Shown: positions 1 to 64,000 of the stretch, piece after piece
Layout: each line of letters begins with the position of its first letter
Numbering within the stretch: the first letter of the stretch is position 1
Virus record (IMG/VR): IMGVR_UViG_3300034417_000014
Location: 25,847-89,846 of that record
Source of the DNA: a virus
Direction: 5' to 3' (one strand)
DNA length: 64,000 bases
The notes under the pieces: model-generated
What the model was told of the DNA's origin: nothing
Databases searched by the model: none
The model's input: only the letters and a program-made list of their open reading frames with translations
Translations under genes and position numbers: made by a program

Positions 1-156
1 CTCACCGCAAAGAAAAGGATCAGGGAAGGTAAGAACTTACTTGAAACCTGGTCTCCCAAAGGTGCAATGAAACTCCAGATAGAAGCTGAGATGCAATCCT
101 GGAAAGAGTTGTACAACAAAGCGAAGTTCTTCTGGCAAAAAGAGATTGACCTCTAG
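1..156 (+). CDS. C-terminal part of an unidentified protein (cut by window edge)
   Basis: An open frame enters from the left edge and ends at TAG 154-156, leaving 51 residues. They are basic and tryptophan-rich (SWKEL, FFWQKEIDL) and look helical. The -35 box of the next gene's promoter lies inside the last codons. No family was recognised; the start is outside the window. Confidence 0.6.
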   Translation, partial: LTAKKRIREGKNLLETWSPKGAMKLQIEAEMQSWKELYNKAKFFWQKEIDL

Positions 157-174
157 GACTTCCGGAAGTATACT
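146..174 (+). promoter_or_regulatory. early promoter P1
   Basis: TTGACC, 17 bp, TATACT, then GTACACACATTA. The spacer contains the perfect palindrome ACTTCCGGAAGT. It drives the cluster starting at 205. Confidence 0.7.
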
Positions 175-204
175 GTACACACATTAACGCAACGGGACAA
201 GAAT

Positions 205-429
205 ATGGAACATTTCCCCTCCCAACAAGCTGCACTACAATGGATGGTCGAAGAACTTAATCAGAAAGATGAGTTCTGTATTGACAACGTGAGGTTTGCA
301 TTTAAGGATGACCCCGTTGCAATAGAGCACTACGAAGAGAAACGCGACAGTGGATGCTGTGGCAGCACTGACATGGATGTGAAAATCCTTGGCCGATTGG
401 CAACAATAGGCTGTAACTACGGACACTGA
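205..429 (+). CDS. small early protein, unknown
   Basis: 74 residues, acidic, with a Cys-Cys pair near residue 51 (SGCCGS). The ATG follows P1 by about 30 nt, with GGGAC as a weak ribosome site. It is first of a tightly packed group (205-1572) that otherwise codes mainly for membrane proteins. No domain recognised. Confidence 0.6.
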   Translation: MEHFPSQQAALQWMVEELNQKDEFCIDNVRFAFKDDPVAIEHYEEKRDSGCCGSTDMDVKILGRLATIGCNYGH

Positions 430-430
430 A

Positions 431-661
431 ATGAAAGTTGTACACCCGGCATATAAGTTTGTCGACTACATGGGGAACAGAATCCCGGTTCCCACCCACA
501 CTAGATTTATCGCAATGGATGCTGGCCACCACATACATGCGTTTCCTTACAAGCCAGTATACGGTGGCCTCGCTTGGGTATGTGACGGTAACGAATACAC
601 CCTCCTAGGCAAAGTTGAAACTGACTTACTCCCTGAACAGACACTGGTAGAAATCAAATGA
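431..661 (+). CDS. small early protein, unknown
   Basis: 76 residues, probably beta-rich, with a His-His-x-His stretch near residue 33 (GHHIHAF). It starts one base after the previous stop (TGAAATG) and its own stop overlaps the next start as ATGA, so translation is probably coupled. No family recognised. Confidence 0.6.
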   Translation: MKVVHPAYKFVDYMGNRIPVPTHTRFIAMDAGHHIHAFPYKPVYGGLAWVCDGNEYTLLGKVETDLLPEQTLVEIK

Positions 662-870
662 AATACTTCCATCACTTTTGTGGCGTGCTTGGGTTGTACA
701 ATGTTGCCGTTGGCATATTAAAACTTCTGCAAGCATACAACACAGCAGAGTTGACAATTGGCATCACTGTGATATGTATGCTTGTCATGGCACTCAACAT
801 ATGGGGATTGATTATCCCATCCCTTAAACGTCTTCAGGCTGCAAATGAATCTACTGAACCTAATACCTAG
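658..870 (+). CDS. small membrane protein, two helices
   Basis: 70 residues with two hydrophobic segments, about residues 7-27 and 32-54, and a polar tail. The start overlaps the previous stop by 4 nt. The following gene starts 26 nt inside it. Early membrane proteins of this size in phages often act on the host envelope or on superinfection, but nothing here identifies the role. Confidence 0.6.
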   Translation: MKYFHHFCGVLGLYNVAVGILKLLQAYNTAELTIGITVICMLVMALNIWGLIIPSLKRLQAANESTEPNT

Positions 871-1120
871 GGCTGTTGCGTTTGTTACAGACTCTCTAGA
901 AGCAATCCCTTGGATTAAGAACCAGCGGCAAATCTTCCGTGCAAATAAGGAACGTGTAGCTAAGGCGCTGTTTGCTTTAGAAGTCGTGATTATGGTTGCA
1001 GTAATATACACCCTTTTCAATCCAATGCAAACTAATTTCCAAGAGCTCTTTTTCTTTTGGGCAATTGTGTTTGGGATTCTTCTAGATACTTACACTAGGT
1101 ATGTGGTTGACATTCGGTAA
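845..1120 (+). CDS. small membrane protein, two helices
   Basis: 91 residues: a polar, basic N-terminal 40 residues, then hydrophobic segments at about 41-58 and 66-84. It overlaps the previous gene by 26 nt in another frame; upstream coupling is likely because no strong ribosome site precedes it. No homologous family recognised. Confidence 0.6.
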   Translation: MNLLNLIPRAVAFVTDSLEAIPWIKNQRQIFRANKERVAKALFALEVVIMVAVIYTLFNPMQTNFQELFFFWAIVFGILLDTYTRYVVDIR

Positions 1121-1157
1121 ATACCTAGCTAACATGTATCCAAGGAAGGAGTAGTAT

Positions 1158-1412
1158 ATGATTAGAAAGTATGGCCAATGGCTTATCGATCACAACTGTC
1201 GCTGGGTGCTACACACGATTGTCGTAGTGTATGCTGCACTAGCATTGATCCCTGTCAGCACGTATGCAGCGTTCTGTGCGTTCATAGACACCGTCGCACT
1301 AATGTTCCGCGATACTAAGGCAGTAATGGATCAAGTCAACGAAGCTAAGACTTCCCAGAAGATTATGGTTGACAAACTTGCACACTACAACGAGGACAAC
1401 TACGATGTTTAA
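1158..1412 (+). CDS. small membrane protein
   Basis: 84 residues with one long hydrophobic stretch at about 17-45 that could form one or two spans, followed by a charged helical C-terminus. A strong ribosome site (AAGGAAGGAG) precedes the ATG. It is the third membrane gene in a row. Function unknown. Confidence 0.65.
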   Translation: MIRKYGQWLIDHNCRWVLHTIVVVYAALALIPVSTYAAFCAFIDTVALMFRDTKAVMDQVNEAKTSQKIMVDKLAHYNEDNYDV

Positions 1413-1572
1413 GGCAATCAATGACTGGCTATATCGAACGTTTACTGAGCCGTTTGTTCCAGTTGACATCACATATCTCCCTGTAGTAAAATTGGAACCC
1501 GGGGATCTTGAAGGCTTCCCAGTCAAAATACAAGAGAAAGAATTAGAACCTCTCCCACCATTTATCTATTGA
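1405..1572 (+). CDS. small protein, unknown (start reassigned)
   Basis: A longer frame opens at 1369, but ATG 1405 overlaps the previous stop (1410-1412) and follows GAGGA, so 1405 is preferred, giving 55 residues. The C-terminus is acidic and proline-rich (EKELEPLPPF). Its stop codon TGA (1570-1572) lies inside the -35 box TTGACA of the next promoter. Confidence 0.5.
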   Translation: MFKAINDWLYRTFTEPFVPVDITYLPVVKLEPGDLEGFPVKIQEKELEPLPPFIY

Positions 1573-1597
1573 CATTCACTTCCTTGTCACTTATAAT
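1569..1597 (+). promoter_or_regulatory. early promoter P2
   Basis: TTGACA, 17 bp, TATAAT, followed by the conserved GTTTACACACTAAA. The -35 contains the stop codon of the upstream gene. Confidence 0.8.
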
Positions 1598-1628
1598 GTT
1601 TACACACTAAACAACTAGGTACAAGCAA

Positions 1629-2042
1629 ATGGCATATGTATCCCAAGACTTTAAAAAGAAAGTTTCCCCGATCATTAAGCAGATCATGCAGAAGTACAAA
1701 CTGCGTGGCAGCTTGTCAGTAAACCATCACTCAACGCTTGTACTTACTATTAAGCAGGGCGAGCTTGACATCATTGGCAACTACAACGCACAGCTGAAAG
1801 AACGTAACCACACTGGCGAGCTAGTTTGCTACCGTGAGAAGTACATGGATGTCAACACATATTGGATTGGCGAACAGTACACTGGCAAAGTTAAAGAATG
1901 CTTGGAAGAGATTTTAGTTGCAATGAAGGGTCCAGACTTTTTTGACAAGACGGACATTATGACTGACTACTTCCACGTGTCACACTACATTAACATCCAT
2001 GTAGGTCGTTGGGATAAGCCCTACGTTGTGCAAGCTGCATGA
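1629..2042 (+). CDS. LPD29-like domain protein
   Basis: 137 residues. The pattern MAYVSQ.FKKK near the N-terminus, SLSVNHHSTLVLTIK around residue 28, a middle 'YTGKVKECLEEIL' helix and the C-terminal DIMTDYFHVSHY...GRWDKPY resemble, from memory, the small 'large polyvalent protein associated' domain LPD29 found alone or fused in mobile elements and phages. The molecular role of that domain is not established. The gene follows P2 and its stop overlaps the next start (ATGA). Confidence 0.6.
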   Translation: MAYVSQDFKKKVSPIIKQIMQKYKLRGSLSVNHHSTLVLTIKQGELDIIGNYNAQLKERNHTGELVCYREKYMDVNTYWIGEQYTGKVKECLEEILVAMKGPDFFDKTDIMTDYFHVSHYINIHVGRWDKPYVVQAA

Positions 2043-2266
2043 ACAAGCAGCGCATCATTATAGTAGACGAGTACGGTCCCGGCCGTGCTCAACTAGTAGC
2101 AGCGATCGAAGCACTGGGCATGGTAGTTTGTGAGCCCAGTGGCCACGGGTTGACAATTAAACTAACTGACGGCATGGAACATCTCGCGGAGTGTCGCATT
2201 GTAGATCCAGTCGAGAAGCCTTACTGGCAACGCAACAGTGGCAAAGGTAAACGCAAAAAGTGGTAG
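2039..2266 (+). CDS. small basic-tailed protein, unknown
   Basis: 75 residues. The N-terminus (KQRIIIVDEYGPGRAQLVAAIEAL) looks like a beta-alpha unit and the C-terminus ends in a lysine/arginine cluster (GKGKRKKW). It overlaps the upstream gene by 4 nt, so the two are probably made together. No family assigned. Confidence 0.6.
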   Translation: MNKQRIIIVDEYGPGRAQLVAAIEALGMVVCEPSGHGLTIKLTDGMEHLAECRIVDPVEKPYWQRNSGKGKRKKW

Positions 2267-2306
2267 ACCAAGATGACCTACCTGTACAGATTTATCAACC
2301 AAGATG

Positions 2307-2347
2307 ACCTGCAGAAAAAACCTAACCTCCAATGATTTTCTGCAGGT
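2307..2347 (+). terminator. terminator hairpin after the 1629-2266 unit
   Basis: Perfect 12-bp inverted repeat ACCTGCAGAAAA (2307-2318) / TTTTCTGCAGGT (2336-2347), followed by TTTT-rich sequence. It also carries a copy of the dispersed 'cctgcagaaa' repeat. Confidence 0.6.
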
Positions 2348-2403
2348 TTTATCTACAGAAATTGCCTAACAAGAAAGACTTTTCAAAATCGTTTTATCAA
2401 TAA

Positions 2404-2432
2404 TTGACAACTAACTCTTTTCCACTTATAAT
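2404..2432 (+). promoter_or_regulatory. early promoter P3
   Basis: TTGACA, 17 bp, TATAAT, then GTTTACACACTAAG. Drives 2460-2916. Confidence 0.8.
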
Positions 2433-2459
2433 GTTTACACACTAAGCAGGACAGATACA

Positions 2460-2663
2460 ATGGCAAGCGTGTTTACTGTAACACTAGCAGGCAGTGGCGA
2501 ACAAGAAGAGATCCTGATCGATGTTACGGACAGAGACAGCCTAGACTACTTCAAAGTGAACTCTGGCTGTTTAGAGTTTTACTCCCGCAATCAGTTTACT
2601 ATCTATGCTCCAGGAACGTGGACACTAGTGACTTCTAAAGAGGTGCAGGCCGGTGCGTGGTAA
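2460..2663 (+). CDS. small protein, unknown
   Basis: 67 residues, probably beta-rich. The ATG follows AGGA at normal distance after P3. It overlaps the next frame by 11 nt. No domain recognised. Confidence 0.6.
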   Translation: MASVFTVTLAGSGEQEEILIDVTDRDSLDYFKVNSGCLEFYSRNQFTIYAPGTWTLVTSKEVQAGAW

Positions 2664-2916
2664 GTATAGCCCGACAATCTCCGAAGCATACTATAACGAC
2701 CAGAAGTGGTTCGAAAGATATGCGAACGGCGAACAATATGATCCAGAAGGTTATGACTCGTACGGCTATGATGTTTACGACATTGACAGAGCTGGCAACC
2801 ACGAGAACGAATACTGTCGAGATGATCCTAACAGTGACTTCAACTCTAAGTATGATGCTGCACAACTGGATTGGGGATTCGATGGGACTAAGCCAGTACT
2901 AATCTCCGCAGCATAG
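2653..2916 (+). CDS. tyrosine/aspartate-rich small protein
   Basis: 87 residues from a GTG start, with GAGGTG about 8 nt upstream. The middle is strikingly rich in Tyr, Asp and Gly (for example GYDSYGYDVYDID). The protein is strongly acidic. It overlaps the preceding gene; the other frame through the same bases (2657-2902) lacks this consistent composition and is treated as a shadow. Function unknown. Confidence 0.5.
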   Translation: MRGKYSPTISEAYYNDQKWFERYANGEQYDPEGYDSYGYDVYDIDRAGNHENEYCRDDPNSDFNSKYDAAQLDWGFDGTKPVLISAA

Positions 2917-3122
2917 CATCGCCGCAAGCGCATGTCAACCGCCTACCTCCAGTCTCCACCAGCTTGCATAGTATAGCATCGCTGCCTGGGACCTGTCAAC
3001 CGAAAATGGAAAAATCTGCAAAAATCTTCAAAAATTCTAGACCTCAGCCAACCGCTGCTGCCATGGTGACAAGCTACGCGATCCCGCAATAGGTGTCAAC
3101 CTATTTTGTTGCAACAAAGTGG
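2917..3122 (+). other. short non-coding gap with small direct repeats
   Basis: No gene seen. ATAGCATCGC(C/T)GC occurs twice, near 2915 and 2973, and TGTCAACC occurs three times (near 2934, 2995 and 3095). Confidence 0.4.
3088..3108 (+). terminator. small terminator-like hairpin
   Basis: AATAGGT (3088-3094), loop GTCA, ACCTATT (3099-3105), followed by TTGTT. It lies just upstream of P4. Confidence 0.4.
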
Positions 3123-3151
3123 TAGACATTTGGGAGATTGCTTGCTATAAT
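3123..3151 (+). promoter_or_regulatory. early promoter P4
   Basis: GTGG-TAGACA, 17 bp, TATAAT, then GTTTACACACTAAA. First of the TAGACA-type copies; no clear spacer palindrome here. Confidence 0.75.
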
Positions 3152-3183
3152 GTTTACACACTAAAGCAAAGCGGAGCTACAAA

Positions 3184-3399
3184 ATGAAAGTAACTGTAAA
3201 TAACACTACTGTAACTGTCAACAACAAAGACCTCCCCAGCGCGGGGAACGTTACGCTGCTGCAAAATACTGTAGAAGTTGTTGACGACGAGCTGCGTTTT
3301 GTTGTAGTATGTAACCCTGGCTCGCGGGAACCCAAGCGCCAATATGCTTGCGCGTTCACAATGCACGGGGAGCTATTAGGCTACTTTACAGTTAATTAA
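3184..3399 (+). CDS. small beta-rich protein, unknown
   Basis: 71 residues beginning with alternating Val/Thr/Asn (KVTVNNTTVTVNNKD), typical of beta strands. A CGGAG ribosome site sits just before the ATG. It forms its own promoter-gene-terminator cassette between P4 and the hairpin at 3411. Confidence 0.6.
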   Translation: MKVTVNNTTVTVNNKDLPSAGNVTLLQNTVEVVDDELRFVVVCNPGSREPKRQYACAFTMHGELLGYFTVN

Positions 3400-3410
3400 T
3401 TTACAAAAGT

Positions 3411-3439
3411 CAAGCACTTTATGTTGTGTAAAGTGCTTG
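3411..3439 (+). terminator. terminator hairpin fused to promoter P5
   Basis: CAAGCACTTTA (3411-3421), 7-nt loop, TAAAGTGCTTG (3429-3439). The 3' arm supplies the first three bases of the P5 -35 (TTGCTC). Confidence 0.55.
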
Positions 3440-3465
3440 CTCTTCCACTTTCGTTCCGCTATAAT
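3437..3465 (+). promoter_or_regulatory. early promoter P5
   Basis: TTGCTC, 17 bp, TATAAT, then GCTAACACACAAAC. The -35 is part of the preceding hairpin. Confidence 0.7.
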
Positions 3466-3498
3466 GCTAACACACAAACAGCAAAGCAGGGCCAAAAA

Positions 3499-3663
3499 AT
3501 GCAACAGCAACTTACAGTTCAAGATTTCGAAATCGACCTGCAAAAACTTGCTATCCGCTACAAGTCCAAAAACGTGCAGCGCAAAGCAGCGGGCCGCCTT
3601 GTTATTTCATTCTACGCACACATTGCCCCACAATGCAAGCAAATCATTGCCGCTAAGTATTAA
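3499..3663 (+). CDS. small 'YAHIAPQC' family protein (copy 1)
   Basis: 54 residues. A longer frame opens upstream, but it would begin before the P5 -10 box, so ATG 3499 (after GCAGGGCC) is chosen. It pairs with the gene at 11342: both have QDF.ID near residue 10 and YAHIAPQC close to the C-terminus. Basic, probably helical. Function unknown; the paralogue and the shared leader argue that it is real. Confidence 0.65.
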   Translation: MQQQLTVQDFEIDLQKLAIRYKSKNVQRKAAGRLVISFYAHIAPQCKQIIAAKY

Positions 3664-3672
3664 AAACAAAAT

Positions 3673-3696
3673 GCAGGCACTGTAAAAAGTGCTTGC
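3673..3696 (+). terminator. terminator hairpin fused to promoter P6
   Basis: GCAGGCACT (3673-3681) / AGTGCTTGC (3688-3696), one G-T wobble, 6-nt loop. The 3' arm runs into the P6 -35 (3693). Confidence 0.5.
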
Positions 3697-3721
3697 TCTT
3701 CCACTTTCGTTCCGCTATAAT
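3693..3721 (+). promoter_or_regulatory. early promoter P6
   Basis: TTGCTC, 17 bp, TATAAT, then GTTTACACACTAAA. Confidence 0.75.
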
Positions 3722-3755
3722 GTTTACACACTAAACAACAAGGGAACACAACAAG

Positions 3756-3944
3756 ATGCCTACTGTATACGCGCAGATTGCAGCATTGCTTAAAAACACA
3801 ACAGCAGAGCTAACTACAGAGGAAGTACGCGAGATGCTTGCAGACGGGGACACTGCAGACTTGTTAGCGCGTGTTACGTGCAATATACAAGACGAGGACA
3901 TAGTTGCGCAAGTAGAGACGCTTGTAGAGCAAGCAACAGATTAA
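3756..3944 (+). CDS. small acidic helical protein
   Basis: 62 residues, very acidic and alanine/leucine-rich, probably all helix (TTEEVREMLADGD, EDIVAQVETLVEQ). It starts about 35 nt after the P6 -10. One-gene cassette between P6 and P7. No family recognised; strongly acidic small phage proteins are sometimes DNA mimics, but nothing specific supports that here. Confidence 0.6.
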   Translation: MPTVYAQIAALLKNTTAELTTEEVREMLADGDTADLLARVTCNIQDEDIVAQVETLVEQATD

Positions 3945-3951
3945 AAAGTGG

Positions 3952-3980
3952 TAGACAAGCGGCAAGGACGCTGCTATAAT
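3952..3980 (+). promoter_or_regulatory. early promoter P7
   Basis: GTGG-TAGACA, 17 bp, TATAAT, then GTTTACACACTAAC. The spacer carries AGCGGC / GCTGCT, which pairs with one wobble. Confidence 0.8.
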
Positions 3981-4017
3981 GTTTACACACTAACAGCAGC
4001 GCAACGGAGCAACAACT

Positions 4018-4377
4018 ATGTCGTACACGGAATCTTATACCTACGTCGAGGCACAATCTACGCTAACTAATGCCCAAGTGCTTGACTTCTGCAAAACCTT
4101 GCAATTGCAAGCGCCTGCTATCAACGCGCATAAAATTATGCAAAAAGCAACCAAAGTCTACGACCTGGACGACGACGTTATAGCATTAAGCAACGCCACA
4201 GTCAAGACAATTATGCAAGTCCTCAACCTTACGGAAGAGCAATTAAGCTGCCTGCATAGCGAGTTTAGTTTTAACAGCTCTACCGCCGAGGTTGACAGCG
4301 ACCTAATATTTGTGCGTCTGCTACGCGACACTAGCAAGTACATTTCGGAATGGGAGGCTATTGTAGCAGACCAATAA
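4018..4377 (+). CDS. early protein, unknown (119 residues)
   Basis: 119 residues, acidic and probably mostly helical. A CGGAG-like site precedes ATG 4018. Single-gene cassette between P7 and the hairpin at 4386. No motif recognised. Confidence 0.65.
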   Translation: MSYTESYTYVEAQSTLTNAQVLDFCKTLQLQAPAINAHKIMQKATKVYDLDDDVIALSNATVKTIMQVLNLTEEQLSCLHSEFSFNSSTAEVDSDLIFVRLLRDTSKYISEWEAIVADQ

Positions 4378-4385
4378 ACAAAATG

Positions 4386-4414
4386 CAAGCACTTTATGTT
4401 GTGTAAAGTGCTTG
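4386..4414 (+). terminator. terminator hairpin fused to promoter P8
   Basis: Same hairpin as at 3411 (CAAGCACTTTA / TAAAGTGCTTG, same loop), again running into a TTGCTC -35. Confidence 0.55.
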
Positions 4415-4440
4415 CTCTTTCACTTTAGTTCCACTATAAT
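4412..4440 (+). promoter_or_regulatory. early promoter P8
   Basis: TTGCTC, 17 bp, TATAAT, then GTTTACACACTAAA. Confidence 0.75.
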
Positions 4441-4473
4441 GTTTACACACTAAAGCAAACGGGAACTAAGAAA

Positions 4474-4686
4474 ATGGCACTTAACATTGTAGTAAGCGAA
4501 GCTACTGTCGAGGGCACCCGCACTATTTCGATCAACGGCCAACCTACTGCGTACAAAATGCAACTAGACGAGAAGGGCTGGTGGCTTGTAACATACGGCG
4601 AGGAGTTTGTCGACTACTTTTTGCACTTGCATTGCATTTATTACACAATTGAAATAGACTACACAATTATCCGCAAAATGGGTTGA
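4474..4686 (+). CDS. small protein, unknown
   Basis: 70 residues, beta-rich (TVEGTRTISING; KGWWLVTYGEEFVDYF). GGGAA precedes the ATG. Its TGA stop (4684-4686) lies inside the -35 of P9. No family recognised. Confidence 0.6.
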   Translation: MALNIVVSEATVEGTRTISINGQPTAYKMQLDEKGWWLVTYGEEFVDYFLHLHCIYYTIEIDYTIIRKMG

Positions 4687-4711
4687 CATTCCTTTCCACT
4701 TTCGTTATAAT
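4683..4711 (+). promoter_or_regulatory. early promoter P9
   Basis: TTGACA, 17 bp, TATAAT, then GTTTACACACTAAA. The -35 contains the upstream stop codon. Confidence 0.8.
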
Positions 4712-4742
4712 GTTTACACACTAAACAAACGGAGTAGTAAAA

Positions 4743-4934
4743 ATGCTAACAGCAGAAGACGGCGCAAAGATGAAAGATCTCAAGGCGCGTGTATTGGCAA
4801 ACAAGCCAGTCTCCGATGTTGAGAAGCAGTGGATCTTGGATAAGCTAAAGCAAGAGAAGTCGCTTGTCAACCCCAAAGTTGTACAAGCTGCGCGCAACAG
4901 TGGCTTCAACGTAGATGGGATACTTGTCAAGTGA
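4743..4934 (+). CDS. small helical protein, unknown
   Basis: 63 residues, lysine-rich and probably helical (KMKDLKARVL, KQWILDKLKQEKSL). CGGAG ribosome site. Its stop overlaps the next start (ATGA-like GTGAAAT arrangement at 4931), so the pair is probably co-translated. Confidence 0.6.
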   Translation: MLTAEDGAKMKDLKARVLANKPVSDVEKQWILDKLKQEKSLVNPKVVQAARNSGFNVDGILVK

Positions 4935-5152
4935 AATTACTCGATCCGTTGCTTCCCTTCTTGTCAATACACGGAAACACGTACATTGTCAAGTCTGGCC
5001 ATATTGTTCGGAGCAATGACGTAGACGTTAGCTTCTTTTACGTGGAAGGTCAACAGGTCATTGCATACTTTGAGAACGAGCAGGACGGGGCCTACGAGGA
5101 AGTTATTCACAGTCTAAGCGTAATAAAAGTATTCGAAAGAGTTGACTTTTAG
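4931..5152 (+). CDS. small protein, unknown
   Basis: 73 residues starting from a GTG at 4931 overlapping the upstream stop by 4 nt. Mixed beta composition (GNTYIVKSGHIVRSNDVDVSF). P10 overlaps its final codons. No family recognised. Confidence 0.55.
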   Translation: MKLLDPLLPFLSIHGNTYIVKSGHIVRSNDVDVSFFYVEGQQVIAYFENEQDGAYEEVIHSLSVIKVFERVDF

Positions 5153-5170
5153 TTCCACTTCCGCTATTAT
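5142..5170 (+). promoter_or_regulatory. early promoter P10
   Basis: TTGACT, 17 bp, TATTAT, then GTTTACACACTAAA. The -35 lies in the end of the upstream gene. Confidence 0.75.
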
Positions 5171-5201
5171 GTTTACACACTAAACAACTAGGTGCAAGCA
5201 A

Positions 5202-5420
5202 ATGGCGGAATACACTTTAGTTAGACAGCAAAAGAAGAGCAGCGGGTTCTCCGGGTACCTCCTGGAGCATGGGGAACAAGTCGCAGCAGTCACCCGACCA
5301 AACGGAACAGTGCGGGATTATAAAGTCCGGTGGTTCACTGATCGTGCTATAGCACGTTTCCAAACGTATTGCAACTGCCTATCCATCGAAGAAACACTCG
5401 AGGCATTAGAGCCAAAATAG
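5202..5420 (+). CDS. small protein, unknown
   Basis: 72 residues, basic N-terminal half with beta character and an acidic end (SIEETLEALE). Stop TAG immediately precedes the GTGG of P11. Single-gene cassette. Confidence 0.6.
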   Translation: MAEYTLVRQQKKSSGFSGYLLEHGEQVAAVTRPNGTVRDYKVRWFTDRAIARFQTYCNCLSIEETLEALEPK

Positions 5421-5423
5421 TGG

Positions 5424-5452
5424 TAGACAAGCGGGGGAAACCCCGCTATAAT
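5424..5452 (+). promoter_or_regulatory. early promoter P11 with spacer hairpin
   Basis: GTGG-TAGACA, 17 bp, TATAAT, then GTTTACATACTAAA. The spacer plus first -10 base is a perfect hairpin: AGCGGGG (5430-5436), GAAA tetraloop, CCCCGCT (5441-5447). Confidence 0.85.
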
Positions 5453-5484
5453 GTTTACATACTAAAGCAAACGGAGCAAAGAAC

Positions 5485-5844
5485 ATGATCGAAGACTACA
5501 GCACAATCAAAGTTGGGCAGCAAGTATCCGTACAAAGCAGAGGGCACTCTGAGGGCGTTTACGAGGTAACTAAAGTAAACAAGATGCGCGTAGAAGTCAA
5601 GCGTATATCCGACGGATACGAACGTGCGTTTTCTGTCAAGACCCAAATTGAACTTAACCGACTTTACCGCGATCGTTACAACACAGCGCGCATTGAAACA
5701 GTGCATACCAAAATGGTGCGGGAAGCATGCGAAGCAGCGCGTAGAATTAAGCGTGAACTGTTTGACAAAGCTGCAGAAGCAGCTACACGTAACCATCTCG
5801 CAGATCTCAAAGAACTTGTCCAACAACTCGAAAACTTAGCATAA
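5485..5844 (+). CDS. early protein: beta N-terminus, helical C-terminus
   Basis: 119 residues. Residues about 8-50 look like a small beta barrel (VGQQVSVQSRGHSEGVYEVTKVN), the rest is a long charged helix rich in Arg, Lys and Glu. GGAG precedes the ATG. It is followed after 10 nt by a membrane protein gene with its own ribosome site. No family assigned. Confidence 0.65.
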   Translation: MIEDYSTIKVGQQVSVQSRGHSEGVYEVTKVNKMRVEVKRISDGYERAFSVKTQIELNRLYRDRYNTARIETVHTKMVREACEAARRIKRELFDKAAEAATRNHLADLKELVQQLENLA

Positions 5845-5854
5845 GGAAGGGGCA

Positions 5855-6166
5855 ATGTCAATGGTCAACCCAATCATCGTAGTATTGTGTTCCGTAGCAG
5901 TCCTATTCGTAGTAGGCTACATAGCTGTCCAGGGTGGCGTGAAGGAGTCACTGTGCGCGTTCCTTTGCTTTACAGCAGCAACAGTCACGATCATAACCTA
6001 CAACGCAGGGCACGGGAATCTTGTTGCTATGGGCTTTACAGGGGCGGTGGCGCTGCTCATGGCGTGCATGTGGTCATGGAAAAATCCACTCAACAAGGCA
6101 CTAACCCTCCTCCTAATACTAACAGCACTCTTGAACTCTGTCAACTTTTATCATTTGTTTAAATAG
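5855..6166 (+). CDS. polytopic small membrane protein
   Basis: 103 residues, with four hydrophobic segments at about 6-26, 31-50, 54-74 and 80-97 and almost no long soluble loops. AAGGAAGGGG precedes the ATG. It shares the transcript of the 5485 gene. Probably an inner-membrane protein; no known holin or transporter signature could be assigned. Confidence 0.65.
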   Translation: MSMVNPIIVVLCSVAVLFVVGYIAVQGGVKESLCAFLCFTAATVTIITYNAGHGNLVAMGFTGAVALLMACMWSWKNPLNKALTLLLILTALLNSVNFYHLFK

Positions 6167-6169
6167 TGG

Positions 6170-6198
6170 TAGACAAGTGGGTGAAAGCCCGCTATAAT
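6170..6198 (+). promoter_or_regulatory. early promoter P12 with spacer hairpin
   Basis: GTGG-TAGACA, 17 bp, TATAAT, then GTTTACATACTAAA. Spacer hairpin AGTGGGT-GAAA-GCCCGCT keeps the GAAA loop and pairing (two wobbles) although the stem sequence differs from P11. Confidence 0.85.
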
Positions 6199-6229
6199 GT
6201 TTACATACTAAACAAACGGAGTAAAGCAA

Positions 6230-6517
6230 ATGGCTAAGCAAACAATGAAGCACAAAGTTAAAGCATTGTTGGACGAGAACGGCTTGGAATATGGCCGCAA
6301 CAAAGCAGGCGACATTGTAGTGCGCAAGGGCTACTTTTACAAAGGCAACGCTACGCACGAAGCATTGGCAACGCGCATTATGGGAATGTTGACACAGGAA
6401 GGATTACGTGCTACGGTGGTCGAGTCCTACGATCAATGGGCCCCGTTTAACGGCGGGGCAAGCACTGCAAAAAACTCCCACTTCGCAGTTGTACTCCGCG
6501 TAACAGAGGAAGCGTAA
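6230..6517 (+). CDS. early protein, unknown (95 residues)
   Basis: 95 residues, basic; N-terminal helix (HKVKALLDENGL), a short beta section and a second helix around 45-58, then a strand at the end (HFAVVLRVTEE). It has an alpha/beta look but no recognised family. CGGAG precedes the ATG. Confidence 0.6.
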   Translation: MAKQTMKHKVKALLDENGLEYGRNKAGDIVVRKGYFYKGNATHEALATRIMGMLTQEGLRATVVESYDQWAPFNGGASTAKNSHFAVVLRVTEEA

Positions 6518-6524
6518 ATAGTGG

Positions 6525-6553
6525 TAGACAAGCGGGGGAAACCCCGCTATAAT
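6525..6553 (+). promoter_or_regulatory. early promoter P13 with spacer hairpin
   Basis: TAGACA, 17 bp, TATAAT, GTTTACATACTAAA; spacer AGCGGGG-GAAA-CCCCGCT. The surrounding 75 bp recur 240 bp downstream as P14. Confidence 0.85.
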
Positions 6554-6584
6554 GTTTACATACTAAACAAGTGGAGCAAAGCAA

Positions 6585-6761
6585 ATGGCACATACATTTA
6601 CAACTTGGAATGCTTATGTAAACAATCGTAAGATTGACAGCGCGCATTACTTGTCGTCCATGACCAAAGAGGACGTGACCAAAGATATGCAAGTGTGGGC
6701 AGATTATTTCCTCCCTGTCAAGAAGGCATCCAAAATTGTAGTGCGCAAAGCCCGCAAATAG
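6585..6761 (+). CDS. 58-residue early protein, unknown
   Basis: ATG 6585 after GTGGAGC, stop TAG 6759-6761; 58 residues with a basic C-terminus (KASKIVVRKARK). It sits as a cassette between the near-identical promoters P13 and P14. No family recognised. Confidence 0.6.
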   Translation: MAHTFTTWNAYVNNRKIDSAHYLSSMTKEDVTKDMQVWADYFLPVKKASKIVVRKARK

Positions 6762-6764
6762 TGG

Positions 6765-6793
6765 TAGACAAGCGGGGGAAACCCCGCTATAAT
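6765..6793 (+). promoter_or_regulatory. early promoter P14 with spacer hairpin
   Basis: Same sequence as P13 including spacer hairpin AGCGGGG-GAAA-CCCCGCT and leader. Confidence 0.85.
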
Positions 6794-6824
6794 GTTTACA
6801 TACTAAACAAGTGGAGCAAAGCAA

Positions 6825-7034
6825 ATGGCACGCAACATGTTAACATTGGAAACAGTACACGGCGTAATGTTTTGCAAGCTGGGAGCAAAGCGTCCAACCC
6901 CAGCGCAAGCGGCTACAGCACTGGAACAACTGTCCCCAGTAGTATACGCTAAACAAGTTTTGGGCGTACAGCGGGCAGCAGACAGCACTACAGCAGCGGT
7001 CCTGCGCTACTTGGAAGCAATTAAAAACGGTTAA
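6825..7034 (+). CDS. small helical protein, unknown
   Basis: 69 residues, alanine-rich and mostly helical after a short beta start (LTLETVHGVMF). The leader and first codons (ATGGCAC) match those of the 6585 gene exactly. Cassette P14-gene-P15. Confidence 0.6.
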   Translation: MARNMLTLETVHGVMFCKLGAKRPTPAQAATALEQLSPVVYAKQVLGVQRAADSTTAAVLRYLEAIKNG

Positions 7035-7052
7035 GAAAGATGCAATAAGTGG

Positions 7053-7081
7053 TAGACAAACGAAAGTTTACCACTTATAAT
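7053..7081 (+). promoter_or_regulatory. early promoter P15 with spacer hairpin
   Basis: GTGG-TAGACA, 17 bp, TATAAT, GTTTACACACTAAA. Spacer AAAC-GAAA-GTTT, extended by GTGGTA / TACCAC around a three-base bulge. Confidence 0.85.
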
Positions 7082-7113
7082 GTTTACACACTAAAGCAAA
7101 CGAGTAAACAAAT

Positions 7114-7332
7114 ATGTTTCAAATATCCGGCTTTTACTTAGACCAAAAATTGGTTGACTTGTTCGACAAACTCACAGCAGTGCCAAACGTGCAGGCAGGG
7201 CAAGTGGCAGCGGGTATGAACGTGGCGTTGGGACAATTGACCAACTGCCGCACAATCCAAACTGCAAAGGACTTGACTTCTTTTGTAGAGGCAGTTGAAC
7301 ACTTTAAAGAAAACGAAACAGAAAAAGGTTGA
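7114..7332 (+). CDS. small protein, unknown
   Basis: 72 residues, probably helical, acidic end (VEHFKENETEKG). Its TGA stop (7330-7332) lies inside the -35 of P16. Confidence 0.6.
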   Translation: MFQISGFYLDQKLVDLFDKLTAVPNVQAGQVAAGMNVALGQLTNCRTIQTAKDLTSFVEAVEHFKENETEKG

Positions 7333-7357
7333 CTTACCGAAACACTTCCACTATACT
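7329..7357 (+). promoter_or_regulatory. early promoter P16
   Basis: TTGACT, 17 bp, TATACT, then the degenerate GTTAACACTTAAA. The -35 contains the upstream stop codon. Confidence 0.7.
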
Positions 7358-7403
7358 GTTAACACTTAAACAAACAACTTAACTAGCAAACGGAGCAACA
7401 GAA

Positions 7404-7784
7404 ATGAAAAAATTCACAGTAGCGGGTTTTAGCGTTTCCGAGAAAGGCGAACACAAAATGCGTTTTGCCAATCATCCAAACCGTGTACGTGTACTGCACT
7501 ATGCCGGCCACACAGACATCCAACTGTACAAGCTGCCACGCGCAATGGACAAGGACAAAGCTACAGCATGGCTGGAAGCAGGCTCCTACAAAGAGGTTGA
7601 GCAGATTGCATATGCTCCCCGCGCTGAAGCAGCTCCAAAAGAAGCTACACCAAAAACAAAGAAAGTCAAGACATTGACTTTTGAGCAAGCACTTGAACAG
7701 ATCCCATTGCGCGAGAAAGGACGCTTTATTAAGAAGGCAGTGCGCGAGGAAATGGCACGGGAGCTGATGGCAGCACAGGCGTAA
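7404..7784 (+). CDS. early protein with Ala/Pro/Lys linker, unknown
   Basis: 126 residues in two parts: a beta-looking N-terminal domain (about 1-68) and a basic helix (about 92-126, FEQALEQIPLREKGRF), joined by an Ala/Pro/Lys/Thr-rich linker. This two-part layout suggests a binding domain plus a separate helical arm. CGGAG precedes the ATG. No family recognised. A strong terminator follows. Confidence 0.65.
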   Translation: MKKFTVAGFSVSEKGEHKMRFANHPNRVRVLHYAGHTDIQLYKLPRAMDKDKATAWLEAGSYKEVEQIAYAPRAEAAPKEATPKTKKVKTLTFEQALEQIPLREKGRFIKKAVREEMARELMAAQA

Positions 7785-7800
7785 CACAATCCCTCCAACA

Positions 7801-7841
7801 GAGCAAGCACTTTAAATAACATAAGGTGCTTGCTCTTTCTT
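7801..7841 (+). terminator. strong terminator fused to promoter P17
   Basis: GAGCAAGCACTTTA (7801-7814), 7-nt loop, TAAGGTGCTTGCTC (7822-7835, one wobble), then TTTCTTTT. The 3' arm contains the P17 -35 TTGCTC. Confidence 0.75.
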
Positions 7842-7858
7842 TTCACTTTGCTTATAAT
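7830..7858 (+). promoter_or_regulatory. early promoter P17
   Basis: TTGCTC, 17 bp, TATAAT, then ACTTACACACAAAC. Confidence 0.7.
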
Positions 7859-7891
7859 ACTTACACACAAACAGCAAAGGGAACACAAAAA

Positions 7892-8185
7892 ATGACTACT
7901 TATGTTAAACTTGTTAAATGCAATGTTAGCAGCATTTGGGAAGACATGTGTAGCTGCAACTACAACGAGCTGGGCGAGAGCTATACAGTAGCAACAGACG
8001 AAGACGAGGAAATGGTCTACGCTGACGACGTTGTTGTTGACAAAGTAGTAGAAGCTAGTGTAGTAACTATGATTGGCAGCGCGGGCGGGGAAGTACGCTG
8101 TTTTGAAGAGACGCACAAAGTTTTGCTTGACAAAGACGGAAACGTGTTTATTTTAGAAGACGATTTTGAGGAGTATTTTTGCTAA
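7892..8185 (+). CDS. very acidic early protein, unknown
   Basis: 97 residues. A longer frame begins at 7826, but that is upstream of the -10 box; ATG 7892 after AAGGGAAC is preferred. The protein is strongly acidic (DEDEEMVYADDVVVDK; EDDFEEYFC at the end) with a cysteine cluster near residue 20-24. No family recognised. Confidence 0.65.
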   Translation: MTTYVKLVKCNVSSIWEDMCSCNYNELGESYTVATDEDEEMVYADDVVVDKVVEASVVTMIGSAGGEVRCFEETHKVLLDKDGNVFILEDDFEEYFC

Positions 8186-8201
8186 TAGCGTAACAAAGTG
8201 G

Positions 8202-8230
8202 TAGACAACAGGGACGTTGTTTGCTATTAT
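8202..8230 (+). promoter_or_regulatory. early promoter P18 with spacer hairpin
   Basis: GTGG-TAGACA, 17 bp, TATTAT, GTTTACACACTAAA. Spacer ACAAC-AGGGAC-GTTGT. Confidence 0.8.
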
Positions 8231-8262
8231 GTTTACACACTAAAGCAAACGGAGCAGCGCAA

Positions 8263-8406
8263 ATGAAGATCGAAGCATACGGCGTGAAGGGCATGAAGAG
8301 CAAGCAATGGAGCAAAACCTTTGCAAGTGAAGCAGCAATGGAAGCGTGGTGCGAGAAGAACGATGCGCAAGTCCTGGGCTACAGGGAGGCAGAGCAAAGC
8401 AAGTAA
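8263..8406 (+). CDS. 47-residue early protein, unknown
   Basis: ATG 8263 after CGGAGC; a frame opening at 8221 would start inside the promoter. 47 residues, helical, Lys/Ala-rich (GMKSKQWSKTFASEAAMEAW). Single cassette between P18 and P19. Confidence 0.55.
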   Translation: MKIEAYGVKGMKSKQWSKTFASEAAMEAWCEKNDAQVLGYREAEQSK

Positions 8407-8413
8407 ATAATGG

Positions 8414-8442
8414 TAGACTAGCGGGGGAAACCCCGCTATACT
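8414..8442 (+). promoter_or_regulatory. early promoter P19 with spacer hairpin
   Basis: TGG-TAGACT, 17 bp, TATACT, GTCTGCACATTAAA; spacer AGCGGGG-GAAA-CCCCGCT as in P11, P13 and P14. Confidence 0.75.
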
Positions 8443-8465
8443 GTCTGCACATTAAAGGAGCACAC

Positions 8466-8693
8466 ATGGAAACAAAAGTTAAAGACGTATTAAAAACACT
8501 CATGAAGAACCGTTGCAGTGAACTTTCCAGAACGGTTGACGGCCTTGGCAAAAAGATGCGTGAGGCAAAGAACGATCCTGACAAACTAGCAGAAGTCAAG
8601 CTGTTGTATGCTGAGTACAGGGGCAGGCTAGAAGAAGCAAAGAACGGATATCGTCAACTAGAAACTGCAGAACAATTAGCTAAGAACGGTTGA
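8466..8693 (+). CDS. small coiled-coil-like protein
   Basis: 75 residues, almost wholly helical and charged with regular leucines (LKTLMKNRCSELSRTVDGL ... YAEYRGRLEEAKNGY), consistent with a coiled coil. ATG 8466 after GGAG; the earlier frame opening (8346) lies upstream of the promoter. Its TGA stop (8691-8693) is within the -35 of P20. Confidence 0.6.
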   Translation: METKVKDVLKTLMKNRCSELSRTVDGLGKKMREAKNDPDKLAEVKLLYAEYRGRLEEAKNGYRQLETAEQLAKNG

Positions 8694-8718
8694 CTTCCCA
8701 CTTCCATACCGCTATAAT
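8690..8718 (+). promoter_or_regulatory. early promoter P20
   Basis: TTGACT, 17 bp, TATAAT, GTTTACACACTAAA; -35 contains the upstream stop. Confidence 0.8.
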
Positions 8719-8749
8719 GTTTACACACTAAACAAGCGGAGCAACTAGC

Positions 8750-8938
8750 ATGTCCAACAACGTAGCCAAGCAACTAGCAGATAACAAGATCCCGTTTACT
8801 ACTAAGCGCACAATGAGCAACGGGTTCCACGGCACAGTGTTTTTGTTCCCTACAAGATACGCTGCTGTCAAGGCACAGAAGGTTACTGGCCTCACGTGGA
8901 CACGCTACAACAAAGAGTGGCAGTTTACAACCTATTAA
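8750..8938 (+). CDS. small basic protein, unknown
   Basis: 62 residues, basic and aromatic at the end (TWTRYNKEWQFTTY). CGGAGC ribosome site. No family recognised. Confidence 0.6.
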   Translation: MSNNVAKQLADNKIPFTTKRTMSNGFHGTVFLFPTRYAAVKAQKVTGLTWTRYNKEWQFTTY

Positions 8939-8943
8939 TGTGG

Positions 8944-8972
8944 TTGACATGTGGAAAGGATTCCACTATAAT
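8944..8972 (+). promoter_or_regulatory. early promoter P21 with spacer hairpin
   Basis: TTGACA, 17 bp, TATAAT, GTTTACACACTAAG. Spacer GTGGAA-AGGA-TTCCAC is a perfect hairpin. Confidence 0.8.
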
Positions 8973-9003
8973 GTTTACACACTAAGCAACTGAGTACAAG
9001 AAC

Positions 9004-9279
9004 ATGGCAAACCAACTGTGTCAACTAATTGATTTGTTAGGCGTGACATTGACAGACGACAGGATAGGCGTGCATGTTAGAGGTGAGCTAGACATCTACA
9101 TGTTGGTGTTGACAGACAAGGTAGAGTGGCAAGACCCTAATGACCCAACGTGTGGCAACGGTGATGGCTTGCTATACTTCACAGCTAAGGTACAGGCACG
9201 TGACTGGTCAGGCGAGCAGTATGAAGAAACACTCTTATGCGCCTACAGTCAAGAAGAAAACTTCATTTATATTAGTTGA
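9004..9279 (+). CDS. small protein, unknown (91 residues)
   Basis: 91 residues, acidic, beta-rich (GVHVRGELDIYMLVLTD). Its TGA stop (9277-9279) lies inside the -35 of P22. A second frame (9140-9349) through the same bases runs across P22 and was discarded. Confidence 0.6.
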   Translation: MANQLCQLIDLLGVTLTDDRIGVHVRGELDIYMLVLTDKVEWQDPNDPTCGNGDGLLYFTAKVQARDWSGEQYEETLLCAYSQEENFIYIS

Positions 9280-9304
9280 CATTCCTTTCCACTTCCACTA
9301 TAAT
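9276..9304 (+). promoter_or_regulatory. early promoter P22
   Basis: TTGACA, 17 bp, TATAAT, GTTTACATACTAAA; -35 contains the upstream stop. Confidence 0.8.
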
Positions 9305-9336
9305 GTTTACATACTAAAGCAACGGAGCAAAGCAAA

Positions 9337-9528
9337 ATGGCAAAACTAATTACGTTACTGGTGTGTTTGGTTATGGTCATTGGTGGTGGTGGCTTTTTTG
9401 TACACTACGCTAAGGAGTGGATTGAGAAGTGGAACATGGACACTTGGGTAACTGACGTTGTGGTGCTTGGTTGTGCTGCTAACGTGTTTTTTATGGGCTT
9501 CATCCTCGCATACAGCATCTGCTACTAA
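9337..9528 (+). CDS. small membrane protein, two helices
   Basis: 63 residues with hydrophobic segments at about 2-21 and 38-60 separated by a charged linker (KEWIEKW). CGGAG ribosome site. It starts a three-gene unit with the next two ORFs. Confidence 0.6.
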   Translation: MAKLITLLVCLVMVIGGGGFFVHYAKEWIEKWNMDTWVTDVVVLGCAANVFFMGFILAYSICY

Positions 9529-9529
9529 G

Positions 9530-9688
9530 ATGTCAACCTTAAACGTATTACTCCTGGCAGCGGCCATTGTAGTGCTAGTCTCCCGACCGGGTCTAGCACT
9601 GCTTATACTGTTCGTTATAGCGTGTATCAAATGGCCTTTACTGTTTATCATACTGCTAGTAATCCTTGTTATAGGAGCTGGCAAGTGA
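9530..9688 (+). CDS. very hydrophobic 52-residue membrane protein
   Basis: ATG 9530 is chosen because it follows the previous stop by 1 nt (TAAGATG); an earlier start at 9458 would overlap that gene by 70 nt. The 52 residues are almost entirely hydrophobic, with up to three short spans. Stop overlaps the next start (GTGA). Confidence 0.5.
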   Translation: MSTLNVLLLAAAIVVLVSRPGLALLILFVIACIKWPLLFIILLVILVIGAGK

Positions 9689-9882
9689 GCATACGCTACG
9701 TCTACCACAAGGTGAAGGGTGACAGGTTTGAAGGCCCTTCCTACCAATTACTCTGTACCTACTCAGAGAAGACTTTAGCAGAAGGCGAGGCATTTGTCAA
9801 GTCTGCTAGGGAGAAGCTGAGTAAGAAGAACTCCTTCCATTCTATCGTTGTACGCAAAACCAAAGCCCCTGAACACTGGTAA
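9685..9882 (+). CDS. small basic protein, unknown
   Basis: Starting at GTG 9685 (overlapping the previous stop) gives 65 residues; an ATG at 9622 is possible but lies well inside the upstream gene. Basic, mixed alpha/beta (SIRYVYHKVKGDRFEG; REKLSKKN). The three-gene set 9337-9882 probably shares P22. Confidence 0.5.
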   Translation: MSIRYVYHKVKGDRFEGPSYQLLCTYSEKTLAEGEAFVKSAREKLSKKNSFHSIVVRKTKAPEHW

Positions 9883-9986
9883 GCAAAGGCTGTTTAAACG
9901 CTCTACGACGCCCGTACAGCAGTTCTAACCAGAGAAGTGTATCTAAGCAAGCCCCTTGGTCAAAACAGTCTACAGAAACGTTCTAG

Positions 9987-10040
9987 CCTCCAAGACCAAC
10001 CTACAGAAAAAACCTAACCTCCAAGACCAACCTACAGAAA
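9987..10040 (+). repeat. direct repeat, 24-bp core at 31-bp period
   Basis: CCTCCAAGACCAACCTACAG plus AAA occurs at 9987 and again at 10018. It belongs to a dispersed family of 'cctacagaaa' units seen again at about 2308, 2349, 9969, 10301, 10343 and 10489. Confidence 0.7.
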
Positions 10041-10044
10041 TAGG

Positions 10045-10073
10045 TTGACGAACCACTTTAGTTCCAGTAGAAT
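10045..10073 (+). promoter_or_regulatory. early promoter P23
   Basis: TTGACG, 17 bp, TAGAAT, then GTTTATACAGTAAA; a weaker match that follows directly on the repeats. Confidence 0.6.
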
Positions 10074-10105
10074 GTTTATACAGTAAAGCAAGCGGAGTAA
10101 GGCAA

Positions 10106-10357
10106 ATGGCTAAGTTCAAAGTAGGCGACACAGCATACTTGGGCGCAGGCGGCATTTTAGCTAGAGTGACAGACATACAGGAAGGTTGGTATAGTATGGT
10201 CGCAATGGAAGATGGCCTACGACGGAAGAAGGGAGACGCCTTCCGCTGGGAGATAGTATTGGAAGGCATGATGGTTGCTGAAGATAGATTGCCTAACCAA
10301 CCTACAGAAATAGTCTACAGGAATAACCTGACCAAGTCAACCAACCTACAGAAATAG
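10106..10357 (+). CDS. small SH3/KOW-like protein with repeat-derived tail
   Basis: 83 residues. The N-terminus (KFKVGDTAYLGAGGILARVTDI) has the look of a small SH3/KOW-type barrel, an inference from pattern only. The last ~23 residues are encoded by copies of the 'cctacagaaata' repeat, so the C-terminus appears to have been extended by repeat expansion. CGGAG ribosome site after P23. Confidence 0.55.
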   Translation: MAKFKVGDTAYLGAGGILARVTDIQEGWYSMVAMEDGLRRKKGDAFRWEIVLEGMMVAEDRLPNQPTEIVYRNNLTKSTNLQK

Positions 10358-10712
10358 ATTGGAGGTGGAAGATTGTCTGCACAGATTGGTTGGCGAGGTT
10401 GAAATGTGTACACAGATTGGTTGACGACGGAAGAAAGAGCGTGTATATTGATTGGAGGTGGCAGATGACCTGCACAGATATTCTAACCTCCATGCCCGAC
10501 CTGCAGAAATAGATTGACTAACCTAGGAACCTTATGCTCTTTGTTTGTGCATTTCCTTTAGCTGCCTAGCTCTACCTACGCTTGCAGCATTTTAACATCT
10601 TTCCTGCGTCCCTGCAACCAACTCCATCAACACCAACTCCATCAACACCATCAACACCAGTCTTCTTCAACCACCAGCTCTAAGAGGGCCACCAACTAGA
10701 GCTAGTTAAAAA
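10358..10712. repeat. non-coding stretch with short direct and inverted repeats
   Basis: No gene seen. It holds further 'cctacagaaata / cctgcagaaata' units, inverse forms (gattggaggtgg, agattggttg) that could pair with them, and a 15-bp tandem unit CCAACTCCATCAACA at 10618-10632 and 10633-10647 with a partial third copy. Confidence 0.6.
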
Positions 10713-10743
10713 CTGTTACGCTACTATAACAGCAGCGTAACAG
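10713..10743 (-). terminator. terminator of the leftward gene
   Basis: CTGTTACGCT / AGCGTAACAG, perfect 10-bp stem with an 11-nt loop. Read on the minus strand the hairpin is followed by TTTTTAAC. Confidence 0.7.
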
Positions 10744-10758
10744 TATTGCAAGCGTTAT

Positions 10759-11085
10759 TTAAAAGTTATTTAAAGTAGGTTTGCATTGCAAGTGCGCAAA
10801 CTGTACAAAATGTGCTGCATACAGCTCTTTTTGGTCGGCTTCGTCGTGGTGGACGATTGGGCTAAGCACACTACAAACACTAAACACAGTTTCAAACAGT
10901 AGGTCATATTGGTCGCTGGGTAGTTGGTCTATGTACGCTGCAAGTCCCTGGTCGTAGTGCTGCAAGTATTCTACTAGGGAGCGATCGCAAGCCCACCCGT
11001 TAGTAACGACGCTATCCCCTGCTTGCTCCGACATGTTGACAAAGTATACGCTACGTGCTATTGCTACGTTTAACAATGCGTCCAT
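10759..11085 (-). CDS. leftward early protein, unknown (108 residues)
   Basis: The only leftward gene in the early region. ATG at 11085 is preferred over 11118 because AAGGCC sits 8 nt before it on the minus strand. The 108 residues are acidic and mostly helical (DRSLVEYLQHYDQGL; DQYDLLFETVFSV). It has its own promoter (11166-11193) and a rho-independent terminator, which support a real gene. No family recognised. Confidence 0.6.
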   Translation of the reverse strand: MDALLNVAIARSVYFVNMSEQAGDSVVTNGWACDRSLVEYLQHYDQGLAAYIDQLPSDQYDLLFETVFSVCSVLSPIVHHDEADQKELYAAHFVQFAHLQCKPTLNNF

Positions 11086-11165
11086 TTTTTTGGCCTTTTT
11101 TAAAGTAAAATTAAACAACTTTGTTATACAAAACAGCTAGTTGCTTACTGCTTTGTATGTTGTTT

Positions 11166-11193
11166 ATTATACAGTAATGCAAAAACAATGCAA
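11166..11193 (-). promoter_or_regulatory. leftward sigma-70-like promoter
   Basis: Minus strand: TTGCAT, 16 bp, TATAAT. It lacks the GTTTACACACTAAA box of the rightward copies. Confidence 0.55.
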
Positions 11194-11279
11194 GCGTTTT
11201 TTTGCATTTTTTTGCATTTATTTTCACTTTTCTAGGGAGGCACGCATAAAAAATAAAGCAAAATAAAGTAAAATAAAAC

Positions 11280-11308
11280 TTGCAATAAAGTGTAAACGCG
11301 CATATAAT
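11280..11308 (+). promoter_or_regulatory. early promoter P24
   Basis: TTGCAA, 17 bp, TATAAT, then GTTTACACACAAAC. Confidence 0.75.
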
Positions 11309-11341
11309 GTTTACACACAAACAGCAAAGCAGGGCCACAAA

Positions 11342-11512
11342 ATGCAAAACACAAATACGCTTAACATACAAGATTTCCAAATCGACCATTCTAAAGTCGC
11401 CTGCGCGCATAAGCAAGTAACAAAGCAAAAAAGCATTTTGCGCAAAATTATTGCTACGCACTATGCACACATTGCACCTCAATGTCAAGCGTATTTAAAA
11501 ACAATACGTTAA
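11342..11512 (+). CDS. small 'YAHIAPQC' family protein (copy 2)
   Basis: 56 residues, ATG 11342 after GCAGGGCC. It is a paralogue of the 3499 gene: IQDFQID near residue 9 and HYAHIAPQC near residue 41 match, while the middle has diverged. Basic and lysine-rich. The two copies also share the leader 'acacacaaacagcaaagcag'. Function unknown. Confidence 0.65.
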   Translation: MQNTNTLNIQDFQIDHSKVACAHKQVTKQKSILRKIIATHYAHIAPQCQAYLKTIR

Positions 11513-11518
11513 AAAATA

Positions 11519-11551
11519 AAACGCAAGTAGCGTAAAAAACTACTTGCGTTT
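11519..11551 (+). terminator. terminator hairpin fused to promoter P25
   Basis: AAACGCAAGTAG (11519-11530) / CTACTTGCGTTT (11540-11551), perfect 12-bp stem with a 9-nt loop. The 3' arm contains the P25 -35. Confidence 0.65.
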
Positions 11552-11572
11552 ACACTTTAGTCCCAGTATAAT
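11544..11572 (+). promoter_or_regulatory. early promoter P25
   Basis: TTGCGT, 17 bp, TATAAT, then GCTTACACACAAAC. Confidence 0.7.
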
Positions 11573-11605
11573 GCTTACACACAAACAGCAAAGCAGGGCC
11601 ACAAA

Positions 11606-12169
11606 ATGCAAAACGCACAACAAGTAGCAAACATTGTAGCAGCTCTTTTAAACAACGTGTCAACTACTTTTGCGCAAGTTAGCTATAGCACAAAAGTTGC
11701 TACAGCAGCAGCGCACAAAGCTGTAAACATACAAAAACACGTTGTCGCTAACGTGCAATTGTTTAGCAATATCAAAGCTGCAACAAGCGTTTTTACTAAT
11801 GCTGTTAAAAAAAGCGCAAGCGCAATTGCAAGCAATAATGCAGAGGACGTAGCACAATTTACTGCGCAAAGCAACTACTTTACACACACAAATTGCTATA
11901 GCATTGTACAGCATAAAACAAACAACAACTTATACTTATATTGCATATACAACAATGTGCAAAGTAGCGTATACACTATTAATAACGTAATTGCAACCAA
12001 ACAGCAAGTTGCGCAATATTTAACAGCAAGTGCAGCAAAAGCTATGCTAGAGCCTAGCACAACTGTACACAACAAAGCAAGCAATATAACGCATAACGTA
12101 ACAGTGCGTACTATTGCACTAAGCAACATTACTAGCATAACTGCAAACAAAGCGCAAGTTAATTTTTAA
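11606..12169 (+). CDS. Ala/Asn/Thr-rich early protein, unknown
   Basis: 187 residues, the longest of the early set, dominated by Ala, Asn, Thr, Val and Ser. A more ordinary core lies at about residues 88-150 (HTNCYSIVQHKTNNNLYLYC; ATKQQVAQYL). Leader and ATG context match the 11342 gene. It is followed by an 18-bp tandem repeat array. No family recognised. Confidence 0.6.
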   Translation: MQNAQQVANIVAALLNNVSTTFAQVSYSTKVATAAAHKAVNIQKHVVANVQLFSNIKAATSVFTNAVKKSASAIASNNAEDVAQFTAQSNYFTHTNCYSIVQHKTNNNLYLYCIYNNVQSSVYTINNVIATKQQVAQYLTASAAKAMLEPSTTVHNKASNITHNVTVRTIALSNITSITANKAQVNF

Positions 12170-12179
12170 CTGTACAAGT

Positions 12180-12302
12180 GTACAGCACTGTGTATACATA
12201 CAGTGCTGTGCATGTATACAGTAGTGTATGCCTATACAGTGTACGCCCATACAGCACTGTACATGTATACAGCACTGTACATGTATACAGTAGTAGCACG
12301 TA
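12180..12302 (+). repeat. 18-bp tandem repeat array
   Basis: About seven imperfect 18-bp units beginning ATACAG. Units at 12249-12266 and 12267-12284 are identical (ATACAGCACTGTACATGT); those at 12198, 12216 and 12285 are variants and one (12234) is 15 bp. Each unit contains inverted elements (TGTACA, TGTATACA). Confidence 0.8.
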
Positions 12303-12360
12303 GCACACAGGAGAGGAGCTGTCAACCAGGACCTATGCGTAGCACACCAAAAACAGAAAC

Positions 12361-12391
12361 GCAAGCAAAAAATTAAATTTAATTTGCTTGC
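12361..12391 (+). terminator. hairpin fused to promoter P26
   Basis: GCAAGCAAA (12361-12369) / TTTGCTTGC (12383-12391) around an AT-rich palindrome. The 3' arm runs into the P26 -35. Confidence 0.5.
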
Positions 12392-12416
12392 AAAGTGGAA
12401 AAAAAGGCATTATAAT
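12388..12416 (+). promoter_or_regulatory. promoter P26 for the paralogue operon
   Basis: TTGCAA, 17 bp, TATAAT, then ATTTTTATACTAAA. The GTTTACAC part is lost but TACTAAA is kept. It is the only visible promoter for the 14-gene operon. Confidence 0.65.
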
Positions 12417-12422
12417 ATTTTT

Positions 12423-12577
12423 ATACTAAAGTGGAGATACGGTGAGACCTGGCTAGAATCCAAAAATGGTGGAATGGCTGGGGGGTAGGCTTGCTGCGCC
12501 ACTGAAAAACCGTTTCCTAATCCTATAGGGCCCAATCCTAATCCTAATCCTATAGGCTACCCTTATAGCATAGCCCT
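12423..12577 (+). other. long 5' leader with CCTAAT repeats
   Basis: Roughly 155 nt between the P26 start and the first frame, against about 30 nt for other early genes. TCCTAATCCTATAGG occurs at 12515-12529 and 12542-12556 with extra TCCTAA units between them. No gene or known riboswitch recognised. Confidence 0.45.
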
Positions 12578-12991
12578 GTGTCAACATTAGACTCACTGTT
12601 CTTGGTACACTGCGAAAATTTTTTACTAATTTTTATGGAAACCGTGTATATGCCTCCTAACGTTAGAATGATCACATTTTATGACAAGTACTCTGAACAA
12701 CTATCAGCCAAACGTCAAGAGGCTAGAAAACTGTTCCCGCTACTGTTATCCTTACATCATATAGCATGGGCGGACCGTCCCCAGTTTCATGAACGTTTCC
12801 GGACGCACTACAGGGAAGCGGTTATTAACATTCCGGAAACTTCTGACAACGCTCCGTTTATACGCTGCAACTCAAAAGAAATTGCCTTTTTACTGTATAT
12901 GCAGTTTGGCGTAGCATTGTGGGAAGACAGTTCCTTAAACGACACGTATACGTCAGACCCCAATAATTATCAGGATGGGTCCAAGCTGTGA
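12578..12991 (+). CDS. paralogue array member 1
   Basis: 137 residues from GTG 12578; ATG 12635 or 12650 are possible and would give about 118 or 113 residues. No start has a strong ribosome site. Most divergent of the array, but it keeps the pattern FIRCNSKEIAFLLYMQFG, which aligns with the 'RY.R...D.M.L.LK.G' core of the others. Stop overlaps the next start by 4 nt. Function unknown. Confidence 0.55.
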   Translation: MSTLDSLFLVHCENFLLIFMETVYMPPNVRMITFYDKYSEQLSAKRQEARKLFPLLLSLHHIAWADRPQFHERFRTHYREAVINIPETSDNAPFIRCNSKEIAFLLYMQFGVALWEDSSLNDTYTSDPNNYQDGSKL

Positions 12992-13284
12992 AAAATTCCG
13001 CGCCACAAACCAGTGTCTATTATTATGTCACTCTCGATGGCTTAAACGACAAAGTGTTAAGAGAATTCAAGAGTTACTTTTTGGGCGTGTCTCCAATAGC
13101 GGCAGCACTAACTGTAAACTGGCAATGGCATTCTCAAGTTGAGGATGAAAATAGATATGTGCGTTATGGGAGAATTACTGTCACTGAATCTGACCGCATG
13201 TTCTTAAATTTGAAGCACGGTCTTAATGACCCTGACTTTACTAAAAAATGTGCGGGCTTACTTTACGAACGGGTGTGGTTATGA
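12988..13284 (+). CDS. paralogue array member 2
   Basis: 98 residues from GTG 12988. It has the N-terminal YYYV strand, a central helix and the core RYVRYGRITVTESDRMFLNL followed by KHG. It overlaps both neighbours by 4 nt, which suggests coupled translation. No family outside this array recognised. Confidence 0.7.
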   Translation: MKNSAPQTSVYYYVTLDGLNDKVLREFKSYFLGVSPIAAALTVNWQWHSQVEDENRYVRYGRITVTESDRMFLNLKHGLNDPDFTKKCAGLLYERVWL

Positions 13285-13556
13285 AATATTTCTTTCTTAG
13301 GGCTTCTGCTAACTCCAGTAACGATTCTGAAGTGTTGCATTTTATTGAATCTGATATTTCTGGAATTACTCCAATCCATATAGAAATATCTGAAGATAGA
13401 TTCCTATCTTGGACAGAAGGATCTAATACTAGATATATTCGGTATGTTAGACTTACCTTAACTGACACCGACTTTATGTATATGTCTTTAAAAGTTGCGC
13501 AACCCGCTACTTCCCGGATTGTTTCCGGATTGCATTTTAGACCCGTAAGGAAATAA
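13281..13556 (+). CDS. paralogue array member 3
   Basis: ATG 13281 overlaps the previous stop (ATGA), so the upstream opening at 13248 is discarded; 91 residues. Core: RYIRYVRLTLTDTDFMYMSL then K. The N-terminus MKYFFLRA matches the YY-x-R start of the family. Confidence 0.7.
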   Translation: MKYFFLRASANSSNDSEVLHFIESDISGITPIHIEISEDRFLSWTEGSNTRYIRYVRLTLTDTDFMYMSLKVAQPATSRIVSGLHFRPVRK

Positions 13557-13557
13557 A

Positions 13558-13842
13558 ATGGCCCACGAATATTATGTCCGCTCTTATGTGGCTGATCCCG
13601 ATAATTTAGGAGAAGTGTTTTCCTATAAATTTGTGCAGGAAGTTATTGTGGGCATTGCTCCCCTAAAGATAGAACTGTCTAAGCCCAGGATGTTAACTGC
13701 CCACGGCACCTCCAATACTAGAAAATATGTTCGGTATGTTAAACTTACCTTAACTAACGAAGACTTTATGTTGCTCAAACTTAAAGGTAAGGAATCCGCA
13801 GATGATTTAATAATATTGGATATGGACTATTATGAAATTTGA
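13558..13842 (+). CDS. paralogue array member 4
   Basis: 94 residues, preceded by AAGGAAATAAA, the clearest ribosome site in the array. Starts MAHEYYVRS; core KYVRYVKLTLTNEDFMLLKL then KG. Its closest relative is member 3 (both have SNTR just before the core). Confidence 0.7.
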   Translation: MAHEYYVRSYVADPDNLGEVFSYKFVQEVIVGIAPLKIELSKPRMLTAHGTSNTRKYVRYVKLTLTNEDFMLLKLKGKESADDLIILDMDYYEI

Positions 13843-14134
13843 ATCCCAATATTATTATATCCGCATACCATCTCGCATTGCTGAAATTGCTCCAGTTGCA
13901 GCAGTTGCGTTTAAAAAATTTAGTTCCGCCAGATGTGAGATATCCAACGAGTTTTTCCTAGCAATCCGTGATTCCTCTAGTGATGCGGCGTTTGTTAGAT
14001 ATGCCCGCATACTAGTTTCTCCCCAAGAATATATGCTGTTGACTTTGAAGAATGGCATCTGTTATAGTATAGAAAAGCCTAATAGCAATTGTGCTGGAAT
14101 AGAGTATAATGATTATTGTATAGGGGAACTATAA
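13832..14134 (+). CDS. paralogue array member 5
   Basis: 100 residues, overlapping member 4 by 11 nt. N-terminal YYYIRIPSR; core AFVRYARILVSPQEYMLLTL then KNG. Ends with two cysteines about 15 residues apart. Function unknown. Confidence 0.7.
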   Translation: MKFESQYYYIRIPSRIAEIAPVAAVAFKKFSSARCEISNEFFLAIRDSSSDAAFVRYARILVSPQEYMLLTLKNGICYSIEKPNSNCAGIEYNDYCIGEL

Positions 14135-14449
14135 ATGGATAAGCCAGATCTGAAAACTTTCTGCTTTAGGGTAGTGCAAGCAGTTACTCCAGATCGAGCA
14201 TATCTAGGCAAAGTAGATTGGGTGCCCAAAATTAAAGAAGTATTGGGCGAAGTAGTTCCACTCCAATGTGAGATATCTGAAAAGGAATATAATGTCCTGA
14301 ACCAAGATTGGTCTGCGGGCTTTGCCAGATATGTTAGGTTGGTTGTTTCCGAAACTGATTATATGTTTCTAGTGCTCAAATATACTGACGAATATTCCAA
14401 AACTCCTTTTTATAATGAAGGTATTAGATACCAGAAAGTCGATTTATGA
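14135..14449 (+). CDS. paralogue array member 6
   Basis: 104 residues, starting directly after the previous stop. N-terminal FCFRVVQAVTP, central helix, core GFARYVRLVVSETDYMFLVL then K. Stop overlaps the next start (ATGA). Confidence 0.7.
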   Translation: MDKPDLKTFCFRVVQAVTPDRAYLGKVDWVPKIKEVLGEVVPLQCEISEKEYNVLNQDWSAGFARYVRLVVSETDYMFLVLKYTDEYSKTPFYNEGIRYQKVDL

Positions 14450-14748
14450 AATATTACTATTGCTGTGCTTGGACTGATGTTAGTCCGGATGTCGACTTCC
14501 ATGCCTATGAAAATGTTGTTAATGTATTTATTGACTGCTTTATAGGAGACAATATTAAGCCAATAGCAGTGCAAGTTTCTGCAAAGACTTTTCCGGAAAT
14601 TGGCCGAGATTATAGATTTGCATCTTATATTAAATTTACCTTGACAGACGAAGATTATATGTATGTTAAGTTAAAGAAAGGTGACCCATATGAATCGGCA
14701 ACTGCTGTCCACAGTATGGATTTTATTGACATAGAGATTCTAGAATGA
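14446..14748 (+). CDS. paralogue array member 7
   Basis: 100 residues. Starts MKYYYCCAW; core RFASYIKFTLTDEDYMYVKL then KKG. Overlaps both neighbours by 4 nt. Confidence 0.7.
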   Translation: MKYYYCCAWTDVSPDVDFHAYENVVNVFIDCFIGDNIKPIAVQVSAKTFPEIGRDYRFASYIKFTLTDEDYMYVKLKKGDPYESATAVHSMDFIDIEILE

Positions 14749-15017
14749 AAGAATATTATTGCCGCATCTCGATACCTGAGCTTAATCCGACTGTGGCCGA
14801 AGTTAAAGCCAAAGTCGAAGAAATTATTGGTCAGATAGAACCAATAACTATCCAGTTGTCCGTGGAGTATTTTTCCGAATGGGATGACCATGCGTATGCA
14901 ATGTATATTAGGTTACTGTTGCAAGATATAGATTATATGCAACTCAAACTTAAACGGGAAGATACTATTAAGTTTGCGCATTCTATTAAAACTTTGCAAT
15001 ACCGGAATTTAGAATGA
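14745..15017 (+). CDS. paralogue array member 8
   Basis: 90 residues. Starts MKEYYCRISIPE, central helix VAEVKAKVEEIIGQI, core AMYIRLLLQDIDYMQLKL then KR. A good minimal example of the family. Overlaps both neighbours by 4 nt. Confidence 0.7.
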   Translation: MKEYYCRISIPELNPTVAEVKAKVEEIIGQIEPITIQLSVEYFSEWDDHAYAMYIRLLLQDIDYMQLKLKREDTIKFAHSIKTLQYRNLE

Positions 15018-15307
15018 CTATTGAATATATTAAGCCATTCCCAGGGCCTAGTCTAGATAAAGTAAGTTGCCAAATGCTTGACTTTTTTGAAGGCATTGCT
15101 TATAAAGAATTGTGGATATCTTATGCTTACCTAGACAACGACTTTAGGCCGTATTATTTTGCAACTGTTGTCCTCCAAGATGAAACTGATCTGTGCCTGT
15201 GCTTAATGAAGTTTGGCAAGGGAGAAAGCAATATGCAGTATACTGAGTTAAAGATAAGTAGAATTGACGAGGCGTGGCTAAAAGAGTACCCGTATGAACG
15301 AACCTAA
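15014..15307 (+). CDS. paralogue array member 9
   Basis: 97 residues, more divergent: the core is YYFATVVLQDETDLCLCLMK followed by FGKG. It overlaps member 8 by 4 nt and member 10 by 14 nt. Confidence 0.65.
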   Translation: MTIEYIKPFPGPSLDKVSCQMLDFFEGIAYKELWISYAYLDNDFRPYYFATVVLQDETDLCLCLMKFGKGESNMQYTELKISRIDEAWLKEYPYERT

Positions 15308-15566
15308 ATTATATGCAGTGTATGTGTCTAAGGATGATGAAGCATCTTTCCAGATATTTTGTCGCGACAATATTAAATGGCGTACTGTCCATTCGACTAC
15401 TATAAATCCCCAAATGAAAGCTAGGAAGTATATTATAGAATATACCGATGCAGAAGATGCCTTCCTATTAAATTTAAGATATGGGAAGTCCCGTGTTATT
15501 AATGGGGAATTGTTAGATATGCTCAAGAGAAATTATTTCTCTAAAATTGTGTGTACTCGAGACTAA
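15294..15566 (+). CDS. paralogue array member 10
   Basis: 90 residues. Core KYIIEYTDAEDAFLLNLRYG. The N-terminus is YAVYVSKDDEASF rather than the YY-x-R form, marking the shift to the second half of the array. Confidence 0.65.
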   Translation: MNEPKLYAVYVSKDDEASFQIFCRDNIKWRTVHSTTINPQMKARKYIIEYTDAEDAFLLNLRYGKSRVINGELLDMLKRNYFSKIVCTRD

Positions 15567-15570
15567 ACTT

Positions 15571-15762
15571 ATGTCTAAAGCTAAAAGGAGATTTGAGATA
15601 CCTACTGTGAAAGAAGAAGAGTTCTCAGAGTATCTCGAGTTGATTTTGCCCAAAGCCAAAGTATATAGATTCTGGGATCCAGGTAAAGATAATATTATGT
15701 ACTATGTCTCAGACGATGACGAGATGGGTTTACTTGCCCTAAGATTAAAATATGACAAATAA
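15571..15762 (+). CDS. paralogue array member 11
   Basis: ATG 15571 follows the previous stop by 4 nt and is preferred to 15547, giving 63 residues. It pairs with member 12: LPKAKVYRF here, FPKAKIYYD there; core DDDEMGLLALRLKY. Short, and probably lacks one strand of the others. Confidence 0.6.
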   Translation: MSKAKRRFEIPTVKEEEFSEYLELILPKAKVYRFWDPGKDNIMYYVSDDDEMGLLALRLKYDK

Positions 15763-15991
15763 TATTATTATGAATTCTTGGAAGCACCGAATGCAGTTTG
15801 TGTTTCCGTTTGGATCTAGTCAGGGTCAGGGCGATGCCATTGCCTTTAACGAGTATGTAAAAGCTACTTTTCCCAAAGCTAAAATTTATTACGACGGCAT
15901 TTTTGAATTTACTGTTGTCATGGATAATGACCATGACGCACTTGTACTAGGTATAAAATATGGACACAGAAAAAAGACTCAGAATTATTAA
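15752..15991 (+). CDS. paralogue array member 12
   Basis: 79 residues from 15752, or shorter from ATG 15770 or 15791. Contains FPKAKIYYD and the core DNDHDALVLGIKYG. Overlaps member 11 by 11 nt and member 13 by 32 nt, the largest overlap in the array. Confidence 0.6.
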   Translation: MTNNIIMNSWKHRMQFVFPFGSSQGQGDAIAFNEYVKATFPKAKIYYDGIFEFTVVMDNDHDALVLGIKYGHRKKTQNY

Positions 15992-16232
15992 AGTTGAAAC
16001 CAGGAATGAGTATTGGTCTGCGACTGGGTTTCTCCAATCCCTAATAGGGGATGCTGACTATAACTTTGTATTCTCAGACCACTATGAAAGAGAATGCCAA
16101 AAAGAGTCGTATTATATGGTTTCTGGATATCCGCATTCCGACGGCGCTTTAATTATAGTGCAGTCTTCTGACGATGATATTATGGAGCAAATTGACGAAA
16201 GGTTTGATCCTAAACTTCCCAGGTTTCTTTAA
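15960..16232 (+). CDS. paralogue array member 13
   Basis: 90 residues. It forms a pair with member 14: LRIIKVETRNEYW here, IRIIRADGNAEFW there, both followed by a helix ending in IG. The C-terminal motif is weakened to SSDDDIMEQIDERF. Confidence 0.6.
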   Translation: MDTEKRLRIIKVETRNEYWSATGFLQSLIGDADYNFVFSDHYERECQKESYYMVSGYPHSDGALIIVQSSDDDIMEQIDERFDPKLPRFL

Positions 16233-16498
16233 TGAGTATTATAGGTATGTCCCCAAAGAAAGAAGAAATTAGAATTATTAGAGCAGATGGCAATGCTGAG
16301 TTCTGGCAGATTATTGGGAAAGTGCAAAAGATTATCGGTAGTTATCCATGGAAGGAAGCTATGTATTGCATAACTAAATCCCCAGCAGGCCAGACTGAGC
16401 TAGGATTGATTATGGTTATCTCATCTAATAAGAATGTTATATTGGCTGTTGATCTCCAATTTAATAGAATAATATGCCCAAGTAATGAGCTATATTGA
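16232..16498 (+). CDS. paralogue array member 14 (last)
   Basis: 88 residues, start overlapping the previous stop by 1 nt. Paired with member 13; C-terminal motif ISSNKNVILAVDLQF. A terminator-like hairpin follows, then the convergent fibre operon. Confidence 0.6.
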   Translation: MSIIGMSPKKEEIRIIRADGNAEFWQIIGKVQKIIGSYPWKEAMYCITKSPAGQTELGLIMVISSNKNVILAVDLQFNRIICPSNELY

Positions 16499-16524
16499 AA
16501 ACCGCTGGGGCGCGCTGAAAGAGA

Positions 16525-16549
16525 GGTGGTTCCGGCCCACCCCTTTTTC
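16525..16549 (+). terminator. probable terminator of the paralogue operon
   Basis: GGTGG (16525-16529) / CCACC (16537-16541) then CCTTTTTCTT. A short stem but a good T-run, in the gap between convergent operons. Confidence 0.4.
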
Positions 16550-18451
16550 TTATTTCTGTTTGGCTTCTAGTGCTGACAACCTTGCGTCAATTTCTTTTAA
16601 GGCTTCAACAATTAATCCAACCATGTTACCGTATGCAACTGACTTGATTCCGTCTTCATTTTCATGAACGGCTTCAGGCAACACTTTCTCAACATCTTGG
16701 GCGATCAAGCCTGTGCCGCGTGTATTAATGTCTGTACGTGTAAATGTTGCTCCAATTAATTGCTTAACTTTATCAACAGCGTCTGTAATTTGAACAATAT
16801 CTGTTTTAAGGCTTCTGTCAGAGAACGCAGTTACGTCACCACGGGCCCAAAAGTTTCCAGAAACATCAGTAGAAATTCTAACCCCAACTGAGGTATCGTA
16901 TAAGCCTACTGCTCCAGCTGGCTGTCCATAAAAATACACTGTCCTGCCTGACATGTTCCAGCCAAGATCCAGTTCGCCACCCGCAGCATTAAAGAACAGC
17001 GAGCCTTGCATTGTGTCGCCTGACTTTCTAACAAACGCTGACGAATCTAATCCATCTAACAAGTCTGCGTCAAGTCCAGAACCAGATCCATCAGAACTTA
17101 AAATCTTGGACATAATGTCACCAGCACTATATGAGCTTGCTGGTAAGAAATATGAACTATCTCTGCCGTCTAACAAGTCTGCGTCAAGTCCAGAACCAGA
17201 TCCCATATATCCCGAATGCCAAACAACTCTTGCTGCACCAGGATAGTTATATGTGAGCTGTGAGCCATTGCCAACTAACTGTAATGGTTGTGATGCAACA
17301 CCAACATACACTCCACCGGAAGAACCAATGTCTAATACAGTTTCATAAGCAGACGACTGGTTTAGCAAGTTAATCGCTTGAGCATTTAATACACCGCCAG
17401 CAGATAATGTTATTGCACCCGTGCTAAGATTCACGTTCATTAACGATCGTGCGCCGCCGCCACGGTATGAGCTGACCAACGACAATGTCTCGCCAGCAAT
17501 ACCAAACTGCGCAGTGTTGTTCAATGCATCTGTAAATCTAACAACAGGTGTTGTGCCAGTACCATTTGAAACAATTAAGTCTTGCCCTTTAGCATAATAC
17601 TTCGTCGCAAGAGTTGATCCAGCTTCAAATATATTTTGTACATACAAGCTCTTATATTCATTAGCAGCAGAACCCAAGTCATACGTTATGTCTGTTGTTG
17701 GAATTAAGTTCTTGTTAATAGTAATGTTGTTTCCACTTACTGACGACAATGCGTTTGTGTTGGTAGTTGTTGCAGTAATTGCAGTAAATGGTGCAGCAGC
17801 TTTACCAAGAGAAACAGTACCTGACGGAACTATACCAACAGCATCCGATTGAAGGATTGCTGTACCTAAAGTAAGTTGTCCAGATATAGTTGAATTTTGA
17901 GAGTACACATTTGACCAAGCATTACTTGTTCGTCCAAGTGTCTGACTAGCAGTTAATGGATAAAATGCTCCGCCAGTAATTGTTGCATCGCCCGTAACAG
18001 CAAGTGCAATTGTGCCGTCTACGTTTGGACTTTCAATTGTAAATATGCCGTGAGTTGCATATAAGTAGTGCCATCTCTTGAGAGATGATCCTAAATCAAC
18101 TGATGCATCTATAGCTGGAATAACAGGAGTGGATACGTTTTGTAAAGATCCACCAACAGGTTGCCAACCAATAAATGACTCTGATGTGATGTCGTTGGCA
18201 TCAACGGGATCAGCACCTTGGTATTGCATTAGTCTATCGTCGTTTGTGTTATACCAAAGTTGACCTTTAATTGCGCCACGTGGAGGAGTTCCAGATGCGA
18301 AATTCTCCAGCAAACGTAAAGAATCCTGTGCAGCATATGCACCATAATTTTTTACGTTTCGACCACGCAACGACAAACTATATGTTTGATCGAGCGTTAA
18401 ATCTGGAACCGCATGTGTTGCTCCGGAAGATCTTTGAATATTATATGTCAT
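16550..18451 (-). CDS. tail fibre with C-terminal S74 chaperone domain
   Basis: 633 residues. The N-terminal ~330 residues are a diverged version of the two upstream fibres (PPRGAIKGQLWYN; LGSSLKRWHYLYA). The middle has GDTM-type fibre repeats (KSGDTMQGSLFF) and DADLLDG units. The last ~90 residues are an intramolecular chaperone of the peptidase S74 type: SDRSLKTDI with Ser 544 and Lys 549 in the S-x4-K spacing of the self-cleaving dyad, then GLIAQDVEKVLPEAV. In this family the domain trimerises the fibre and cuts itself off before Ser. It is the last gene of the leftward operon and overlaps the assembly-protein gene upstream by 4 nt. Confidence 0.85.
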   Translation of the reverse strand: MTYNIQRSSGATHAVPDLTLDQTYSLSLRGRNVKNYGAYAAQDSLRLLENFASGTPPRGAIKGQLWYNTNDDRLMQYQGADPVDANDITSESFIGWQPVGGSLQNVSTPVIPAIDASVDLGSSLKRWHYLYATHGIFTIESPNVDGTIALAVTGDATITGGAFYPLTASQTLGRTSNAWSNVYSQNSTISGQLTLGTAILQSDAVGIVPSGTVSLGKAAAPFTAITATTTNTNALSSVSGNNITINKNLIPTTDITYDLGSAANEYKSLYVQNIFEAGSTLATKYYAKGQDLIVSNGTGTTPVVRFTDALNNTAQFGIAGETLSLVSSYRGGGARSLMNVNLSTGAITLSAGGVLNAQAINLLNQSSAYETVLDIGSSGGVYVGVASQPLQLVGNGSQLTYNYPGAARVVWHSGYMGSGSGLDADLLDGRDSSYFLPASSYSAGDIMSKILSSDGSGSGLDADLLDGLDSSAFVRKSGDTMQGSLFFNAAGGELDLGWNMSGRTVYFYGQPAGAVGLYDTSVGVRISTDVSGNFWARGDVTAFSDRSLKTDIVQITDAVDKVKQLIGATFTRTDINTRGTGLIAQDVEKVLPEAVHENEDGIKSVAYGNMVGLIVEALKEIDARLSALEAKQK

Positions 18452-18885
18452 TTGTTATCCTGTAGAAAATCTGGTTTCTCTGGTAGTTGCACATCTGGGA
18501 AACCTGGCTCGTTTGTGATGTTTCTTAATTCTTTTCTGTATGATTGCAAGTCTGCAAACTGTGTTGCTGACAAAGTTGTTTTTGCCTTTTCTTCTTTTTC
18601 ATCCCGGTGCCTAGCAACTAAGCCATCAGTTTTTGCTAATAAAATGTCTCTCTGATCTCTTAACACCACTGCTTTCATTTCAGTAGGTAACACAGCTTCT
18701 TTTCTGCCATCTACTAGCACTGCTTCGCCGTCAACAATACTTAATCTTTTATCTTTAGATATTGCTACAATTGCTTCTTGATGAAACTCTTCTGTGATCT
18801 CAACTGCGTCGTCAGGCATCTTGTCAACTGGCGTTATCGCGTCAAGATAAAATCCGTATTGTTCTTCGCTAAAATAGATTTTCAT
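18448..18885 (-). CDS. tail fibre assembly chaperone (Tfa-like), copy 2
   Basis: 145 residues. The C-terminal pattern YRKELRNITNEPGFPDVQLP is typical of tail fibre assembly proteins of the Caudo_TAP/Tfa group, which bind the tip of the fibre made just upstream. It directly follows the fibre gene 20804-18885 and is a diverged copy of 20813-21229 (both have ARHRD-K and GFP/DFP-x-V-x-LP). Overlaps its fibre partner by 1 nt. Confidence 0.75.
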   Translation of the reverse strand: MKIYFSEEQYGFYLDAITPVDKMPDDAVEITEEFHQEAIVAISKDKRLSIVDGEAVLVDGRKEAVLPTEMKAVVLRDQRDILLAKTDGLVARHRDEKEEKAKTTLSATQFADLQSYRKELRNITNEPGFPDVQLPEKPDFLQDNK

Positions 18886-20804
18886 TAATTGTATCTTCCT
18901 ATTGCAAACCAGTCGTATGTCGTGTATGTGTTGCCGTTGCCGTTAGATATGGCAAAGTTAGTACCTGTGTGGTACAGTATTCGAATAAAGTTACCTTCGT
19001 TACTATAGTTTTCTCTGTTTGTTAACTGTATGCTATACACCGCAGTAAATGTCCCATTAAATGGTACTGTCTGGTTGTTCGGTCCTGCTGCCAGGTTGTA
19101 GTTTCCCCATTGCATCATCAACCCGCTCGAGAACAAAAGTATTCCATTTTGGGAGATTGAAGAATAGCCGCCACCGCTCCACCAATTAACTAACGAGTCG
19201 ACATAGTCTTTGTTTGTTGCATCTCCAGCGGAAGACGGTTGTCCGAGACCGTTGATCTGAAGCCCCGACATATTTAACGAGCCGGTCATTGTGTCGCCAG
19301 TTTTACTTACTTTTGAGTTCAGTGATCCTGACATTCCAGCAACAGCAGAGTCAACGTATTGCTTCGGAGCTGCATGTAATCCTGCTGATGGGTTTGCGTT
19401 TAGTGTTAGGTACCCACCCATAGTATCGCCAGATGTGTTAATATATCTAGCATCTAGATCACCTAAATGATATCCATCAACAGTATCTGCGTCAAGGCCG
19501 GAACCATGCCCCATCAGGCCGGAGTGCCAAACAGTTTTTAATCCTGCACCATAATCATATCCCAGTGCTGGCACGTTCCCAAGTATCACTGACGATCTCG
19601 ACCCAATACCAAAATACACTTTTCCATCTGGCGCAATTTGTACAACTACTTCGCCCGCTGCATTTGTGTTTGGCTTTAGTCTTAATTTGTTCGTTATTAC
19701 ATCACCATAAGTAACTAAGTCGTTCGAATTAATATCTATGTAAAGCAGCGGCTTAGCTACTCCACCACGATAAGAACCTACTATTCTTGCTGCTTCTCCA
19801 GCAACATCAAAGTACGCTAATGTGTTGTTCACATTGTCTTTTGCGATAAATTGAGGCGAGTCTGAATTGGGTGGACTTGCTTGAAGAACAATATCTCCGG
19901 AAAACGTTGTCGATGGCTGACCTGCTTGAATATATTTAGTTGATAACGGAACACCGTTTTCTACAAAATTATTTGCATATACGTTGTTAAATTTCTTAGC
20001 AGAAGAACCTAAGTCAAATGTTATATTGGTCGATGGAACTAAATTACTTGTTAGTCCACCAGAACCAACAAACAGAGAAGCAGCGTCCACGCTATTGACA
20101 TACAACGATGCAAACCGCTGTGCGTTTTTACCAAGATTAACAATTCCATCTGGAAGGATTGTGTTAGGAACAAATGCGTCCGATGTAAGAGAAACGGGAT
20201 TGGTATTTGCACCCAGTGTTAATAAATTAGTAACCTTTGCAGTGTTTACCCAGACTTCGTTCCACGTCTTATCTGTTTTTCCTAAATTTATTGCATCAGG
20301 GTTAGTTGGGTAAAATGTTCCTGCAGCAATTGTTGCGTCGCCAGTTACTTGAAGTGCAATTGTCCCATCAGTATTTGGGTCTGAGGATGAATTAAATATG
20401 CCGTGTACACCATAAATTCTATGGAACCGTTTTGTTGCACTACCTATGTTTTTTGTTGCATCAGTAGATGGCAACAAGTCTGAAGTGATATTAGTAAAAT
20501 CACTACCAACTGCTTGCCAATGAGTTAATGCAACACTATTGTTGTCATTCGGTCCAACTGGGTCTGCCCCGATGTATTGCATCAATACATTGTTTGCACT
20601 ATTGAACCAAAGCTGGCCTTTAATTGCTCCTCTAGGAGGAACAGTGTTGGAAAAGTTTTCCAAATGTCTCAAATTGTCTTGCGCTACAGACTGGCCGAAG
20701 TTAGTGGAATCTCTTCCAAGCAGGGCGGCAGTGTATGTATAATCAATAACTAAGTCATTGACTACATGCGCAGTTCCATTTGATTTTGTAATATTATACG
20801 GCAT
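18885..20804 (-). CDS. tail fibre, copy 2
   Basis: 639 residues. Its first ~345 residues are nearly the same as those of the 21233-23164 fibre; the C-terminal third differs and ends in the aromatic TYDWFAIGRYN typical of Tfa-dependent fibre tips. It contains GDTM repeats (TSGDTMGGYLTL; KTGDTMTGSLNM) found in trimeric fibre shafts. No S74 domain, consistent with the separate chaperone downstream. Confidence 0.8.
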   Translation of the reverse strand: MPYNITKSNGTAHVVNDLVIDYTYTAALLGRDSTNFGQSVAQDNLRHLENFSNTVPPRGAIKGQLWFNSANNVLMQYIGADPVGPNDNNSVALTHWQAVGSDFTNITSDLLPSTDATKNIGSATKRFHRIYGVHGIFNSSSDPNTDGTIALQVTGDATIAAGTFYPTNPDAINLGKTDKTWNEVWVNTAKVTNLLTLGANTNPVSLTSDAFVPNTILPDGIVNLGKNAQRFASLYVNSVDAASLFVGSGGLTSNLVPSTNITFDLGSSAKKFNNVYANNFVENGVPLSTKYIQAGQPSTTFSGDIVLQASPPNSDSPQFIAKDNVNNTLAYFDVAGEAARIVGSYRGGVAKPLLYIDINSNDLVTYGDVITNKLRLKPNTNAAGEVVVQIAPDGKVYFGIGSRSSVILGNVPALGYDYGAGLKTVWHSGLMGHGSGLDADTVDGYHLGDLDARYINTSGDTMGGYLTLNANPSAGLHAAPKQYVDSAVAGMSGSLNSKVSKTGDTMTGSLNMSGLQINGLGQPSSAGDATNKDYVDSLVNWWSGGGYSSISQNGILLFSSGLMMQWGNYNLAAGPNNQTVPFNGTFTAVYSIQLTNRENYSNEGNFIRILYHTGTNFAISNGNGNTYTTYDWFAIGRYN

Positions 20805-20812
20805 GTATTATC

Positions 20813-21229
20813 CTATAAAAAATCTGGTTTTGCAGGCAAGTCTACGTTTGGAAAATCCTTATCATCAGTAATGTCTCGCAAGTCTTTTCGATATTGCAAT
20901 AATATTTTAAACTGAGCTTCAGTTAATGTAGTTTTTTCCTTCATGTCTTTCTGATCACGGTGTCTTGCAACTGCGCCGTCTGTTTGTTCTAATAATTTTT
21001 TCCTGGCAGCTTTTATGTCAGATTCTTTAAGATAAGAGTCGGAAAATTTTGGAATTTCTACCAATACTGGCAAAGCGCCAACTCTGTGCTTCAAATCAAA
21101 ACCAGCCTGTTTCTTTATCGTAAAACTTTCCCACTGTGCCTCTGAGATGCTAATTGCATCCTCTGGAATGACAACATGGATGTCTGAGTGATAAAAACCT
21201 CTTGTGGATGGTGCGTAAAAGTATGTCAT
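20813..21229 (-). CDS. tail fibre assembly chaperone (Tfa-like), copy 1
   Basis: 138 residues, starts MTYFYAPSTRGFYHSDIH and ends with LQYRKDLRDITDDKDFPNVD then LP, the Tfa/Caudo_TAP pattern. It lies directly after the fibre 21233-23164 and presumably matures that fibre. Its N-terminus differs from copy 2, which may reflect partner specificity. Confidence 0.75.
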   Translation of the reverse strand: MTYFYAPSTRGFYHSDIHVVIPEDAISISEAQWESFTIKKQAGFDLKHRVGALPVLVEIPKFSDSYLKESDIKAARKKLLEQTDGAVARHRDQKDMKEKTTLTEAQFKILLQYRKDLRDITDDKDFPNVDLPAKPDFL

Positions 21230-21232
21230 ATT

Positions 21233-23164
21233 TTAATATCCTATTGCCATCCACATAAAGCCGTTGTATGAACCGCCGCTGTCGTAAGTGTGATATAGTT
21301 GTGTATAAAATCCTGTTGCAGACGGCATAGCAGTGTTTGACCCAATACATGCGTTAGTGTCTTGCACTCGAAACAACAATGTTATGTTAAGTGATAGTGT
21401 TTGCGAAGTGAATGCGTAAGGATAAGATGTATACACTACTTGCTCTCCACTTCTGACGTTAGTGTCTTTTCCCCACTGCATAATAAGTCCGTTGCCGAAT
21501 CGTATATACCCGTTGCCACCGGAAGGTGCTGCAATGTCTACAACGCCCCATCCTTTTGAATCAACATAATTTTTATTTGCTGAGTCGTATGGGCCAGCTG
21601 GGTTTGCCATGTTTGCAATCCCATAGCCACCCATGTTTAATGCGCCGGACATTGTGTCGCCTGATCTGTTTACTTTGGAATTTCCAATACCAGCAATAAG
21701 TGCATCTAGATATTGTTTCGGTACTGCATGTAAATTATCAGATGGGTTTGCATTTATTAGTGTTAGGAATCCAGACATTGTGTCGCCAGTAATGTTCACA
21801 TACCTGTTATCTAAATCGCTCAGGTGGTTACCATCAACAGTATCAGCATCAAGCCCGCTGCCGGAGCCCATATTTCCTGTGTGCCAAATTGTTTTTAATC
21901 CTGCACCGTAATCATAATTCAGAGCAGATGCATTGCCGTTTATAACAGTTGATCTAGTAGTATTACCAAAATACACTCTTCCATCGCCAGCAATCTGTGC
22001 AACAGTTTCATTTGTGAGTGAAGGAGTTCTTAATCTTAGTTTCCCTGCAATTATATCACCACTTGCAACATTCGCATCACCAGAGTTAACTTCAACAAAA
22101 AACAGTGTCTTATCAGATGTTGCACCTCGATAAGTTCCCATAATTCTTGCCGCTTCGCCAGCAATATCATAATACACCCTTGTGTTATTTACGTTGTCTC
22201 TTAAGACTAATTGCGGGGAGTCTGAATTTGGCGGTGTCGCCTGGAGAATAATATCACCAGTAAAAGTCGTTGCTGCGAGGCCAGCCTGGATATATTTTGT
22301 AGATAAAGGAACTCCATTTTCTACAAAACCGTTTGCATACACATTGTTAAATTTCTTAGCAGAAGAACCTAAATCATATGCAAGGTTTGTTGATGGAATT
22401 AAATTACTTGTTAGTCCACCTGAGCCAACAAACAAAGACGTAGTGTCTAAATTTGTTGCAAACACTGATGCAAATCGCTGTGCGTTTTTACCAAGATTAA
22501 CAGTTCCATCTGGAAGTATTGTGTTAGGAGAAAATGCGTCTGATGTAAGAGACACAGGGTTAGTGTTAGCTCCCAGCGTTAATAAATTAGTAACTTTTGC
22601 AGTGTTTACCCAAAGTTCATTCCAAACTTTATCTGTTTTTCCGAGGTTCAATGCATCTGTATTTGTTGGATAAAACGTTCCGCTAGTCAGAGTTGCATCA
22701 CCAGTTACTTGAAGCGCAATCGAGCCGTCCGTGTTAGGATCTGACATCGAATTAAATATGCCATGCACGCCGTAAATTTTATGGAAACGCTTTGTTGCGC
22801 TACCTATATTTTTTGTTGCGTCTGTTGCAGGCAATAAATCTGAAGTAATGTTAGTAAAATCACTACCAACTGCTTGCCAGTGTGTTACAGAAGCACTTGA
22901 GTTATCGTTCGGTCCAGTAGGATCATTTCCAATATATTGCATTAACACATTGTTTGCACTATTAAACCAAAGTTGGCCTTTAATTGCTCCTCTGGGAGGA
23001 GTGATATTGGAGAAATTTTCCAAGTGGCGCAAAGCGTCTTGGGCCACTGCTTGTCCAAAATTAGTAGAGTCCCGGCCAAGTAGAGCAGCAGTGTATGTAT
23101 AATCAATAACTAAGTCATTGACTACATGCGCAGTTCCATTTGATTTTGTAATATTATATGGCAT
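21233..23164 (-). CDS. tail fibre, copy 1
   Basis: 643 residues, first of three tandem fibre paralogues. Modules in order: conserved attachment-like N-terminus (PPRGAIKGQLWFN around residue 57), LG....W/F-N-x-(V/L)YA beta units, GDTM shaft repeats, and a variable tip ending GFMWMAIGY. The 5' ~60 bp of this gene (23102-23164) and of copy 2 (20742-20804) differ at one base, so recombination between copies is possible. Confidence 0.8.
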   Translation of the reverse strand: MPYNITKSNGTAHVVNDLVIDYTYTAALLGRDSTNFGQAVAQDALRHLENFSNITPPRGAIKGQLWFNSANNVLMQYIGNDPTGPNDNSSASVTHWQAVGSDFTNITSDLLPATDATKNIGSATKRFHKIYGVHGIFNSMSDPNTDGSIALQVTGDATLTSGTFYPTNTDALNLGKTDKVWNELWVNTAKVTNLLTLGANTNPVSLTSDAFSPNTILPDGTVNLGKNAQRFASVFATNLDTTSLFVGSGGLTSNLIPSTNLAYDLGSSAKKFNNVYANGFVENGVPLSTKYIQAGLAATTFTGDIILQATPPNSDSPQLVLRDNVNNTRVYYDIAGEAARIMGTYRGATSDKTLFFVEVNSGDANVASGDIIAGKLRLRTPSLTNETVAQIAGDGRVYFGNTTRSTVINGNASALNYDYGAGLKTIWHTGNMGSGSGLDADTVDGNHLSDLDNRYVNITGDTMSGFLTLINANPSDNLHAVPKQYLDALIAGIGNSKVNRSGDTMSGALNMGGYGIANMANPAGPYDSANKNYVDSKGWGVVDIAAPSGGNGYIRFGNGLIMQWGKDTNVRSGEQVVYTSYPYAFTSQTLSLNITLLFRVQDTNACIGSNTAMPSATGFYTQLYHTYDSGGSYNGFMWMAIGY

Positions 23165-23171
23165 GACTTCC

Positions 23172-23798
23172 TTAGCTCAATTGGATTCTAATAGTGTAAT
23201 CAATTTCTAAAATTCTATTTGCCGACTTCTGTATTGGGTGGAAAATTACATGCGTTATCATCAGTACATCTGAGCTATTTGTTAAGCTACCTACAATGCC
23301 AGCTGGGCCAGTGTACAGTGCAATCTCATCAAATACAGCCGAGCCGTTTGCTGTAGAAGTATTGCCTTCAATTTCCACGTTAGCTGCTCGGTCAATACTG
23401 TCTTGTACTAAGCCAGTCTCGATGAAATCCAATGTAACAGTTGTTTTAATATCTGTGAAGTTTGAACTTCCGATAATTGGAACAACAGTATTCCCAGGGG
23501 ATTGGTTAATCTCCTTCTTGTAGGTCTCATTATATAGAGAGGAACTAGGATCTCGGAACAAAGACACTTGCGGTTCACGATACAAAATTTCACCATTTTG
23601 TGAAATCCTAGTACCCCCGTTTCCAAATGCCATGTAACGAATGTGTCCATTCTCTAGCCCAGACAATGCTTGAGCAATAGACGATGCTAAATTACCAAAG
23701 TGAATGGCATTTGTAACATCTCTCAATACTTCGCCAGTTTCCTTGTCTCTAATTTTGACAAGTCCGACTACTGTGTAATTTGCATCTTCCCCAAACAT
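23172..23798 (-). CDS. conserved T4-type virion protein (208 residues)
   Basis: N-terminal motif GLVKIRDKETGEVLRDVTNA then IHFGN, followed by MAFGNGGT and YREP, a pattern seen in baseplate or fibre-attachment proteins of many T4-type phages. Its exact place in the particle is not known to me. It lies between the giant baseplate gene and the fibres, which fits a fibre connector. Strong ribosome site AGAGGA on the minus strand. Confidence 0.6.
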   Translation of the reverse strand: MFGEDANYTVVGLVKIRDKETGEVLRDVTNAIHFGNLASSIAQALSGLENGHIRYMAFGNGGTRISQNGEILYREPQVSLFRDPSSSLYNETYKKEINQSPGNTVVPIIGSSNFTDIKTTVTLDFIETGLVQDSIDRAANVEIEGNTSTANGSAVFDEIALYTGPAGIVGSLTNSSDVLMITHVIFHPIQKSANRILEIDYTIRIQLS

Positions 23799-23800
23799 TG

Positions 23801-23938
23801 TTATCCTCTTTTATTCAATAAAATTTTGTCTTCGCCTTTTACACGAATAAGTATATGGGCTTCAGCGTGGACAGTAACTTGCTCGTCCACGCATTCCTCT
23901 TTTTTGTTTGTTTCTGTGTTATTTTCTTCCATATCCAT
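23801..23938 (-). CDS. 45-codon ORF, shortened relative of the 208-residue protein's N-terminus
   Basis: Frame 23938-23801 on the minus strand codes for 45 residues; stop TAA overlaps the ribosome site of the next gene. The first ATG lies within the late box, so a late transcript would more likely use ATG 23932 or GTG 23890 (after AAGAGG). The sequence AEAHILIRVKGEDKILLNKR resembles the GLVKIRDKETGEVLRD motif of the neighbour. It is shorter than 60 codons and easily missed. Confidence 0.5.
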   Translation of the reverse strand: MDMEENNTETNKKEECVDEQVTVHAEAHILIRVKGEDKILLNKRG

Positions 23939-23945
23939 ATTTATC
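23938..23945 (-). promoter_or_regulatory. late promoter box
   Basis: GATAAATA on the minus strand, between the giant gene and the 45-codon ORF; would serve the fibre genes. Confidence 0.6.
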
Positions 23946-23971
23946 ACAAAAATTAACCACTGTTTTAAATG

Positions 23972-26900
23972 TTAGACATTTACTCCAGTTCCTGGTCTGT
24001 CTCTTAAAAATTCAGCTTGTTGTGTAGTAGACATCGCTAAACCGCCAATTGAATTTTCCCAGAATGGAACATCTGCATTTGGAACAAACTGTAAATTATC
24101 ACCAGATGTAACTTTTTTACCTATTGGATATGTAGTGTTTGCAGTTCCGTTTGGATTTCTAGTTGCCGCAATACTTGTTCCGCCAGTGTGTCTAAGAACA
24201 CCTTTTAATATATCTTTAGTGTATTCAACAGGTATCTCTTGTGTAGGATCAGTTGGGTTTGTTTCATATCTAATTACAGATGCGTCGTATTGTATTGCAA
24301 CATATGTAATTCTTTCTCCACCAATCCACACAACTCCTGGATGTCCCATTGTTGGTTTCGGCAACAATGACGCATCCTCAACACAAATCTCCTGCGAGTC
24401 TTCTTCCAATTTTAAGAACAAGTATGTAGAATCCTCGTCACCAATTCTAGTAAATGTTTTTGTGTCTTGTTCAGTAAGGTGCATTTTGAAACTTACTGGA
24501 GACAACTCATACTCTACAAGAATTTTTTGAGACATATTTGGATCCGAATCTTGCACTTGCATGTGATGCTGTGCGTTAAATATCACCATATTTGAATTGT
24601 TAAATATTTTAGTGAACTCAGGTGTGTCATAATTTACATCCATTGTCTGGCCTGCGCCCAACGGTGTTGCTAATACAATCGCTGTAGTTTTATTAGGATA
24701 CACTGCAAGAGTATATTCTACACCAAAGGTATACGTCGTTAATTTCCCATTGACGAATATGCTTATTATGGAATCAGGCACAATGGCAACTGTTGTTAAG
24801 AACGTAGTTTCTGATCCATCGCCAACGAATGAATCCTGTGTTGCCATAGGAGTTTTTGGATAAAACCCTTGCATATACCCGCGATATCTATTCTTCAACG
24901 AAGTTCTTTCATAAGAAGGATTCGTTTGCGCTGCCAAATATGTTAATGTTGGCGTAACAACATAATCCCCTCCAGTGCCAGTATCTTTATTTTGGAATAT
25001 AAAATTAGACACGCCTGTAGTAGTATCGTTCACAACATAAATGCGAACATCTGACAAGCTGGATGGCAATAAGTATTTGCTCTTGTGTTCTTCTGGGGTT
25101 CCGCTGTAGTATGGAAAAATTAACCCAACATCGTTGTCATCCATCCCAGTATAGTTATCCCATTCTTCTCCGTCCCAGCCCGCTTCGTCATCAACAACTG
25201 CTATTGGTTTGCCGTCAACGAATACTACTTGATTAGTAGTGTTTCCGTCATAATGTCTCGCATCGTCAGCACCGTAATATTGTCTTAGTGCGCCAATTCT
25301 ATAAGATACAACAATTGTTGAATCATCAACAGGCACTTCTACAAACGAAAGTACATATTTTCCATCGGCCGACACATTTAAAATCCACTGTGTTGTGCCA
25401 GTTGCATCTTTTTGTGGAATCACAACACCGTCCACAGTAACATGGTCAAGTGACACACCTTGTCCCAAATTTTGCACTAGTACAAATTCAAATTTGACAC
25501 CATCACCAAAGAAAGACTCATTTATTTTTCTTCCATTTGTGTCCACAGTTACAACTACGTTTTCGGAAGTTCTGTAAACTGCAAGTTCATCGGTCATGCC
25601 AATATCGCTTGGAGTAGGAACAAATACACTTCCGTCTAATACATCATTTTCTAACTGAACTTCAAAGTTGTGATCAGTAGTGTAGTGATATTTTATTAAC
25701 ACCGTGTTTCCATATGCAGGTGTAGTTGCTAGAGTAACGTATGTGTACCCTGGTCTTACAGAAGTTGTTGTGCTGACTGCTGCGCCATTGATAGTTGCAG
25801 AATCTACTTCGATCACATCATTGAATCTGTAAGTTGATGTTTCTCCATTAGCAATATTTGTAAAGTCTAAGATTGTTTCTGGACCAACAGATGTCACAAT
25901 GCGAGGAGTTACAATTCTTCTGTCCCATCCTGCAGATGACCATGGCTCTGTATCCCAACCAATAGAAGACAAATACTCAAACCGCTCAGCATCAATAATT
26001 TTTCCGCCGAACATTGCATTGTACTCTACTGAATACTCATAATTAAATGTTTGCAAATCCGCTAACTCTGCAACTGTTGCAGAATTTATTCCTTGTACTG
26101 TTGCGTATGAGGAATAGTTTATTGTGTTGCCTGTCGGGGCAAACGATAGCAAGTTAGTTGTGAGGTCAGTCCTAATGTGCAAATAGCTGTTTGCTGCACC
26201 AGAGTACACTGTAAACTGAGTAACTTTCTCAGGATCTGAAATTATAGATACGCCAGGAACATTCCAGCCGTACGTGTCCCAAGGTGAGCCGCCCCATCCT
26301 GTTTTTGGTGTTCCAGTATGTGCCAAGTCAATATCATAATTAACCACTTTAATATCAGCAGGGTTTGTAATCTTCATATTTACTGAAGTAAATCTTTGCC
26401 CTGTTGAATTATATTGCAATCTCATTTCTTCAAGTGCAGTGTGGGTAAAATTAACACCGGACACAACAGTGATGTTGTTAGACCCGAACGGCGGAATAAC
26501 ATCGAATATCACAATCAATTTTCCAGTTGTGGCATCTTCGTCAGTGTAATATTCATCTCTATCTAATAGACGACCGTTAACATATGCTTTCCACACACTA
26601 GTGATGTCATCAAATACAAACGAATTATTTACTCCGTCTCCAGATTTTGTCTCATCACCAAAGTAAACAAACATGCTCTTATCTACAAAGCCTGGCTGAA
26701 CACTATCGCGTATCACGTATGTGCTGTAATATCTTGGGACATCTTTAGGCGGATATGCAGGATTCAATACTGCATGTGTATATCCATCGGAATCAGTTGT
26801 GTATGCTAACGAGTCCATATCCCATGCTGTGCCAGTTGCATAATCTATCGGCAACGAGTATGAAACACTGTAGTCTCTAATTTTAGTCTGATATGGTTTA

Positions 26901-29900
26901 ACTTCGTTAACATAGCTAATGAAGTCGCCAAACGAGTCTGGGGAATAATTTCTATCGTGTGTTAATTCCTCTCCTGCTTGAGACAAGTTAATATATGTTG
27001 TTTTAAACGCCCAATCAATATCCTGCTGTTCAGAAAACGCATATGTTACCATTGCAAAGAACATGTTGTTTTTATAAACAATGTAATCGTTTATAAAAAT
27101 TCGTCCACTCAACGCATCTAAGATTTCTCTAATTTCTAAATTTAACGCCATGTTGTAAGTGACTGTATAAATTGTAGATTTTAATTGCATTGCAGTTTTT
27201 TCTCTGCGAACAATAATAAACACGTTGTTTGCCATATCATAAGAGTAGTATGTTGAATTGTCTAACACATACACTTTTACTATGCCACCTTGTCCAAGAT
27301 ACTCTTTATCTGCAGAAGACAAATCGGACAATGACTCAACTTCCATTAACGGAACTGTGTTAGTTTCATTATACCCAACTTCGAACCAGTCAACATATTC
27401 CCAGTAATCGTTAGTTGGCAAGTCTGCATTCCACAGTGGATCTATATCTTTAAGCTGTATAGAAATAAGATGAGAGTTTGCATTTTGAACAAACACTTTT
27501 CTTGCCATAGTGATATCTTCAAACCAAGTCTGTCTTGGACGTACACGGTTTCCATATTTTTCAAATACAGACAGTTTTGGATCTGGAACAATTCTTCCCA
27601 TCGAATCAAACCCAACTAAGCTATCAGTCATCTTAGCCCAGTATCTATCTGGAATCAAAGACGATGCTTTGTTTTTGGAAATCAACTTCCACTCAACATG
27701 TTTTGGATTTTGATTTTTAGTAAATCTGTAATTAATTTGTATTACACTATCCAAGCTAGAAATGAACACATTTAAATTGTTAAAAATGTATTCATATTCA
27801 TTAATAAAGCTGAACCACACATACCCGTTGCTTCTTGGATTGCTAATTAATCTAGAAACACTTAGCGCAGACATACTTCTGTGATTCAAGAATTGAGGCA
27901 CAGTTGTTTTGTCTCTTACCCAGAAGAAGTACACAGACTTAACGCTGTTGTAAAACGCATCATATGCAGAACGCACAACATAGTCAGTTGTGTTCTTCGG
28001 TGTTCCAGTTCCAGTATATTGTTCTGGAGGAACATCACTTGCTACCCATTCGTAAATCACAACTTCGGAACCCGGGAATAGTCTTCCCCAGTTTCCCATC
28101 ATGTACGCGTCTGTCCCTTGCTCGTAATACAAGTATTTTGCTTTAGATGTATCCCACCACAAATGCCCGACTTCTCTGCTGTCGAAAGAATTACTGTCGT
28201 CTAGCATTGTTGGATCAGCTGCAACACTGTAGCGAGTTGGATCCATATCATTTTTATAAGTTAAATTCTTATCTGCGATGCCTGGGATGAACCCTTTGAA
28301 CGGGTCATACACTGGGACGTCAATGATTGTTTTTCCTGTGTCTCTAGAGTAGACGTGCATAATGTCAAACAGTTCGGAATCTACTAGTGGGCCTTCCTTT
28401 CTTGCAGGTGTTGTATAATTTCCACTTGCATACACTGCCCATCCTGCACCAGCGTTATCAACCCATGCTTTTGGTTCTCCGCTAGCTTGTGCGTCAGCGA
28501 GAGTTGAGAATCTAACATTTTTAAACACATACGCTTCCACTGCTATTAACGGTATTACGTCAACAACTTTTCCATCAGCATCTTTTAATTCAGTAACATC
28601 TGAAATCGTTGCTGCATTTGTCGGAGTGTATGTGTATATGTCGTCGTTAAGAACAACGTAGCCAGGCAATTGATTTTGCGCAAGACTTCCAGTGAACAGT
28701 TTTAATACAGACCATTCTCGGTTAATATAATTTGCATTTGCAACCCACACATAGTCACCGGCAGTTGGAATTTCTTTTTGTGTGTCTGCCCACAACGCTG
28801 GGAGTTTTGCAATGTCGTATGTTGTGAAGTCAATGTCGTCTAAATGAACATATCCTGCATTTTTTACAACAGTGTCAACTTTGCTAAGTGTTGTTAAAGG
28901 AACAAAATTAAGATATGATTTTTCAAATGGACGTGAAAGCCAACGGATGTTATCGTCAATATCAATAACAATCTTCTCATCTGTAGGATCATCAACTGTA
29001 ATTTCATTTTTAGTAACTAGCAATGCAGTGTCTAACGATTCTGTTCCGTCAGCTTTAAAAATTGTAATGGTTGGCGTTTGCCCATATCCATTACCGGGGT
29101 TAGTTATCTTAATTGCAGTTAATTTGTTTTCAGTTAACACTAAGTCTGCTGTTGCAGCAGTCGTAAATGTGTCTCCCGAAACAGGTGTAATTTCTGCGTA
29201 TGGTTTGCCAGAATAAACTTCAGTAGCATTTGTGATAATTGCTTCTGACACAAATTTAGTATGTGATGGACCTTCTGGGAACACCAGTTGCACTAGTTGT
29301 GGATCTTGTTTTAATTCCGATCCGGAAATGCCAAACTCAATATAAGTATGGTCGTTTACAGATCCATATTCCCCTACTCTGAACGCCCACTCTTCATAAA
29401 TTTCAGTGTTCTCATTTCCTTTAATAAATGTTGAACGCAACAATTTATCAATTGGCTGCACTGTTCCTTTTTCTGGAAGCATGCCTTTATAGAACGAGTA
29501 CTGTGTGTCGCCTAGCAATTGCAAGTTATCGAGATAATCTCTGTTTTGATAACCAATCAAGTGCCGTGCTGTGTCTTCCATTTGTGGGTTATCAAGAGAT
29601 ACTTCACTGTTATAATAATCTCTAATTGAGTCAGTTAAGTTTTCAAAGTTAGGAATTAATTTATTTCCAGAAATAATATACCCATTGGCTTCTAATTTAC
29701 CAAACCAATTTCTAGATCTTAGCCCAATAACTTTTAGTCTCTTCTGTCTGTCCATTAAAACAGGATCATACATAGTATCGTTAAACACTGTAGTATTATC
29801 AAATACGAAGATGTTTTCTGTTTCCTTTGTTGTAATTCTCAAGCAGTATACACCAACACTTTCAACTTTGCTACGGATAGATATAGTTTGGTCATCTCTA

Positions 29901-32900
29901 ACAACATCAACATCTTTGGGAGATATCGAGTACCCGTATTGGTCAAGTATGTTGTATACACCAGTTTCAAACTTCTCAATACTAGTTGGGTATCCTTGAG
30001 ATACTGTTAACGTAACATTGTCTGCAATCGGGCTAATACAAATAGTATTATTTGTTGACCAAGAAGTAGTAGTCCAAAATGCAAAATCTTTTCCTGCATT
30101 TTTCCAATCTTTAATTACATTAGTGTCGCCGTCAACTTGTGTAAAATCCCAACCTTCACTTTTCAAATAATCGCCGTAACTGATTAAGAAGTCAAACACT
30201 GCTTGCACACTATCAAATTTTGTGCCATATTCTACTGTGGTTACATTCTTAACACCTTTAGTGCGGTATTGTAAATTATGTCCGCCGATGGATGGTAATG
30301 CTGACAGTTTTTTCCATTTACCTTCGCTAAATTTACTTACTGTTTGCACAGCAAGCGATTGATAAAATTGCGTGTTGTATTGAACAATGTCGCCGTCGTT
30401 ATACGAAGCAGACGAACTATAAGGTCTGAAATTTGCATTTGTTCCACCAACAGATAATGCAGTTGCTGGACTGTTGATGTCTCTTTCCAATATTTTGAAA
30501 TATGGAGTCAGCACATCGTAGCCATACACTTCATACTTTGCATCTTCTGTTATTCTAACAACCACACCACTATACACATACTCTTTTAATGGCAAGCCAG
30601 TGTGTATTTTTGTATCAATGTTTTCAATTGGAACAATTAACCCAGTGTTTGTAGAACCTGTTGAGGTACCTTCAAAGAAGAATTGAATAGTGTCAACGTT
30701 TGTGAACCCAGCGTAACGATGTCCTAATTTTACAGTTAAGTTTCTTAAATAATTTGCAAAATCAACAGTTACATCTTGCCCAAGGAATAACAACCTGTCA
30801 GTGATGAACCGTTGGTATCCATGATTAATAACTTTTACTCCGTCAATAGTTTCGCCATGCACAGTCAACTCACTGTTAGATGATCTAGTGTATGTTGGAG
30901 AACTAATAAGTTGAGATGGATTAATTTCTGCTTGTTGTAAAGCATACGGATCCCAGCACTTTTCAGCAAACTGCGACGGACGCATTACGTGCATTTTTTC
31001 CATTATCACATAGCGATATTCAGAACTGTTCATCCAGGATTCTTCAACAGGGCTGTTATCACCAAACACCCAGTCTGCTCCGCGGTCAATTTCTGCCGGT
31101 AACACTACAATCCCAATAGTAGAAGGCTCTTTATTTGCTCCACCTGCATCAACTGGAATGTACGCTGTTAAGCCTGGTCTAACGAAGTGCCAGTTAATTC
31201 CAGCTCGATTACCCTGACGTATTAATCCTGCTTCTAAATCCGCCCACAATTTTGCATTGGTGCTGCCGTAGCTGCTGCCATATTCTTCTACCCACCAAGT
31301 TGGCTCTTCAGTAAAACCCAACATCTCCCAAGGTGTTAAACCTGGAGTAATAGTGTCGTAAAAATATTTATAAATGCCTTTCCAGTTGCCTGGCAAATCT
31401 TCATTTGCTGGACGGTAATTCCATGTCATCCAATTATCAGGATCATAACTTAAATTAGTGGCGTAGTTTGCATTAATTTTTGTAACCCAACGCAAGAATG
31501 AAGAACGGAAAATATCGTTCGTCTCTGCCAAAGTAAACCCTGTGTCCCTAGCATAGCCTGGGATTAGATCTGCCCAGCCGTGTAAGAAGTTGTAATCCAC
31601 ACGGAATTTTTCAACTAAGTTATTGTAAATTCTAATTTCAAAATCTAATAAAATAGTATCTCGTAAATCAACATTCTCTGGACCTAAGGTTCCTGACATA
31701 ACGCCATCCATGATGTCCTTCGGAGTGTAAATTGGCGTACGGGATCCGTCGTGGCCTACAATCACGTATGTTGGTGTAACGTATGTGCTGTCTAACAACA
31801 TTTTAGGAACGCTCACTCCGTGACAGCCAATTTTTGTTGGCGTTGAAGGTATTGCAGCAGACAATGTGTCTTCGTAAAGTCGAACCACATAGTGACCTGG
31901 TGTAACAGCATAGTCTTGAATCTGTATAGTTATTGGGTTGCCTGGGTCAACAGTATATTCTGAATCTAATTTCAGCAACATATCTTTGCCGTTCTCGACA
32001 TAAAACACCAAAACACTATTTTTAAAATCAGCCAAATCTACATAGTTAGACAGTGTAAATTTTCCATCTAAAGTTGAGGATGATGCAAAAGTTTCTTCTT
32101 TAAATGAGTTTCCCCAAGCAAGCATATACGACATTGTAAATGCGCCGAAATACTCAGTTGTATTGTTAATTCTCTTAATGATCTCATTAAAAGTCTGATC
32201 TAAATGCAATGTGTTGATTTGTAATGCAGGCTTATAATGTTCTTTAGATAATTGACCTGCAATTTTTACTAACTTATCTTTAAAGCGAGTGTACTCTGTA
32301 GAAGAGAAAGTTAGGGCCGACACTAAGTTAATGTTATTTGCAGATGCAAAAAACATAGACTTTAGCATTGGGTTTTCAGTTTGAAGAATGTATTCTCCTA
32401 AAGAAATGTCCCTTGCAGTATCACGGTAATTGTTTTTAGAACTAAGTGCGTCACCTGTAAACCCAACTTGGTTTTCCATTATGCTAACAAAGTGGTTTGT
32501 TAATTCGTTTGCGCTATAAGTGTACACTTCCTCATTGTTAGGATTGTTTTCCAATTGTTTTGGAATTTCGTAATATCCAGGTGCCGCTGGATCTAACAAA
32601 TCTTTAGAATATGTTCTTACCTCTAACACGTCGTTCACTTGAAGTGTTTTATTTAAAGTAATCTCTCTTCCGTCAATATTAAAATCTGTGCCTTCATCTT
32701 TACTTATACCGTTCACAACAACGATAACGTCATTTCCAGATTCTAAAGTGTATTGCGGAGTAACACTCAGTGTAAATAGTTGAGGCAATGCTGCATCAAC
32801 TATTACAAATCTATCAATTACTCTTTGTTTAGATACTGTTTTAGACACAATCCATGACGTGTCATAAGTTGTACTTATTACGTCATTTGTCACCATGTCT

Positions 32901-35272
32901 ATATTGGATTTTTTATAGTAATAGTATCCTGGGATTTCAACAAATTCTGCGCCGTTGTTATAGTTGTATCTATCTGTAGTTAAATTATTTTCGAAAACAA
33001 TATCAGCAATTTGCCCGAGGTTTTTGTATTCGATTGGGAATCCAAGGATAGGGTCGTTGCCTGTCTCAGTTCCTATTTTGTAAGAGAATATTTTAGATCC
33101 TCTAAAATTGCTTTGCTCAAAATCAGATAAGTCTCTTGGCAAGCCATCTTTCAAATTTGTATAGTACAAGTTAAACAGTGGCGGCTGATTGATAGAAGTC
33201 TTAAGGTTTGTAGATTCTACCCATCGAGTTTCATTAAAATAGAAGTTTGTGTTTTTGTAAACATCGCCCTCAGTGACAAAAACAATGTCCCCATTTAAAG
33301 CAGGAGTGTTAATGTTTTCATAAGGCAGCAAATATGAAATGCCATCTTCTACTACAACTTTCCAAATATACTCTTCAACAGTTAATGTTATAGGAGTAGG
33401 CTGACTAACATACAACCTAAAAGTGCTATTGGTTGGGATTGCATACGCAGTAGTAATAACAATGCTTTGTGCAGTAATAGTTATTCCAGAAATAATACCA
33501 GTTAAGTCTGGGTCAGCAAAGTCATAGTCATATGAATCACCAGAGTGAATTACTGTTGGCGTAGTTGCATCTGCATGGTCAGCAGAGTAATTTGGACTTG
33601 AAGTAGTGAGGTCAGTAGTGTCTATGTTTCCAGGTGTAAAGTTTTTAATATTCACACTGATTAAATTTGCCATAGTTAAACCAGACTGATTACTAAACGA
33701 AAAACGTCTGTTGTTGTTTAACGTTGAGTTTGGAACAAGGCTTCTTATTCCGCCATTTACATGTACGTCAACAGTGTCCATTTCAGCAGCGGAATGGTAT
33801 TGCGAATCTAACAACCCGGACACATCGTCAGATGTTCCGTATTTTTCCTCGTCATCTAAGATAGTAGTTTCATAAACGTTGCTCAGGCCTGGTGTCCTAA
33901 CTGTAAAGTCTATAGTGTTGCTCTCATCAGACACGCTGTACCATTGTGGGTTATAAAAGAATTTTACTCCACCTGGTAAAGCACATGGTCTTTTTACAAT
34001 TGCAAAAAGTTGCATCTCATCTGAGATTGGAATCATACCCAGATCAGACGCAAGCCGATGTGTGTATGGCGGCGCAATTGGGTTGTAAGTACATTTGTTT
34101 GAAAAAGTGTGATGCGTATCTTCAGTTAAGAAAATCATCTTTTTCCCATCAGTAAGGGGAACGCCATCAACTGATAGTGGCAGTGGCTTGGCTTGCAACA
34201 AGTCAAACGGCACAATGCTTGCAATGTTAACTTCGCCGCGAGATCTTGTCCCAAAGTCGAACAATTCTAAATCTCTAATGAACTCAATTATAGGACGTCT
34301 TGCTTGTATTGAGTTAGTTAGCAAAGTTGTACTATTTAAAATTTGAGAAGTTGTTGCAACAACATCTTTGTGATACCACTTGTTAGATCTCGACCATTGG
34401 TTTCCATCTACACTTCCTCTTTGGATAGTGATATAGTCTGGATTTGATGTTGCAAAAGGATCGTCAATTAACACAATTGCTGACCCAACACCACTTACAA
34501 CTAGAACTTTGTTATAAGAACTGGAGTTGGAAAATTTTATTCTCATTCCATCAGCTAACTTAATTGTGCCAGCAGTGTACTGTTGTTTTCCTATAATGTC
34601 GCTGTCTACAATAATGTCAGTTATATCTGGAATTGTAACTACCGGTATATCCTCAACTAACATTATTCCTGTGCCGACGCCCTCAACAACATATTCTTGA
34701 GTGTGTGTTGCGGAGCCGGAAAAAGATACACGTAACCCATTTGTAAAAACTAAAGGGTTGCCACTTGGCATCATGTAACTGTAATGTAGCTGATTTAGAA
34801 TAAGAGTCTGTATATCGCCATCTGTTACATTCGGCAAGTCAATTGCTGGGAAATCGCTAATCCACATATACGCTTGGAAGTTGGTGAATTTATCATAGTC
34901 GATAGGAGGAGCAAAGGAATAATATTTTCCCTTAAACAGACGATCGTGATTTAAAGTATTTCCTTGAAGGAAATTAATCTCGTTAATTAGTTCCTCGTAA
35001 AACACTTCGTTCGAATTAGACAGTGTTGCATTGTCTGTGGATACAGCTATCGGCTCAAGCTGATACCATGTTCTCTCTTTTGTTGGTTGTGAAAGAAAAT
35101 AATCATTTATTGCATCATAAAATCCGGAAACCCTTCTTCCGACATAGCCAGTTTCTTTCTGGCTATCTTTTGCGGAAAATAATTGTTCAAATGTGGAATC
35201 GAAAAACTGTCTTTCAACTTCTGTTTGGAAGATACTTGGCAGTTTCTTAAAAATTTTATTTTTTTCGCTCAT
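23972..35272 (-). CDS. giant baseplate/tail protein, 3766 residues
   Basis: One uninterrupted frame of 11.3 kb. It follows gp25 and gp6 in the position gp7 holds in T4 (1032 residues there), but is more than three times as long, so it may combine roles of several T4 wedge proteins; that is inference. It is not low-complexity. A beta module recurs, roughly 'G.G....F......V.VNG......Y.......L.....P..G..I.V.Y': near residue 870 (VIVVVNGISKDEG), in the C-terminal third (AYVNGRLLDRDEYY; DHVTVDGVVIP), and near the end (IISIFVNGKLTTYTFG). The N-terminus (FKKLPSIFQTEVERQFFDST) precedes many Trp/Tyr-rich segments. It starts one base after the gp6 stop region. Confidence 0.75.
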   Translation of the reverse strand: MSEKNKIFKKLPSIFQTEVERQFFDSTFEQLFSAKDSQKETGYVGRRVSGFYDAINDYFLSQPTKERTWYQLEPIAVSTDNATLSNSNEVFYEELINEINFLQGNTLNHDRLFKGKYYSFAPPIDYDKFTNFQAYMWISDFPAIDLPNVTDGDIQTLILNQLHYSYMMPSGNPLVFTNGLRVSFSGSATHTQEYVVEGVGTGIMLVEDIPVVTIPDITDIIVDSDIIGKQQYTAGTIKLADGMRIKFSNSSSYNKVLVVSGVGSAIVLIDDPFATSNPDYITIQRGSVDGNQWSRSNKWYHKDVVATTSQILNSTTLLTNSIQARRPIIEFIRDLELFDFGTRSRGEVNIASIVPFDLLQAKPLPLSVDGVPLTDGKKMIFLTEDTHHTFSNKCTYNPIAPPYTHRLASDLGMIPISDEMQLFAIVKRPCALPGGVKFFYNPQWYSVSDESNTIDFTVRTPGLSNVYETTILDDEEKYGTSDDVSGLLDSQYHSAAEMDTVDVHVNGGIRSLVPNSTLNNNRRFSFSNQSGLTMANLISVNIKNFTPGNIDTTDLTTSSPNYSADHADATTPTVIHSGDSYDYDFADPDLTGIISGITITAQSIVITTAYAIPTNSTFRLYVSQPTPITLTVEEYIWKVVVEDGISYLLPYENINTPALNGDIVFVTEGDVYKNTNFYFNETRWVESTNLKTSINQPPLFNLYYTNLKDGLPRDLSDFEQSNFRGSKIFSYKIGTETGNDPILGFPIEYKNLGQIADIVFENNLTTDRYNYNNGAEFVEIPGYYYYKKSNIDMVTNDVISTTYDTSWIVSKTVSKQRVIDRFVIVDAALPQLFTLSVTPQYTLESGNDVIVVVNGISKDEGTDFNIDGREITLNKTLQVNDVLEVRTYSKDLLDPAAPGYYEIPKQLENNPNNEEVYTYSANELTNHFVSIMENQVGFTGDALSSKNNYRDTARDISLGEYILQTENPMLKSMFFASANNINLVSALTFSSTEYTRFKDKLVKIAGQLSKEHYKPALQINTLHLDQTFNEIIKRINNTTEYFGAFTMSYMLAWGNSFKEETFASSSTLDGKFTLSNYVDLADFKNSVLVFYVENGKDMLLKLDSEYTVDPGNPITIQIQDYAVTPGHYVVRLYEDTLSAAIPSTPTKIGCHGVSVPKMLLDSTYVTPTYVIVGHDGSRTPIYTPKDIMDGVMSGTLGPENVDLRDTILLDFEIRIYNNLVEKFRVDYNFLHGWADLIPGYARDTGFTLAETNDIFRSSFLRWVTKINANYATNLSYDPDNWMTWNYRPANEDLPGNWKGIYKYFYDTITPGLTPWEMLGFTEEPTWWVEEYGSSYGSTNAKLWADLEAGLIRQGNRAGINWHFVRPGLTAYIPVDAGGANKEPSTIGIVVLPAEIDRGADWVFGDNSPVEESWMNSSEYRYVIMEKMHVMRPSQFAEKCWDPYALQQAEINPSQLISSPTYTRSSNSELTVHGETIDGVKVINHGYQRFITDRLLFLGQDVTVDFANYLRNLTVKLGHRYAGFTNVDTIQFFFEGTSTGSTNTGLIVPIENIDTKIHTGLPLKEYVYSGVVVRITEDAKYEVYGYDVLTPYFKILERDINSPATALSVGGTNANFRPYSSSASYNDGDIVQYNTQFYQSLAVQTVSKFSEGKWKKLSALPSIGGHNLQYRTKGVKNVTTVEYGTKFDSVQAVFDFLISYGDYLKSEGWDFTQVDGDTNVIKDWKNAGKDFAFWTTTSWSTNNTICISPIADNVTLTVSQGYPTSIEKFETGVYNILDQYGYSISPKDVDVVRDDQTISIRSKVESVGVYCLRITTKETENIFVFDNTTVFNDTMYDPVLMDRQKRLKVIGLRSRNWFGKLEANGYIISGNKLIPNFENLTDSIRDYYNSEVSLDNPQMEDTARHLIGYQNRDYLDNLQLLGDTQYSFYKGMLPEKGTVQPIDKLLRSTFIKGNENTEIYEEWAFRVGEYGSVNDHTYIEFGISGSELKQDPQLVQLVFPEGPSHTKFVSEAIITNATEVYSGKPYAEITPVSGDTFTTAATADLVLTENKLTAIKITNPGNGYGQTPTITIFKADGTESLDTALLVTKNEITVDDPTDEKIVIDIDDNIRWLSRPFEKSYLNFVPLTTLSKVDTVVKNAGYVHLDDIDFTTYDIAKLPALWADTQKEIPTAGDYVWVANANYINREWSVLKLFTGSLAQNQLPGYVVLNDDIYTYTPTNAATISDVTELKDADGKVVDVIPLIAVEAYVFKNVRFSTLADAQASGEPKAWVDNAGAGWAVYASGNYTTPARKEGPLVDSELFDIMHVYSRDTGKTIIDVPVYDPFKGFIPGIADKNLTYKNDMDPTRYSVAADPTMLDDSNSFDSREVGHLWWDTSKAKYLYYEQGTDAYMMGNWGRLFPGSEVVIYEWVASDVPPEQYTGTGTPKNTTDYVVRSAYDAFYNSVKSVYFFWVRDKTTVPQFLNHRSMSALSVSRLISNPRSNGYVWFSFINEYEYIFNNLNVFISSLDSVIQINYRFTKNQNPKHVEWKLISKNKASSLIPDRYWAKMTDSLVGFDSMGRIVPDPKLSVFEKYGNRVRPRQTWFEDITMARKVFVQNANSHLISIQLKDIDPLWNADLPTNDYWEYVDWFEVGYNETNTVPLMEVESLSDLSSADKEYLGQGGIVKVYVLDNSTYYSYDMANNVFIIVRREKTAMQLKSTIYTVTYNMALNLEIREILDALSGRIFINDYIVYKNNMFFAMVTYAFSEQQDIDWAFKTTYINLSQAGEELTHDRNYSPDSFGDFISYVNEVKPYQTKIRDYSVSYSLPIDYATGTAWDMDSLAYTTDSDGYTHAVLNPAYPPKDVPRYYSTYVIRDSVQPGFVDKSMFVYFGDETKSGDGVNNSFVFDDITSVWKAYVNGRLLDRDEYYTDEDATTGKLIVIFDVIPPFGSNNITVVSGVNFTHTALEEMRLQYNSTGQRFTSVNMKITNPADIKVVNYDIDLAHTGTPKTGWGGSPWDTYGWNVPGVSIISDPEKVTQFTVYSGAANSYLHIRTDLTTNLLSFAPTGNTINYSSYATVQGINSATVAELADLQTFNYEYSVEYNAMFGGKIIDAERFEYLSSIGWDTEPWSSAGWDRRIVTPRIVTSVGPETILDFTNIANGETSTYRFNDVIEVDSATINGAAVSTTTSVRPGYTYVTLATTPAYGNTVLIKYHYTTDHNFEVQLENDVLDGSVFVPTPSDIGMTDELAVYRTSENVVVTVDTNGRKINESFFGDGVKFEFVLVQNLGQGVSLDHVTVDGVVIPQKDATGTTQWILNVSADGKYVLSFVEVPVDDSTIVVSYRIGALRQYYGADDARHYDGNTTNQVVFVDGKPIAVVDDEAGWDGEEWDNYTGMDDNDVGLIFPYYSGTPEEHKSKYLLPSSLSDVRIYVVNDTTTGVSNFIFQNKDTGTGGDYVVTPTLTYLAAQTNPSYERTSLKNRYRGYMQGFYPKTPMATQDSFVGDGSETTFLTTVAIVPDSIISIFVNGKLTTYTFGVEYTLAVYPNKTTAIVLATPLGAGQTMDVNYDTPEFTKIFNNSNMVIFNAQHHMQVQDSDPNMSQKILVEYELSPVSFKMHLTEQDTKTFTRIGDEDSTYLFLKLEEDSQEICVEDASLLPKPTMGHPGVVWIGGERITYVAIQYDASVIRYETNPTDPTQEIPVEYTKDILKGVLRHTGGTSIAATRNPNGTANTTYPIGKKVTSGDNLQFVPNADVPFWENSIGGLAMSTTQQAEFLRDRPGTGVNV

Positions 35273-38200
35273 TACAATCTCATGTTAGTGTTAGTTAAGT
35301 TCGAAACAATATCAATGTCCGAAACTGTTGCTGTAGAGATAAAAATCTCGTTGGGCTCCGATTTCACCTGGAACAAATTACCAAACTGCGATGTGCCATA
35401 CGTTGGCACTAATACGACAGACGAAATAACTCCAGTCAACTGCTTATGTATGTATGCTGCAAGCTCAGTAAAATAAAATGTTTCACCGAAGTCCCAGTTG
35501 TCAATTCCAAAGAATGAATCTATTGCTGAGATCACTTTAGATTTTATCTCATTGTCCGAAAACGTCGTAGTTGTTGTTTTAATAACTTTAAATCTTGCTT
35601 GTAATTCTGGTGCTGCTGATCTTCCAAACAGTACTCTAAAGGACGCAGAGTTAAACACAATTTCATCTGACAGCATTTTATAATCATTGAACGTGTCATA
35701 TGCTACGGATAACTCTTGTGTGGTCGGTTTAGGTGGAAACTCAGTTATAGGAAGATTGCTATTTTTCCATGACAACACGCCGTTGTAGTATGCGTCTGTC
35801 AGCACAATCATATCCATGATGTTGCTAATACTTGGGTCTATTCTATTATCAATTGGCGCGTAGTGTCTCCACTTGAATGTAAACGGCTCAGTTTCAACAT
35901 TTGTGTTCAACGTAAATGATCTTCCGTTTCTAACAAAGTGTTCTGAATCTGTAACAAGCGACACTGGTGCTCCAGGTTGCAAGTTTATTATTTTATTAAT
36001 CTCTGCACTGTCAATCGACATTATATTTATCGGAGAAAAATTCGTCATATTATTGACAATAATTTCATCACTAATAGGTTCCCGCTTTTCAATATACACA
36101 ATCTTAGTTGCAATAATTGCCGCTTCAGCAGTTTGTGTCAAGTGAGTCGAAATCAAAGAGTTCACTGCATTAAGAAATGCAACTTGTGTTCCGTCTTTAA
36201 TTAAGAATAGTTCGTTTGACAGTAAGTCAGAATATGTTAATCCTGTAAATGGATCTATTCTAAAATCAGACCATTTAGATTGCCACAACAATCTAGTTTT
36301 GTTGTTGTCGCTGTCAATATAGTTAATTAAAAATATGATATCATCCTGAGACACAAGTCTGTTAAATAATTCTGGCTCATCTGGAATACCATCCTTGTTA
36401 GTATCGGCTGGAATAACTTCAACCTTGCTTGGATCTAAATAACCATCTTCCTCAAACACAGGATTAAACAAATTTAAAATTGCTTTGCTGCCAAGAGGTG
36501 TAGCATTATCTGTATACTTCACAATAATTTTATCAGTTGCGGATACAGCGCCAATGTCTGTAGCGGAAATAAATCCGTTATGGATAGGCAACGGAGCTCC
36601 GCTTGTACCAATGACTGTGTAAATTGATGCAGTTGCATTTGAATTAGATATCGACCTATCAGCTAAAAATATTCCAGTTCCTACGCTGTAAGATATAGAC
36701 ATGTTACTGGCATTAACCCAATAACCGCCAGACTGAATCCACGTCTCAGTGTAGTTTGGAGATGCGTTACTATCAAGGATTTCAATTTCATCTACATCTG
36801 ATTCAAGTGTTTGAACGTCGAAGTTTTCTTGGTTAGTATCAAAGAAGAATCTAACTTCCTGAAGTGACTCAAACACATATCTAGAACCACGAGAAACAAA
36901 AGTGTATGCCACTTCTGTCGGATCAAAAGTTGCATCCACCAGCCAGCTATTTTCCGGAGTCGACAAATTAAAATAATCATTTGATGGTGTAGACACCAGC
37001 GACCACAAATCCAACTCCACATCGTATGCAATTCCGAAATTATTTCTTTTTATCATTTCAGACGAAATGTTTGTTAGCTCAGCATCAGTAAATTCTTTTC
37101 TAAATGCTGGCATAATATCGTGTACTCGCCAACCTTTTGGTATTTCTACGCTAAACGTAAACATCACGCCGTCAACAAGCGTACCTGTGTGTTGTGTAAC
37201 TGAATCTACCACTGCCCATTGGAAGTCGCTTGATGAAGCTGGGTTAACAAATTTTACCATTGCACCTGGCTCAAAGAATCTGAAATATCCAAAATCCTTA
37301 TCGTAAATAGGAGCATTAGACACAGGGTGGTTTCCAACTTGCGTGCCTGGCTGTGCCAAATAATTAAACTTGGCTCCAGAAGCACTGAGTATGTTGCCAG
37401 TATTATTCTTTGCTGCGTCTGGCTGCGGGCTCCAAGTGTAAGAGCCTAAAAATTCATACACATTAAATTGATTGTATGTTGAAGAATTAAGATCATACTC
37501 AGATGATTTTAATCTTTTATACTCATTTAAATAATCACTGTAAAAGAAATTGCTCAGCTGTGTGCCTTTTAAAAATGCAGTTAAGTCACTGGACGCAATG
37601 GAGTATTCTTCACCTGGGTTATTATTAAGGTAAGAAGTAATAGTTGGAACTCGACCGTCTTTATATAACGCTCCGTCTTCTGCCAGCAATAACAAATTTT
37701 GATGGAAACCAGTTGGGTCGTTAATGTCAATATAGCGACTGTGCCCAGCATGTGTTCTGTTAATTGTCTTAATTTTTGCGATGCTGTTACCTTGCGACAG
37801 CGGGAACACGTTGTAGTCTTCGTTGTTCACCATTCGATTTTGTGTGTAATAAACTTGTGGAGCTCTAACTTTAATCTCTTCGTTTGTTTCAGACGGAGAA
37901 GAATTGTTGATGGATTCTTGCAAGCTGCATGAGAATGTCATCACGTACTGCAAGTTATCTGCACCGTAATAAGGAATAATAACTTCTAAGTTTTGTGCAT
38001 CTTCAGGACGCAACACATACGATGTCCCAGCAGATGTTCTTACCCATGTTCTGAATAAGCCTGTTGGGATTTCACCAAAGTTGCCATCTGGAAACTCAAT
38101 GTCGATTGCATCTCCAGTTTTTGTTATGACAGAATAAATCTTTCTAACATTTTTTGAGATGCTATTGAAAATAATGTTCTCGTTGCCGTTCGTGTTGTCA

Positions 38201-39126
38201 ACTTTTGTCCAGGATGCTTGCACTATACCGGCATTGTTAATTTCTTGTACCCAAACATCGTTCTCGTTAATGTTTTTATTAGGGATGCTTAAAACCCTGC
38301 TTGCAATTGGAAAGTCAAAACTATTGTCAATGTTAATCAAATCGCCTTGCTTGAAGTAAAAGAAAAAGCCAGTATTGTTTGAACTAAGTCCCTGCCCGTC
38401 GTTTCTGTAAATCAAAAACATTGCATTGTTAGGATCTGGCTCTCTTTCAAAAAAGTTTTCGCCGTCAGTGAAGTCTGGATTTACAACTTCCATCGGAAGG
38501 GATACGCCGTTAACATACACAGACACTGGATACGCAACTTCAATTCCAGGAATACTGTTCATTTGATAAAGGTGCGTATTAATATTATTTACAGATCCAG
38601 CTTTATATGGTTTCCCAAATGGATTAATAGACGAAAGTGTCGCATTAACAATCGCAATAAATTGCTCGTAGCTATCGCTGTTGTTTGGATCATCCCAAGC
38701 AATCGGCGTGTTACTAATATCTCTGCCAAGGCTATCTGTTAACGGCTCAGTTGTTTGAACCGTTACAATTTTAAACAATCCTTCTCCAGCAATATTTCTT
38801 TTTGGCTGGTAGTTCAACATTCTCGCCAAACGGATAATGCTCTCTTTTCTTTGAGCAGTATCCATAAAGTTTTCTCTGGAGTTCAAATCTACTCTGAACG
38901 CCAAGCTAGTCCCCAAATAAGATAACAATTCAATAATTGCAATAAATTCCGAACTCTCAATGTAGTCATTGAAATCTTCTGGGTAATGTGCGCTGATATA
39001 ATCTATCATCGACTGCTTTATAGAATCAAAGTCGTATGCTCTAAAATCGACGTTTTTAAAGCTCTGATAGATTTTTGTAAAATCTTCTGCGGCGAATAGG
39101 TTTTCCTGGCGGATGGATTGTGACAT
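35272..39126 (-). CDS. 6: baseplate wedge protein gp6-like
   Basis: 1284 residues, about twice T4 gp6 (660). The N-terminus is typical: FKNVDFRAYDFDSIKQSMID, then SSEFIAIIELLSYLGTSLAF and NSRENFMDTAQRKESIIRLA. In T4, gp6 dimers form the inner ring that holds the wedges and drives baseplate expansion. The C-terminal part (FGIDNWDFGETFYFTELAAY) is of the baseplate J/gp6 type. It overlaps the giant gene start by 1 nt and follows gp25 after 1 nt. Confidence 0.85.
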   Translation of the reverse strand: MSQSIRQENLFAAEDFTKIYQSFKNVDFRAYDFDSIKQSMIDYISAHYPEDFNDYIESSEFIAIIELLSYLGTSLAFRVDLNSRENFMDTAQRKESIIRLARMLNYQPKRNIAGEGLFKIVTVQTTEPLTDSLGRDISNTPIAWDDPNNSDSYEQFIAIVNATLSSINPFGKPYKAGSVNNINTHLYQMNSIPGIEVAYPVSVYVNGVSLPMEVVNPDFTDGENFFEREPDPNNAMFLIYRNDGQGLSSNNTGFFFYFKQGDLINIDNSFDFPIASRVLSIPNKNINENDVWVQEINNAGIVQASWTKVDNTNGNENIIFNSISKNVRKIYSVITKTGDAIDIEFPDGNFGEIPTGLFRTWVRTSAGTSYVLRPEDAQNLEVIIPYYGADNLQYVMTFSCSLQESINNSSPSETNEEIKVRAPQVYYTQNRMVNNEDYNVFPLSQGNSIAKIKTINRTHAGHSRYIDINDPTGFHQNLLLLAEDGALYKDGRVPTITSYLNNNPGEEYSIASSDLTAFLKGTQLSNFFYSDYLNEYKRLKSSEYDLNSSTYNQFNVYEFLGSYTWSPQPDAAKNNTGNILSASGAKFNYLAQPGTQVGNHPVSNAPIYDKDFGYFRFFEPGAMVKFVNPASSSDFQWAVVDSVTQHTGTLVDGVMFTFSVEIPKGWRVHDIMPAFRKEFTDAELTNISSEMIKRNNFGIAYDVELDLWSLVSTPSNDYFNLSTPENSWLVDATFDPTEVAYTFVSRGSRYVFESLQEVRFFFDTNQENFDVQTLESDVDEIEILDSNASPNYTETWIQSGGYWVNASNMSISYSVGTGIFLADRSISNSNATASIYTVIGTSGAPLPIHNGFISATDIGAVSATDKIIVKYTDNATPLGSKAILNLFNPVFEEDGYLDPSKVEVIPADTNKDGIPDEPELFNRLVSQDDIIFLINYIDSDNNKTRLLWQSKWSDFRIDPFTGLTYSDLLSNELFLIKDGTQVAFLNAVNSLISTHLTQTAEAAIIATKIVYIEKREPISDEIIVNNMTNFSPINIMSIDSAEINKIINLQPGAPVSLVTDSEHFVRNGRSFTLNTNVETEPFTFKWRHYAPIDNRIDPSISNIMDMIVLTDAYYNGVLSWKNSNLPITEFPPKPTTQELSVAYDTFNDYKMLSDEIVFNSASFRVLFGRSAAPELQARFKVIKTTTTTFSDNEIKSKVISAIDSFFGIDNWDFGETFYFTELAAYIHKQLTGVISSVVLVPTYGTSQFGNLFQVKSEPNEIFISTATVSDIDIVSNLTNTNMRL

Positions 39127-39127
39127 G

Positions 39128-39505
39128 TTATAGGCTCTCTCTTATGTCTTTCTGAAATTCTATCAGTAAATGGTCTGCTGTGTGTTGTGGGATGAATAGA
39201 AGTTCTACGCCAACCCGTATGCCGTTGTCTATTTCTGTTAAAATCGGATCTGAAATTAATCGGACTCTAGGTTCATTCCCAATCACTTTCTTAACGTCGT
39301 TTAGGACGTCTTCTTTTGATATTGCATCTAGTGGATCCATAATGAGCTCATGGATAATAGAACCGAAGTTTGGAAGCATTACTCTCTCGCCAACACGAGT
39401 GTTAAACTCGTTTAGGATGTCCTGTTTTACCAGTTCGATGTCAGTTATCGTATAGGGAGGGGACAATCTTCCCACGGTTGTAAATCCCACATAGGTTGCT
39501 TTCAT
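39128..39505 (-). CDS. 25: baseplate wedge protein gp25-like
   Basis: 125 residues, the normal size of the gp25/GpW lysozyme-like family. Motifs: GERVMLPNFGSI at 39-50 and the core EPR at 78-80 (GNEPRV), which in contractile injection systems binds the sheath-initiator side of the wedge. First gene of the leftward unit; a GATAAATA box lies 23 nt upstream of the start. Confidence 0.9.
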   Translation of the reverse strand: MKATYVGFTTVGRLSPPYTITDIELVKQDILNEFNTRVGERVMLPNFGSIIHELIMDPLDAISKEDVLNDVKKVIGNEPRVRLISDPILTEIDNGIRVGVELLFIPQHTADHLLIEFQKDIRESL

Positions 39506-39527
39506 CAGTTCTTCCTTTTCTTTTGTG

Positions 39528-39535
39528 TATTTATC
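39528..39535 (-). promoter_or_regulatory. late promoter box before gp25
   Basis: GATAAATA on the minus strand, ending 23 bp before the gp25 ATG. Confidence 0.65.
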
Positions 39536-39565
39536 TATAAATTTACCAGTGGTTTAACAAAGGAC

Positions 39566-39593
39566 TTGACAATATAAATGCAGAGTGTATACT
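39566..39593 (+). promoter_or_regulatory. sigma-70-type promoter of the lone + gene
   Basis: TTGACA, 16 bp, TATACT, then GTGTTGGCAG; not followed by the early GTTTACACACTAAA box. Confidence 0.6.
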
Positions 39594-39638
39594 GTGTTGG
39601 CAGTTAACAATTCACTAACAAACCTGGAGTTCCACTAA

Positions 39639-39887
39639 ATGACCGATAACATTCTGAAACGCTACAATTCCATTAGCAAAGCTGCTGAACAATTGAACTC
39701 AGCAAACAAAGAAAAACGCTTTGTTCCAATGCAGCATGGGCGAAATGGCCGAGTTACAGAAGTTGGTATTTACGACTATTTTAACAAAAAATATGTCGTT
39801 ACAGATGTACGTGCATTTGATGCACTAGTAGTATTGGACGAAATGGAGGCACTTCTTAAGCAGCCTGGCAAGAAAAAATTCTGCTGA
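39639..39887 (+). CDS. lone rightward small gene inside the leftward baseplate block
   Basis: 82 residues, basic, helical at both ends (KRYNSISKAAEQLNSANKEK; FDALVVLDEMEALLK) with a short beta part (TEVGIYDYFNKKYVVTDV). It has its own sigma-70-type promoter and a bidirectional terminator, so it is a self-contained insert between gp5-like and gp25. Likely an early or accessory gene; no family recognised. Confidence 0.65.
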   Translation: MTDNILKRYNSISKAAEQLNSANKEKRFVPMQHGRNGRVTEVGIYDYFNKKYVVTDVRAFDALVVLDEMEALLKQPGKKKFC

Positions 39888-39909
39888 TTAGCCAACGTTA
39901 GTAGTCAAA

Positions 39910-39930
39910 AAAGGGGCTTCATGCCCCTTT
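39910..39930. terminator. bidirectional terminator
   Basis: AAAGGGGC (39910-39917), loop TTCAT, GCCCCTTT (39923-39930), with T-runs on both strands. The last codons of the leftward spike gene lie in the hairpin. Confidence 0.8.
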
Positions 39931-41412
39931 ATTTACGTGCTCTGGGCACGGTTCATAAGTAATCAACCTCGACGCAACAGTGTAAAGCTGTCCTGTCTTC
40001 CTGTTATATCTAAACGCATCGCTAAAATCTGCTAACACATTTGTCTTCTGATTTACAGTTGGTGGCGTCGCTGCCACGGCATCTGTAGCTGCTTGCGAGC
40101 TTGCTGCTGCGGGGCCATTTAAATGTATTGCAGCACCTGTCTGTACTATATTAGCCCCAGCTAAGACGTTTGTAGACGCTGCTGATTGCAAGTTTAGGGC
40201 GGCACCGCTCTTAACATTTAATGCTCCAGCTGATTGATAATGCGCAGTTGCATTTGTCTTAAGATGAAGTGCGCCGTTGCTAGTAACTTTTGTTACTGCT
40301 CCAACAACAGTGTCGGAATTTTGCCCTACACTGAAATGGTTATCCTTCTGTACAACCACATCTAAATTGTTTAGTGCTCTAATTTTTATGTCGCCACCTT
40401 GACCCGAACCTTCACTTCCTATATCGCTGCCTGGAGTTCCAGTATGATCTTTTGCTGCTTTTAAGTTCACATTTCTGCCAGCCTCAATATTCACATCTCT
40501 GTCTGCTCGGAAGTTGATGTCCTCTAACGCCCTTACTGACATAGACTTTGCGCCAAATATATCGACGTTGCCATCTGCATCCATTTGTATCCAGGAAGTA
40601 CCTTTTTTGTTGATGACATAAACTAAACCATTTGTCTCATCAACTTTTATTTGTGCTCCACTTTTAGTTCTGAATGCAATGTATTCTGTGCCTACGCCAT
40701 CATCAAAAACTAACTGACTGCCGCCGGTTCTGTGTCCAGGGCTTCCTGCAATTTCTGGTCCTGGTGTGGAAATTCCGTACACTTGTGATGGCGATTCTCT
40801 TCTAGCAGAACTAGAGTTCATTCCCCTCACTTTGTCTTGTGCAAGCCCTTGTTGTGAAATGCCGTTGTATGCAGTTGTATTAACTGGACGTTGAACACTG
40901 TCTGGATTAGGAATATCCGGACGTAATTTATTATATTCTCCAACTGGCAATGGCTTCCCTTTGCTTTCCCCGCCCACGTTATTTTGATAATGGTTAGAGT
41001 CTGCTGCATGGCCCGGAACTGAAAAGTTTGAGTACTGCTGTGGTACACAACCGAACCAGTATCCTCGAACAGGGTCTCCGTTTACGAAAAAGACTGTTAC
41101 TTGATTGCCAACGTCGGGCGGAACAAACCACATGCCGTATGATACTTGGCTGTCTTCATAATTTGGGCTACTAGATTTATTCTTAGTATAATCAGTGTGT
41201 CCAAAAAATGGAGAACAGTAGTTGACAATTTTCCATGAATTTTCGTTGTCTTGCATGCCGCCCATTTCTGGAATCCAGATTCTGAGCCTTCCATTTTTCT
41301 GTACATCGGAGTTATCTTTTATAAACCCAATGTATATGCCATTTAATTTAGTAATCTTATTACTAGATTCATGACTATGTGTGCCGTGCTTAGTTCTTTT
41401 ATATACTGGCAT
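39919..41412 (-). CDS. 5: baseplate central spike, gp5-like (no lysozyme domain)
   Basis: The frame opens at 41484, but ATG 41412 (MPVYKRTKHGT) overlaps the upstream stop as TAATG and is preferred: 497 residues. N-terminal OB fold (about 15-130: GIYIGFIKDNSDVQKNGRLR, WIPEMGG), then a linker, an auto-cleavage-free middle (TEYIAFRTKSGAQIKVDE) and a C-terminal beta-helix of short repeats (ALHLKTNATAHYQSAGALNV). T4 gp5 has a lysozyme domain between these; none is seen here, so cell-wall cutting must be done by another protein. Confidence 0.8.
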   Translation of the reverse strand: MPVYKRTKHGTHSHESSNKITKLNGIYIGFIKDNSDVQKNGRLRIWIPEMGGMQDNENSWKIVNYCSPFFGHTDYTKNKSSSPNYEDSQVSYGMWFVPPDVGNQVTVFFVNGDPVRGYWFGCVPQQYSNFSVPGHAADSNHYQNNVGGESKGKPLPVGEYNKLRPDIPNPDSVQRPVNTTAYNGISQQGLAQDKVRGMNSSSARRESPSQVYGISTPGPEIAGSPGHRTGGSQLVFDDGVGTEYIAFRTKSGAQIKVDETNGLVYVINKKGTSWIQMDADGNVDIFGAKSMSVRALEDINFRADRDVNIEAGRNVNLKAAKDHTGTPGSDIGSEGSGQGGDIKIRALNNLDVVVQKDNHFSVGQNSDTVVGAVTKVTSNGALHLKTNATAHYQSAGALNVKSGAALNLQSAASTNVLAGANIVQTGAAIHLNGPAAASSQAATDAVAATPPTVNQKTNVLADFSDAFRYNRKTGQLYTVASRLITYEPCPEHVNKGA

Positions 41413-43472
41413 TAGTAGAAGTCCGAAATTTGTGTTAAGTCTAACAGATTGTCTCTGATACACTCTAGTTCTTGTGTGAACCATCCTTTGTCAAAAGAGT
41501 TCTTTACATTAATCACTGAGTAGACTGCGGTGATTAACGAGTTTCCAGAAAACTTCGGTGGCTGATTTCCTTCCCCAAACACTGCATTTATTTCTGGTGT
41601 CGCAGTTGTAAATAACAAATAGTTTTGAGAAAAGTTTACAGGAGCACATTCTTTTTTGCCGTTTGCGTAAAAGTCCTTTACTAATTGTGTTAGGCTTTCA
41701 TCTAGTGACGGTGCAGCAGCTTTTGAATTCGCCGGAAACGGACTATTCATCCAATATGGATCACCTTTAATTTTTAAATCTATAGTAATAAAATCTGCGT
41801 TTTTGTTGTGCATTAGCTGTGTAAACATCGCACTTAAGAATGTTTTTCCAGAAGTTTTACTGCCTGGCACGCCGTCAACATTACTGTTTGTGGAAGTGTT
41901 AAACTGCTCCACAATTGTTACTGGCTGCACTGTTTCTGGAACCCAACCTGGCCGCATTGGAATTGGCGTATTTGCAATATTTTGTGAGACTATAGTATCT
42001 GTGCCAAATATTGCTGGCGCTGGATCTGTCGATAGTGGGTTGTGATCAAATATCCTAGACATTGCAGTTGTAGCGAACGGAGTAGTGTTATCATTACTCG
42101 CGTTTTTGTTAGGCTCAGCTTCATACTGTCGTGCCTGCTCTCCAGCTCTGTCTGGCAACTCTACATACCAAGCGTAATTAAACTTAATATCAAATTCTCG
42201 TATTTGGTTATTTTTTCCTGTAAACAAATAGTCGTATCTTTTTGCAAGAAGAAACTTTTGTCGATACGTTTTATATCTATTTTTAGATCTAGGAATAACC
42301 TCTAGCATTTGGTCACGCTTAGTAATTAACGTTGAAATATTAAATAACACTATGCGGTATCTGTATATTCTTGCATAATCATTTCTAGTCAAATCATACG
42401 AAATTAAGTCGTTCCCAGTCTCAATTCTGTAAAGTTGTCTGAACACGTCTTCGCTAGATTGATCCTGCTGCTGACTGTCGGACACTGGCTCGCCTTTTAT
42501 TTTTTTCTCGAAATATGTAGTGTTTGCCAATACAGAGTCGATAACCCTAACTAAGTCTGTCTTAGGTTCAAACGAAATTTGAACTCCTCCAGGGCCACCT
42601 TTAAAATTTACATATCTGTCATTCCTTCCTTGCGGGTCAGGAACAATGCTTGAATTTAGCAGCGCATTTGCTTCAACGATGTAGCTTGTGGGAAGATCTG
42701 TTCTTACTAAAGATGTCCCAAATACTTGAAAATCCCATTTGTCAGGCACACCTTGCAAACTAGTGCCAGGGGCACGTTTTTTTATTCTTTCTTCCTGTGC
42801 TTTGTTCAGTGCTTCTTCTAAGCGGACTAAAAATTCCGCCACTGTGCCTGCGGTTATAGTTGTTGTTTGTTGAAGGTTTGCAATGTGATCCATGTTTCCA
42901 ATATTGTCTGCGCCAATGCAGTTAAAATCATAAGTGCTGCCTGAGGAATTTACATGTATATCTACACCAACTACAGTTACCGGCCAGACCCAAGTCTTTC
43001 CACCCACTGTTACTGGTTGAGAAGTGTGTTCGGATCTTCCTTTAAAAGACAACGCTAAAATATAAGTTGTTTTTAAGTGATTTGGTCTGCCAATCCTTAA
43101 CAAGCCAGATCTCAGCGTATCCATTAGATTTGCTGAATGCTGCTGTGTTATCGTGAACGAAATGTTTGTGCTTGTTCCAGTCCCAGCCTTTGATGAATAA
43201 CCAGGTATTGTTTCTATTTTTAAATTATCGATAATATCACTAGTCACACCAGTTTCTGCAATCAAGTAACTCTTAACTGGATTCAAGTATTGTCTTTCTT
43301 TTTCAGAACCCTCGTCAATTGCATAAAATTTAATATGGTATGTGCTTGTATCAACTGCATCTAATTCGTTAGGTAGCCAGTTAACAACAGTTTCGTTATT
43401 TACGGAACTGAGGGATTTATACGGAGTGGCACCTGCACCTGGCACATTTGAGATCATGTTAAAATCTGGCAT
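41412..43472 (-). CDS. baseplate hub protein, probably gp27 role
   Basis: 686 residues. N-terminal segment YLIAETGVTSDIIDNLKIET and FTITQQHSANLMDTLRSG describe a hub-type protein; it lies directly upstream of the gp5-like spike, the place where gp27-type hub proteins bind in T4-type particles. T4 gp27 is 391 residues, so this one is much longer; an extra helical region occurs near 220-240 (LVRLEEALNKAQEERIKKRA). Assignment to gp27 is by context and not by a diagnostic motif. Confidence 0.5.
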   Translation of the reverse strand: MPDFNMISNVPGAGATPYKSLSSVNNETVVNWLPNELDAVDTSTYHIKFYAIDEGSEKERQYLNPVKSYLIAETGVTSDIIDNLKIETIPGYSSKAGTGTSTNISFTITQQHSANLMDTLRSGLLRIGRPNHLKTTYILALSFKGRSEHTSQPVTVGGKTWVWPVTVVGVDIHVNSSGSTYDFNCIGADNIGNMDHIANLQQTTTITAGTVAEFLVRLEEALNKAQEERIKKRAPGTSLQGVPDKWDFQVFGTSLVRTDLPTSYIVEANALLNSSIVPDPQGRNDRYVNFKGGPGGVQISFEPKTDLVRVIDSVLANTTYFEKKIKGEPVSDSQQQDQSSEDVFRQLYRIETGNDLISYDLTRNDYARIYRYRIVLFNISTLITKRDQMLEVIPRSKNRYKTYRQKFLLAKRYDYLFTGKNNQIREFDIKFNYAWYVELPDRAGEQARQYEAEPNKNASNDNTTPFATTAMSRIFDHNPLSTDPAPAIFGTDTIVSQNIANTPIPMRPGWVPETVQPVTIVEQFNTSTNSNVDGVPGSKTSGKTFLSAMFTQLMHNKNADFITIDLKIKGDPYWMNSPFPANSKAAAPSLDESLTQLVKDFYANGKKECAPVNFSQNYLLFTTATPEINAVFGEGNQPPKFSGNSLITAVYSVINVKNSFDKGWFTQELECIRDNLLDLTQISDFY

Positions 43473-43473
43473 T

Positions 43474-43767
43474 TTACATTCCTTGCAACGAACTTCTAGA
43501 TGGCACGTATATTTCTAAGCCAGCCACAAAATCTTCAATTGGATCGTTTATTAAGTCTGGGTTTCTAACTGCAAACACCCAAAACAAACTTACTGTCCCA
43601 TATAAATCATAACTCATTAAGTCCGGCCGTTTTTCATACTTGCGTAGTATTTTCGTCAAGGAATCATTTGAGCTAGGTGCAATTTCTATCGGTTCCCATA
43701 CATCTAAATAAAATTCCTTAACTGATGTTTGAGCATAAAAACTTGTGGGCTTCTTGAGATATGCCAT
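43474..43767 (-). CDS. 53: baseplate wedge protein gp53-like (short)
   Basis: 97 residues, half of T4 gp53 (196). The core 'RPDLMSYDLYGTVSLFWVFA' and then VRNPDLINDP (residues 47-76) is the hallmark of the family, ending in a LysM-like IYVPS. In T4 gp53 clamps neighbouring wedges together. Adjacent to the tube-cap-like gene upstream (1-nt overlap). Confidence 0.75.
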   Translation of the reverse strand: MAYLKKPTSFYAQTSVKEFYLDVWEPIEIAPSSNDSLTKILRKYEKRPDLMSYDLYGTVSLFWVFAVRNPDLINDPIEDFVAGLEIYVPSRSSLQGM

Positions 43768-44441
43768 TAAATATACCCTCCGTTGTGAGATCCATTACTA
43801 CCGGAAATCATGTTTCCACGTCTAAAGGAATCCAAATTAAACGAATTCATTAATTTGTTTGGATTATATTGATAGTCTAGTGTTACAGAGACTGTCGTAA
43901 GTGCCGGGACATAAGATATGTTTGTTTCTGTGTGTTTCACAGGAACATAATCTACCGTGTCTGACAATTCCATAGTGTATGATTTTATAATTACAGGAAC
44001 ATCTTTATACATGTATGTTCCGTTGTAATCAAACAGCAATATGGGAGGCGGTGTTCCAGATAAGCCTTGGCCTGCTGTTTGTGCTCCAGTATAGCTTTTT
44101 GTAACACTTCTTAAGAAGTGCAACACTGCAAGAGTATATTTTGCTTCATCCAATGTTTGCGAAACAAACTTCCCAGTAACAATAATTTCAGACGGTGTTG
44201 AGTTTTTATAAACCAACTGCTTGTAGTTACTGTGAGTGAATGCCAACTCTTCATAATTTGCAGTTCCAGCTACAGTTACAACAGGCGTGTATGGAAAAAT
44301 TAGCCCGCCGGTTGCATACAGCGGATATAATACATTCGCTGGATCGTTTGGTCCCAAAACCCACTCAGTAGATTGTTTAAATAATTCGCTACGTTGGCCT
44401 GGCTTTGCTTTCAGTCTTGCTCTATAATCTGTGGTTGCCAT
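43767..44441 (-). CDS. tail tube/baseplate junction protein, gp48-like
   Basis: ATG 44462 lies one base after the late box and would not be inside the late mRNA; ATG 44441, preceded by ACAGGAC, is chosen, giving 224 residues. The end (VTLDYQYNPNKLMNSFNLDS then FRRG) and the position at the head of the hub/wedge genes resemble gp48/gp54-type tube-cap proteins, which start tube assembly on the baseplate. Moderate certainty: no single diagnostic motif. Confidence 0.5.
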   Translation of the reverse strand: MATTDYRARLKAKPGQRSELFKQSTEWVLGPNDPANVLYPLYATGGLIFPYTPVVTVAGTANYEELAFTHSNYKQLVYKNSTPSEIIVTGKFVSQTLDEAKYTLAVLHFLRSVTKSYTGAQTAGQGLSGTPPPILLFDYNGTYMYKDVPVIIKSYTMELSDTVDYVPVKHTETNISYVPALTTVSVTLDYQYNPNKLMNSFNLDSFRRGNMISGSNGSHNGGYI

Positions 44442-44463
44442 ATCTAAGTCCTGTGTAATCATA

Positions 44464-44471
44464 TATTTATC
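44464..44471 (-). promoter_or_regulatory. late promoter box
   Basis: GATAAATA on the minus strand, 22 bp before ATG 44441 and only 1 bp before ATG 44462, which decides the start of the gp48-like gene. Confidence 0.65.
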
Positions 44472-44496
44472 TTAAAAATTACCGCCCTTATAGCTC

Positions 44497-44525
44497 TTGA
44501 CAATTACTCAAAAAGAACATACAAT
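44497..44525 (+). promoter_or_regulatory. sigma-70-type promoter for gp55-gp47-gp46
   Basis: TTGACA, 17 bp, TACAAT; followed by an AATAATAATAATTAGGAG leader. No early downstream box. Confidence 0.65.
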
Positions 44526-44552
44526 ACAACAATAATAATAATTAGGAGTACA

Positions 44553-45416
44553 ATGAATACACCGCCTGCACCTAAAAGGAATTACCTGAACAATAAAGAC
44601 ATGCTCAGGGAAATACACAAAAGCAAAACATCATACTGCGAATATATCGATAAAAAATACTCCGTTTACGATTTTATTGTAGAAAATGAACAAGAGTGTT
44701 TTCTTCCGGAAAGTATTGAAGCAGCAAAAGTGGTAAGAGCAGCAAGACTGACACAAGAAAAAATTGACGAATTAGCAGCAACATTGTCTGCAGACGTTAA
44801 AGTTTCTAAAAAGTCCGTCACTAAAGTTCTTCCAGAAGAGATACCAACTGAAGATTTAGTGTTTCGTGTCATGACATACGAACACATACCTCTTGCCCCT
44901 GGCAGAAAGAAAAATCCAAAACGCACAGCAGACAACCATGCTAAACTGAATTTCATACCATTTGTCCATGCTAAGTTCTCCACATTTGAATATGGTGTAC
45001 CAGTTGATCTGGAAATTGTTGGCAAATCACATCACAAGAACGGCAGCTATTCTTTAACTCACGGTGCAGTTACTGATACACTTGCGCGTATGCTTATGAT
45101 GTTGACACATCGTTACAGCCAGCGTTCTAACTGGCGTGGATACACTTATGTGGACGAAATGAAGGGACAGGCACTGTTCCAGTTGTCGCAGATTTGTTTA
45201 CAGTTTAATGAATTCAAAAGTGACAACCCGTTTGCATATTACACTGCAAGTATTAGCAATGCGTTTAAACGAGTGCTATTGGAAGAAAAAGAACATCAGA
45301 AAATTCGAGACGATCTGCTCGTAAATAGTGGTCAGAATCCAAGTTTCACAAGGCAATTAGAAGTAGAAGAAGAAATTCGACGCCTTAGAGAAGCACACGA
45401 CCACACTGACGTTTGA
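44553..45416 (+). CDS. 55: late sigma factor, gp55-like
   Basis: 287 residues against 185 in T4. The C-terminal part carries the family's sigma region 2-like segment (about 205-260: KGQALFQLSQICLQFNEFKS, DNPFAYYTASISNAFKRVLL) and ends with QNPSFTRQLE. In T4, gp55 directs host RNA polymerase to TATAAATA late promoters. The ~100-residue N-terminal extension (KYSVYDFIVENEQECFLPES) has no T4 counterpart. AGGAG ribosome site. Its target boxes (GATAAATA) lie ahead of the virion genes in this window. Confidence 0.85.
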   Translation: MNTPPAPKRNYLNNKDMLREIHKSKTSYCEYIDKKYSVYDFIVENEQECFLPESIEAAKVVRAARLTQEKIDELAATLSADVKVSKKSVTKVLPEEIPTEDLVFRVMTYEHIPLAPGRKKNPKRTADNHAKLNFIPFVHAKFSTFEYGVPVDLEIVGKSHHKNGSYSLTHGAVTDTLARMLMMLTHRYSQRSNWRGYTYVDEMKGQALFQLSQICLQFNEFKSDNPFAYYTASISNAFKRVLLEEKEHQKIRDDLLVNSGQNPSFTRQLEVEEEIRRLREAHDHTDV

Positions 45417-45422
45417 GGAATT

Positions 45423-46439
45423 ATGACTAATTTATTTAAAAAAGCAGCATGTTTTACAGACATCCATTTTGGCGCGAAAAACAATTCCAGAGAACACAAT
45501 AACGATTGCGAAGATTTTGTCCAATGGTTTATTGACGAAGCAAAGAAGCGTGGTTGCGAGACCTGCTTCTTTCTCGGGGATTGGCACCAAAACAGAAACA
45601 GCATCAATGTTTCTACACTTAACTACACCAACACTAATTTAGAAAAATTAAATGACGCATTTGAACAAACATTTTTCATAATTGGTAACCACGATTTATA
45701 CTTCCGTGAGAAGAGAGAAATACACTCTCTTCCTATGGGGAAGTTTTTGCCACGTATTAAAATGATAGATGATATTTTTATACAAGGCGATGTTGCTGTA
45801 GTACCTTGGTTAGTTGAAGATGAATGGAAAAAGATTTCAAAAATCAAATCAAAATATATGTTTGGTCACTTTGAGATTCCAGGATTTAAAATGAATGCTA
45901 TGGTAGAAATGCCAGACCATGGTGGGATTAACAGTGGGCACTTTCCAAATCAGGACTTAGTGTTTTCTGGTCACTTTCACAAACGGCAACAAAAAGACAA
46001 CATTCATTATATTGGAAATGCGTTTGCACATAATTATGGCGATGCATGGGACAAGGATCGTGGAGCAATGTTCTTAGATTGGGATGGCGAACCAGAATAT
46101 GTAAATTGGGCCGATGGTCCTAAATACATTAATCTGTCACTTAGCGAATTAATTGCTGACCCTGACTCACATCTTACAAATAAGACATTTGCTAAAGTGT
46201 TAGTAGACATAGACATTTCTTATGAAGAGTCGTTGTTTATCAGAGAAACATTTATGGATTCTCATAAAGCTAGGGAAATCAAACTTATTATTGATAGAAA
46301 TAGCGATCACACTGAAGACAATTCATCAGCAGACATTAATTTCGAATCAATTGATAAAATTGTATTAACACAAATCGAAGGCATCACTAGTGACAACTTC
46401 GATAAAAAGAAATTAATAGAAATTTATAACTCACTATAA
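45423..46439 (+). CDS. 47: recombination nuclease subunit gp47 (SbcD/Mre11-like)
   Basis: 338 residues, as in T4 (339). Calcineurin-like phosphoesterase motifs in order: D13-x-H15 (FTDIHFG), GDWH at 52-55, GNHD at 88-91, GHFE at 148-151 and GHFH at 183-186, which together bind the two metal ions. With gp46 it forms the Mre11/Rad50-type complex that resects DNA ends for recombination-dependent replication. Starts 6 nt after gp55. Confidence 0.95.
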   Translation: MTNLFKKAACFTDIHFGAKNNSREHNNDCEDFVQWFIDEAKKRGCETCFFLGDWHQNRNSINVSTLNYTNTNLEKLNDAFEQTFFIIGNHDLYFREKREIHSLPMGKFLPRIKMIDDIFIQGDVAVVPWLVEDEWKKISKIKSKYMFGHFEIPGFKMNAMVEMPDHGGINSGHFPNQDLVFSGHFHKRQQKDNIHYIGNAFAHNYGDAWDKDRGAMFLDWDGEPEYVNWADGPKYINLSLSELIADPDSHLTNKTFAKVLVDIDISYEESLFIRETFMDSHKAREIKLIIDRNSDHTEDNSSADINFESIDKIVLTQIEGITSDNFDKKKLIEIYNSL

Positions 46440-46457
46440 AAATAAAAAGAGAGACAC

Positions 46458-48224
46458 ATGCTCACAATAAAATCTGTAACCATGAAAAACTTCATGTCTA
46501 TTGGTAATGTTACACAATCACTAAGTTTTGATGACCAAGACTTAGTTCTAGTATTAGGAGAAAATTTAGATTTAGGAGGCAACGATAGTCGTAATGGGGT
46601 AGGGAAATCATCTATTGTCAACGCGCTGTCATATGCACTGTTCGGTGTTGCGTTAACCAACATCAGAAAGGATAATTTAATTAACAAAACAAACAACAAG
46701 GGCATGGTTGTTACTTTAGATTTTGAAAGCAACGGTAAAAAATACCACATTGAACGTGGCAGAAAACCAGCAGTTTTCAAGTTTCAAATTAACGATAAGG
46801 ACGTAACTAACCCAGATTCCGATGAGTCTCAGGGTGAGAGCCGGCTTACCCAACAGGAAATTGAAAAGACACTTGGCTTTTCCCACACAATGTTTAAACA
46901 CATTGTTGCTCTTAATACTTACACTGAGCCATTCCTGTCTTTAAAGACTGGCGAGCAGCGTGAAATTATCGAACAATTGCTTGGCATTACTAAGTTGTCT
47001 GAAAAAGCAGAAGTCCTTAAAGAATTAATTAGGGAAACTAAAGACAACATTAAAGAAGCAGAGTTTAAAATCAAAGCATTGCAAGAAGCTAATCGTCGAA
47101 CAGAAGAAAGTACAGGCACATTACAAAGAAAAGCATCTGCTTGGGAAACATCACACGCAAGATTAATTTCGGACTTGTCTTCTAGCATTGAGAAACTATA
47201 TGCGATTGATATTGAAACAGAAATTGTCAATCAACGACTATTAGAAGAAATTTCCCAGAACGAATCTAAACAACGTGCTTACCAAAGGGAACTAGCTTCT
47301 TACGAAAAACAACGGGCTCAATTAAACAAACAGCTTGCTGGACTTGTTTCGAGCCATGAGAAAACAGAAACTTGTCTTTGTCCAACTTGCGATCAAGCAA
47401 TTGATGCAGGGATTAAAGACAAACTGTCTAAAGATTATGAATTAAAAACTGCCGAGTTAACTGAATTAGTTCATGAAAAAGACATTTCCATAAGTGAACT
47501 TAACACCAAAATTGACAGTTTGAATATTCCGGATAAGCCCGACACATTTTACGATTCGTTAGACAGTGCATACAATCACAAATCATCATTAGAGACTCTT
47601 GTTTCCAACTTAGAAAAAGAGATGGCTGCAACTAACCCATTTGTGGAACAAGTTGAGTTATTGAAAAACAGCATTCAAGAAATTGACTTTACTGCAATTA
47701 ATGATTTAACTTCTAAAAAGGATCACCAGGAGTTTTTACTTAAACTGCTAACTAGTAAAGATAGTTTTATTCGTAAGAAAATTATTGACCAAAACTTGTC
47801 GTACCTTAACAAGCGTCTAGATAATTACTTGTCTAAAATTGGCCTACCACACTCAGTTAAGTTTATGTCGAACTTAGAAGTAGAAATTACTGAGCATGGC
47901 CGTGAGTTAGACTTTGACAATTTAAGTCGCGGTGAAAGAACACGCTTAATTTTATCCTTGTCGTGGGCATTCAGAGACGTGTTTGAAAGTTTAAACAGCA
48001 AAATTAACTTACTGTTTATTGACGAACTGTTAGATAGTGGTATGGATACGCAGGGTATGGAAAGTTCATTAGCTGCATTAAAGTCTATGGTGCGTGATAA
48101 TAAGCGAAATATATTCCTTATTTCCCACAGAGAAGAGTTAATTGGAAGGGTAGACAGCATATTAAAAGTAGTAAAAGAGGGTGGTTTTACCTCAATAGAA
48201 ATATCATCAGATAATCCCACGTAA
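46458..48224 (+). CDS. 46: recombination nuclease subunit gp46 (SbcC/Rad50-like)
   Basis: 588 residues (T4: 560). Walker A GNDSRNGVGKSS at 41-52, long coiled coil, zinc-hook CPTC at 308-311, ABC signature LSRGERTRL near 487, and Walker B LLFIDELLDSGMD near 517. ATPase partner of gp47. GAGAG before the ATG. It is the last gene before the glycosyltransferase hairpin. Confidence 0.95.
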   Translation: MLTIKSVTMKNFMSIGNVTQSLSFDDQDLVLVLGENLDLGGNDSRNGVGKSSIVNALSYALFGVALTNIRKDNLINKTNNKGMVVTLDFESNGKKYHIERGRKPAVFKFQINDKDVTNPDSDESQGESRLTQQEIEKTLGFSHTMFKHIVALNTYTEPFLSLKTGEQREIIEQLLGITKLSEKAEVLKELIRETKDNIKEAEFKIKALQEANRRTEESTGTLQRKASAWETSHARLISDLSSSIEKLYAIDIETEIVNQRLLEEISQNESKQRAYQRELASYEKQRAQLNKQLAGLVSSHEKTETCLCPTCDQAIDAGIKDKLSKDYELKTAELTELVHEKDISISELNTKIDSLNIPDKPDTFYDSLDSAYNHKSSLETLVSNLEKEMAATNPFVEQVELLKNSIQEIDFTAINDLTSKKDHQEFLLKLLTSKDSFIRKKIIDQNLSYLNKRLDNYLSKIGLPHSVKFMSNLEVEITEHGRELDFDNLSRGERTRLILSLSWAFRDVFESLNSKINLLFIDELLDSGMDTQGMESSLAALKSMVRDNKRNIFLISHREELIGRVDSILKVVKEGGFTSIEISSDNPT

Positions 48225-48237
48225 TAACCGCAATGGC

Positions 48238-48286
48238 GTGAACTCCGATAAATAGCAGTTTAACACTATCTGCCCACGGAGTTCAC
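48238..48286 (+). promoter_or_regulatory. ribosome-site-sequestering hairpin over a late promoter
   Basis: GTGAACTCCG (48238-48247) and CGGAGTTCAC (48277-48286) form a perfect 10-bp stem ending at the base before ATG 48287, and the 3' arm contains the ribosome site CGGAG. The late box GATAAATA (48247-48254) overlaps the end of the 5' arm, so late transcripts would lack that arm. Confidence 0.7.
48247..48254 (+). promoter_or_regulatory. late promoter box before the glycosyltransferase
   Basis: GATAAATA; a transcript would start near 48260, inside the loop of the hairpin 48238-48286. Confidence 0.65.
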
Positions 48287-49798
48287 ATGTTCACCAGAAA
48301 AGAAGGTTTCGAAGACCGGTTCAAGAAATTAAAAGCTACTGTAGGTGGCATCAAAGATAACGTCGAGGATAATATTGACGATGTCTCAGATGCCATTACT
48401 GACAAAATCGAAGATACACTCGACGACATTAAAGATGTTGTTTCCGATAAAATTGAAGACATCATTGAAGATAGAATCAGTGATGCTAAAGATGTTATCA
48501 GTGACAAAATCAAAGATAAAATCGAAGACATTCGCGATGTTATTGAAGACATAGAAGGCAAAATTAAGTTTATAATTGTTCGAGTCAAAAATAAATTAGA
48601 AGAATTAGAAGATAAAATCGAAGATGTGAAAGACACGTTAGAAGACGTTGCAGACACCATCGAAGATTTTAAAGATAGAATTGAAGACCGTCGTGAAGAA
48701 CGGAAAGAACGTCGCGAAGATCGACGTGATGAATTAAAACAGAAAGTCAAAATACTGTTTATTCTAAAAAGAAGAGGCGATTATGGCGACCATGAGTCGT
48801 ACAGCAAGCCAGGTGTTTCTTCTGGATTGTGGAATTCTGCTCGTCTTGTTTCAGAGATGCTAACTAAAAATGGTGTTGCTTCTAAAATGGTAGAAGTAGT
48901 TGACAACAACAGCATTGATAGAGAAGTGACCTTATACAAACCAACGCACGTCATTATCGAAGCACTATGGGTTGTACCTAGTAAATTCGACATTTTGTCT
49001 AAACGCCATCCGAAAGTTAAATGGATCATCCGCTTACATAGCGAAACCCCATTCATCGCCAATGAAGGTATGGCGTTCGAGTGGATTAGAGATTATGCAA
49101 AACACCCAAATGTCTTACTTTCGGCGAATGCTGACAGAATGTTAAAAGAAACTAGATTCCTTGTTGCAGAGCAGCGCGGATTAAATAAACAACAAGCGAA
49201 AGACAAAGTGGTATTTTTACCAAATTACTATCTTCCAGAAGATGATAACCCACGCCACGAAAATCCAGACAGTGACATAATTAATGTCGGTTGCTTTGGT
49301 GCAATACGACCGTTAAAAAATCACATGATTCAGGCTGTTGCTGCACTTATGTTTGCTAAAGAGCTTGATAAAAAATTGCACTTCCACATTAACATTGGAA
49401 GAAGTGAAATGAAGGGCACACCAATCCTTAAAAATCTTATCGGTATGTTTGATGGGTTAAAAGAACAAGGACATGTGTTACATTTACACCAATGGATGCC
49501 GCACAGTGAATTCTTAGAAGTAGTTAAAACTATGGACATTGGATTACAAGTATCCTTTACTGAAACGTTTAACATTGTTGCAGCAGACTTAGTTGCTTGC
49601 GGAATACCAACTGTAGTATCTAAAGAAATTAGTTGGATGTTCCCATATTATGCTGACCCTGTATGTTCAGATGACATTGCTAGGAAATTAAATGTTACTT
49701 GGCTCCTAAGAGAAAAATTGCCTTGTGCTAACAAAGTGTTGTTGAAAGACTATGCTGAAAATTCCGAGAAAATCTGGGTGAAATATTTTACTAGCTAA
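48287..49798 (+). CDS. glycosyltransferase with long amphipathic-helix N-terminus
   Basis: 503 residues. Residues ~10-155 are a long, highly charged helix of repeating D-x-I-E-D units (KIEDTLDDIKDVVSDKIEDI), probably coiled coil or membrane-surface helix. Residues ~155-503 form a GT-B type glycosyltransferase: SSGLWNSARLVSEML, a central linker NYYLPEDD, GCFGAIRPLKNH near 330, and near 425 the acceptor/donor pattern SFTETFNIVAADLVACGIPT then VVS typical of GT1/GT4 families. The substrate is unknown; phage enzymes of this kind modify phage DNA or virion/host surface sugars. Its expression appears to be held back until late. Confidence 0.75.
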   Translation: MFTRKEGFEDRFKKLKATVGGIKDNVEDNIDDVSDAITDKIEDTLDDIKDVVSDKIEDIIEDRISDAKDVISDKIKDKIEDIRDVIEDIEGKIKFIIVRVKNKLEELEDKIEDVKDTLEDVADTIEDFKDRIEDRREERKERREDRRDELKQKVKILFILKRRGDYGDHESYSKPGVSSGLWNSARLVSEMLTKNGVASKMVEVVDNNSIDREVTLYKPTHVIIEALWVVPSKFDILSKRHPKVKWIIRLHSETPFIANEGMAFEWIRDYAKHPNVLLSANADRMLKETRFLVAEQRGLNKQQAKDKVVFLPNYYLPEDDNPRHENPDSDIINVGCFGAIRPLKNHMIQAVAALMFAKELDKKLHFHINIGRSEMKGTPILKNLIGMFDGLKEQGHVLHLHQWMPHSEFLEVVKTMDIGLQVSFTETFNIVAADLVACGIPTVVSKEISWMFPYYADPVCSDDIARKLNVTWLLREKLPCANKVLLKDYAENSEKIWVKYFTS

Positions 49799-49806
49799 AT
49801 ATCACT

Positions 49807-50220
49807 ATGGACACAGGACATTGGATTTGCAAGTTTGAATTAGACCCCTCGAAGTTTGAGGGGTTTGTTTATAGTATCACTCATACTGAAACTGGAAAGT
49901 TTTATATTGGCCAGAAGAGGTTTAATAGCACTAGACGAAAGAAAGTAAAGTGTAAAGGTGATCCAACTAAAAAGAAAACCTCAGTGATAAAAACAGAAAG
50001 TAACTGGAAAGAATACACAGGCTCTTCTGAAGAACTTAACGGCGATATTTTAAAACTCGGTAAAGATAAGTTCACTTTTGAAATCATTAGTCAGCATAAA
50101 ATGCGAGGCGAAACAAATCGCGCCGAAGCACTGCTACAGCTAAAATTATGTTTAACTGAAGACATTACTATCCACGACGATACTTACAACAAACAGATAC
50201 TGCTCCGCATCAGAAAATAA
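49807..50220 (+). CDS. GIY-YIG endonuclease-like protein
   Basis: 137 residues. The GIY-YIG core is present in the form FVYSITHTETGKFYIGQKRF (residues ~20-39), followed by a downstream Arg (STRRKKVK) and YTGSSEELN, and E in GETNRAEAL. Such free-standing genes in T4-type phages are mobile homing or repair-like nucleases. It is next to the 1.1-kb RNA region; no intron signature was found. Ends at a bidirectional terminator. Confidence 0.75.
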   Translation: MDTGHWICKFELDPSKFEGFVYSITHTETGKFYIGQKRFNSTRRKKVKCKGDPTKKKTSVIKTESNWKEYTGSSEELNGDILKLGKDKFTFEIISQHKMRGETNRAEALLQLKLCLTEDITIHDDTYNKQILLRIRK

Positions 50221-50227
50221 AGTCAAG

Positions 50228-50255
50228 AAAAAAGGCGCCTGATGTGCGCCTTTTT
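50228..50255. terminator. bidirectional terminator
   Basis: GGCGC (50234-50238) / GCGCC (50246-50250) extended by an A-run and a T-run on either side. Confidence 0.8.
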
Positions 50256-50345
50256 AGATTAAAACCTTATCACATACTCCGGGAAGTAGCATCAGCCTAC
50301 TTTGGATTTCGAGGAGGGAGAGTCCGCAACTTGTTTTAACAATAA
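50256..50345 (-). ncRNA. possible small leftward RNA
   Basis: A minus-strand GATAAATA (50353-50346) points into a 90-nt stretch with the hairpin AAAGTAG-7nt-CTACTT (50285-50306) and ends at the bidirectional terminator. The 7-nt loop looks tRNA-like, but no T or acceptor arm can be formed. Weak evidence only. Confidence 0.25.
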
Positions 50346-50353
50346 TATTTATC
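50346..50353 (-). promoter_or_regulatory. possible leftward late promoter box
   Basis: GATAAATA on the minus strand in a region without genes. Confidence 0.35.
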
Positions 50354-50419
50354 AATGTAGTTAATTACCATATTGAAATATTGGTTGAAACCATTTTTTA
50401 CAGATATATTAAAAAGAGC

Positions 50420-50448
50420 TTGATAAATAGAATGCAGGCTGTTATAAT
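50420..50448 (+). promoter_or_regulatory. promoter of the large RNA
   Basis: TTGATA, 17 bp, TATAAT. A late box GATAAATA (50422-50429) overlaps the -35, so the RNA could be made both early and late. Confidence 0.65.
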
Positions 50449-50454
50449 AGCTGT

Positions 50455-51179
50455 TAATAAGTTACATCATATATGGATTTCACAATAATAATAAAAAAGA
50501 AACTACGGGATAACTCTACTGTAGGGACGTATAAGGCACAGAGTATCGGATTTCAAACTATTAATTTCCCCCTCATAAAAAACTTAAAATAAACTTAAAA
50601 TAAAATACAAGCGACCGAAGGCTAAAGAAATAAGGGATTTATACCCGGCTATTGTTAGTAGAAACTAACCCCATTGCACACAGCAATTTACCAATTGCAT
50701 GATGTTCTTGAAGTTGATCTTGGGTGTCGCAGAAAAACATGTAATAATTTAGCACTTTATTACCATGTAATGTTTTTCGAAATGTTTCAGAGCAAGTGCT
50801 CATTTGTTAATCGTGGTAGCACCTACTACCTAGTGCCTGACAGTTTATGTCCTGGGCGCGCAGATAATAACAACAGAATATAGGGATGCTTGTACTAGCG
50901 AGATACTGCTAGAGACTCCTATTAGTAAGTACGTTATAACAATGGTTGTGTCTGAGACGAAAAGATCCTGCTCTGCTGGAAAAAGAATTGGTTAATTAAG
51001 CCTTTTAGCAACAGGAACTTTTAGCAGGATAACCAACGGTTCTGCTGAAAGCTGCAACACTGGAAAGCGTTTTAGGACGTTAGTACACGATAAGTTAATG
51101 GGAAGATGGTGTTCGCCCAGAGCTGTAAGGCTTCACTCGTTTGGTCGCGTGGTACTATACTGAATCAAGTTCAGTTTTT
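50455..51179 (+). ncRNA. large structured RNA, about 725 nt
   Basis: No frame of convincing length exists on either strand, yet the stretch is bounded by a promoter (50420) and a rho-independent terminator (51159-51179). Stable pairings include GATAaCTCT/AGAGTATC (50509/50540), GTTAGT/ACTAAC (50654/50664), ATTGC/GCAAT (50673/50683), a 16-bp stem with one bulge (50732-50747 with 50757-50778), GGTAG/CTACC (50815/50826), CTAGC/GCTAG (50895/50908) and AGCAG-AACC/GGTT-CTGCT (51023-51046). Loop 50751-50757 (AGCACTT) can pair with 50794-50800, a possible pseudoknot. Size, phage setting and lack of ORFs recall the GOLLD and ROOL classes of giant phage RNAs, but membership is not shown. Confidence 0.55.
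51159..51179 (+). terminator. terminator of the large RNA
   Basis: ACTGAA, 5-nt loop, TTCAGT, then TTTTT. A second, very stable hairpin (TTTCGCCCC / GGGGCGAAA, 51188-51208) follows without a T-run. Confidence 0.7.
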
Positions 51180-51272
51180 CCTATGACTTTCGCCCCTCGG
51201 GGGCGAAATATCACATGTCCTACCTTAATCAAGTATAACCTTTAAACAAATAATAATTAATCAGTAAATAAA

Positions 51273-51324
51273 ACAAACACTATATGTAACGAGCGACTAA
51301 GCGAAGTTAAAGTATAGTGTTTGT
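51273..51324 (-). terminator. terminator of the leftward hub genes
   Basis: ACAAACACTATA (51273-51284) / TATAGTGTTTGT (51313-51324), perfect 12-bp stem with a 28-nt loop; on the minus strand it is followed by TTTTATTT. Confidence 0.65.
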
Positions 51325-51350
51325 AGTTGAGCGTAGCGAGACTTGAAGTG

Positions 51351-51821
51351 TTAAACTTTATGATTATATAATTTAACTAATTTCTTATGCCATAATAAGT
51401 TGGATCTGTATGGGCATAATGATTCTAAATGAGCTGTTATAGAAATAATGTTTTTTCCATAATTTGTAAAATTCAAAATGCCAGTGTATTTCTTAAAATG
51501 TATTTGTATAAATGCTAATATTCTAAGTTCTGAATTGCCATCAATTTCCTCTTTAATCCCTTGAGAGTCATGTTGACTTATCCATTTCACTTCTCCTTTA
51601 GCTAACATCACACATGTTTTTATTATGTCTATTGGGAGTTCTTCTATGAACACTGCGCCTGGGTCGTCGCCGATACTTATTGCAGGTAATTTAGTTCTGA
51701 ATTCGCCAGTTAAAAACGGGCTCCATGGAATTTGCTGCGAACTTAATATAAAGCCCGTGTTGAAAATCCAATTGTATTTTATTGGTGTTTCTACTACTGA
51801 TGTTGGTATCAAATTATCCAT
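51351..51821 (-). CDS. unidentified protein in the hub assembly operon
   Basis: 156 residues, mixed alpha/beta, no motif recognised (IPWSPFLTGEFRTKLPAISI; DGNSELRILAFIQIHFKKY). It is last of three leftward genes starting at 52886 and 1 nt from its neighbour, so it is probably a late virion or assembly protein. Confidence 0.6.
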   Translation of the reverse strand: MDNLIPTSVVETPIKYNWIFNTGFILSSQQIPWSPFLTGEFRTKLPAISIGDDPGAVFIEELPIDIIKTCVMLAKGEVKWISQHDSQGIKEEIDGNSELRILAFIQIHFKKYTGILNFTNYGKNIISITAHLESLCPYRSNLLWHKKLVKLYNHKV

Positions 51822-51822
51822 T

Positions 51823-52041
51823 TTACATATACTCTGTTTTGTCGCCTGACTCTTCTTTGTTTTTCTTATTGATTGCGTTGATGATACGTTCTCGCTGATG
51901 AAAGCTCAACGACCAAGCAGTATCAAAGGAAACTGCTCCAGCTGAATATATAGCAATGTCAGTAATTTGCTGTTCTAAGGCTGAAGTTTCCGTTTTAAAT
52001 CTTTCCAATAAATTCCTAATTTCTTCAGGTGTGGCTAACAT
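51823..52041 (-). CDS. small helical protein, probable baseplate assembly factor
   Basis: 72 residues, helical (EEIRNLLERFKTETSALEQQ; FHQRERIINAINKKNK). Position directly after the gp26-like gene (1-nt overlap) suggests a hub assembly chaperone such as gp51 in T4, but the sequence alone does not prove it. Confidence 0.5.
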   Translation of the reverse strand: MLATPEEIRNLLERFKTETSALEQQITDIAIYSAGAVSFDTAWSLSFHQRERIINAINKKNKEESGDKTEYM

Positions 52042-52886
52042 TAGGAATTTGTGAAAAAATTTACAGGATTGTAATCAATAGGAAGATCCCATTTATTCTC
52101 GCATTTTTGGCACTCTGCTTCAATTGTGCTTTGTACACCGATTTCATTAATAACTTTTAGTAGTTTTTCTACTTCTTCAACTGTCTGAGAATCGATGTTT
52201 TCTAAAAACTCTGCAATATGTTTCTTTTCGGTAACAACCATCTCGCCGTTGTCCCCAACAATTTTGATTATTGCATTAACAATCAGCTCGTAGTTAAGTG
52301 TTGCGATTTCGTTAAATGCTTTGCCATATGCTGAGAATTTTTGGATGTCGTCAAGGGCATTGCTTTCTAACACTTTCATAATTTTTGCTTGTTCGAAACT
52401 TCTGAGTGTTGCTTTAATGAAGTCAACATACTCGAATGGCTTCACAAAGATGCTTAGTCCATTGTCTAAATTAACAACATAATCTGCGTCTAGCTTGCCA
52501 ATGTTTGCGCTGATGTAACTTAAATCTAGTGCATATGTATTTTTCTCTCCGCAAGCGGGGCAGTTACACTCTGTGGAAAATTCTTCACCGAAACTTGCAA
52601 GTCGCACAGCAACTACAATTGCATTGATGTCGTTAATCAACAGCTTCTTAGGGTTTTTAATAGTTGGGCAACAGCTTTTAATAACAGATGAAAGTGCCTC
52701 GCCGTTCAACAATGCGTCTGGATTTTTGAATATCATCTCATCTTTGCTTGTCATGGGCATGATCGGAATTTCGCCATTTACTGTAAACTCTACAGATTCT
52801 GGTGTGTAGTATGTTATACCGGAAGGCAAATTAATGTAATTTTTGACTTGTCTGTAATAGCCTTGTAGTGGGTTGTTTGTTGTCAT
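52041..52886 (-). CDS. 26: baseplate hub protein, gp26-type with zinc-ribbon cysteines
   Basis: 281 residues. Four cysteines in two pairs, C-x-C-P-x-C at 107-112 and C-Q-K-C at 259-262, would form a zinc ribbon. The rest is helical (DGLSIFVKPFEYVDFIKATL). This is the layout of the T4-type 'base plate protein' family that includes gp26, needed for hub assembly. Late box 42 bp upstream on the minus strand. Confidence 0.65.
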   Translation of the reverse strand: MTTNNPLQGYYRQVKNYINLPSGITYYTPESVEFTVNGEIPIMPMTSKDEMIFKNPDALLNGEALSSVIKSCCPTIKNPKKLLINDINAIVVAVRLASFGEEFSTECNCPACGEKNTYALDLSYISANIGKLDADYVVNLDNGLSIFVKPFEYVDFIKATLRSFEQAKIMKVLESNALDDIQKFSAYGKAFNEIATLNYELIVNAIIKIVGDNGEMVVTEKKHIAEFLENIDSQTVEEVEKLLKVINEIGVQSTIEAECQKCENKWDLPIDYNPVNFFTNS

Positions 52887-52907
52887 AGTTTTCTTCCTGA
52901 TTTATCA

Positions 52908-52915
52908 GATAAATA
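52908..52915 (+). promoter_or_regulatory. late promoter box for the tape measure
   Basis: GATAAATA, 46 bp before ATG 52962. Confidence 0.65.
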
Positions 52916-52927
52916 GCATTTATACAA

Positions 52928-52935
52928 TATTTATC
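52928..52935 (-). promoter_or_regulatory. late promoter box for the hub genes
   Basis: GATAAATA on the minus strand, facing the rightward box 12 bp away. Confidence 0.65.
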
Positions 52936-52961
52936 TTTAGATAATTAACTGGGATTTTTAA

Positions 52962-55379
52962 ATGGCTGATGACGTAAGAATTGCTGAGGTTGCCTTTAAC
53001 GGATCGGATTTACCCAAGTGGTCAACCGAAAAAACGTTACAGGAATTACTTAAACAGATTGAAAAGACGTATGACTTAGAGAAGTCTCAGCTAACTCAGA
53101 TTAATAATTCACTAAGTGCAATTGCATCCTCAACAAGTGCGTCACATGACAAGCTAGATGACGTGTCTAAAGAACTTAACAAGTCACACAAATATCGAGT
53201 AGACGAAGATAAGAAGGATAAAAAAGATCGAAAAGCTGAAAGTGACGGCTTACGAGCTGCAATTGAAGAGCAAAGTAAAAGCAAAGTTTCTAGCGCACTC
53301 AACAAAACTGCTGATTTTGGCACAAAGCTAGGGCTTAATACTAGTTCACTTTCTAAATTAGCAGCAGGTTTCGAATCCGTAACATCGGCAGCATTCATGG
53401 TAGGTGGCGCATTACTTTCCTTTGCTGGTTGGGTTGTAGGTAGTTTGTGGGATGCAGGCAAGAAGATTATCACTTCATATTTAGAACTGTATAAATCTGG
53501 ACTAGCATTGGGAAATAACATGAATGGTGTTGCCAATGGTATGACAGCGTTTACTCAAGCTGCGATAAATGGCAGCGTTACAATTGCTGATTTGACAGAT
53601 TTAACTAAGCGATTTGGTGTGTCTATCAGATCAATGGGTATAGAAAACTTTGGCGCTGCAATTAATGACACTTTTGAATTTGTAAACGGTGGGTTGAATC
53701 AACTAGGTCTTACATCAAGGGAAGCTGGTTTAGAAATTGCAACACAAGCAGATAGAACTCGTCAGTTTGGTGTAATGCTAGACGTTCGCAACAAAAAAGA
53801 CTTGGATATGTTAAACAAATCTATTGTTGCTACAACTAATTTTGCTAGATCCATGGGCATGGCGACTGAGGAATTAGAGAATGCCGCCGACACAGCATTT
53901 GGTGCAGCGTCAATAAGAAACTCTTTAGAATCATTAGGTGAGGGACTTAGACAAAACGCAGTCTTAGCTCTTACTCCGGTATTAGGTGTTCTGCAAAGCC
54001 AAGCACCGACCATGATGTCTGCGTTTGGTGACATATTACAAGCAATGTCTGCAGGAGCAAGTGCCCTGCAATTCCAAAATAAAGGCATTGTGATGCTTAC
54101 TGTTGCCGCAGGCCAAGCAGGTTCACAACTTGCAGATTCATTGCGTAACATGGCGCAACAAACTATGGATGGTCTTGATCCGAAAGATATTCAAGACAAC
54201 TTCGATAAGAGTTTAAAAGGCATTGATTTTAACAGTGACGAGTTTAAAAGTTATCAACAAAGATTGTCTCTGATGGCACAAAAGGGAGACCAAGGCGCAA
54301 CACAAGCATTGCAAATGATTAATCAAGCAAGGGATATAGAAAGAAAACGCCTGGCTAATCAAGAAGCACTGAGTAAAGGAACAGGTGCTTCGCCACAAGC
54401 TGTTGCCGCAGCAAGATTAGACAAAACAATGAACAACTTTAGTAACATTTGGACCTCGATTATTCAAGGAATATTAGGCAACGACACGTTGTGGAATACA
54501 TTTAATATGGTGGCGGAAAAACTTAACAAGTTTTTCGATGCAGAAAAAATAACTAAGATAGGAAATGCGTTTGCTATCTTAGTTGATAAAGCTGCCCCGT
54601 ACATTGAGAAGTTTGCAAACTGGATTATTAGTCTCGCTGAAGGCAATTTTGACATTAGTATGGATAACATATTAGGTAGTATAGGCACTGGCTTGATGCG
54701 GATGGCAGGTAATTTCCTTGACTGGATTGGCAAGTTTACATTTGGTCCTTTCGGCGCAATCGTCGGCGCACTTAGTGGGTTCTTCCTAGCAATGTCAGAT
54801 GATACACTGTCCGCAGGCGACACAATGTTACTGATGTTAGGCAAAGCATTAACTGGATTAATTGGCTTGCCCATGACTCTGTTGGATGCTCTTTACACTG
54901 GCTTTTATAATTTAGTTGATGAAGTTGTTAACGGTATTTTTGGACCTGGCACAATAGATACAAAAGGTATGTACGAAAAAATTAAGAGTGTGATGCAAGA
55001 TTGGATATTAAGTTTATTGCCGCCAGGCGTCGCGAAATATTTTAAATCTGGATCAACAGAAACAAAATCTGGAACTGAAAAAGGTAAGGCTGATGAAGCT
55101 GCTGTTAATGCTAGTAACGTTCCAGTGGAAAGTAAATCTAATACAGCAACAGTAACTACAAAAAGTGACTATAAAAAGCAACAAGATGAACAGATTAAGA
55201 AGTCGGCACCACAAACTGATGCCATGGCGAAGGATTCTCAGATAAATACAGTATCACTAAAAGACTTGGTAGAATTGCTGTCTGATTTATTAGATCAGAA
55301 TGCTGCATACTCTCAGGGACAAATAGAAGAACTTGAAAAATTAAATCGCGGCATTAGTATTATCGCGAGCAAGGATTAA
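52962..55379 (+). CDS. 29: tail tape measure protein (gp29-like)
   Basis: 805 residues (T4 gp29: 590). Helical throughout: a charged N-terminal coiled coil (~30-115), hydrophobic segments at ~140-170 (GALLSFAGWVVGSLWDAGKK) and ~560-680 (FGPFGAIVGALSGFFLAMSD; MLLMLGKALTGLIGLPMTLL), and a Ser/Thr/Lys-rich tail. This is the classic build of a tape measure that fixes tail length and is ejected into the membrane. It lies immediately upstream of the portal gene, 4 nt apart. Confidence 0.75.
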   Translation: MADDVRIAEVAFNGSDLPKWSTEKTLQELLKQIEKTYDLEKSQLTQINNSLSAIASSTSASHDKLDDVSKELNKSHKYRVDEDKKDKKDRKAESDGLRAAIEEQSKSKVSSALNKTADFGTKLGLNTSSLSKLAAGFESVTSAAFMVGGALLSFAGWVVGSLWDAGKKIITSYLELYKSGLALGNNMNGVANGMTAFTQAAINGSVTIADLTDLTKRFGVSIRSMGIENFGAAINDTFEFVNGGLNQLGLTSREAGLEIATQADRTRQFGVMLDVRNKKDLDMLNKSIVATTNFARSMGMATEELENAADTAFGAASIRNSLESLGEGLRQNAVLALTPVLGVLQSQAPTMMSAFGDILQAMSAGASALQFQNKGIVMLTVAAGQAGSQLADSLRNMAQQTMDGLDPKDIQDNFDKSLKGIDFNSDEFKSYQQRLSLMAQKGDQGATQALQMINQARDIERKRLANQEALSKGTGASPQAVAAARLDKTMNNFSNIWTSIIQGILGNDTLWNTFNMVAEKLNKFFDAEKITKIGNAFAILVDKAAPYIEKFANWIISLAEGNFDISMDNILGSIGTGLMRMAGNFLDWIGKFTFGPFGAIVGALSGFFLAMSDDTLSAGDTMLLMLGKALTGLIGLPMTLLDALYTGFYNLVDEVVNGIFGPGTIDTKGMYEKIKSVMQDWILSLLPPGVAKYFKSGSTETKSGTEKGKADEAAVNASNVPVESKSNTATVTTKSDYKKQQDEQIKKSAPQTDAMAKDSQINTVSLKDLVELLSDLLDQNAAYSQGQIEELEKLNRGISIIASKD

Positions 55380-55383
55380 ACGC

Positions 55384-57093
55384 ATGTCTTGGAAAAGGTA
55401 TTTCAAACCCGTCAATTCTGTTATGCCTGCACAAATGGGCTCGAACGGAACACCTATGTCTTCAGTATCTAAGTACAACACTTGGTTGCCTGAAATTTAT
55501 ATGGGTCCGCCCGATCGTTTGCAGCGTTATGTGCAATATGAGCAAATGGATATGGACCACGAAATTGCCGGAGCATTAAATATTATTGCGCAATTTTGTA
55601 CACAACCGAACGAAAGTATTGGTAATATTCCTTTCCAGTTTAATTTCCAAGATACTCCTAGCCCAACTGAAAGTAAATTACTAGACAGAGCACTTAAACA
55701 GTGGTGTGCTATTAATGAATTTAACAATCGTTTGTTTAAAATATTTAGATCCACACTTATGTATGGTGATCAATTCTTTATTAGAGACCCAGATACATAC
55801 AAACTGTATTGGGTTGATCCTAATAAAGTTGAGAAAATTATTGTAAATGAAAGCCAAGGAAAAGAAGTAGAGACATACTTTATTAAAGATATTGACTTCA
55901 ATATCCAGACTTTAGTTGCATCTAATCAGTCGAATAAGACAGCTTCTGGCTTTATAAACACTGCCAACTTTAGTGCTCCTTATTTTAGTCAGCAAACTTC
56001 TGCTGGTTCAGGACAGTCGTCTAATTCTTCTTATTCGTCGCAAGGCGGCGCAAATAACACATCTGCGCCAATTGATGCTTCATATGTTGTGCATATTAGT
56101 ATGACAGAAGGACTTGATAGTGCTTGGCCATTCGGAATTAGTATTTTAGAAACAATATTTAAAGTGTTTAAACAGAAGACTATGCTTGAAGATGCGCTAT
56201 TAATTTATCGCATACATAGAGCCCCAGAACGCCGCGTATTCTTTATTGATACGGGTAACTTGCCGCCAAACAAAGCGTTACAATATCTTGAGCGTGTTAA
56301 GTATGACGTGCAGCAAAAGCGTATCCCTAATAGAACTGGTGGCGGACAAAATGTTGTAGATGCAGCATACAATCCGCTTTCAACTTTAGAAGATTACTTC
56401 TTTGCTGTCGGGGCAGATGGCCGCGGATCTAAAGTTGACACATTGCCAGGCGGTGAAAACCTTGGCGAAATTAACGATATGTTGTACTTCAACAATAAGA
56501 TGCTTAGAGCGTTAGGCGTTCCTAGTTCTTATTTGCCAACTGGACCATCAGATGGCACTGCTTCCTCTAGCGATGGTAGAGTTGGATCAGCGTTAATTCA
56601 AGAGTTTACATTCTCAGAAACTTGCAAAAGACATCAACGTCAGATTATTAGAACTTTTGATCGGGAATTTAAACTGTTCCTGAAACACAAAGGCATTACT
56701 ATCGACAACTCAATGTTTGATCTTGCATTTACTCCTCCACAAAACTTTGCTAGATATAGACAGATTGAACTTGATGCAGCACAAGCAAGCGTGTTTGCAA
56801 CTATGCAAGAAGTTAAATATGTCAGCAAGCGTTTTGCATTAAAGCGGTACTTGGGCTGGACAGATGAAGAAATGCACGAGAACGAAAGACTTTGGGCAGA
56901 AGAAAATCAAGGTAAGAAGAAAAATAACGGCCCTGGTGCTGATGGCACTGGTGCACCTGGGTTAGGACAAGTTGGTATATCATCGTCAGACATGGCTCCA
57001 GAAGAAGGGGAAATGGACTTAGGGGACGAGGGTATGGATGATATGGGCAGCGAAGTTTCCGATACTGACGTAGAAAACTTCGGCGAAGAATAA
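55384..57093 (+). CDS. 20: portal vertex protein gp20
   Basis: 569 residues (T4: 524). Typical T4-type portal motifs: YNTWLPEIYMGPPDRLQRY near 33-51, LYWVDPNKVEKI near 142, HRAPERRVFFIDTGNLPP near 282, and FSETCKRHQRQI near 410. A Ser/Gln/Asn-rich loop (~200-230) and an acidic Gly/Asp tail are additions. Forms the dodecameric ring for DNA entry and starts prohead assembly. Confidence 0.95.
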   Translation: MSWKRYFKPVNSVMPAQMGSNGTPMSSVSKYNTWLPEIYMGPPDRLQRYVQYEQMDMDHEIAGALNIIAQFCTQPNESIGNIPFQFNFQDTPSPTESKLLDRALKQWCAINEFNNRLFKIFRSTLMYGDQFFIRDPDTYKLYWVDPNKVEKIIVNESQGKEVETYFIKDIDFNIQTLVASNQSNKTASGFINTANFSAPYFSQQTSAGSGQSSNSSYSSQGGANNTSAPIDASYVVHISMTEGLDSAWPFGISILETIFKVFKQKTMLEDALLIYRIHRAPERRVFFIDTGNLPPNKALQYLERVKYDVQQKRIPNRTGGGQNVVDAAYNPLSTLEDYFFAVGADGRGSKVDTLPGGENLGEINDMLYFNNKMLRALGVPSSYLPTGPSDGTASSSDGRVGSALIQEFTFSETCKRHQRQIIRTFDREFKLFLKHKGITIDNSMFDLAFTPPQNFARYRQIELDAAQASVFATMQEVKYVSKRFALKRYLGWTDEEMHENERLWAEENQGKKKNNGPGADGTGAPGLGQVGISSSDMAPEEGEMDLGDEGMDDMGSEVSDTDVENFGEE

Positions 57094-57101
57094 CATAAAT
57101 A
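57094..57101 (+). promoter_or_regulatory. late promoter box
   Basis: CATAAATA directly after the portal stop codon. Confidence 0.5.
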
Positions 57102-57123
57102 GTAAGTAGCAATTGGAGATACA

Positions 57124-57339
57124 TTGAAAGCTAAAGAATTAATACTGCGAGAATTTTATTCCCCTGAAGAGGATGAACTATCAAAGGCACACTTCTCCGA
57201 CATTAAACGTCCCAAACTGACGTTAAAGCACTTACACAGTTTGCGGAAAATGAGAGAAGTAAAAGATGTGGACGACCAAGAACATTTAGAGTTAGTCCAA
57301 AAGATTTATGCGCCTGCTGAAGAAGATTCCGGCTTATAA
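57124..57339 (+). CDS. small prohead-region protein (TTG start)
   Basis: 71 residues starting at TTG 57124 with GGAG 6 nt upstream; no ATG fits. Charged, helical (RPKLTLKHLHSLRKMREVKD). Small genes between gp20 and gp21 in T4 encode prohead core proteins (gp67, gp68), which suggests the same role; the sequence match is not clear. Confidence 0.6.
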   Translation: MKAKELILREFYSPEEDELSKAHFSDIKRPKLTLKHLHSLRKMREVKDVDDQEHLELVQKIYAPAEEDSGL

Positions 57340-57342
57340 ATA
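57335..57342 (+). promoter_or_regulatory. late promoter box, exact T4 form
   Basis: TATAAATA overlapping the previous stop codon; 105 bp before ATG 57447. A second box CATAAATA lies at 57391. The hairpin AAATACG / CGTATTT (57344-57366) separates them. Confidence 0.5.
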
Positions 57343-57390
57343 AAAATACGTCTTTTTGGCGTATTTCCACACCTGTTTATTATATATAAA

Positions 57391-57398
57391 CATAAATA
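57391..57398 (+). promoter_or_regulatory. late promoter box
   Basis: CATAAATA, 49 bp before ATG 57447. Confidence 0.55.
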
Positions 57399-57446
57399 CC
57401 GTATGACAAAAGTTAACACTATACTTTTAAAAGGAGATTTCTAAAA

Positions 57447-58364
57447 ATGTCGCATCGTGAAAAACTTGAGCAAATTCTTGATTTACTGATCAACGAAGAA
57501 GCTGATCGTGCGTCTGAAATGCTTCATCAGGTTGTCGTTGAAAAGGCTCGTGAAATTTACGAAGAGCTTGTTGAAGACGAAGAGACGGACGAAGGTGCAG
57601 ACAGCGAAGAAGAAGTAGACGAAAGTTTTGGCGGAGACGTACAAGACCGTTTCTCGCAAAAAATTACAAAAGATAACAACGATATCGATTCTGATGAACT
57701 TTATGACGACGCTGAAGAAGTAGGCGACGATCAAGGTGAAGAAGGCGATGACGTAGATATGGGATTCCAGCCTGGTGAAGAAGGCCAAGGTGAGCAACCA
57801 GTTGAAGACCGCGTTTGCGATCTTGAAGCTGCACTTGCTGATCTTAGATCGGAATTTGATCGTTTAATGGCTGATGAAATTGGTGAGCCAGGACACGAAG
57901 ACTTAGCTGCTGAATACAGCGGTGAAGATGAAACAGATTTCCCAAGCGATGAAGAAGGCGAATATGGCCAAGGCGAAGAAGAAGATGACGTAGAAGAATC
58001 TATGTTTGAAGCTACTAAGTTTTATGCTGAAGTAGGTGATCTCGGCATGGGTTCGGAAGGAAAGTATTCCGGAACTGGTTCCAAATCAGCTGGAGCAGGA
58101 TCAGTTAACAAAACTACTCCTCTTTCCAAAGGCACTGGCAAAATGGAATATGGTCAAGGTCCAACTGAATTTGCTAAATCTGCTGGAGAAGGCAAACAAG
58201 CTGATAAAACAGCTCGTAAAGAAACAGCGCCAACTAACGTTAATGTAAAACAAGGAAGCGTAAATGCAGACTTGTCTGGAGAAGGTAAATTTTCTGGAAC
58301 TGGCGCACACAGCAAGAAAGGCGCAGTTAACACAAAAAGCCCACTTTCTAAAAAGCCTAACTAA
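57447..58364 (+). CDS. acidic prohead core-like protein with basic repeat tail
   Basis: 305 residues in two halves. Residues ~1-200 are extremely acidic (EELVEDEETDEGADSEEEVD). Residues ~205-305 are basic Gly/Ser/Lys-rich with a repeated motif: GKYSGTGSKS...TPLSK near 210 and GKFSGTGAHSKKGAVN...SPLSK near 280. Strong AAGGAG ribosome site. The location between portal and protease and the charge pattern fit a prohead core component that is degraded or packaged; no direct family match. Confidence 0.65.
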   Translation: MSHREKLEQILDLLINEEADRASEMLHQVVVEKAREIYEELVEDEETDEGADSEEEVDESFGGDVQDRFSQKITKDNNDIDSDELYDDAEEVGDDQGEEGDDVDMGFQPGEEGQGEQPVEDRVCDLEAALADLRSEFDRLMADEIGEPGHEDLAAEYSGEDETDFPSDEEGEYGQGEEEDDVEESMFEATKFYAEVGDLGMGSEGKYSGTGSKSAGAGSVNKTTPLSKGTGKMEYGQGPTEFAKSAGEGKQADKTARKETAPTNVNVKQGSVNADLSGEGKFSGTGAHSKKGAVNTKSPLSKKPN

Positions 58365-58375
58365 GAGAAATAAAA

Positions 58376-59002
58376 ATGGCAAACCAGCTATTTGAGTACT
58401 ATGATCCACAACGAGCACACATACTTGTCGAAAGGGGCCCCACGGGCTCCAACGACTTGTTTATGAAGGGCATCTTTGTTCAGGGTGATGTTCGTAATCA
58501 AAATCAGCGTGTTTATCCATTGCACGAAATTACTGAAGCAGTAAATAACGTAAACGAAAGAATTAAGAACCAAATGTCAGTATTAGGTGAATTGGACCAT
58601 CCAGAAGAATTGTCCATTAACTTAGACAGAGTAAGTCACGTTATCACTGAGATGTGGATGCAAGGAAACGACGGCTACGGCAAGTTAAAAATCCTTCCAA
58701 CTCCATGCGGTGAGATTGCTAAAGCATTATTAAGTTCTGGAATATTATTGGGCGTTAGCTCAAGAGGGTCAGGAAACGTTGGGCACGACGGTAGCGTGAG
58801 CGATTTCGAGATGGTAACAGTCGATATTGTTGCACAGCCGAGCGCGCCAGATGCGTTTCCAAAAGCAATCTATGAGAGCTTGTTTAATATGCGTGGTGGA
58901 TCCAGAATACACTCGTTAGCAGAGGCCGCGGTCTATGATAACAGTGCTAAGGTACACCTGCAAACAGATATTATCAAGTTTATTAGAGAATTAAAACTGT
59001 AA
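58376..59002 (+). CDS. 21: prohead core protease gp21
   Basis: 208 residues (T4: 212). Protease motifs: GELDHPE at 71-77 with candidate catalytic His 75, and GVSSRGSG at 126-133 with candidate Ser 128/129, in the herpes-assemblin-like fold. It cuts scaffold and capsid at (I/L)-x-E sites. Next to its substrates gp22 and gp23. Confidence 0.92.
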   Translation: MANQLFEYYDPQRAHILVERGPTGSNDLFMKGIFVQGDVRNQNQRVYPLHEITEAVNNVNERIKNQMSVLGELDHPEELSINLDRVSHVITEMWMQGNDGYGKLKILPTPCGEIAKALLSSGILLGVSSRGSGNVGHDGSVSDFEMVTVDIVAQPSAPDAFPKAIYESLFNMRGGSRIHSLAEAAVYDNSAKVHLQTDIIKFIRELKL

Positions 59003-59016
59003 GGAGACATGACAAC

Positions 59017-60123
59017 ATGGCATCTAAGTTTGAAAAGATCTTGAGTGAAAGCCTTGGTCTTCCACAAGAAGCTAAAGTACAAATTCAAGAAGCTTGGAAT
59101 GAACAGTTGTCTGAAGCAAAAGACAGAATTTCTGCAGAACTCCGTGAGGAATTTGCAAGTAAGTTTGAGCACGACAAGAATACATTGGTGGAATCCATTG
59201 ATAGATTCTTAGAGGACAAAGTTAAACAAGAAATTAGTGAATTTGCCCAAGACAAACGTGATCTCGCAGCTGAACGAGTAAAATATAAAACAGCTATCAA
59301 GGAGCATATTGGTGTTCTTGATAAATTCTTAATGTCTAAAGTCGCTGAAGAAATTCAAGAACTTCATAAAGACAGAGTTAAGATGAAAGAAAGTGTTACA
59401 AATCTTGAAGGATTCTTAGTTACACAATTGTCTGAGGAAATCAAAGAGTTCCACAATGACAAGAAAGAACTTGTGAATCAAAGAGTAAAAATGATCAAAG
59501 AAGGTAAGCAAGCCCTTGTTGAAACAAAGCGTGGGTTTATTACTAAAGCTGCTAAGTTAATTGAAGAAAATATCAACAGTGTATTAAGAAATGAAATTTC
59601 TCAGTACAGAGATGATATTGTTGCAGCTAGAGAAAATGATTTTGGACGTAGAATTTTTGAATCGTTTGTTGCAGAGTACATGACTTCTTACTTGAACGAA
59701 GGTAGTGAAGTTAAGAAAATGCAAAAAGCAGTTTCTCTTAAAGAGAAAGAAATCAAAGTTCTTGAATCTAAAGTTCAAGAAAAACAAGCGTTGACTGAAA
59801 GTGCAAACAAGAAGTTAGCGGTTGCAAACGATATGGTAGCAAGAAGTGCCGTAATGGGAGAGCTTTTAGCGCCGTTGAGTAAAGATAAAAAAGAGATTAT
59901 GAAAGACTTGCTTGGCACTGTTAAAACACAGAACCTTCGCGAATCGTTCAATAAATATCTTCCTGCTGTTCTTAATGAATCGGTAGCTCCTAAAAAAGCA
60001 ACTTTAGTTGAAAGTAAGAACACAGAAAAAACAGGAGATAGGGCACATTCTGTAGCCCAAACAGAAACCAATGCTAACGCTTATGATCTTGCTGAAATAC
60101 GCAGACTGGCCGGCATTAAGTAA
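59017..60123 (+). CDS. 22: prohead scaffold protein gp22
   Basis: 368 residues (T4: 269), almost entirely charged helix with repeated 'F.....DKVKQEI.EF..DK..L...RVK' units of about 40 residues in the first half (KVKQEISEFAQDKRDLAAER; EIQELHKDRVKMKESV). It is the core scaffold removed by gp21. Ends DLAEIRRLAGIK. AAGGAG upstream. Confidence 0.85.
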   Translation: MASKFEKILSESLGLPQEAKVQIQEAWNEQLSEAKDRISAELREEFASKFEHDKNTLVESIDRFLEDKVKQEISEFAQDKRDLAAERVKYKTAIKEHIGVLDKFLMSKVAEEIQELHKDRVKMKESVTNLEGFLVTQLSEEIKEFHNDKKELVNQRVKMIKEGKQALVETKRGFITKAAKLIEENINSVLRNEISQYRDDIVAARENDFGRRIFESFVAEYMTSYLNEGSEVKKMQKAVSLKEKEIKVLESKVQEKQALTESANKKLAVANDMVARSAVMGELLAPLSKDKKEIMKDLLGTVKTQNLRESFNKYLPAVLNESVAPKKATLVESKNTEKTGDRAHSVAQTETNANAYDLAEIRRLAGIK

Positions 60124-60145
60124 ACTAGGAGAGGATTAACCTAAA

Positions 60146-61333
60146 ATGAAACAAAATCTTTTCGAAAGCAATTGGGCAACAACTAAAGAAGCCCTTCTCG
60201 AAGGTGTACAAGGAAAACGTAAAGAGTCTTTAAGCGTAGTTCTTGAAAATACACGTAAATATATCGCTGAAAATGCGTCCGCTGGTGCTACACAAGCTGG
60301 TAACATCGCTACAATCAACAAAGTTATGCTTCCGTTGATTCGTCGTGTTATGCCTTCTGTTATCGCTAACGAAATTCTCGGCGTACAACCAATGACTGGT
60401 CCAGTTGGACAGATCCATACTTTGCGTGTTCGTTATGCGAATACAAAAGCTGGTATCACTGCTGGTACTGAAGCATTAGGACCATTTGATATTGCTAAAG
60501 CATATTCTGGTAACGAAGCACTTAACGGTGGCTCGAACCCACTTCCAGGCGCTGATCGTACAGCACGTCTTGAAGGTCGCGCTGGTAACCAAATGTCCGT
60601 GCAAATCTTGAAAGAAACAGTTGAAGCTAAAACTCGTCGTTTGAGCGCTCGCTGGACTTTTGAAGCTGCACAAGATGCTAACGCAATTCACGGCATCGAC
60701 GTTGAAGCTGAAATTCTTCAAGCATTGGCACAAGAAATCACTGTTGAAATCGACCAAGAGTTGTTGAACAACTTGCGCGTTCTTTCTGGACCAGCTCCAG
60801 TAACATTCGACCAAGCTGCGGTATCTGGTACTGCTACTTACGTTGGTGACGAGCACGCTGCTCTTGCAGTTATGATTAACCAACAAGCTAACCTTGTTGC
60901 TGCACGTACACGTCGTGGCGCTGCTAACTGGGCAGTTGTTTCCCCAAACACATTGACCATTCTTCAGTCTGCTACTACATCTAGCTTTGCACGTACAACA
61001 GAAGGAACATTTGAAGCTCCTACAAACACTAAGTTTGTTGGTACTTTGAACAGCTCCATGAAAGTTTATGTTGACCAATATGCTTCCGACGCTGAAAAAG
61101 TGTTGATCGGCTACAAAGGCGCAACAGAAACTGACGCAGCAGCGTTTTATTGCCCATACATTCCGTTAATGAGCGTTGGACCAGTTATTGATCCAAACAC
61201 ATTTGAACCTGTTGTTTCGTTCTTGACACGTTACGGATACTTGGAACTTACCAACACTGCTAACTCGCTTGGCAATGCGGCTGACTACTTGTCGTCCGTT
61301 GGTATCAACTCCGCTAACTTGAAATTCTTCTAA
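60146..61333 (+). CDS. 23: major capsid protein gp23
   Basis: 395 residues (T4: 521), a compact form. Motifs: NIATINKVMLPLIRRVMPSV near 52, NEILGVQPMTGPVGQIHTLR near 75, and LEGRAGNQMSVQILKETVEA near 145. A likely gp21 cut lies after Glu 42 (YIAE then NAS), which fits the (I/L)-x-E rule and the removal of an N-terminal propeptide. HK97-type fold. Codon use is the most regular in the window, as expected for a highly expressed gene. Followed by a strong terminator. Confidence 0.95.
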   Translation: MKQNLFESNWATTKEALLEGVQGKRKESLSVVLENTRKYIAENASAGATQAGNIATINKVMLPLIRRVMPSVIANEILGVQPMTGPVGQIHTLRVRYANTKAGITAGTEALGPFDIAKAYSGNEALNGGSNPLPGADRTARLEGRAGNQMSVQILKETVEAKTRRLSARWTFEAAQDANAIHGIDVEAEILQALAQEITVEIDQELLNNLRVLSGPAPVTFDQAAVSGTATYVGDEHAALAVMINQQANLVAARTRRGAANWAVVSPNTLTILQSATTSSFARTTEGTFEAPTNTKFVGTLNSSMKVYVDQYASDAEKVLIGYKGATETDAAAFYCPYIPLMSVGPVIDPNTFEPVVSFLTRYGYLELTNTANSLGNAADYLSSVGINSANLKFF

Positions 61334-61360
61334 TACTAACCTGTTAGAAAACTTCATACT

Positions 61361-61383
61361 AAAGCCCCGCAAGGGGCTTTTTT
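61361..61383 (+). terminator. terminator after gp23
   Basis: AAAGCCCC, GCAA loop, GGGGCTTT, then TTT. Confidence 0.9.
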
Positions 61384-61410
61384 ATTGACTAAAGAAAATG
61401 GGTAAAAATA

Positions 61411-61418
61411 GATAAATA
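61411..61418 (+). promoter_or_regulatory. late promoter box
   Basis: GATAAATA, 24 bp before ATG 61443 and 18 bp before the first possible start at 61437. Confidence 0.6.
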
Positions 61419-61436
61419 CTAGAAATAATGTAAGGT

Positions 61437-63764
61437 GTGATAATGTCTGATAAAATTAAATTTCTAGACCAACTTGTTTTTGTTAAGAACACTCCGACTA
61501 CAACTAAGAGAGTTTTCTTTGATATTAACAGCAGCGGCGATTTAGAAATTCGTGGTCCTGGAGTTAGAGATAACACTACTACAACTGCCACTGGTGGATT
61601 AAGAGTTTATTCAACGTCTACGTTTTTAGGTTCTCTCCATGCAGACGGCGGCATTGTAACTCCTCCAGGAGTTACTTCTGAGTTTAGCAGTATTACTGTC
61701 GGCTCACCAACAGATCCAACAACGACAGAAGTTGCATTAATTCAAGGTAGTTTGCGTATTACTGGAGATGTTGCTATTGCAGGAACAATTGTTAACACTA
61801 GTCAGGAAGATTTGCTAGTTACAGACAACAAAATAGTTTTAAATAGCGGCGAAACTGGCGATGGCATAACAACAGGCACGGCTGGTATACTTATAGACAG
61901 GGGAACACTTGCAACTGTTGCGATACAATTTATAGAAGGCACACTTGCTTGGGACTTAAACGCTCCTGCAAAGAAAAGCGACGCTGGCGCAGCAACCCTT
62001 TTGCCTGCCAACCCAAGAATTATTAACGTTGCAGATCCTGTTAATGCTCAAGATGTTGCTACAAAACACTATATTCAAACTGCCATATCTCTTGACACTT
62101 TAAACGATGTGGTTATAACTGCCCCAGCGGCAAAGCAATATGTTAGGCACAACGGAACAAATTGGACTAACTCCTCTTCGTATTTTACAGATTTAGCAGA
62201 TGTTTCTGTAGGTTTAGCAGCAGGGTATTTGCGATGGGATACAACATCTAGCACTATGAAGTATGACGCCCTTGTTCCGTGGGCATCGTTATCTAACGTC
62301 TCTGCTGTTTCTAAACTTGGTCAAGGCAGTTTAAAGTTTTTGACAGATGTTGATTCATCACTAAGCAGTGTTACTGCTGGCACAGTGTTGAGAAACGATG
62401 GCACAAAATGGACTCACGCGGTATTAGCGTACACTGATCTTAGTGGAACACCAACAAACAACACTTATACTTTTGTTGGTTTAAGCGACACTAACGATAC
62501 TAAAGTCAACAACGGTTTCTTAAGATGGAATGGTACTGCGACTACTATAAATTATCAAGCAACAATACCTGCTTCAGACATTACTGGACTAGCCGCAGTT
62601 GCTACTGGCGGAGCATTAAGCACTCTTGATAATATTGTTGACGTGACTCTTACTGCTCCTGCTGCTGGACATTTGTTGTCGCATAACGGCACTGTTTGGG
62701 TAAACGTTCCGCCTCCTTCCACTAGTAGAATTCAAGATGCTGCAAACGTAACATACGTCGATGTTGATGACGTTGCGAACACAGTTACAGTTAAAGCTAA
62801 CACGGGCGGCAACATCGTCTTAAACACTGCTGATGGTAAGGTAATCATTAGTAACGTTGCTAGTACAGAAAGTCAAATTACATCGCCTAATGGAATAAAC
62901 ATTGGTGTCAATTCTACAACAACACCAACAGTTAAAATCCAAGGGTTGCAATATCCGAATACTGATGGTACTGATGGGCAAGTGTTAAAAACTAATGGTG
63001 CAGCAGTGTTATCATGGTATACTCCGCCAGTACCAACATACACCTTTTTAGCATTAACAGATACTCCATCTTCATACACTAGTCAAGCTGGCAAACTGGT
63101 TTCAGTTAATACTGCGGGCACCGGGTTAGAGTTTATTGCGCCACCAAGTCCAAACAGCTCTCTTACTGGCAGTTTAGTTCCTGCAACAACTAACTCAATT
63201 AGTTTAGGATCAGCAGCTAATTATTGGGCCAACGGCTATGTTACTAATCTTTCTACACAGTCGATTTTGCCAGTAAACAGCAACACTGGGGTCGGGTCTG
63301 GTGCAATATCTAATATAGGTAGCACTACTGCACCGTACGATAAAATTTATGCTGCGAGCATACAAGGTTACTCTGCAGACTTAGCAGAACGATATGAAGC
63401 AGATGCAATTTACCCGATTGGAACAGTAGTTAAAATTGGAGGCGATAAGGAAATTACAATCGCAGACAAATATTTAGACAAAGATACATTTGGTGTTATT
63501 TGTGATAATCCAGCATACGGTATGAATAGCTGGGCAGGCACACAAGATACGCATCCGTTTGTAACTATGGTAGGTAGAGTTCCTGTTTTAATTCATGGCC
63601 CTGCCAAAAAAGGACAACGTATTATAACTGGGACGATTCCAGGGACTGCAATTGCAGTAGATTACGATAAAGGATGGCACAACAGCATTGTTGGTAGAGT
63701 GCTACAAGACAAAGCATCCACAGATGTTGGATTAACTCTGTGTGTTGTACAAGTAAAAATTTGA
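61437..63764 (+). CDS. fibre-like virion protein (775 residues)
   Basis: ATG 61443 (after GTGTGATA) is an alternative to the upstream 61437 opening. The middle holds at least five copies of a 'L.DV........G..L..NGT.W' unit (LNDVVITAPAAKQYVRHNGT; IVDVTLTAPAAGHLLSHNGT), typical of phage fibres. LGSAANYWANGY links it to the leftward fibres. The C-terminal ~130 residues (SADLAERYEADAIYPIGTVV then KIGGDKEIT) form a distinct end domain seen in other phage fibres and reminiscent of intramolecular chaperone/auto-processing domains. Whether it decorates head or tail is not known. Confidence 0.7.
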   Translation: MIMSDKIKFLDQLVFVKNTPTTTKRVFFDINSSGDLEIRGPGVRDNTTTTATGGLRVYSTSTFLGSLHADGGIVTPPGVTSEFSSITVGSPTDPTTTEVALIQGSLRITGDVAIAGTIVNTSQEDLLVTDNKIVLNSGETGDGITTGTAGILIDRGTLATVAIQFIEGTLAWDLNAPAKKSDAGAATLLPANPRIINVADPVNAQDVATKHYIQTAISLDTLNDVVITAPAAKQYVRHNGTNWTNSSSYFTDLADVSVGLAAGYLRWDTTSSTMKYDALVPWASLSNVSAVSKLGQGSLKFLTDVDSSLSSVTAGTVLRNDGTKWTHAVLAYTDLSGTPTNNTYTFVGLSDTNDTKVNNGFLRWNGTATTINYQATIPASDITGLAAVATGGALSTLDNIVDVTLTAPAAGHLLSHNGTVWVNVPPPSTSRIQDAANVTYVDVDDVANTVTVKANTGGNIVLNTADGKVIISNVASTESQITSPNGINIGVNSTTTPTVKIQGLQYPNTDGTDGQVLKTNGAAVLSWYTPPVPTYTFLALTDTPSSYTSQAGKLVSVNTAGTGLEFIAPPSPNSSLTGSLVPATTNSISLGSAANYWANGYVTNLSTQSILPVNSNTGVGSGAISNIGSTTAPYDKIYAASIQGYSADLAERYEADAIYPIGTVVKIGGDKEITIADKYLDKDTFGVICDNPAYGMNSWAGTQDTHPFVTMVGRVPVLIHGPAKKGQRIITGTIPGTAIAVDYDKGWHNSIVGRVLQDKASTDVGLTLCVVQVKI

Positions 63765-63770
63765 TAAATA
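63763..63770 (+). promoter_or_regulatory. late promoter box
   Basis: GATAAATA, 25 bp before ATG 63796, overlapping the previous stop. Confidence 0.6.
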
Positions 63771-63795
63771 GTATTAATATTTGGAGATTTAGGAA

Positions 63796-64000
63796 ATGAC
63801 TTTAAGAGTACACGGCGGCATTATTACAGATCAAATGCTGAAAGGTAAGTTGCGTTATTACAAAATGACTGGCCCTTTTGCAAACACAATTAGCACCGGC
63901 ACTGTGATTATTCCGAATGCTTCTGTTTCTGGTGGCGACCCATTAGTGGTTGCACAGTTTACAGTTGGCGCCGGCATGCCAGTTCCTGGCAGCGCAGCAG
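63796..64000 (+). CDS. start of a further virion protein (cut by window edge)
   Basis: ATG 63796 after TTAGGAA; 68 residues visible, starting MTLRVHGGIITDQMLKGKLR and rich in Gly, Val and Thr, beta-looking. Its own late box precedes it. Probably structural; identity not determinable from the fragment. Confidence 0.6.
   Translation, partial: MTLRVHGGIITDQMLKGKLRYYKMTGPFANTISTGTVIIPNASVSGGDPLVVAQFTVGAGMPVPGSAA

What the first reader, a model, noticed from the sequence alone, without database searches (positions are those of the whole stretch)
12578..16498. A 14-gene array of divergent small paralogues translated as one overlapping chain
Seen: fourteen consecutive 60-137 residue genes, most overlapping by 1-14 nt. 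Members 1-12 share a C-terminal pattern (D-x-x-M/L-x-L-x-L-K/R-x-G, usually after RY-V/I-R-x-T-L-T); members 13-14 keep a weakened form and are a close pair, as are 11-12 and 3-4. All have one strand-helix-strand plan. No known family was recognised. Inference: serial tandem duplication followed by fast divergence, as expected for genes under an arms race (anti-defence proteins, toxin blockers, decoys) or for subunits of a heteromeric assembly. It is transcribed from a single early-type promoter.
Basis: partly seen in the sequence, partly recalled or inferred. Interest (0 to 1): 0.88.

Follow-up and report, generated by a model that had tools for sequence, protein, structure and literature searches.

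The report
Array of duplicated small phage genes
A large bacterial virus carries a chain of fourteen tiny overlapping genes, at least seven and probably eleven of them copies of one another, belonging to a protein group missing from the standard family libraries; distant relatives form similar chains in other giant phages, and they may be a kit of small proteins aimed at the host cell.

Summary
The array is real, but less uniform than described. All 14 frames look coding; 10 of 13 junctions overlap. Members 2-8 are one clear paralogous family (AlphaFold: beta-alpha-beta-beta-alpha-beta, pLDDT 76). Members 9-12 join them only through a profile built from a second tandem array in the same contig (contig bases 128-4227, outside the window). 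Members 13-14 form a separate pair; member 1 is unlinked. PHROGs, Pfam, PDB sequences, named phages and viral contigs gave no homologue of array 1. The second array does have relatives: small proteins ending in a D-A-M-x-F-K-L-R-W-like helix, 36 in the parts examined of Sinorhizobium jumbo phage Phosso (2.8 expected) and tandem overlapping chains in large viral contigs; representatives match neither PHROGs nor Pfam. Array 1 itself fails that signature and profile, so I treat it as a diverged sister lineage, not a member. In one pair of related megaphages homologous chains show purifying selection (pN/pS about 0.13), so ongoing positive selection is not supported. Most likely function: a co-expressed set of accessory, host- or defence-directed proteins. 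This is inferred, not shown. The duplication claim stands; the arms-race claim is unproven.

The parts
12388..12416 (+). putative sigma70-like promoter of the array (TTGCAA-17-TATAAT)
   Evidence: 10 of 12 consensus matches; differs from the early-type cassette TNGACN-N17-TATAATGTTTACAYAC seen 26 times upstream
12417..12577 (+). leader of about 160 nt with two exact copies of TCCTAATCCTATAGG (12515, 12542)
   Evidence: role unknown
12578..12991 (+). member 1, 137 aa; not linked to the family by sequence
   Evidence: ORF and codon score; no profile link
12988..13284 (+). member 2, 98 aa, core family
   Evidence: HMM 93.6 bits with the 2-8 profile
13281..13556 (+). member 3, 91 aa from ATG 13281, core family
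   Evidence: pairs with member 4 at 9e-16
13558..13842 (+). member 4, 94 aa, core family
13832..14134 (+). member 5, 100 aa, core family
14135..14449 (+). member 6, 104 aa, core family
14446..14748 (+). member 7, 100 aa, core family; modelled beta-alpha-beta-beta-alpha-beta
   Evidence: AlphaFold2 pLDDT 76, pTM 0.69
14745..15017 (+). member 8, 90 aa, core family
15014..15307 (+). member 9, 97 aa; link weak
   Evidence: array-2 profile, shuffle P 0.076; motif P 0.05-0.11
15294..15566 (+). member 10, 90 aa; linked through array 2
   Evidence: array-2 profile 11.7 bits, shuffle P 0.003
15571..15762 (+). member 11, 63 aa; linked through array 2; weak pair with member 12
15752..15991 (+). member 12, 79 aa; linked through array 2; weak pair with member 11
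   Evidence: AlphaFold2 model unusable
15960..16232 (+). member 13, 90 aa; pair with 14, not linked to the rest
   Evidence: E 4e-6 to member 14; no array-2 link
16232..16498 (+). member 14, 88 aa; pair with 13
16525..16541 (+). terminator-like hairpin followed by a T run, between the array and the convergent tail-fibre genes

Best explanation
A multi-gene accessory operon of a T4-like jumbo phage. Shown by sequence: seven genes (members 2-8) are tandem paralogues of about 95 aa with a predicted beta-alpha-beta-beta-alpha-beta (ferredoxin-like order) fold; members 9-12 are probably more distant relatives; a second array in the same genome carries related proteins and ties the whole, indirectly, to an uncharacterised set of small phage proteins that forms overlapping tandem chains in other giant phages. 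Inferred from sequence: one transcript from the promoter at about 12388 to the terminator at about 16540, with translation passed on by stop-start overlaps, so the products are made together. Inferred, not tested: each paralogue keeps the scaffold and varies its surface to bind a different host or defence protein soon after infection; new members arise by unequal exchange between neighbours and are then kept by purifying selection.
For: Paralogy of 2-8 and fold. Second array of 14 small genes, six at E down to 2e-14, in the same contig; a profile from five of its short proteins scores members 2-8 and 9-12 above 76 annotated or promoter-linked control genes (P 6e-5 and 6e-4) and above shuffles. 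Comparable chains in Sinorhizobium phage Phosso, with 36 signature proteins against 2.8 expected in the 389 kb examined. Tandem chains of 3-6 in large viral contigs, motif within 14 residues of the C-terminus in 54 of 54 ORFs. The array lies outside the structural block, beside a region rich in small genes with strong sigma70-like promoters. The nearest named relative, PA5oct, has another set of small overlapping genes at the same place, as expected for a locus with exchangeable accessory content. L095, which shares the early-type promoter sequence, has a different paralogue chain next to helicase and primase genes; in T4 the stretch between primase and helicase holds dmd, tifA and adfA, called an anti-toxin-antitoxin island (PMC9391042).
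Against: No member has a known function or a homologue of known function. No expression data. Purifying selection in the homologous megaphage chains fits any conserved function and does not speak for an arms race. L095's proteins are not detectably related to array 1, and no profile matches the T4 anti-defence proteins. The link from array 1 to the wider signature set runs only through array 2: a profile of that set made without this genome finds array 2 but not members 2-8.
Confidence: 0.42

Rival explanations
1. Subunits of a hetero-oligomer: paralogous subunits diverged to form a ring, cage or filament from one polycistronic message, which would explain the coupled translation.
For: Stop-start overlaps favour balanced synthesis; gene order is conserved across related megaphage chains.
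Against: Copy number and content differ strongly between phages; isoelectric points range from 4.5 to 9.0 without visible pairing; tight overlaps also occur between structural genes of this phage.
Confidence: 0.15
2. Nucleic-acid-binding proteins (RRM-like use of the ferredoxin-like scaffold) acting in phage replication or RNA metabolism.
For: Predicted scaffold; basic/aromatic strand RYVRLTL before the last long helix; homologous chains lie next to topoisomerase II genes in megaphages, and the L095 chain next to helicase and primase.
Against: Several members are acidic (pI 4.5-5.6); no RRM family hit; Foldseek to PDB finds only weak ferredoxin-like matches, TM below 0.5.
Confidence: 0.15
3. 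Near-neutral tandem duplicates, kept by recombination and without individual functions.
For: Deep divergence, no orthologues found, lineage-restricted.
Against: Codon usage fits the genome in all 14, no broken copies in the array, and homologous chains in relatives are under purifying selection (pN/pS 0.13).
Confidence: 0.08
4. Mixed operon: only members 2-8 are true paralogues, and 1 and 9-14 are unrelated small genes that happen to sit with them. (This concerns composition and could be true together with any of the functional readings.)
For: No direct significant pairwise similarity of 1, 9 and 10 to 2-8; motif test not significant for 11-14.
Against: An independent array-2 profile supports 9-12 as a group (Fisher 8e-6); for 1, 13 and 14 the same test supports this rival.
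Confidence: 0.2

Closest known systems
Undescribed phage small-protein set with C-terminal D-A-M-x-F-K-L-R-W signature (jumbo phage Phosso and large viral contigs), delimited here
   Same: Size, overlapping tandem chains, signature at the start of the last helix after a strand; array 2 of the same genome matches its profile (P 1e-6)
   Different: Members 2-8 have D-x-M-x-L-x-L-K, followed by a further C-terminal stretch of roughly 15-30 residues, and do not match the profile
T4 anti-toxin-antitoxin island (dmd, tifA, adfA between genes 61 and 41)
   Same: Small accessory phage proteins in a cluster; tifA copy number can rise under selection (PMC9391042)
   Different: Not known to be paralogues of each other; no profile match to the array proteins
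PA5oct small-gene operon EST35_0106-0121 (Wroclawvirus)
   Same: Same place, before the convergent tail genes; small overlapping genes
   Different: No significant similarity to the array or clear paralogy among its genes
Ferredoxin-like fold proteins (ribosomal S6, CutA, ACT domains)
   Same: Order of strands and helices
   Different: TM-scores 0.3-0.4, no sequence relation; not a family assignment

Membership tests
D-A-M-x-F-K-L-R-W small-protein set (delimited here) | small protein of roughly 50-180 aa | tested here: met
   63-137 aa
D-A-M-x-F-K-L-R-W small-protein set (delimited here) | F-K-L-x-W-type motif within about 14 residues of the C-terminus | tested here: not met
   Members 2-8 carry D-x-M-x-L-x-L-K further from the end; the motif count reports no array-1 cluster
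D-A-M-x-F-K-L-R-W small-protein set (delimited here) | match to a profile made from other phages | tested here: not met
   Members 2-8 P 0.7; 9-12 P 0.037, borderline; array 2 of the same contig P 1e-6. Array 1 is therefore not filed as a member
D-A-M-x-F-K-L-R-W small-protein set (delimited here) | tandem chain of overlapping paralogues | tested here: met
   10 of 13 junctions overlap; 2-8 paralogous
Ferredoxin-like fold | beta-alpha-beta-beta-alpha-beta order | tested here: met
   AlphaFold2 model of member 7; predicted, not solved; one short extra helix before the last strand
Ferredoxin-like fold | structural superposition with a known member (TM above 0.5) | tested here: not met
   Best TM to the query about 0.3-0.4 in PDB; model of moderate confidence
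Any PHROG or Pfam family | HMM match at E 1e-3 or better | tested here: not met
T4-type anti-defence proteins (Dmd, TifA, AdfA) | sequence homology | tested here: not met
   All scores at noise level
Anti-defence proteins in general | neutralises a bacterial defence system | not testable with these tools
   Needs infection assays

The most novel reading that the evidence does not exclude
Jumbo phages use an undescribed scaffold, a beta-alpha-beta-beta-alpha mini-protein, as a modular kit: dozens of diverged copies per genome, made from translationally chained operons, each aimed at a different host or defence target; array 1 is a lineage-specific branch of that kit.
Probability: 0.3. Interest if true: 0.82.

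Novelty: new variant of a known kind. Interest (0 to 1): 0.6.

Why it matters
Much of a jumbo phage genome is small genes without a name. If many are copies of one scaffold, they become a single question: solve one structure, find one target, and then ask how targets change along the chain. The signature found here gives a simple way to find such chains (36 signature proteins in the parts of Phosso examined), and Phosso, a cultured phage of a laboratory-tractable host, makes the question testable.

Tried and rejected
Direct homologue searches for array 1 found nothing: tblastn in named phages with all 14 proteins joined and with the family consensus; peptide-pattern scans of viral and genome contigs; profile search in 26 related virus records and in L095. 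PA5oct's syntenic operon was tested as a homologue and rejected. L095's chain was tested against arrays 1 and 2 and is not detectably related. A8 profile hits in PA5oct and Paride run through five stop codons and were discarded. Weak PHROG and Pfam hits (E 0.02-0.2) were treated as noise. The member 12 model (pLDDT 47) was not searched. Foldseek against viral models gave nothing at E 1e-3. A closer search for array 2 in viral contigs and in named phages also failed. Literature searches found no report of such arrays; the library lacks most subscription journals.
Full report
What the window is. It is bases 25847-89846 of an 89.8 kb IMG/VR contig of a T4-like phage: late sigma factor, SbcCD-like nuclease, portal, baseplate and tail-fibre genes. 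Its portal is 64% identical to Pseudomonas jumbo phage PA5oct and relatives. Host unknown.

The observation. Fourteen + strand ORFs run from 12578 to 16498. In each, the annotated frame has the best codon score of all six frames. Ten of 13 junctions overlap, by 1 to 32 nt; the others are 0, +1 and +4. Tight packing is not special in this phage: its structural genes do the same.

Which members are related. Members 2-8 find each other with phmmer (E 1e-4 to 1e-15) and form a clean HMM family (80-112 bits; next ORF in all searched DNA 5.7 bits). 13-14 is a pair (4e-6) and 11-12 a weak pair (3e-4), while 1, 9 and 10 have no significant direct link. A motif model from 2-8 gives at best P 0.02 for member 10. 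So the claim of one pattern over 12 genes does not hold by direct comparison.

A second array. Searching the whole contig for paralogues uncovered another chain, contig bases 128-4227 on the minus strand, outside the window and near the contig end: 14 small genes, six of 122-132 aa at E down to 2e-14 ending GFKSKADVLMFKLAxP-like, and shorter ones ending D/E-x-M-x-I-x-L-K-Y-G-like. An HMM from five short array-2 proteins puts members 10, 7, 11 and 4 among its best outside hits in 1552 ORFs. Against 76 annotated or promoter-linked control genes the P-values are 6e-5 for members 2-8 and 6e-4 for 9-12; against shuffles 2e-6 and 8e-6 (Fisher); members 1, 13, 14 show nothing. The five training proteins were grouped by their similarity to each other, not by array 1, although I had already noticed the likeness of their tails to the array-1 motif; each single score is weak.

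Elsewhere. Sinorhizobium phage Phosso (469 kb, portal 49%) holds comparable chains. Counting small ORFs with a C-terminal F-K-L-x-W-like motif gives 36 in the 389 kb of Phosso examined against 2.8 in shuffled proteins, but no clear excess in the parts examined of Atu_ph07, PA5oct and XaC1, a slight one in CBB (6 against 2.9), and no hits listed for Vibrio phage 2.275. A DNA pattern for D-A-M-x-F-K-L-R-W found 51 stretches in viral contigs; in 54 of 54 ORFs the motif ends within 14 residues of the C-terminus, and several contigs, many of 100-465 kb, have chains of 3-6 or more. None of 26 representatives matches PHROGs or Pfam or a PDB sequence. A profile from these (without this genome) recovers array 2 (P 1e-6) but not members 2-8. 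Array 1 is therefore linked to the set only through array 2 and is not filed as a member.

Fold. AlphaFold2 on the 2-8 alignment gives beta-alpha-beta-beta-alpha-beta, pLDDT 76, pTM 0.69; the shared motif lies where strand 3 passes into helix 2. Foldseek finds only weak ferredoxin-like matches. The member 12 model failed.

Selection. Array 1 has no orthologue. In two related megaphage contigs with the same gene order, the chain has pooled pN/pS 0.13 (eight genes, dN/dS 0.02-0.18 each) with pS about 0.25, while the neighbouring topoisomerase fragment is identical in protein with pS 0.05. This is one pair of contigs. It suggests constrained proteins in a locus that exchanges DNA more than its neighbour, not ongoing positive selection.

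Regulation. A 10/12 sigma70-like site at 12388-12416 and a terminator-like hairpin at 16525-16541 bound the unit. The 26 early-type cassettes upstream share TNGACN-N17-TATAATGTTTACAYAC-like sequence and nearly all sit about 30 nt before an ATG; the array's promoter is a diverged form serving 14 genes. 'Early' is therefore likely but not shown.

Mechanism. The best-supported reading is a battery of accessory proteins directed at the host. The context argument is indirect: the locus differs in content from the nearest named relative, lies among small early-type genes, and L095, which shares the promoter sequence, keeps a different paralogue chain beside helicase and primase, where T4 has its anti-toxin-antitoxin genes (PMC9391042). 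No step from protein to target is shown.

Noticed in passing
contig G000 bases 128-4227 (locus L002), outside the window: A second tandem array of 14 small, mostly overlapping genes on the minus strand, near the contig end; six long paralogues end in GFKSKADVLMFKLAxP-like sequence.
   Followed up: yes
window 1569-9304 and contig bases about 7900-24900: 26 near-identical sigma70-like promoter cassettes, all on the + strand, nearly all about 30 nt before the ATG of a small gene; several have a perfect hairpin (AGCGGGGGAAACCCCGCT) as the spacer between -35 and -10.
   Followed up: partly
L095:3087-5640: A viral contig sharing the exact promoter core TATAATGTTTACACACTAAA carries a different chain of about seven overlapping paralogues (Y-x-F-G-D-x-T-T-x-W) next to helicase and primase genes.
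   Followed up: partly
window 16550-23164: Three paralogous tail-fibre genes in a row, separated by two paralogous tail-fibre assembly genes.
   Followed up: no
window 12163-12294: Degenerate 18-nt tandem repeats (TACAGCACTGTGCATACA-like) upstream of the array promoter.
   Followed up: no
Phosso PV764938.1, bases 612-11159 and 391869-393356: Chains of small overlapping genes, some with tRNA genes between them; 36 proteins with the F-K-L-x-W-like C-terminus in the 389 kb examined.
   Followed up: partly
L242, L255, L267, L269, L277, L247: Large viral contigs with long chains of signature proteins, two of them (L242, L247) next to topoisomerase II genes; synonymous divergence higher in the chain than in the neighbouring gene.
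   Followed up: partly
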